Positions 1-21,725 of a stretch of DNA of 21,725 nucleotides are shown here, in pieces; positions within the stretch are counted from its first letter, which is position 1; each line of letters starts with the position of its first letter. Location: positions 1-21,725 of the IMG/VR virus record IMGVR_UViG_3300032156_002408. The stretch is one strand, 5' to 3'. The notes beneath the pieces are model-generated. The model made no database searches, had not been told where the DNA came from, and saw only the letters and a program-made list of their open reading frames with translations. The position numbers and the translations under genes were made by a program. This stretch comes from a virus.

Positions 1-61
1 TCAGTGGAAGAGCAGCGGTTTCGTAAACCGCCGGTCGTCAGTTCGACTCTGACCGCTGGCT
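1..61 (+). tRNA. tRNA-Thr(CGU), 5' end outside the window; integration site (attL)
   Basis: The 3' part of a tRNA is visible. The 3' half of the D stem is at 10-13. The anticodon stem GCGGT/ACCGC is at 15-19 and 27-31, with loop TTCGTAA. The variable loop is 32-36. The T arm is GTCAG-TTCGACT-CTGAC at 37-53, and the acceptor 3' strand is CGCTGGC at 54-60 with a T discriminator at 61. The anticodon at 22-24 is CGT, which reads ACG (Thr). About 12 bases of the 5' end are missing. No CCA is encoded. Its position directly against a phage integrase makes it the attachment site: the element is inserted at the tRNA 3' end and keeps the tRNA intact. The core cannot be delimited because the matching attR is not in the window. 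Confidence 0.88.
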
Positions 62-1245
62 GTATCTAAATCATCCTTTTTTGCTAACGGTTTGCTAACG
101 CCTTTATCCTTTTGCAGCTCCGGTTGCAGCATTTCGTCAAGGCGTCTCATGGCTGCCTGTTGCAGGCCCCCGATTACGTGGCTGTAAGTGTCCAGGGTAA
201 ACGCCACGCTTGAGTGTCCTAGCATCTCGCTCACTATCTTCGGATGCACATTAGCAAGTAGCATCAGGCTGGCGAATGAGTGCCTGAGATCGTGGAACCG
301 AACCCTCGAGAACCCTAACTTCCTCACCATATCAGCGAAATGATGCGTCAGCGTCCCCGGATCCACCGCCGTACCGTCAATCCGACTGAACACCAGGTCA
401 TCGTCCGTTAGCGCCTTCCCTAGTATGGTGCGTTCTGCTTCCTTCTGTGCCCTGTGTGTTCGCAGGTAAAGCGCCAGTGAAGGCGAGAGGTCCAGCCTTC
501 TCCGGCTGTGCTCGCTTTTAGGCTCCTTAAATATGCACACGCCGCGCCTCTTGTAAAGCACCTGGTTTACCGAAAGCGCAGCCAGGTCAAGGTCAATATC
601 CCTCCAGCGCAGCCCCAGAAGCTCCGCCTGCCTCAACCCTGTATTTATCGCGGTGTAGTAGATCGGGTAATAAGGTGTATCTTTGGTAGTTTCAAGCAGC
701 TTCGCCACTTCGGAAGGTATCAATGTCCGCATCCTCGATTTCTTGCCGCGCGGTGGGTCAACCAAATCGGCGGCATTGTGCATCAGTATTCCCTGTCTCA
801 TGGCATATTTGAGCGCCTGGAACAAGACGCGGTGCATATGCAAAACAGTTGCTGCTGAAAGTCCTTTACCCTCAGCAAACACCTTGGAATAGTATTGCTG
901 GATTTGTTGTGGCTTGAGCTGCGTGAGGGGTATCATCCCAAGGTTCGGCACCAGGTGGTTTTTGACTACGGAATGGTATCCATCGTAGGTCCTCAAGGCA
1001 CAATTTACTTTAACATAGCTCTCCAGCCACTTCTCCAACCACTCCCCCAGCGTCATTTTATTTGACTTAACATACACGCCCTTCTCCAGCGCATCGAGCA
1101 GATCCCTCAGCTTTGCCTCCGCCTCCTTCTTCGTCCCCCGCACCGTGTGCCACTGCTGCTGCCTCTTCCCGGTCCGCGGATCTCTCCCCACGTCAATCAC
1201 AATGCTCCACGACCCCTTAGCTCTCTGCTTGATATGCCCTCTCAT
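1..1245 (-). CDS. int: Tyrosine-recombinase phage integrase
   Basis: This is a 414-residue site-specific tyrosine recombinase that would integrate and, with an excisionase, excise the element at the tRNA-Thr gene. Residues 1-60 are an arm-type DNA-binding domain with the usual integrase N-terminus (GSWSIVIDVGRDPRTGKR). Residues 65-160 form the SAM-like core-binding domain, and about 172-370 the catalytic domain. Catalytic residues are visible: R205 (NTGLR), K243 (EPKS), H318 and R321 (HDLRHS), H344 (LGHSS) and the nucleophile Y354 (DTYSH). The ATG at 1245 has GGGAG just upstream. The last ~20 residues and the TGA stop lie antisense within the tRNA, so the protein's C-terminus is written by the attachment site itself. 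A strong leftward promoter lies at 1323-1351. Confidence 0.95.
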   Translation of the reverse strand: MRGHIKQRAKGSWSIVIDVGRDPRTGKRQQQWHTVRGTKKEAEAKLRDLLDALEKGVYVKSNKMTLGEWLEKWLESYVKVNCALRTYDGYHSVVKNHLVPNLGMIPLTQLKPQQIQQYYSKVFAEGKGLSAATVLHMHRVLFQALKYAMRQGILMHNAADLVDPPRGKKSRMRTLIPSEVAKLLETTKDTPYYPIYYTAINTGLRQAELLGLRWRDIDLDLAALSVNQVLYKRRGVCIFKEPKSEHSRRRLDLSPSLALYLRTHRAQKEAERTILGKALTDDDLVFSRIDGTAVDPGTLTHHFADMVRKLGFSRVRFHDLRHSFASLMLLANVHPKIVSEMLGHSSVAFTLDTYSHVIGGLQQAAMRRLDEMLQPELQKDKGVSKPLAKKDDLDTASGQSRTDDRRFTKPLLFH

Positions 1246-1298
1246 GGTACTCCCTTCAACGCCTATTCTACCTGAAAACCAGAAGCGACAAAATACCC

Positions 1299-1327
1299 TT
1301 GACCTTTTGAAACATATGTTCTATTGT
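1299..1327 (+). promoter_or_regulatory. Rightward promoter for excisionase and replication genes
   Basis: TTGACC (1299-1304, 5 of 6), a 17-bp spacer and TATTGT (1322-1327, 4 of 6) form a plausible sigma-70 promoter. The start would be near 1334, followed by an AGAGGAGA ribosome site at about 1350 and the excisionase ATG at 1368. It is weaker than the opposing integrase promoter on consensus alone. Confidence 0.4.
1311..1320. promoter_or_regulatory. 10-bp palindrome, candidate operator
   Basis: AACATATGTT is a perfect palindrome. It lies in the spacer of the rightward promoter and at the expected transcription start of the leftward promoter, so one bound protein could affect both. With flanks it reads GAAACATATGTTC, which resembles but does not match the Gram-positive LexA box GAAC-N4-GTTC. 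The binding protein is unknown. Confidence 0.35.
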
Positions 1328-1351
1328 AATAAACATCCCATCACTTGTCAA
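1323..1351 (-). promoter_or_regulatory. Leftward promoter for the integrase
   Basis: Read on the minus strand there is a perfect -35 TTGACA (1351-1346), a 17-bp spacer and a -10 TACAAT (1328-1323), which is 5 of 6 to consensus. Transcription would start near 1316, about 70 bases before the integrase ATG. Its -10 box overlaps the -10 of the opposing rightward promoter. Confidence 0.65.
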
Positions 1352-1367
1352 GAGGAGAACTAACGCT

Positions 1368-1550
1368 ATGACAACAGAAAAACTCACTTTCACGGTTGAA
1401 GAAGCCGGGCAGCTCCTGGGCATCAGCCGTGCCCTGGCCTACGAGATGGCTCGCATCGGTAAGCTTCCCACCCTCCGCTTTGGTAAAAGGCTCGTAGTTC
1501 CCAAGAAAGCTGTCCAGGACATGCTAGAAAAAGCTGCCACTCCCAGCTAA
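1368..1550 (+). CDS. Excisionase-like helix-turn-helix protein
   Basis: This 60-residue protein consists almost entirely of a MerR/excisionase-type helix-turn-helix (HTH_17-like). The pattern is FTVEEAGQLLGISRALAYEM, then GKLPTLRFGKRLVVPK and a final helix. Such proteins act as recombination directionality factors or small regulators. It is the first gene transcribed away from the integrase and has an AGAGGAGA ribosome site. That place fits an Xis that bends attachment-site DNA and may also control the int promoter. The next gene starts 11 bases after its stop. It could instead be a plain regulator. No CI-like repressor is seen nearby. Confidence 0.75.
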   Translation: MTTEKLTFTVEEAGQLLGISRALAYEMARIGKLPTLRFGKRLVVPKKAVQDMLEKAATPS

Positions 1551-1561
1551 AAAGGACTCAA

Positions 1562-3424
1562 ATGTCTATCGCCCGACTAGACCACTCCAGGATACCCGAT
1601 GGCGCTTTTATCATGCCCGCGCAATACATTGATGGCACCGTCGTCCAGCAGGTGCACATGCCTGATGGCTCAATCCGCTCGCTGGAAGAGTTCATGAAGC
1701 CCGGCAAGAAGCCCGTGGCTCTTATACCATCCACCCCAGCCGAACCCCCCAAGAAACAACCAGCTACCCAGTCCTGCTACCTGGCTCGTTTCCCCAATCT
1801 TGTAGACATAGTCGAAGACAACGGCGAGCTAGTCTACCTAATCACTGAAGGAACTCAACTAAAGACAGTCCCATCAATAACCCTGGGCGGCAAGGTGGCT
1901 TTCCCACCATCAAGAGAGCAACTCCCTTTCCTCATTCCCCGCTGGAATGAGATCAGTCGCGCCTACCACGAAGACACCCCCCAAGCCCTCTTCCACGACC
2001 TCGTTGAATACCACAAGGTATTCTCTCATCTCCCCACCGAAGCCTACTACGTCCTCCTTGCCGCCTGGGACTTCTCCACCTACATCATCGAGCACCTCAA
2101 CTACTCCGGCTACATCTACCTCTATGCCGTCCCTGAAAGAGGCAAGACCAAGACCGGCCAGGCCATGATTTACGTTTCCTACCGCGGCATCCACCAGGAG
2201 AATCTCAGGGAAGCCAATCTCTTCCGTTCGTCCCATGACCTTGCTGCCACCCTCTTCATCGATGTCTCCAACCTGTCAAAGAAAGCCGTCAGGGAAAGCA
2301 GCCTGGACATCGTCCTCCAGCGCTTTGAGAAAGGTGCCAAGGTCCAGCGTGTCCTTCACCCCGAGTGGGGACCCTTTAAGGACAGCCGCTTCTACGACAT
2401 CTTCGGCGCCACCGTCATCGCCACCAACGAGCCTATCAACGACATCATGGAAAGCCGTTCCTTCCCCATTGATATGCCCTTCGCCCACAATAACTTCCCC
2501 AAGCCCCAGCCCCACCACGGCTTACCCTTCCGGGAAAGGCTACTCGCCTGGCGTGCCCATTTCCTGATAGACAAACCCGTCCTTCCCTCACCACCGCAGT
2601 TCCCCATGGGACGGCTCAATGATATTGCCACACCCCTATGGCAGCTCATCAAGCTGGCGTCCCCCTCTCACTGCCCCCAGTTCGAAGACATCATCAATGA
2701 GTTCACCGAAAAGAGACGCCAGGGAAAATCGTCCACACTGGAAGGCGAAGTGATAAAGGCGCTACTGGAGCTGGACAGCCAGATTGAGGACGGCAAAATC
2801 GAAGTGGACATGGTGACGGACAGTGTGAATCAAGGGCGCAAAGACTTCCATAAAGAGTCACCCGTCTATATTGGCAAGGTCCTCCGCCGGCTGGGCTTCC
2901 AGTTGTCCCGGCGACACGCCAGCAAGAGGCGCTACTATTATGACGCTGCGCTGCTAAGCAACCTTGCCACGGAGTACGGACTAAGTGATACGCCCCCTGA
3001 TTTTGCGTCCCAACCGTCCCATTCGTCCCATTCGTCCCCCCACATAGCAGAAAACCAGCTTCAGGGGGACATTTGGGACAGAAGGGACGCATTTTCTGAG
3101 GACGTCCCTATCCCTGTGGAAACCACCACTGAGGAACTCCTCGCCACCCAGGGCTGGTGCCTGTGGCAGTGCGACGCATTAGACGGCGAGATAATCGCCC
3201 TGGTCAGAGACGAGTCAGTCAAGGACATCCCTGAAGGCTACGTCGTCTATACCCAAGCCGAGATGGAAGAAATCGGCCGGTTTAAAGTCCCCCAGTCAAC
3301 CATCCGTCTCGTCCACGAAGCCAAGAAACGCCACGCTGCCACACTCCAATCTGTCATTGCGAGGAGCGATAGCAACGTGGCAATCTCCCACCCAGTAAAT
3401 AAACCAGCCGGAGGAAAAGCATGA
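1562..3424 (+). CDS. Phage replication ATPase (helicase/primase-helicase-like)
   Basis: This 620-residue protein is likely the element's replication initiator or helicase. A degenerate Walker A, AVPERGKTKT, is at 189-198. LFIDVSN (Asp234) at 231-237 is a plausible Walker B. IATNEP at 286-291 resembles a sensor-1 motif, and ESRSFPIDM at 297-305 could carry an arginine finger. Residues ~390-470 look like a winged helix (YIGKVLRRLGFQLSRRHASKRRYYYDAALL). No zinc-binding or TOPRIM primase motif was seen, so helicase/initiator is the safer call. The segment around residues 482-515 is low-complexity because its DNA is an iteron-like array. Residues 597-609 are encoded by an inserted palindromic repeat. 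The stop overlaps the next start (ATGA). Confidence 0.7.
   Translation: MSIARLDHSRIPDGAFIMPAQYIDGTVVQQVHMPDGSIRSLEEFMKPGKKPVALIPSTPAEPPKKQPATQSCYLARFPNLVDIVEDNGELVYLITEGTQLKTVPSITLGGKVAFPPSREQLPFLIPRWNEISRAYHEDTPQALFHDLVEYHKVFSHLPTEAYYVLLAAWDFSTYIIEHLNYSGYIYLYAVPERGKTKTGQAMIYVSYRGIHQENLREANLFRSSHDLAATLFIDVSNLSKKAVRESSLDIVLQRFEKGAKVQRVLHPEWGPFKDSRFYDIFGATVIATNEPINDIMESRSFPIDMPFAHNNFPKPQPHHGLPFRERLLAWRAHFLIDKPVLPSPPQFPMGRLNDIATPLWQLIKLASPSHCPQFEDIINEFTEKRRQGKSSTLEGEVIKALLELDSQIEDGKIEVDMVTDSVNQGRKDFHKESPVYIGKVLRRLGFQLSRRHASKRRYYYDAALLSNLATEYGLSDTPPDFASQPSHSSHSSPHIAENQLQGDIWDRRDAFSEDVPIPVETTTEELLATQGWCLWQCDALDGEIIALVRDESVKDIPEGYVVYTQAEMEEIGRFKVPQSTIRLVHEAKKRHAATLQSVIARSDSNVAISHPVNKPAGGKA
3006..3088. 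repeat. Iteron-like array, candidate replication origin
   Basis: GTCCC occurs at 3007, 3016, 3025 and 3034, exactly 9 bp apart (repeat CGTCCCATT). After a spacer, the inverse GGGAC occurs at 3066, 3075 and 3084, again exactly 9 bp apart. Another GTCCC is at 3104. The two arms are mutually complementary (GTCCCCC with GGGGGAC; TGCGTCCC with GGGACGCA). They lie inside the replication ATPase gene, where lambdoid-type origins are often found. Confidence 0.5.
3353..3387. repeat. Interspersed palindromic repeat inside the replication gene
   Basis: The unit begins GTCATTGCGAGGAGCG and ends CGTGGCAATCTC, with ATTGC/GCAAT ends complementary. From general knowledge, this family of short interspersed repeats is scattered through many bacterial genomes, usually between genes. 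Here it is in frame and encodes SVIARSDSNVAIS (residues 597-609) close to the C-terminus of the ATPase. Confidence 0.7.
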
Positions 3425-3585
3425 AAGCCTTAAAATTTGCCCTAGAACAGCAAAACTATGATCTAGCCGCCCGTGTCATAGTCTACGGCATACTGAAAAC
3501 AATGGTGAACGAACATGAAAAAAAGAGGCGCCCCAAAAGGCAACCAGAACGCACGGAAGCACGGATTCTACAGCCAGGTACTTGA
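3421..3585 (+). CDS. Small hypothetical protein (54 aa), coupled to the replication gene
   Basis: An open frame of 54 codons starts at the ATGA overlapping the stop of the replication ATPase, with a strong GGAGG ribosome site at 3410. It begins MKALKFALEQQNYDLAARVI and ends in a basic tail rich in Lys, Arg and Pro. The first ~30 residues look helical and amphipathic. It overlaps the next gene by 71 bases in another frame. The function is unknown. The strong ribosome site and translational coupling are the main evidence that it is real. Confidence 0.6.
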   Translation: MKALKFALEQQNYDLAARVIVYGILKTMVNEHEKKRRPKRQPERTEARILQPGT

Positions 3586-3853
3586 CGAGTCCGAGAAGCT
3601 CCAGCTCGAGCAAGCCCTGGGTATTGAAGGCATTGATGAGGAGATCGCCATCCTCAGGGTAAAGCTCCGCACGCTTATTGATAAGCAGCCGGATAGGTTC
3701 GACCTTCATCTCGAAGCCGCCAACACCATCGCCAGGCTTGTTAGAACCCGCTACAGCATCACCAAAGAGCAGAAGAGGTCTCTCAAAGAGGCTATCGCTA
3801 AGGTGCTAACTGAGATTGCAGTCCCACTGGGAATTAAGGCGCTAATAAGATGA
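3515..3853 (+). CDS. Putative terminase small subunit / DNA-binding protein
   Basis: This 112-residue protein has the N-terminal signature KKRGAPKGNQNARKHGFYS, common in phage proteins next to packaging genes. It is followed by helical segments. Its place directly before the portal gene (4-bp ATGA overlap) fits a terminase small subunit that recognises phage DNA and hands it to TerL. The large subunit is 10 kb downstream, so linkage to TerL is not available as support. The start has no clear ribosome site, and translation may be coupled to the overlapping small ORF upstream. It could be another head-region DNA-binding protein. Confidence 0.5.
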   Translation: MKKRGAPKGNQNARKHGFYSQVLDESEKLQLEQALGIEGIDEEIAILRVKLRTLIDKQPDRFDLHLEAANTIARLVRTRYSITKEQKRSLKEAIAKVLTEIAVPLGIKALIR

Positions 3854-5238
3854 CAACAACCTTCATCCCACAGTCACTAACTCAGCTTGACCGCAGCCGG
3901 ATATCCGACTATAAGGCCAATCTGGATTTCTACAATGGCGAGCAGTGGCCGGAGAAGTCCAAGAACCGCCAGCTCGTCTTTAACTACGCCAAAATAGCCA
4001 TAGATAAGCTCACCAGCTACCTCACAGAAGGCTTAAACTTCGCCTGTGAGCCGGTAGAGGCCACCGATAAGGCAAAAGAGCTAGCCCGGTCCGCAGAGAA
4101 GGTTATCTACGATGTCTACCTGGCCAATAACTTACAGGAGCTTGACTACGAGACTGAGGTTGATGCTGCCATATTGGGGGACGGCTGCTACAAGGTCACC
4201 TGGGACGCTGTAGAGAAGCGTATCAGGGTCACGAGCCCCGATGTCAATGGACTCTATGCCTGGTGGCTTGGGGACGACCTGAGCAAGGTCTGGCGAGTCG
4301 CCAGTCGTTACACGCTAACGCAAGAGGAACTGGACCAGCTCTATCAGAAAACGACTGCCAAGAAGGTAGTCACCATCACCGAGCTGTGGACAGCCAAGCA
4401 GTTCACGCTCTATATGGACAGTGACACCATCGAGGACAAGCCCAATCCATACGGCTTTATCCCCTTTGTTATCTTCCCCAACTTGCGGCAGCCGAAGCAT
4501 TTTTGGGGTACTTCCGATATACCCTCGCTCAGGCAGTCGCAGCGAGAGCTTAATAGAGCATTATCCCAACTGTCCCGCATCCTCGAAGTCTCAGGAAATC
4601 CCATAGCCGTCTTAGAGGGAGTAGAGTCTGCCGAGGAAATCAAAGTTACCCCCGGGGCGGTCTGGACTATACCCGAGGACGCTAAGGCCTATTTGCTTGA
4701 TCTGTTAGCCGGCGGCGGCATCAGACTGCATGTCGACTATATCGATATGATTTACCGCTGCATGCACGACATCAGCGAATCTCCCAGGGCAGCCTACGGC
4801 GGCATCGAAAGAGAGCTGTCAGGCGTAGCCCTTGAGGTGGAGCTTCAATCATTACTACAGAAAGTCAGGCGCAAGAGAACCATCAGGACCGCAGCCTACG
4901 CCAAGCGGTGCCAGATGATTCTTGCTTTACATAAAGTCTTTGCCAAACAGGATTTCACCACCATCGACACCCGCATAATTTGGGGTGCAGTATTGCCGCA
5001 GGACAGAGCCAGGCTAGCTCAAAACGAGCAGATCCTCGTCCAGTCAGGCGTACATTCCCGCAGGACGGCTATGGACGAGCTGGGCATCAGAGACCCCGAC
5101 GCCGAGTTTGTCCGGTGGTTAGACGAGAGGCGTCAAATCCTGGAAATGAATCAGCAGCTCAAGGCAAGTTCCACCCGCGGCGGCGCGCGAGAGAGAGCGA
5201 CAGCCGCTGATATGGAGAATGCGTCTTTGACTGAATAA
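3850..5238 (+). CDS. Phage portal protein (SPP1 gp6-like)
   Basis: The portal forms the dodecameric ring at one head vertex through which DNA enters and leaves. The 462-residue protein has the start typical of the SPP1 gp6-like family: DYKANLDFYNGEQWP, then NRQLVFNYAKIAIDKLTSYLTEG at about 36-58. The length is typical. The region around 200-240 (NLRQPKHFWGTSDIPSLRQSQRELN) and the helical core near 305-350 (SPRAAYGGIERELSGVALEVELQSLL) also fit the family. It overlaps the previous gene by 4 bp, and the scaffold follows 19 bases after the stop. The gene order portal-scaffold-capsid supports the call. Confidence 0.88.
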   Translation: MTTTFIPQSLTQLDRSRISDYKANLDFYNGEQWPEKSKNRQLVFNYAKIAIDKLTSYLTEGLNFACEPVEATDKAKELARSAEKVIYDVYLANNLQELDYETEVDAAILGDGCYKVTWDAVEKRIRVTSPDVNGLYAWWLGDDLSKVWRVASRYTLTQEELDQLYQKTTAKKVVTITELWTAKQFTLYMDSDTIEDKPNPYGFIPFVIFPNLRQPKHFWGTSDIPSLRQSQRELNRALSQLSRILEVSGNPIAVLEGVESAEEIKVTPGAVWTIPEDAKAYLLDLLAGGGIRLHVDYIDMIYRCMHDISESPRAAYGGIERELSGVALEVELQSLLQKVRRKRTIRTAAYAKRCQMILALHKVFAKQDFTTIDTRIIWGAVLPQDRARLAQNEQILVQSGVHSRRTAMDELGIRDPDAEFVRWLDERRQILEMNQQLKASSTRGGARERATAADMENASLTE

Positions 5239-5257
5239 AGCCAAAGGAGAAATTACA

Positions 5258-5779
5258 TTGGTAGAAGAAAATACCAAAGTCGAAAACAATACCCCGACCG
5301 CAGAGGATTATGCGGTGCTCAAGCTCGAGCTCGAGGCTGAAAAGGAGAGAGCAGCTGGGCTTGTGGAGCAGGCTACTATGGAACTTCAGGGGAAAGTAAC
5401 TATTCTCGAGACAGAGGTGGTCACCAAGACCCAGGACATCGAAGCCCTGAAAGGCCAGTTAGCTGAGGCTTCCACAAATTTCGAGGGCGCCAAGGCAGCT
5501 TACGCCTACGCAGTAGAGGACTTCAAAAAGCTGGCATCAGCTTCTAATCCTCTAATCCCGCCAGAGGTTATCTTCGGGACGACAGTTGAGGAAGTTAAAG
5601 TTTCACTCAACCGAGCCAATAAGCTGGTGGCCAATGTCCAGGAGTCCTTGTCAAAGCAGGTAGCAGCCGCCTCAGTCCCGGCAGGAGCTCCGCAGCGCAC
5701 CGGTCCCGATGTGGAAGGCATGAGCACCAAAGAGAAAATAAACCTCGGCCTGGAACAGGCCAAGAGGAAAAAGGAGTAG
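5258..5779 (+). CDS. Capsid scaffolding protein
   Basis: This 173-residue protein is rich in Glu, Lys and Ala, and residues ~18-90 are predicted coiled coil (LKLELEAEKERAAGLVEQAT and onward). The C-terminus is basic (LEQAKRKKE), as in scaffolds that bind capsid protein electrostatically. It sits between portal and major capsid genes, the standard place for a scaffold. The start is TTG at 5258 with AAAGGAGA upstream. It shows no protease motif, so head assembly here probably uses a separate scaffold without a fused maturation protease. The call rests on composition and position. Confidence 0.7.
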   Translation: MVEENTKVENNTPTAEDYAVLKLELEAEKERAAGLVEQATMELQGKVTILETEVVTKTQDIEALKGQLAEASTNFEGAKAAYAYAVEDFKKLASASNPLIPPEVIFGTTVEEVKVSLNRANKLVANVQESLSKQVAAASVPAGAPQRTGPDVEGMSTKEKINLGLEQAKRKKE

Positions 5780-5785
5780 TAAACT

Positions 5786-6724
5786 ATGTCAATATTACTA
5801 GCACAAGCAGCCAAACTTTCTAATGATGTCCTCTTGCAGGGCGTCATAGAGACCGTTATCAAGGATTCACCAATCCTTCAGACGATGCCGTTTGTCGAGA
5901 TCAACGGCAACGCGCTAACCTACAACAGAGAGACGGCTTTAGCCGCCGCTACCTGGTACGCACCTCTCGGCGCCTGGTCTTCAACCACAGCACCAACCTT
6001 CGACCAGCTAACCGCTACTCTGTGTGTGCTAGGCAGAAATGCCGACCTGGACAACTACATCAAGCAGACCAGGAGCAATATCCAGGATATTGAGTCAGTC
6101 GTTTTAGAGCTTGCCGCCAAATCACTCAGACAGGAGTTTGAGCGAGCTTTCATTTACGGCTCGACCACCGCCTATCTCGGCATCACCGCAGATGCCAACT
6201 CCATCGAGGGCTTAATCAAGCTCATACTCACCGGCACCGCCAGCAGTCAGGTTATCGCTATGGCCGCTACCGGCGCTACCCTCACACTGGCCAAGCTCGA
6301 TGAGCTTATTGATGCCGTCCTGGGAGGCAAGCCAGACCTCTTGTTAATGAGCAGGAGAAGCCGCAGGAAGATAAATGCCCTGGCTAGAGCTGCCGGCGCT
6401 AACCTAGAGGTAGGCACTGGCAAGCTGGGAGAGTTCGTTCAGTTCTATAACGGCATCCCCATCGGGGTCAATGACTATATCTCCAACGCTCATACTCTAG
6501 CCGGCAGCGTGGAGACGGCAATCACCGGGGCGACTAATTCCACCATCTACGCCTTGCAGTTCGGAGAAGGCGCTGTCTGTGGCGCTACCAATGGTGGTAT
6601 CCAGGTGGAGCCATTAGGCGCTCTGGAAGCCGCGGACGCCAACAGGTTTCGCGTCAAGTGGTATTGCGGCTTGATTGACTTCTGCGTCCAGAAGCGAGCC
6701 GCTCTCATAGGCGTTCAGGACTAA
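5786..6724 (+). CDS. Major capsid protein (HK97-fold type)
   Basis: The shell-forming protein has 312 residues, a usual size. Signs are the N-terminal segment with LLQGVIETVIKDSPILQTMPF, an extended loop region about 40-75, and the long helix VVLELAAKSLRQEFERAFIYG at ~107-127. The A-domain-like C-terminal part carries DLLLMSRRSRRKINALAR and ends with a region of mixed beta strands. It is the first gene after the scaffold, with AAGGAG 10 bases before the ATG. A perfect palindrome follows the stop, suggesting transcript-end processing or termination after this highly expressed gene. Confidence 0.82.
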   Translation: MSILLAQAAKLSNDVLLQGVIETVIKDSPILQTMPFVEINGNALTYNRETALAAATWYAPLGAWSSTTAPTFDQLTATLCVLGRNADLDNYIKQTRSNIQDIESVVLELAAKSLRQEFERAFIYGSTTAYLGITADANSIEGLIKLILTGTASSQVIAMAATGATLTLAKLDELIDAVLGGKPDLLLMSRRSRRKINALARAAGANLEVGTGKLGEFVQFYNGIPIGVNDYISNAHTLAGSVETAITGATNSTIYALQFGEGAVCGATNGGIQVEPLGALEAADANRFRVKWYCGLIDFCVQKRAALIGVQD

Positions 6725-6745
6725 GTGTGTAACTTCTTTAAGTTT

Positions 6746-6777
6746 AGGTGAAAGCCCTGCTAGCAGGGCTTTCACCT
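6746..6777. terminator. Perfect 32-bp palindrome after the capsid gene
   Basis: AGGTGAAAGCCCTGC and its exact reverse complement meet without a spacer, giving 16-bp arms. The transcript would fold into a very stable hairpin 21 bases after the capsid stop. No T-run follows, so it may slow or process RNA rather than be a classical terminator. Its last CACCT can alternatively pair with AGGTG at 6781-6785. Confidence 0.6.
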
Positions 6778-6865
6778 CCATAGGTGGGGGGGGGAAGAAG
6801 CGGCAGATTCACCTACTGCGCCAGCTTCACCCCCCACCAACTGAACCGAGGGAAGGGAGAACAAA

Positions 6866-7471
6866 ATGATACTGAGCGATATGAGAACCCTGGTAAGGCG
6901 AGACCTCAAAGACGAGGATAACTCTAACTATCGCTGGCAGGATAATGAGATTGACCGAGCCATCGCCAGAGCTGTAGCCGAACTATCTCGCTATGTCCCC
7001 AGGGAAATGAAGGCTACCATCGCTACCACAAATGGCAGCCGTGAGATAGCCTTAACCACCTTGACTGATAGAGTGAGTGTGGACAGGGTAGAGTTCCCGG
7101 TGGGAGAAACCCCGCGGAGCTTCCAGCGCTTCACCGTCTATTCCGAAACCATCACCCTCATTGGAGACGCCCAGGGCAACGGCGCCAACTGTTATATTTA
7201 TTGGGGTAAGGTTCACACTCTGGACGGCAGCACCAGCACCATCCCCAGCTACCTAGAGGACGTTTTAGCCCTGGGAGCTGCCGCTTATGCTGTGCTGGCT
7301 CAGAGCCAACTGCGCATCGATACAGCCGGCTTTGGTGGTGAGCGAGCCGATACCGACTACCAGTCCTGGGGCGGAGCCATGCTCAAGGATTTCAAAGCTC
7401 AGCTCAAGCGCTTCGGCAGAGGCCGCAAGCTCAAAATAAGTCAGTTCTATCAAGGAGACGATAATGAGTGA
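6866..7471 (+). CDS. Head-tail connector (adaptor) protein
   Basis: This 201-residue protein follows the capsid gene, as head-completion proteins do. The N-terminal helical part (MRTLVRRDLKDEDNSNYRW, then DNEIDRAIARAVAELSRYVP) is typical of gp6/adaptor-like connectors that attach below the portal. A beta-rich middle (79-125) follows, and then a second helical part, YLEDVLALGAAAYAVLAQ, near 132-149. A good ribosome site (GGGAAGGGAG) precedes the ATG. The stop overlaps the next gene start by 8 bases. The exact family is not certain. Confidence 0.6.
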   Translation: MILSDMRTLVRRDLKDEDNSNYRWQDNEIDRAIARAVAELSRYVPREMKATIATTNGSREIALTTLTDRVSVDRVEFPVGETPRSFQRFTVYSETITLIGDAQGNGANCYIYWGKVHTLDGSTSTIPSYLEDVLALGAAAYAVLAQSQLRIDTAGFGGERADTDYQSWGGAMLKDFKAQLKRFGRGRKLKISQFYQGDDNE

Positions 7472-7823
7472 TACAGAAAAATCTTCTCGAGACAAAATCG
7501 AACGAGGTCTACCCAGGCTAAAGGAAGGCTTGCCCTGGCAGGCTTTCGCCATCGTTGGCGACAAAGAAGACCCGGAGGCGTGGAAGTTGCCGCATCATAC
7601 CAAGGCTATCTTCCGAGCCATTCAGGGCAAGATTGGCCACTACCGCACCACGGACTGGGAGCACCTGTCAGCAGCCGTAGCAGCTCTTAGCCGTGGAGGT
7701 TTCCGCGGTAAGCGGGTAGAGGCCACTGAGCAGCAAATCCTTGACGCTGCTAAGCACTTGGCCAGACATTACTCCGAAAATGGTAAGCCGGTACCCGATA
7801 CCCTGGCAGCCCTGGTCGAATGA
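7464..7823 (+). CDS. DUF6582-like hypothetical phage protein
   Basis: This is a 119-residue protein with the pattern WQAFAIVGDKEDPEAWKLPH ... HLSAAVAALSRGGFRGKRVE ... AAKHLARHY. It resembles the small domain called DUF6582, often found in phage head regions near capsid or protease genes. It has no membrane segment or catalytic motif that I can name. Its position between connector and holin-like genes suggests a structural or assembly role, which is inference. It starts inside the preceding gene with a GGAGAC ribosome site. Confidence 0.55.
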   Translation: MSDTEKSSRDKIERGLPRLKEGLPWQAFAIVGDKEDPEAWKLPHHTKAIFRAIQGKIGHYRTTDWEHLSAAVAALSRGGFRGKRVEATEQQILDAAKHLARHYSENGKPVPDTLAALVE

Positions 7824-7865
7824 CCCCCCAGTTTGGAATTTGAAATTTGGTATAAGGAGATTGAA

Positions 7866-8576
7866 ATGTTAGGAAAATTCTTAAATGGCAAAAAGAAGTA
7901 CAGCGCCTTTATTATCACCGTGTTGGCAACCCTGATTCCCCTTTTCATTCAGGAGCCGGAAGCACAGAAAACCATATTGGACATGGTCCCGTCTGCTGCC
8001 GCAGCTCTGGCCGGCATCTTCTACATTATCACAGAGGGTAAGCTTGACACCGAGAGGGAAAAGACTAAAACAGCAGTCAATGGCAATGGCGGAGGTGGTA
8101 TTTCCCAATCGATAGCACAAGCCCCCGCAGCACAGCCACAGGCACAAAGCCAGCCTGTAGCTGAGTTGCCAACGCCCTTTGACCCTAAAGCCTTCCACGA
8201 GGATGTCCTGTCTACTGTCAAAGCCACATATACAGAGGTAAACCAGTGCACCATCTTCTATAAGGCGAGGGATAAAGGCTCGGTAACTGATTGCCAGAAT
8301 ATATCCCAGGCGGTGGATTACTGGAATTATCTAGTTGACCTGGCGGTTGACGCTAAAGACTGGCTGAAGGAAGAGACTGAGAAGAAGAAAGGGGATTGCG
8401 GCCGTAGCCCCGAGTACTATGTTTTCAACCGGGACTTCAATACCACCATCCGAGCTGCCAATGCCTTGACTGAGCTGGCCACCTCTAAAATCGATTGGAA
8501 AGCTAAGCTGGCGCCATTTAATAGGACGCTGTACGGCGTGGGGACTCTGGCCGGGCAGCTGCTGAATCCTAGTTGA
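7866..8576 (+). CDS. Holin-like membrane protein with soluble C-terminal domain
   Basis: The start is the ATG at 7866 with AAGGAG upstream; an earlier TTG at 7833 has no comparable site. The 236-residue protein has two predicted membrane segments (about 12-29 and 38-56) separated by a short turn containing QEPEAQ. A charged stretch (60-70), a Gly/Gln/Ala/Pro linker (72-100) and a soluble helical domain of ~135 residues with three Cys follow. Two membrane segments at the N-terminus are typical of holins, but the long soluble domain is not. It could be a holin with a regulatory domain or a membrane-anchored virion protein. Its stop overlaps the next small ORF. Confidence 0.5.
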   Translation: MLGKFLNGKKKYSAFIITVLATLIPLFIQEPEAQKTILDMVPSAAAALAGIFYIITEGKLDTEREKTKTAVNGNGGGGISQSIAQAPAAQPQAQSQPVAELPTPFDPKAFHEDVLSTVKATYTEVNQCTIFYKARDKGSVTDCQNISQAVDYWNYLVDLAVDAKDWLKEETEKKKGDCGRSPEYYVFNRDFNTTIRAANALTELATSKIDWKAKLAPFNRTLYGVGTLAGQLLNPS

Positions 8577-8665
8577 AACCGATAGTTTTTGACTGGCTAA
8601 CGATAGCCGGCATAGTGCTGCTGGTAGGCGCAGCAGTTTACATAATCTTGTCGAGGCAGAAATGA
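8573..8665 (+). CDS. 30-residue single-pass membrane peptide
   Basis: A TTG start overlaps the stop of the holin-like gene (TTGA), and the stop overlaps the next ATG (ATGA). The predicted peptide is MKPIVFDWLTIAGIVLLVGA continuing AVYIILSRQK. It has a single hydrophobic helix of about 18 residues with a short basic C-terminus. Coupling at both ends argues that it is translated. It may partner the holin-like protein in membrane permeabilisation, a role inferred from position only. Confidence 0.6.
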   Translation: MKPIVFDWLTIAGIVLLVGAAVYIILSRQK

Positions 8666-10482
8666 GAAGTATCTCAGACGCCCTACTCGAAGAACAGAAG
8701 AAGCCCACCAGGAAGCCTCTGGTTAAGCTCGAGGTGCAGGCTTATGGCCACCCTGCTCAGTCCTCGAGCCTCCAGTGGGAAGCTTTCGGCTGGCAGCGCT
8801 TTTATTCCGGCAGCGAAGGTAAAGACTCCCACGGCGTAACCATGCCTGGTGATGGCTCTTTGATTCGGGTCCGTAAGTCAAGCACCATCCTCTACGTCTC
8901 CCGTGTCACCAGCCCCGGCCAGGGCTCCGATTATTCGAGCTGGGGTGCATCTTTTGGTGGTGTTCCCTCCAATGCCAAAGTCGCCATCGCTTCTCAGGGC
9001 GCAGAGGTTATGGTGGCCTCCATGGATGCCGCCAACTTGTACCGCCGGCAGTCAGCTGATTATGGCGCTTCCTGGGGGAGCTGGACGGTTATGGCCAATG
9101 CCCGCCCCTGTGAAAGAGGTGTAGCCGTAGCCTATAAGTCCAATGGTGATTGTGTCATCGTCCACGCCTCAGACGTCAATGACCCCACCAGCCTATATCT
9201 CCAAAATAGGATTGGGGGGAGCTGGAGCGGTGGCTTGGGCCAGCGAGGCAGTTATGATGGAGAGATTGTTGACCTGGCCGTGTACTACGACGGCGATTGG
9301 AACATCATCGCCCTGGTCCAGGAGGCCAGTTATATCTCCGTAGTCCGCATGGTTTACGGAGACGGCTATCGCCAGACTGCCGGCACCTGGTCAACTGATG
9401 TCAAAATCGGTTTAGGTAGAGCCAGGGTAGATGTCGCTACTCAGGTAAGGCTAAGGCAGTTCGCCACCGGCTGGCCGGTAGGCTACCGCCTCATGTCCAT
9501 GGAGCAGCGTGCCGCTTGGAGCAGGCAAGTGAAGAGCAGTACCTATATGGAGAGGTATCAGGCGGTGATTGATGCTCTGGCAGGCGAGACGCTGGACGTC
9601 TCAGGTCCATACTTGCTCAAGCCCCCTACATCATGCACCAGGCCGCTTTTGTCTCTGGCCAGGCAGAATCAGCCCTGGTTATTCAGATTAAAGCCAGGCA
9701 CGGATTTCTACGACTACAACTGGAATAAGGCTAGCAGCATTGATACCAGCGCCTCAAGAGGCATGGCTTTAGCTGCCGACCCCAGCGGTGAGTATCTCTG
9801 GGCAACGCAACCTAATGAGGTCTGGCGGACACAATGCCCTGGCTCATGGAGTCCCCCAACCGCAGGCTCAGGCGCCGGCTCTTTAATCACCATCCCAGTC
9901 TCCAGAATCGCCAGGATCACCGAGGCTGTAGACCCGGAGCAGCCATCAGAATTAGAGGTGGAGCTGGACAATTCCAAAGGCACGTATAACTCGCCAGGCT
10001 CCGGCGCAATAGCCGTCTTAAAGCGGGGGGCGCGTGTAAACCTTCACCTGGGCTATAAGACCACGTCAGGTGATCAGCTCTCAGAGGCAGCCAGGTATTT
10101 CATAGAGGCTATGGAATATAAGAGAGACCCCAATATCTCCAACTTCATCATGCACTGCGTAGATGCCTGGGGCTTATTGCAGCGCTACCAGTTCAACAAG
10201 CCTGTTGAGTGGAATAGCGGTTCTGATGATTTTACCTGTTATCAGCTAATCGAGAAAGTCATGCAGGCGGTAGGGGGCACGCTGGGGTATAAGTCCCGGA
10301 GCAGCCTTATCACCAGCCTGTATCCCAGGCTAGAGGTCGGAGCTGGGGAAGCGGCATCTAGCGTGCTCAAAAGGCTGCTTAACCTGGTGCCAGACGTTAT
10401 CTACTTCTTTGGCCTGGATGGATATATCGTCTATCCCCAGGCAGGAGATACCATAGTCTATAAATTTAAGTTCCCAACATAA
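8662..10482 (+). CDS. Tail protein: beta-propeller-like region plus N-terminal half of a tail hub
   Basis: This 606-residue virion protein has three parts. An N-terminal ~45 residues fit a tail-associated anchor. A beta-rich region of about 46-400 carries an Asp-box (SADYGASW, 131-138) and further repeats such as DPSGEYLWAT, suggesting a sialidase-like propeller that may bind host glycans. From about 412 to the end the sequence looks like a baseplate-hub barrel (RIARITEAVDPEQPSELEVE, then FIMHCVDAWGLLQRYQFN, then DVIYFFGLDGYIVYPQAGD). It stops abruptly at KFKFPT. The expected continuation, starting with a HxIL-G-Y motif, is found instead at the C-terminus of the gene ending at 13279. It is translationally coupled to the membrane peptide upstream. 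Confidence 0.65.
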   Translation: MRSISDALLEEQKKPTRKPLVKLEVQAYGHPAQSSSLQWEAFGWQRFYSGSEGKDSHGVTMPGDGSLIRVRKSSTILYVSRVTSPGQGSDYSSWGASFGGVPSNAKVAIASQGAEVMVASMDAANLYRRQSADYGASWGSWTVMANARPCERGVAVAYKSNGDCVIVHASDVNDPTSLYLQNRIGGSWSGGLGQRGSYDGEIVDLAVYYDGDWNIIALVQEASYISVVRMVYGDGYRQTAGTWSTDVKIGLGRARVDVATQVRLRQFATGWPVGYRLMSMEQRAAWSRQVKSSTYMERYQAVIDALAGETLDVSGPYLLKPPTSCTRPLLSLARQNQPWLFRLKPGTDFYDYNWNKASSIDTSASRGMALAADPSGEYLWATQPNEVWRTQCPGSWSPPTAGSGAGSLITIPVSRIARITEAVDPEQPSELEVELDNSKGTYNSPGSGAIAVLKRGARVNLHLGYKTTSGDQLSEAARYFIEAMEYKRDPNISNFIMHCVDAWGLLQRYQFNKPVEWNSGSDDFTCYQLIEKVMQAVGGTLGYKSRSSLITSLYPRLEVGAGEAASSVLKRLLNLVPDVIYFFGLDGYIVYPQAGDTIVYKFKFPT

Positions 10483-10495
10483 AGGAGAAAGGAAC

Positions 10496-10639
10496 ATGGT
10501 TAAAGCGCTAAAGGATATGACCATCAGCGAGCTTGAGAAGGAGAATCAAAAGCTCATGGCTGAAAAGGAAGCTATAAGAGAGAAGCAACGCCTAATCAAT
10601 AGCTTAATCACTGAATTAAGCAGAAAGGAGGACAAATAG
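10496..10639 (+). CDS. Small coiled-coil protein (47 aa)
   Basis: A 47-codon frame follows an excellent ribosome site (AAAGGAGAAAGGAAC). The product is highly charged and predicted to be one continuous helix (ISELEKENQKLMAEKEAIRE, then KQRLINSLITELSR) with heptad-spaced Leu/Ile, so a dimeric or trimeric coiled coil is likely. The next gene starts one base after its stop. It may be a tail or fibre assembly partner. Function is unknown. Confidence 0.65.
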   Translation: MVKALKDMTISELEKENQKLMAEKEAIREKQRLINSLITELSRKEDK

Positions 10640-10640
10640 A

Positions 10641-11048
10641 ATGGCAAATGCACTTTACACCAAAGCCAAACAGCATCTGATAGACGGCACAATCGACATA
10701 GACACTAACGATATCAGAGCCATCCTGGTAGACGGAGCAGACTACACGCCCAACATGGCCACCCATGAAACCCTGGCCAACATACCGGCAGCCGGCAGGG
10801 TAGCCGTCAGTGGAGCGCTGGCCGGTAAGACGGTCACCGATGGCGTCTTTGATGCTGATGATAAAGTAATCAGCTCTGTCACAGGCGACCAGTTCGAGTA
10901 TATCGTCCTTTACCAGCACACAGGAGCGGAAAGTGCCCTATTGCTTCTGCTCATTGATACGGCCACCGGCTTGCCCTGTACCCCCAATGGCAGTGATATC
11001 ACCATCCAGTGGGCTAGTGGCGCCGACAAAATCTTCAGGTTGTCATAA
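10641..11048 (+). CDS. Phage structural protein (135 aa), conserved hypothetical
   Basis: This 135-residue beta-rich protein has the pattern common in small phage virion proteins: MANALYTKAKQHLIDGTIDI, ILVDGADY, then LANIPAAGRVAVSGALAGKT and DTATGLPCTPNGSDITIQW. Proteins with this layout are usually found in tail or fibre regions and are thought to be structural. AAAGGAGG is placed well before the ATG. It lies within the segment that separates the two hub halves. A precise role cannot be assigned. Confidence 0.6.
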   Translation: MANALYTKAKQHLIDGTIDIDTNDIRAILVDGADYTPNMATHETLANIPAAGRVAVSGALAGKTVTDGVFDADDKVISSVTGDQFEYIVLYQHTGAESALLLLLIDTATGLPCTPNGSDITIQWASGADKIFRLS

Positions 11049-11095
11049 GCCAAAGGGATAGCACTGAAAGTTTGCACGTAAGGTGAGGTAAGATA

Positions 11096-13279
11096 TTGGC
11101 TCAGTCTTTTTTCCCAATCACTCCCGTTGAAGTAACTCCAGGGACAGCCTCAGCTTGGACTGATGTAGATGTTAGTGCCTATGTACCCGCTGGTGCTACT
11201 GGAGTGGTACTTCATATAGTAAACAAGAACGCTGGTAGCGGTCTTAGTATTGGAGTTCGTAAAAACGGCTCTACCGATAATAGGTATGACGGTATATATC
11301 AATTCAACCATGAGTGGGCAGCAGTAGGTATAGATGCTAATAGAATTCTGGAGGCTTATGTAGGAAGCATAACTGATATAGACATCTGGCTTGTTGGTTA
11401 CACAACATCTGGCGTAACCTTCTTTACCAATGCCTACGATAAATCCTTGTCTACTACGAGTGCTTGGACAGATATTGACTGTAGTGCAGTAGCTCCGAAT
11501 GCAATAGGACTAATTTTTGAAGCCAATGGTCCCGGATACGGACAAGGTATTAGAAAGAATGGGTCAAGTGATAATCGTCATTTACAACCTTACAGCCATA
11601 TCTGGTACATCATTGGATGTGACGCTTCTCAGATAGTCGAGGGCTGGATTGACAACGCCGTTATAGACTTCTTCCTTGTGGGTTATATAACAGATGGCTG
11701 CGTCTTTAATACCAATGCTCCTGATGTTAGTCTAGGCACGGCGGGTTCTTGGCTAGACCTCACAGCACTACCGGCTAATTCAGTAATGGGTTTTATTGAA
11801 GTCTATAGCAATACTGTTGATAGCGGTTACGGTTTAAGAAAGAACGGTTCGGCAGAGGACATTTTTGGAGATATTTGTTATGGAACTCTTCGTGGCATAG
11901 TTGAATGTGATGCCAGCCAGATTATAGAAGGCAAGGTAGAGAGTCTGTCCACGGATTTCTTTGTTCTTGGATATGCCACATCTACATCAGCCCAGACCCT
12001 ATTGCCATCAAGCATAGTCCAGGCGGTAGCCATCGGCACGCCAGCTCTTACCTACCCCCAGACACTATCGCCGTCAAGCATAGTCCAGGCGGTAGCTTAC
12101 GGAACACCCAAGCTCATACTCTTCATTCAGCCATCGAGCATAGTCCAGGCCATAGCCATCGGGACCCCCATTGTCACGCAGCCGCAGCTTTACGAGTCCT
12201 ACCTCGAGGAGAACAATTCCCGCAATGTCCGTGGCGTTTACTGGCGCGCTCAGTCATTCACCCCCCAATCGTCCCACAAAATTACCAGTGTTAAGATAAA
12301 GCTGTGTCGTGTTGGCAGCCCAGGCGCCGGCGCTATCTCCATCAAAGCCACCGATGGCGCAGGCAAACCTACCGGAGCCGACCTGTGCTCAGCCTCCATC
12401 GACGGCGACTCTCTACCGACAAGCCCCACATTATTAGGCTTCTCTTTAGGCGCCGGAACAAACCTGAGCGCCGGCACTAAGTATGCCATAGTTTGGAGAT
12501 TAGCTGGGGGCGACACCGAAAACTACGTCCAGACCAGATATATGTATACCGGAACTTACGCCGGGGGAGCCGCAATAGAATCAAGTGATAGTGGCGTCAC
12601 CTGGGATGTTTGGACCGATTGGGATTTTGTCTTTCAAGATTGGGGAGAGGCCTTAACGCAGACCGTATACCCCGATAGTATCGTTCAGTTGGTAGCCTAC
12701 GGAACGCCTGCGGTCATACGTTCTGGCCTTATCATCCCCACCAGCATCGTCCAGCAGATAATCATTGGCACACCCACCGTCCAGGGGGGTATCCCTGGCG
12801 GCTTCGTGCTCCAGCCAGGGAGCATCGTCCAGCAAATAATCATTGGCAGCCCAACCATCCTCAAGTATATCTGGCATGTTATCCTTGACGGCCAGTATGC
12901 CATCGATACGCCGGGAGTCAATCGAGCCTATACCATCGGCAGAGACGCCTCCGGTAACCCTGTCTATGGCACGGCGGTGGATAGCACCGAGCTGGCGCTG
13001 GTAGGCGAGAGGTTAGACTTTATACCAGACCCCGCCATCCCCACCACCGCCCAGGCGGGGGACGTGGCCAGCGCTGTACTTTCAAAGATGAGACTCCGCG
13101 GAAAGGGGGGCGTCATACTCATCCCTCCAAATTGTGGCCAGGAGCTCTTTGATGTAGTGCAGGTGAGCGATAGTATGGCCAACCAGTCAGCCGTCTCGTT
13201 TCGTGTAGTCGGTATTCGGTTCGAGTATAACCCGAAGCTAGCCCGCTACGCCCATAAATTGATACTGGGAGCGCCGTAA
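11096..13279 (+). CDS. Tail/receptor-binding protein with repeats and C-terminal half of a tail hub
   Basis: This 727-residue protein has a TTG start at 11096 with GAGGT upstream. Residues 5-295 hold three ~95-residue repeats, each with SW-D, RKNGS, CDASQI-EG and DFF-LGY-type motifs. Six copies of a SIVQxVAIGTP motif follow at 306, 328, 348, 528, 550 and 576. Between copies 3 and 4 sits a beta-rich domain (366-518) resembling carbohydrate-binding or 'choice-of-anchor' domains. Residues ~590-727 (HVILDGQY, then TPGVNRAYTIG, IPPNCGQELFDVVQVSD, and KLILGAP) look like the C-terminal part of a phage tail hub. DNA for the first three repeats is clearly AT-richer than the rest, suggesting recent acquisition. 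A receptor-binding role is inferred. Confidence 0.6.
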   Translation: MAQSFFPITPVEVTPGTASAWTDVDVSAYVPAGATGVVLHIVNKNAGSGLSIGVRKNGSTDNRYDGIYQFNHEWAAVGIDANRILEAYVGSITDIDIWLVGYTTSGVTFFTNAYDKSLSTTSAWTDIDCSAVAPNAIGLIFEANGPGYGQGIRKNGSSDNRHLQPYSHIWYIIGCDASQIVEGWIDNAVIDFFLVGYITDGCVFNTNAPDVSLGTAGSWLDLTALPANSVMGFIEVYSNTVDSGYGLRKNGSAEDIFGDICYGTLRGIVECDASQIIEGKVESLSTDFFVLGYATSTSAQTLLPSSIVQAVAIGTPALTYPQTLSPSSIVQAVAYGTPKLILFIQPSSIVQAIAIGTPIVTQPQLYESYLEENNSRNVRGVYWRAQSFTPQSSHKITSVKIKLCRVGSPGAGAISIKATDGAGKPTGADLCSASIDGDSLPTSPTLLGFSLGAGTNLSAGTKYAIVWRLAGGDTENYVQTRYMYTGTYAGGAAIESSDSGVTWDVWTDWDFVFQDWGEALTQTVYPDSIVQLVAYGTPAVIRSGLIIPTSIVQQIIIGTPTVQGGIPGGFVLQPGSIVQQIIIGSPTILKYIWHVILDGQYAIDTPGVNRAYTIGRDASGNPVYGTAVDSTELALVGERLDFIPDPAIPTTAQAGDVASAVLSKMRLRGKGGVILIPPNCGQELFDVVQVSDSMANQSAVSFRVVGIRFEYNPKLARYAHKLILGAP
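11996..12853 (+). repeat. Six interspersed SIVQ-GTP coding repeats
   Basis: The DNA behind the six SIVQ...GTP motifs is itself similar (AGCATAGTCCAGGCGGTAGC and variants). The copies near 12011, 12077 and 12137 are most alike, and those near 12677, 12743 and 12821 more divergent. They look like linker modules that can recombine and admit inserted domains. Confidence 0.7.
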
Positions 13280-13341
13280 TTGTTTCCGTCAGAAAATTCT
13301 AATCCGAGCTGCCCAAAAGCCCGCATTTATGGTAGATAATA

Positions 13342-13542
13342 ATGAGCAGACTCCAAAAGCATCTATTGTGTCCGCAGGGAAGTACCTATATCGCCAGGCT
13401 GAGCGTGGGGAAGCCCATACCGGCCGGTGACATCAAAACCATCTACGCCCGCATCAAAGGGAAGTGGGTGAGGGTAGGCTGGCTCTGTTTAGACTGCCAC
13501 CGCTTCCAACCGGCCAGGGGGGCTATAAAGGGTTTTATATAA
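13342..13542 (+). CDS. Small Cys protein (66 aa), paralogue of the protein at 18865
   Basis: A 66-residue basic protein reads MSRLQKHLLCPQG ... GDIKTIYARIKGKWVRVGWLCLDC followed by HRFQP. It shares KH--CP, a DIKT-Y, KGK-WxRxG and LCL-C-F-P with the 77-residue protein at 18865-19098. The spaced CP and CLxC pattern suggests a zinc-binding fold. Both genes have the bases GTAGATAAT directly before their start and no clear Shine-Dalgarno. Function is unknown. It lies between the tail gene and terminase. Confidence 0.6.
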   Translation: MSRLQKHLLCPQGSTYIARLSVGKPIPAGDIKTIYARIKGKWVRVGWLCLDCHRFQPARGAIKGFI

Positions 13543-13575
13543 TGATAGTATCTAAACATTTGTGGGGGGTCAAAC

Positions 13576-13632
13576 ATGATGGTGAATGATGATGGTGTAG
13601 AGCATGTGGTGGTGTATATATGGTGGTGGTAA
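13576..13632 (+). CDS. Possible 18-residue leader peptide ending in three Trp
   Basis: A short frame in the GT-rich gap before terminase encodes MMVNDDGVEHVVVYIWWW. A GGGGGG run lies just upstream. The repeat-like GATGGT/GTGGTG sequence could produce such a frame by chance. If translated, the terminal Trp triplet would make it a candidate attenuator-type or stalling peptide. Low confidence. Confidence 0.2.
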   Translation: MMVNDDGVEHVVVYIWWW

Positions 13633-13656
13633 GTAACTAGAGAAGGTAGATAGATA

Positions 13657-15018
13657 GTGAAGCTAAGACCATATCAGGCAGAAGTAGCAAAGGCAGTGAT
13701 AGAGAGCATACAAGGCAATCTAGGCATGACGTTCTCTGTAGAGATAGCAAGGCAGGGGGGGAAGAATGAGTTATCCGCCCATCTCGAAGTACTACTACTC
13801 ACAATGTTCATGGCTACAGGGGGCAATTCTGTAAAGTGCAGTCCGACATTCAAGCCTCAGACTTTAATCAGTATGGGAAGGTTGAAGCAGAGGTTAGATG
13901 ATTTCGGCTTCGCAGGTTTATGGTTAACCGAAGCTGGCTACATGATAAGGTTAGGCAATGCCAGGTGGATATTCCTTTCCGCAGATGAGACGAGCTCGGT
14001 GGTGGGACACACGGCAGAGGTATTGCTAGAGATAGACGAATCCCAGGACGTTTCCAGAGACAAATATACCAAGGAGTTTAGGCCGATGGCGTCTGCCTTT
14101 AACACTACCACGATACACTACGGCACAACGTGGGATGACACCACCCTATTAGAGGAGATAAAACAGACTAACCTCGAATTACAGAAGAAGGATGGCATCA
14201 AGAGGCATTTCAGGTATGATTGGCAGCAGATAGCCAAGTACAATCCCCACTACGGCAAGTTCGTGGAATCTGAAAGAGAGAGGTTAGGAGAGACGCACCC
14301 CCTATTCTTAACTCAATACGCTCTCTTGCCACTCAGAGGCGGTGGGGGGTTTCTAAGCCCGACGCAGCTAGCCATGACGCAGGGGAGCCATGCCCGCAGC
14401 CGTACCCCCACCCCACCAGGTATCTACATCGCCGGCATAGACTTCGCAGGTGAGAGCGAGCAGTTAGAGGATGAGATATTAACCAGGCCAGGGAGAGACG
14501 CCACGGTAATCACCATAGGTGAGCTGATACCCCCCACCCCACCCGATACCCACCCTTCAATTAAGGTGATTGAACATTACGCCTGGGTGGGGAAGAAGCA
14601 TAGCGACCTATACCCGCAGATGCTTGACATAATAAAGATGTGGGGCTGTACGAAGGTGGCTTGTGACGCCACCGGTATAGGGGAGCCGTTGACAAGTTTC
14701 CTCCGGAAGAACCTGGGCCCCAAGGTAGAGGCGTTCAAGTTCACTCAGTCGTCCAAGTCTCAACTCGGGTTCGATTTATTGTCTGCTATCAACTCAGCAC
14801 GTCTAAAGATATACAAACAGGACAGCTCAGAGGACTATCAGGAGCTTATGTTTGAAATGACCAAAGCTAAGTCGGTGTATAGACCCAACCAGACCCTCAG
14901 TTTCTTCGTTGACCCTTCCGATGGGCACGACGACTACTTGATAAGTCTGGCGCTTCTGGTCCATTCCTCTAAGGAAGCTATCCCCCGACGAGCCAAAGGT
15001 GGCTTGAGAGAGGATTAA
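13657..15018 (+). CDS. terL: Terminase large subunit
   Basis: This 453-residue packaging motor drives DNA into the head through the portal and cuts it. The N-terminal ATPase has a Walker A-like ARQGGKN (31-37), Walker B VLLEIDESQ (122-130; D127, E128) and a coupling motif near HYGTTWDD (154-161). The C-terminal RNase H-like nuclease has GIDFAG (D262), CDATGIGEPL (D337) and DGHDDYL (D422, D425, D426). The start is GTG at 13657 with GAGAAGGT upstream. Its place at the end of the tail genes, 9.8 kb from the putative small subunit, is unusual. Two Pro-rich loops (250-255, 292-300) are inserted in the nuclease part. Confidence 0.9.
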   Translation: MKLRPYQAEVAKAVIESIQGNLGMTFSVEIARQGGKNELSAHLEVLLLTMFMATGGNSVKCSPTFKPQTLISMGRLKQRLDDFGFAGLWLTEAGYMIRLGNARWIFLSADETSSVVGHTAEVLLEIDESQDVSRDKYTKEFRPMASAFNTTTIHYGTTWDDTTLLEEIKQTNLELQKKDGIKRHFRYDWQQIAKYNPHYGKFVESERERLGETHPLFLTQYALLPLRGGGGFLSPTQLAMTQGSHARSRTPTPPGIYIAGIDFAGESEQLEDEILTRPGRDATVITIGELIPPTPPDTHPSIKVIEHYAWVGKKHSDLYPQMLDIIKMWGCTKVACDATGIGEPLTSFLRKNLGPKVEAFKFTQSSKSQLGFDLLSAINSARLKIYKQDSSEDYQELMFEMTKAKSVYRPNQTLSFFVDPSDGHDDYLISLALLVHSSKEAIPRRAKGGLRED

Positions 15019-16152
15019 ATAGTCCGGTCTGTAGGGTCTGTAGGGGATAGTAGAAACAGGAAGCACCCCGCTACAACTCCACACCCCACGAGGATTTACG
15101 CTCGCTCCGCTGTTCGCTCCGTTCGCTTTCCTGTGCTGGGGCAGCGCTTCTCGCGTGGGAAACCTTGCCAGCTCTCCACCCCACAGTAGAACCACACCCC
15201 TCACATCTGTGGTTCTCTTCGGGGTTCGCTTCGCTCGCCGTTCCTTCGCTCACATCGCTTCGCTCATAAATCTGTGCTGGCATCCCTTCGCTCGGTCAGT
15301 GGCGGCGGCAGCCCCAGCCACAGGTTTGATGCCGCTATCAGCGGTGTTGCACCCCCAGCCTTGCCAGATACGGCCGCTTCTGAACGTGGCCGTCCATTCG
15401 GTCGGGGCTTCGTAGTAAGGGGGGGGCGCACTCGCTTCGCCTGCGGCACGGAAACAGCTAGCGCCTCTTCACTAGCGCCTACGCTACGCTCCGTCTTTCG
15501 CTTGCGGCCGCTACTGTTTTAACCCGTGCCTTAAACCTCCTGTGCCGTCTGGCTACCCTGAGCAGAGGCTTCCCACCGTGGCTCGCTTCGCTCAGTCAGC
15601 CCCTGCTCTTTAACGGCTGCATCGCCTTCGCCTCGCACTGCTACGCCTTTAATAATCGGCTAGCGCCGTAAAGTTGAGCAGCTGCGCGTTGTCCCCTTCG
15701 GCTCGCTCAGGACATGCAGGCCATCCAGCACCCACACCCCAGGCGAAGCCAGTCCGTTGAGTTACGCCCACCCCACATGCGCCGGCGGTGATTCAAGCCA
15801 GTCATTGCCCACCCTCATAAGAGGCTACGCCCCACCCACCCCCACTAAACGTAGGTTCTTGCCCGCCGTGTTTTTTTATTGTGTGACATCCTGGTTCATG
15901 TAACAAGAAGGCGCAAGGGTCTTTGATAAACTGCGCCCTCAGCCTGGCAAGCAGCTTCCCCGTTCCAGCTCTGCTCAGCCACCCCACGCTGCTATGTGAG
16001 ATTGCCATGGCTTCTGTCTTGCCCTTGCGCTCGGCTAAGTGCTTCGCACCGCCTTCCGCTTTCGTACGCCCAGCTTCGCTAGCGCTCGCTATCTTTATGC
16101 AGGGGTACCACGGCGGGCTTGGTACGCCGTGAGTTTAGCCAGGAGGTGCGTT
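15019..16152. other. 1.1-kb region without a convincing gene, rich in GCTTCGCTC motifs
   Basis: Both strands hold only short frames of low-complexity composition with no ribosome sites. The + strand contains about ten GCTTCGCTC-like words (for example near 15106, 15225, 15258, 15432, 15585, 15626, 16045 and 16076). Hairpins are visible at 15188-15216 (9-bp stem AGAACCACA) and 16109-16131 (CACGGCG/CGCCGTG), the latter just before the ribosome site of the next gene. A 16-base segment at 15795-15810 (AAGCCAGTCATTGCCC) recurs at 16535-16550. A T-run is at 15872. I see no tRNA or recognised RNA. Confidence 0.6.
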
Positions 16153-16299
16153 ATGCGTTGCTCGTTGTGCCGTCAGTCGGTTTGCCAGTATCTGTGTGTC
16201 AGGGCGCAGCATTGTCCGGCGGGGTTAGCACGGCAGCGCCAGTTGTTGGCTGCGTATCAGTTGCGGCGGCTTGCTCGCAGAATGGGAGGAAAGAAATGA
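16153..16299 (+). CDS. Small Cys/Arg-rich protein (48 aa)
   Basis: This is the first gene of a run of small coupled genes. The ATG at 16153 has a perfect AGGAGGT site; a longer frame from 16039 is not supported. The product MRCSLCRQSVCQYLCVRAQH continues with an Arg-rich helix and ends RRMGGKK. Cys at 3, 6, 11 and 15 (CxxC, then Cx3C) suggests metal binding near the N-terminus. The stop overlaps the next ATG. Function is unknown. Confidence 0.6.
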   Translation: MRCSLCRQSVCQYLCVRAQHCPAGLARQRQLLAAYQLRRLARRMGGKK

Positions 16300-16514
16300 T
16301 ACATGTCAGGAATAAATTCACAGTAGAAGTTTGCGGAGCTGTCAGAGCAGCCGGTCGATGCCCTTCGCTTTGCAAGCGTGAGGGAGGCTGCTTCTGCACA
16401 GATTACCCGGGGCCAGGAGTTACGCTTAATGTGGCAGAGATAAAGCGCCGCTGTCATCGGTCGCATCGTGTCGCTTCAAAGCTATACATATTAAATCGAG
16501 GAGGTGAATTATGA
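16296..16514 (+). CDS. Small Cys-rich protein (72 aa)
   Basis: The start is the ATGA overlap at 16296 with GGGAGGAAAG upstream. The product begins MIHVRNKFTVEVCGAVRAAG and has seven Cys in all, including the cluster RCPSLCKREGGCFC, which could form a compact zinc site or disulphide-rich knot. The C-terminal third is basic (IKRRCHRSHRVASK). It overlaps the next gene start by 4 bases. It resembles no family I can name. Confidence 0.6.
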   Translation: MIHVRNKFTVEVCGAVRAAGRCPSLCKREGGCFCTDYPGPGVTLNVAEIKRRCHRSHRVASKLYILNRGGEL

Positions 16515-16681
16515 ATAAGCTCAAGCAGAAGCCTAAGCCAGTCATTGCCCCTCAGTCCTATTTGCATGTCTGCAAACAGTGCGGGTGGGTAGGAACGTAT
16601 GACGAGCTTTACCTGGGAGAAATCGGCACTTACGGGTACGCCCAGGACCCGAAGTGTCCCAGGTGTCGTACTTGCTGTTAG
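16511..16681 (+). CDS. Small zinc-ribbon protein (56 aa)
   Basis: Perfect AGGAGGTGA precedes an ATG that overlaps the previous stop. The 56-residue product has CKQCGW at 21-26 and CPRC at 49-52 (CxxC-n24-CxxC), a zinc-ribbon layout, and ends RTCC. Such proteins often bind nucleic acid or partner enzymes. Role in the phage is unknown. This frame is too short for many gene finders. Confidence 0.65.
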   Translation: MNKLKQKPKPVIAPQSYLHVCKQCGWVGTYDELYLGEIGTYGYAQDPKCPRCRTCC

Positions 16682-16698
16682 AGAAAGGAGGAAAGTCA

Positions 16699-16908
16699 AT
16701 GCAAAGAGTTTTATGGGGAAATCATGCTGTCCAGCAACTCGTAGCCTCAGCCTACCAGCACGGCTTCAATGATGGCTTCGCTCTTGCTGTCCAGGAAGAG
16801 GTGCTTGAGTTAGAAGCTACGAAGCGAGAGGAAGAGCGTCAAGCCATCATCAACTGGCAAGGTATCTGTGAGAGCCGGGAAGGATGCGAATGTGGCTATG
16901 ATGATTAA
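16699..16908 (+). CDS. Small acidic helical protein (69 aa)
   Basis: The start is at 16699 with AAAGGAGGAAA upstream; the frame extends back to 16654 without a site. The product begins MQRVLWGNHAVQQLVASAYQ and continues with a Glu-rich helix (VQEEVLELEATKREEERQAI). It ends with two to three Cys (ICESREGCECGYDD). A mainly helical protein with a possible C-terminal metal site. Function is unknown. It overlaps the next gene. Confidence 0.6.
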   Translation: MQRVLWGNHAVQQLVASAYQHGFNDGFALAVQEEVLELEATKREEERQAIINWQGICESREGCECGYDD

Positions 16909-17140
16909 GCGAGGAGCATATCAATCCGAGCTTGACCGCTTCTATAGTCTTGGCCCATTCAGGTTAATTGATGTTGAGAGGAAGAAGCAGGGTCAGAAAT
17001 GCGAGTGCTGTGGCAATCAGCACCTCAAGCGCCTGTGTCTCATTATAGATAAAAAAGGGTCCACATGGCGCATTGGCTTTGATTGCTGGTCGAACATAGA
17101 CGAGCGCCAGTTTTCTGACCCGACATGCTCTCTAAAGTGA
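16898..17140 (+). CDS. Small zinc-binding protein (80 aa)
   Basis: The likely start is ATGATG at 16898, within the end of the previous gene; a longer frame from 16868 is possible. It has the pattern KCECCGNQHLKRLCLIIDKK followed by WRIGFDCWSNI. A Cys pair, a central beta strand and a GxDCW motif occur in small phage and archaeal zinc-binding proteins of unknown role. No strong ribosome site is seen for the internal start, so translation may be coupled. Confidence 0.55.
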   Translation: MMIKRGAYQSELDRFYSLGPFRLIDVERKKQGQKCECCGNQHLKRLCLIIDKKGSTWRIGFDCWSNIDERQFSDPTCSLK

Positions 17141-17149
17141 GGTGAGGCA

Positions 17150-17365
17150 ATGCTGAAAGAGTTACTCGAGATTCTTGTTTCCTTATTACCCGCTAGAAGA
17201 AAGAGCCTTGGTGGGGAAATGCGTCATTACCGGCAGCAGCAGCATAAGCACAGGTTGAAGGTTTCAGACGCTCAGTATGAGGAGGCTATGGCCAGATATC
17301 GCACAGTGAGGACAAGGCCGGGTGAGAGGCCGGCCACCAATAAAGGAGCACACCATGGAATATGA
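17150..17365 (+). CDS. Small basic protein (71 aa)
   Basis: The start at 17150 has GAGGTGAGG about 5 bases upstream. The product begins with a hydrophobic amphipathic helix (MLKELLEILVSLLPARRKSL), followed by a His/Gln/Arg-rich segment (RHYRQQQHKHRLKV) and an unstructured basic tail. It overlaps the next gene by 11 bases. It may bind nucleic acid or membranes; nothing specific can be said. Confidence 0.5.
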   Translation: MLKELLEILVSLLPARRKSLGGEMRHYRQQQHKHRLKVSDAQYEEAMARYRTVRTRPGERPATNKGAHHGI

Positions 17366-17567
17366 AGTAGGTGTCACAATCTATGGTTACATTGTCGTCG
17401 AAGCGCCAAGCCGAAACGACGCGGTCGAAATGTTCGCTGCTATGCCCAGCGACCAAATCCTTCAAGATATAAAAGTCAAGAGCATGGATAGTGGGCATCT
17501 AAGCACAATAATAATGAGAGGAGGTGAATCATGGAGCAACCACAAAGCAGGTTCCACGGCAGAGTGA
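17355..17567 (+). CDS. Hypothetical protein (70 aa), beta-alpha-beta-like
   Basis: The ATG at 17355 has TAAAGGAG upstream; a frame extension to 17322 is not supported by a ribosome site. The product MEYEVGVTIYGYIVVEAPSR, then NDAVEMFAAMPSDQILQDIK, reads as strand-helix-strand. It resembles small phage proteins that end with a short regulatory tail. The gene overlaps the next one by 37 bases. Unknown function. Confidence 0.55.
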   Translation: MEYEVGVTIYGYIVVEAPSRNDAVEMFAAMPSDQILQDIKVKSMDSGHLSTIIMRGGESWSNHKAGSTAE

Positions 17568-17914
17568 GGGTACAGAGGGGCGATACCTCAATCGAGATCA
17601 ATGTCTTCGATGAAAACAGACAGGTCGTCTACCTCGAAGTCGCCCAGGCTATTGCTCAGTTCTCAGGTGACGCAAAGCCAGCCCCCGCAGCACAGAGCAA
17701 GCCCCCCACGGCAGAGCCCGCCAGGGCAGAGGCCGCACCTAGTCCGGTGCCAAAGTCCACCACCACCGGAACCAAAGCAGCTAATGCGCCAGTGTGCGAG
17801 GAATGTGACCTGGCTGATGCGGTAGAGCTGGTTTCCTGGGTCGATAAAAAGACAGGCGAGAGAAAGAAAGCCTGGAAGTGCCAGCGCTGCAAAAAGTGGC
17901 TATACAGCAGTTGA
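17531..17914 (+). CDS. Protein with Pro/Ala linker and C-terminal zinc ribbon (127 aa)
   Basis: AGGAGGTGA precedes the ATG. Residues 1-45 form a beta-rich region (GDTSIEINVFDENRQVVYLE) that could be a small oligomerising domain. Residues 48-85 are a Pro/Ala/Ser linker. Residues 88-127 contain CEECDLADAVE, then WKCQRCKKWLYS, a CxxC-CxxC zinc ribbon. The two-domain layout with a flexible linker suggests an adaptor that binds nucleic acid or a protein partner. It overlaps the previous gene. Confidence 0.65.
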   Translation: MEQPQSRFHGRVRVQRGDTSIEINVFDENRQVVYLEVAQAIAQFSGDAKPAPAAQSKPPTAEPARAEAAPSPVPKSTTTGTKAANAPVCEECDLADAVELVSWVDKKTGERKKAWKCQRCKKWLYSS

Positions 17915-17972
17915 GGCCACCGGGGGGTGCGCATCCGGTAAACGCACAGAATAAACTAGAAAGGAGATTGAT

Positions 17973-18569
17973 ATGGATGCTAATTTCTGTCCAACGTGTG
18001 CCGAACCGCTTAACCGGCTGGATTGGAGCCAATCACAGGAGAGAGTAAGCTATCTCTCCTGTGGCGCCCATTACTTTGAGCTTGTGAATAGAGGCTACGA
18101 CTGTGTTCTAAAGCAGCTAACGCTCAAAGTGTGCACAGTCTGCGGCGGCTTAATCCCATATCTGAAAGATTGGCAAGGTATATGCCGGGGCTGCCACGAA
18201 AAGCAGTGCCAAGAGTGGCGCATGGATGCTGAGGAGAGCTTTGCTCTTTTGGAAATCACGCCTCTTGTCTCGACGAGCAGGTCTTATTATAGCTGCAGAA
18301 CGAGCATCACTATCCGCCCCTATCCGAACCCCGCTAATTTCGGTGGCATGTACGGAGGAAGCTACGCAAAGACAGAGGAAGAGCTGGAAGTAATTATAGC
18401 CGACTTCAACAAGCAGGCCGATGGTTTCCGTGAGAATGGAATGATAAAGGTCGAGATTAAACGGAACGAACCAGAAGTCGTGACTGCGCAATGCAGGCTG
18501 GATACAAGCCCGCAGGTCGAGGAAGAAGATGAGGGAGAAGACCAGCCTATACAAGCATCCCTCATATAA
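17973..18569 (+). CDS. Protein with N-terminal zinc ribbons (198 aa)
   Basis: The start has AAAGGAG about 7 bases upstream. Residues 1-80 hold FCPTC (6-9), a CGAHY segment, CTVCGG (54-59) and GICRGCHEKQC (69-79), so at least two zinc sites are likely. The middle (100-160) has a beta-rich stretch with a Gly/Tyr turn (FGGMYGGSY), and the C-terminus is acidic (EEEDEGED). It is the largest protein of the small-gene cluster. It probably binds nucleic acid or protein; function unknown. Confidence 0.6.
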   Translation: MDANFCPTCAEPLNRLDWSQSQERVSYLSCGAHYFELVNRGYDCVLKQLTLKVCTVCGGLIPYLKDWQGICRGCHEKQCQEWRMDAEESFALLEITPLVSTSRSYYSCRTSITIRPYPNPANFGGMYGGSYAKTEEELEVIIADFNKQADGFRENGMIKVEIKRNEPEVVTAQCRLDTSPQVEEEDEGEDQPIQASLI

Positions 18570-18578
18570 AGGAGCAGA

Positions 18579-18863
18579 ATGAATTTACAGGCTGATTTCA
18601 AAGATGGCGAGGTTCTGTTTGCCGAGCTTCCGCCTAAACCACCGGACTTACGTCGCTACCAAGGCGCCATGTTTCTTGACCGCCCTGACCTGTGGCGGCC
18701 ACCACTCAGGCGAAACTGGAAAGCGGCACCCTTGCCCGGCCAGCAACCGCTTTTTGAGGAGGGGGACCAACAATCCCCCCTCCCTTCAATTTTAGCTTCG
18801 AATTGTTTTCCTAAAAAAATTATTTGCCGCTCTATCAAGCAAACCACGCTGTATTGTAGATAA
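18579..18863 (+). CDS. Hypothetical protein (94 aa), C-terminus possibly extended by mutation
   Basis: AAAGGAGCAG precedes the ATG. The first ~60 residues are Pro- and Arg-rich (AELPPKPPDLRRYQGAMFLD) and end at GQQPLFEEGDQ. The remaining ~30 residues are encoded across a strong GC hairpin with a nearby T-run and differ in style. This may mean that the original stop was lost. Two bases separate it from the next ATG. Function is unknown. Confidence 0.5.
   Translation: MNLQADFKDGEVLFAELPPKPPDLRRYQGAMFLDRPDLWRPPLRRNWKAAPLPGQQPLFEEGDQQSPLPSILASNCFPKKIICRSIKQTTLYCR
18758..18783 (+). terminator. Hairpin inside the 94-residue gene
   Basis: GGAGGGGGA pairs with TCCCCCCTCC (one bulged C) across a 7-base loop, followed by CTTCAATTTTAG. 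It looks like a weak intrinsic terminator or attenuator placed within an open frame. Confidence 0.35.
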
Positions 18864-18864
18864 T

Positions 18865-19098
18865 ATGCCGAAAGTCAAGAAGCACCGGTATTGTCCTAAA
18901 GCGCCGCTCCGGGAGATAACCACCCCCAGGGGCGTTAAGCTGATGTGCCCCATGGGAGACGTCAAGACTGTTTATTACCGCAAAGGCAAGACCTGGCGCC
19001 GCATCGGGACGCTTTGCCTCAACTGCCTTTGGTTCGACCCGGACCCCAATTTCATGCCCGCAGCCACACAGCCCCCACGTGCAATCCCACCACTATAA
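18865..19098 (+). CDS. Small Cys protein (77 aa), paralogue of the protein at 13342
   Basis: The product reads KVKKHRYCPKAPLREI, then MCPMGDVKTVYYRKGKTWRR and GTLCLNCLWFDP. It matches the 66-residue protein next to terminase across KH-CP, G-KT-Y, KGK-W and LCL-C-F-P. It has one more Cys-Pro pair (CP, CP, CLNC). A Pro-rich tail follows. The bases GTAGATAAT directly before ATG are shared with the paralogue. It is the last rightward gene before the terminator. Function is unknown. Confidence 0.6.
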   Translation: MPKVKKHRYCPKAPLREITTPRGVKLMCPMGDVKTVYYRKGKTWRRIGTLCLNCLWFDPDPNFMPAATQPPRAIPPL

Positions 19099-19181
19099 AA
19101 AGATAACATTCCTTTCCCTTCATAGGGGAGTCAAACAAAGACAAGCTATCCTAAACGAAACGTCATGTTGTTACATAAGAA

Positions 19182-19204
19182 AAAGGGGAGCAGTGCTCCC
19201 CTTT
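19182..19204. terminator. Bidirectional terminator
   Basis: AAAGGGGAGCA and TGCTCCCCTTT form an 11-bp stem around one base, in practice a 10-bp stem with a 3-base loop. A T-rich stretch follows on the plus side (ACTCTTTTTC), and an A-run precedes it (T-run for the minus transcript). It lies between the converging rightward phage genes and the leftward three-gene operon, serving both. Confidence 0.8.
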
Positions 19205-19333
19205 ATACTCTTTTTCAGAATTCGTGGTCACCATTACACGAACATCGGGACGTCTGATTTCTTGTACTTACGAGTGGCCCTCTGGTGAAGAGGCTGTTTG
19301 TATTCCACCCAGGAGACACTACCAACGCACCGT

Positions 19334-19729
19334 TTATTCTTTGAGTATGAGGTTGGCTTCTGCCGCTAGTTCTTGCGCTATTGAATGGCGCCTTCCTAAA
19401 TCTTCAGGCCATCCAACTATGTTTGCATGTCGAATTGGCTTGTTGTCGGGATCTACTGATAGGTCCCTTTCTTGCACCTTCGAGACTTTTATATCAGCTA
19501 TCCCGTAGAGTATCTTGGGGTTAGGCATATTATTTATTACGTGCTTTTGCCCTATTTCCCAAATCTCTTCTGGTTTCAGACCGTCAATTCTGAAGACGGA
19601 AAGCTTTAAATCTGTTGGTGGTATAAAAGCCTTTGGCTTAACGGCATTTTTGGTACGAGAAAAGTAGCTACCTTCAGGCAAGTACCGCCCTAATGATTCT
19701 TCTACACCAACAGTATTAGGCAATATCAA
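19334..19729 (-). CDS. Third gene of the TIGR04255 operon (131 aa), HANIxGWP protein
   Basis: The start is TTG at 19729, five bases after the upstream stop, with CGGAG upstream. The product has LKLSVFRIDGLKPEEIWEIG (41-60), a beta hairpin region (74-85) and the striking RHANIVGWPEDLG (100-112), ending in a helix (IAQELAAEANLILKE). The motif layout LSVFR-DGL ... RHANI-GWP ... AQ-LA-A looks like a conserved small family that I cannot name. No catalytic metal site is evident. It probably works with the two genes before it, since spacing is minimal. Confidence 0.65.
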   Translation of the reverse strand: MILPNTVGVEESLGRYLPEGSYFSRTKNAVKPKAFIPPTDLKLSVFRIDGLKPEEIWEIGQKHVINNMPNPKILYGIADIKVSKVQERDLSVDPDNKPIRHANIVGWPEDLGRRHSIAQELAAEANLILKE

Positions 19730-19734
19730 CTAAG

Positions 19735-20241
19735 TTACTCCGAATAAAGTCCATTTATGTTTCTAATAATGTTCTCCGGTATTTCCTCATACATATATTC
19801 GACTCCATATGTCTTGCTAGCACCATAAAGCCCTGCATATGCTAATTCATTTCTATTACCAACAATAACAGAAAAAACTCTGCGTTTTCCCTCATACCAT
19901 TCATAAGTTACATATCCATCTGGGTTGACATATATCTCGGGCATAGGAATACTTGATGGTAGCGATGGTAGCGATAGAGCAAAATACCAAGCATAATTAT
20001 AAGAGTCAATATTAATGGCTTTGGCACCATAGCCATCCCAATTATCGATGGAATGTTCCTCCTTCTCTTTTAAAAGGACTTCCAATACCTTAGCTAAGCG
20101 CTCACCAAAAGTTACGCTCCCTGCGAAATAGTCTCTGATATTCTCGGTATCTCTCCAAATCTCACTTGCGCTATCACTAACACCGACATTCTTATTGAAG
20201 ACTGTAGGATTTGTTTCCAGCGCTGTACTTAATTTGCTCAT
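19735..20241 (-). CDS. Second gene of the TIGR04255 operon (168 aa)
   Basis: It starts in the ATGA overlap with the TIGR04255 gene at 20238-20241. Residues 1-60 are helical. SIDNWDGYGAKAI (64-76) marks the start of a second part, followed by a helix (SYNYAWYFALSLPSLP) and a sheet (PEIYVNPDGYVTYEWYEGKR, 101-120; VFSVIVGN, 122-129). The combination DNWDGYGA / P-P-G-EWY / YAGLYG is a recurring uncharacterised type. A 9-bp tandem duplication (GATGGTAGC at 19955 and 19964) lies in it. It has no membrane segment or known enzymatic motif. Probably forms a complex with, or is regulated by, its neighbours. Confidence 0.65.
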   Translation of the reverse strand: MSKLSTALETNPTVFNKNVGVSDSASEIWRDTENIRDYFAGSVTFGERLAKVLEVLLKEKEEHSIDNWDGYGAKAINIDSYNYAWYFALSLPSLPSSIPMPEIYVNPDGYVTYEWYEGKRRVFSVIVGNRNELAYAGLYGASKTYGVEYMYEEIPENIIRNINGLYSE

Positions 20242-20978
20242 TCGTATAACCTCGCTGTCTTTTCAGTAATACTTCCAAAAAAGATCCGATTTTTCATTTC
20301 CCTTAATCTACCAAATTCTGACCAGACACTACTTTCATTAATGCCGGGTTTGCTACCTTTGTAGACATCTATATCTAGAATGACTCCAATATGATCGGGC
20401 TTCAGGCTTTTATCAAGTGCTTGTATAATATTAGCTGTAATATCCGCTTCATGAATTACTATTCTAGTTAAAAATTGACTTACTCTTTGGGGTAGAGATT
20501 CGGGAACTTGTGGTGGTGCGGTAAGATATTCCTCAAATTCCTTCATTTTCAGCGGTAAGTCTAATTTGTTAATATATCTCACAGCTATTCTTGAAATTAG
20601 CTCTGGTGAAGATTTAGAATAATATATTTCCCAAAGATTCTTTGCCTCCGAAAATACGCTCTCCCATTCTGTATAAGGATTCAGGCGACTAAACGTGAAC
20701 CCGTCTATTCGAAATTGTGCGATGTTCTTTTCATCCTCGGATTTATATATGTATCCTTGAATTCCTCCAATTGCAGGTTTTTCGATAAAAGGTTTATCTT
20801 CCTTTATTCCGAAGGCTCCCGTAAAAATTCTACGAGGCTCGTTTTTGGGATACCTATCAGACAGGTCTCTTGAAAGGCTTGAAAAATCCTCCGGATTAAA
20901 GGCCGGTGGCAATTTGACCCTAAAATCGATTATAGCCTCAATTATGGGAGCATTTCTCAGATGCCTTTGTTTAGCCAT
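20238..20978 (-). CDS. TIGR04255 family protein (246 aa)
   Basis: This protein matches the sporadically distributed family TIGR04255, of unknown function. The N-terminal signature LRNAPIIEAIIDFRVKLPPA is at 7-26. FRIDGFTFSRLNPYTEWE (89-106), the helix SEAKNLWEIYY, and the strand RIAVRYINKLDLP (130-142) are characteristic, as is the C-terminal FGRLREMKNRIFFGSITEK. Length is typical. It is the first gene of a leftward operon with its own promoter at 21019-21046 and overlaps the next gene by 4 bp. The AT-rich DNA contrasts with the phage genes. The family's patchy distribution and presence on a mobile element suggest a defence or conflict role, which is inference. Confidence 0.8.
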   Translation of the reverse strand: MAKQRHLRNAPIIEAIIDFRVKLPPAFNPEDFSSLSRDLSDRYPKNEPRRIFTGAFGIKEDKPFIEKPAIGGIQGYIYKSEDEKNIAQFRIDGFTFSRLNPYTEWESVFSEAKNLWEIYYSKSSPELISRIAVRYINKLDLPLKMKEFEEYLTAPPQVPESLPQRVSQFLTRIVIHEADITANIIQALDKSLKPDHIGVILDIDVYKGSKPGINESSVWSEFGRLREMKNRIFFGSITEKTARLYE

Positions 20979-21018
20979 ATGTCCCTAAAAACAAGATCCA
21001 ATTGAATTACAATCTAAT

Positions 21019-21046
21019 TCTATACCATGTAAACACTTAATATCAA
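21019..21046 (-). promoter_or_regulatory. Promoter of the TIGR04255 operon
   Basis: On the minus strand TTGATA (21046-21041), a 16-bp spacer and TATAGA (21024-21019) fit a sigma-70 promoter (5 of 6 and 4 of 6). The leader would be about 34 bases before the ATG at 20978, with AGGGA near the start. The surrounding 20979-21192 is AT-rich and holds nothing else I can support. Confidence 0.45.
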
Positions 21047-21192
21047 TTATCGTTTATACAATCATATTGTGTCACCTGCCAATTTGGCTTTTCCGACGTC
21101 CTTTTAGTAGGGTGGGATGTAGTGTCTTTAGCAAGAGTCGGGTACATTAAGCCAAAAAGTGCATTACCTAATATCCCAAGTGTCACCTTAAT

Positions 21193-21444
21193 CTACCTTT
21201 TAGCCATCAACATCAGCCCTCGCACAGCCAAAACAATCCCAGCCACTGGACATAGCCAGGAATAAACAAGCCCCACCATCACCCCCCACAACATCGCCGG
21301 TGATAACACGATCCAACCGGCTATCGCAGCTTCCATTATCGCCGTCGTGGACACGCTTATCATTAATCCCAAGCCGAAAACACCAAGTGCCCATATTAGC
21401 CATTTTATGCCTTTGTTCATCCTTTTAATAATAATCGCATCCAT
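21193..21444 (-). CDS. Small membrane protein (83 aa)
   Basis: An 83-residue hydrophobic protein with two to three predicted membrane segments: about 13-32 (IKWLIWALGVFGLGLMISVS), 38-58 and 62-79, ending AKR. The N-terminus is basic (IIIKRMNKG), so it probably lies inside the cell. The start at 21444 has no clear ribosome site, and an internal ATG at 21420 is an alternative. It may belong to the same accessory segment. No family is recognised. Confidence 0.5.
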   Translation of the reverse strand: MDAIIIKRMNKGIKWLIWALGVFGLGLMISVSTTAIMEAAIAGWIVLSPAMLWGVMVGLVYSWLCPVAGIVLAVRGLMLMAKR

Positions 21445-21527
21445 CGAACCAAGTCAAAAGTCTACTAAAAATCTAACCGTGTCCCGATGTTTGCCCACCC
21501 ACTTACGTATTCAAATTCTCACCTCTT

Positions 21528-21536
21528 TGCTATAAT
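21528..21536 (+). promoter_or_regulatory. Extended -10 promoter for the partial gene
   Basis: TGCTATAAT is a perfect extended -10 element. The -35 is weak (TTCAAA at 21510). Transcription would start about 25 bases before the ATG at 21567, with AAGGTG (21552) as ribosome site. Confidence 0.55.
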
Positions 21537-21566
21537 GTGTTTAAAACTACCAAGGTGTGTCATCTT

Positions 21567-21725
21567 ATGCAATTATCCAAGCAATGGGCTACGCCTGAGG
21601 ACTTTGCCACACTATTTCTATACCTCTGGCATCAGGACTACCCAATTGATCAGTTGGCCACCGGAGCTAAACGCAGCGACTGGACCATACACATCGGCAT
21701 AGTCGTTCGTAGAATAGCTGACCTC
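21567..21725 (+). CDS. Partial hypothetical protein running off the window
   Basis: The first 53 residues are visible and open to the end: MQLSKQWATPEDFATLFLYL, then WHQDYPIDQLATGAKRSDWT and IHIGIVVRRIADL. The reading frame has an extended -10 promoter and AAGGTG ribosome site. The sequence is mostly helical with aromatic residues. Function cannot be judged from this fragment. It may be the first gene of a new unit or chromosomal DNA beyond the element. Confidence 0.55.
   Translation, partial: MQLSKQWATPEDFATLFLYLWHQDYPIDQLATGAKRSDWTIHIGIVVRRIADL

Follow-up and report, generated by a model that had tools for sequence, protein, structure and literature searches.

Described relatives and organization of the locus

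The closest described counterpart of the locus studied here is PDC-M32, a phage-defence candidate in the PADLOC collection that is also reported from prophages of S. meliloti (PMC12429752). Few PDCs have been validated (PMC12988326); they originate from the guilt-by-embedding study of Payne et al. 2024, cited in that article. The gene 2 family described below resembles PDC-M32A and relatives of gene 3 resemble PDC-M32B, with the A-then-B order in common; however, PDC-M32 has no model matching TIGR04255, the first gene of the trio, and the PDC-M32A profile, with 375 positions compared to the 168 aa of gene 2, is matched only at about 294-337, in its C-terminal part. TIGR04255 itself (sporadTIGR04255, an NCBIfam subfamily) is a family name without a function; neither a published function nor a naming paper was found in the literature searched.

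The window, i.e., the whole stretch of DNA that was analysed, is the linear IMG/VR virus record IMGVR_UViG_3300032156_002408 of 21,725 bases, and a Pfam scan placed an integrase, an SPP1-type portal and a terminase among its genes. The operon spans positions 19334-20978 and consists of three minus-strand ORFs: gene 1 (20238-20978; product P1, 246 aa), gene 2 (19735-20241; P2, 168 aa) and gene 3 (19334-19729; P3, 131 aa, with a TTG start). The stop codon of gene 1 and the start codon of gene 2 share an ATGA overlap of 4 bp (20238-20241, minus strand), consistent with translational coupling, and a gap of 5 bp separates gene 2 from gene 3. The tight coupling of the genes that the original prediction had described was confirmed, in coordinates, lengths and spacing, when the ORFs were checked. 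The assignment of gene 1 to TIGR04255, also made at that stage, was borne out by NCBIfam with an E-value of 3.5e-37 and 128.6 bits against a curated cut-off of 30; residues 7-243 of P1 align to positions 2-249 of the 252-position profile, i.e., the match is full-length, and P11, I12, E14, Y102, R134, N137, D202 and F233 are conserved. ORF2 and ORF3 matched no Pfam or NCBIfam family, and the members of the gene 2 and gene 3 family alignments matched no Pfam family beyond one stray hit.

The base composition of the operon had been noted as different from that of the phage genes, and this was reproduced: the GC content is 0.391 in the operon compared to 0.531 at positions 1-19100 of the window (z = -6.1 relative to same-length windows within 1-19100), and GC3 is 0.31-0.38 in the operon genes compared to 0.51-0.68 in the phage genes. 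A promoter and a terminator belonging to the operon had been proposed as well. A terminator candidate is present 130 bp past gene 3, at 19182-19204: a strong 10-bp stem flanked by T-rich tails could act on both strands, and terminator-like sites are more frequent than in shuffled sequences (6 observed versus 1.9 +/- 1.4). The case for a promoter is weak: a possible promoter, TTGATA-18-TAGAAT, lies at 21017-21046 on the minus strand, 39 bp upstream of gene 1, and matches the consensus at 10 of 12 positions, however promoter-like sites are not above chance (10 versus 7.6 +/- 2.3). The further claim that the genes are phage cargo is not proven by these data: none of the terminase relatives checked is a virus contig that spans the junction between the phage genes and the operon, no relatives of the window integrase or of a 198-aa gene were found in viral contigs, and 747 bp, themselves fairly AT-rich (GC 0.434), follow the operon before the record ends. 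Because of this record end, and because no contig spans the site, the operon is possibly host DNA flanking a prophage rather than cargo.

Several other features of the window were recorded. The terminase large subunit is encoded at 13657-15018; its nearest named phage relative is that of Bacillus phage vB_BboS-125 (33% identity), and four virus contigs encode relatives that share 93-99% identity with it across the region aligned. Direct repeats of 40-52 nt lie at 11991-12860, within a 727-aa ORF at 11096-13279, and a perfect 16-nt inverted repeat without a spacer lies between two ORFs at 6746-6777.

Linkage, distribution and sequence relationships of the three families

Relatives of genes 2 and 3 did not emerge when viral contigs, plasmids and phages were searched with single sequences. 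A degenerate HANIxGWP pattern, corresponding to a motif of P3, was then used as bait over genomes and matched 67 genome stretches. These stretches, together with virus contigs, contained 57 gene-3 loci, and in 55 of them gene 3 is immediately preceded by gene 2; in the two loci where gene 2 was not seen, less than 450 bp of upstream sequence was available. Because such a bait makes the residues that it specifies appear invariant, three phyla were searched with profiles as a check, in a census of 739 genomes (247 + 246 + 246). Gene 3 was present in 8/247, 19/246 and 6/246 genomes, i.e., in 2-8% of the genomes per phylum, a patchy distribution like that which had been stated for TIGR04255, and gene-3 loci as a whole are, by their record titles, spread over many phyla.

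Overall, 84 distinct gene-3 loci were collected, and 75 of these had at least 1.3 kb of upstream sequence. In 73 of the 75, gene 2 immediately precedes gene 3, and 60 have both gene 2 and TIGR04255. Within the census subset, gene 2 was found in 29 of 30 loci with enough upstream sequence and TIGR04255 in 26 of 30, with the order unchanged. Furthermore, the 4-bp overlap is kept in 35 of the 45 systems with separate gene 1 and gene 2 ORFs, and across 32 systems the pairwise distances of each protein correlate with those of the other two (r 0.75-0.78), with none of 2000 permutations as high. These data support the view that the three families are inherited together as one stable module of patchy distribution, and the co-occurrence and order in the census bear out the stable linkage proposed for them. 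They also give a first context to the curated family TIGR04255, which is hereby tied to two protein families absent from Pfam. An apparent 414-aa fusion of genes 1 and 2 in one locus (L119) was rejected as evidence, since its junction, TTTTATGACC, is that expected from a one-base shift at the ATGA overlap, and a long ORF around gene 3 in another (L275) is probably a chance frame.

The same counts bear on a housekeeping or metabolic operon that lies on a virus record by chance, possibly as host DNA beside a prophage. The position of the operon near the record end, its low GC content unlike the phage genes, and the lack of a related virus contig showing the operon would all be expected under this explanation; however, it is strained by a census in which so few genomes of each phylum carry the genes, over many phyla and with changing neighbours, and neighbourhood clustering revealed no constant metabolic neighbour. 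It is regarded as very unlikely.

TIGR04255 is broader than the three-gene system. In the first census phylum, 29 copies of TIGR04255 were found in 22 of 247 genomes, and genes 2 and 3 lie beside 5 of the 29; most of the other copies head an operon with a different coupled partner. These partners include a 'MHPAYQQIIGMG' family, a 'DPEEDY' family, helix-turn-helix proteins, HicB-like proteins (recognized by eye) and others, and those sampled had no good Pfam match. In some loci, moreover, genes 2 and 3 follow an alternative first gene of the 'GNFNPAI' type ('LVALGSFNPAI'; 208-229 aa), located at 2693-3352 in L011, 2332-2991 in L022, 3680-4339 in L038, 154-780 in L174 and 658-1347 in L212; it was rejected as a TIGR04255 homologue, because hhalign revealed no relation. 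The locus had been called a TIGR04255 operon, a label that the data do not support because most TIGR04255 copies have other partners and several loci have an unrelated-looking first gene. Since TIGR04255 occurs mostly elsewhere and the first position can be taken by another family, the more constant part of the system here is formed by genes 2 and 3. Separately, in L079, L081, L182, L184, L185 and L191, TIGR04255 was seen to be joined by a 4-bp overlap to the uncharacterised 'MHPAYQQIIGMG' family, which has no Pfam match.

An alignment of 48 P2 sequences revealed a variable N-terminus, an NWDGYGA motif (W68, D69, G70) and a DG..EW strand region (G109, W115). Among 47 aligned P3 sequences, the HANIxGWP motif is accompanied by conserved E11, R15, P37, S44, R47, L90 and H101. 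The motif, which had been singled out as recurring, is real; its invariance is incomplete, as loci found without the motif bait carry HADIVNWP (L279), HVNIEGWP (L278), HMNIIGWP (L276) and HSNIVDWP (L280). When compared to the PADLOC profiles, the window P2 matched PDC-M32A at an E-value of 0.025, below significance, and the window P3 had no PDC-M32B match. Among 107 mixed P1, P2 and P3 sequences, however, 41 matched PDC-M32A (E <= 0.1; best E 4.4e-8) and 5 matched PDC-M32B (best E 3.2e-4). Four distant trios (L132, L212, L214 and L217) keep the gene order, a gene-3-like protein there matches PDC-M32B at an E-value of 5.7e-7, and the gene 2 profile joins the profiles of these trios at 98%. Judged by these profile matches, gene 2 and, more weakly, gene 3 appear to resemble PDC-M32A and PDC-M32B, and the trio is best regarded as a diverged, three-gene form of a candidate already listed, not as wholly new. 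The earlier description of the system as undescribed is thereby superseded.

Association with restriction-modification genes

To the side of the trio, scans of neighbouring genes with PADLOC and Pfam revealed many restriction-modification (R-M) subunits. R-M genes lie within 5 kb of 22 of the 84 loci (7 of 31 in the census subset), which, together with the order of genes 2 and 3, is a layout like that of PDC-M32; the window copy has no such neighbour, and no known defence gene was found in its own neighbourhood in the scans made. Over the whole fetched regions, R-M references were matched in 11 of 51 trio regions compared to 0 of 37 controls taken from the same sets of genomes (p = 0.0015), and in 6 of 27 trio regions when only census loci were counted (p = 0.004); these counts are somewhat favourable to the trio, as the references were taken from trio neighbourhoods and some of the R-M-positive trio loci either contributed a reference or lie in a genome that did. 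Closeness to defence genes, which had been suggested as a check, was thus found for R-M genes, which makes an indirect link to defence, and the data support the conclusion that the trio lies near or inside R-M operons more often than control regions do.

The embedding is direct in a minority of loci, and involves both type I and type III-like R-M operons, as is the case for R-M-embedded accessory defence genes. HsdS is encoded directly upstream of the trio in L012, L035, L047, L071 and L142, and directly upstream of gene 2 in L057; in a set of 50 genomes, six or seven systems with an HsdS domain at most 5 kb away were seen, against an expectation of about 0.5. Furthermore, the trio is part of an operon with the order Mod, P1, P2, P3 and UvrD/PcrA-type helicase in L113, L117 and L268, and genes in L279 are likewise located between Mod and helicase, but with another first gene. 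The Mod methylase is type III-like, with Mod and EcoP15I as its best PDB matches. PrrC within type I R-M is what we take to be the model case of an accessory defence gene in such a position; the trio differs from it in consisting of three small proteins without a recognized ATPase or nuclease domain, and none of these matched PrrC.

Because of the R-M association, a role in defence or conflict is the best reading of the locus. With moderate confidence, we interpret the trio as a single mobile module for conflict. It is most likely a candidate for anti-phage defence associated with restriction, and related to PDC-M32 as a diverged form with three genes. All three families are in this way linked to a PADLOC defence candidate and to R-M operons. 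The placement directly after HsdS or between Mod and helicase would be expected if the three proteins were accessory or regulatory subunits of R-M, which tune restriction, modification or target choice, do not stand alone, and on a phage could counter host restriction. However, no recognized R-M gene was found within 5 kb of about three quarters of the loci, the copy in the window stands by itself next to phage genes, and TIGR04255 has many other partners away from R-M; a purely accessory function is rated as quite unlikely.

A RadC-like (UPF0758) gene was also observed after gene 3 in some loci, on the same strand and sometimes overlapping it, and is possibly a fourth gene. It is located at 4042-4701 in L057, 2514-3173 in L071, 3753-4223 in L013, 11154-11411 in L118 and 8360-8887 in L134, and RadC-like genes adjoin some of the R-M subunits.

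Predicted structures and proposed roles of the three proteins

The AlphaFold2 model of P1 (pLDDT 91.4) contains one full and one shorter beta-alpha repeat, and nearly all top Foldseek matches in the PDB were TBP (E 6e-4, probability 0.97-1.0). The predicted beta-alpha-beta4-alpha repeat followed by a second, shorter repeat resembles that of TBP-like fold proteins such as the TATA-binding protein and the N-terminal domain of RNase HIII; however, the global TM score against TBP is only 0.26-0.33 with an rmsd of 11-13, i.e., the likeness is local, and P1 is unlike the TBP family in sequence, with no Pfam TBP match and no PDB sequence match. The model suggests two TBP-like beta-alpha-beta repeats in P1, as a hint at the fold, and from this predicted fold P1 may bind nucleic acid. 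The model of P3 (pLDDT 96.2) gave weaker Foldseek matches in the PDB: KptA accounted for the top two (the first with E 0.38, probability 0.51 and TMq 0.42), and a HopF-like ADP-ribosyltransferase (ART) effector was fourth (E 1.8). A search of BFVD folds with P3 returned nothing usable. P3 was rejected as a sequence homologue of RES or KptA, because hhalign gave E-values of 0.37 and 0.51 over 10-11 columns only. ADP-ribosyltransferase-fold enzymes (KptA, HopF-like, RES) may be the nearest folds for P3, but its conserved residues are unlike a standard R-S-E or H-Y-E set, and the small ART-like fold is a weak hint.

If the trio acts as a restriction-associated defence module, the TIGR04255 protein could be an exchangeable sensing or docking subunit, and protein 2 could be an adaptor that holds protein 3 inactive within a complex. 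The effector role would then fall to protein 3, freed or activated once a phage passes or disturbs restriction, and its activity would stop the growth of the infected cell. No phenotype was found reported for any member of the three families. What had been a 'hypothetical' operon becomes a candidate defence module open to testing; homologues occur in many phyla, and natural variants allow partners to be compared.

A toxin-antitoxin-like addiction module, in which one protein poisons, one neutralises and the third tunes, would stabilise a mobile element without sensing phages. It is consistent with small, translationally coupled genes that are patchy on mobile DNA, and with exchangeable TIGR04255 partners of which some are antitoxin- or regulator-like (helix-turn-helix in L078 and L082; HicB-like by eye in L131, L193 and L194). 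However, Pfam, NCBIfam and PADLOC returned no known toxin family for any of the three proteins, and recurrent embedding in R-M operons is more specific than the generic placement of toxin-antitoxin genes, and we judge this alternative to be unlikely. A wider reading, which is advanced as doubtful, is that TIGR04255 may be the common lead subunit, a TBP-like nucleic-acid sensor, of a large unrecognized superfamily of conflict systems, where it would head operons with five or more exchangeable sets of partners; genes 2 and 3, which would include a minimal ART-like effector, would form one of these sets, and they accept another first family.

Gene-2-like domains were also observed outside the trio. 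On two Hymenobacter plasmids (L222, 5887-6408; L224, 5797-6381), a protein with such a domain follows a DUF4209 protein, and in L222 this pair is near BrxA and BrxE (BREX) genes. On an Acetobacter plasmid (L223), a gene at 5998-6891 encodes two gene-2-like domains and overlaps a gene at 6881-7303 that is annotated as the ClpXP adaptor SspB.
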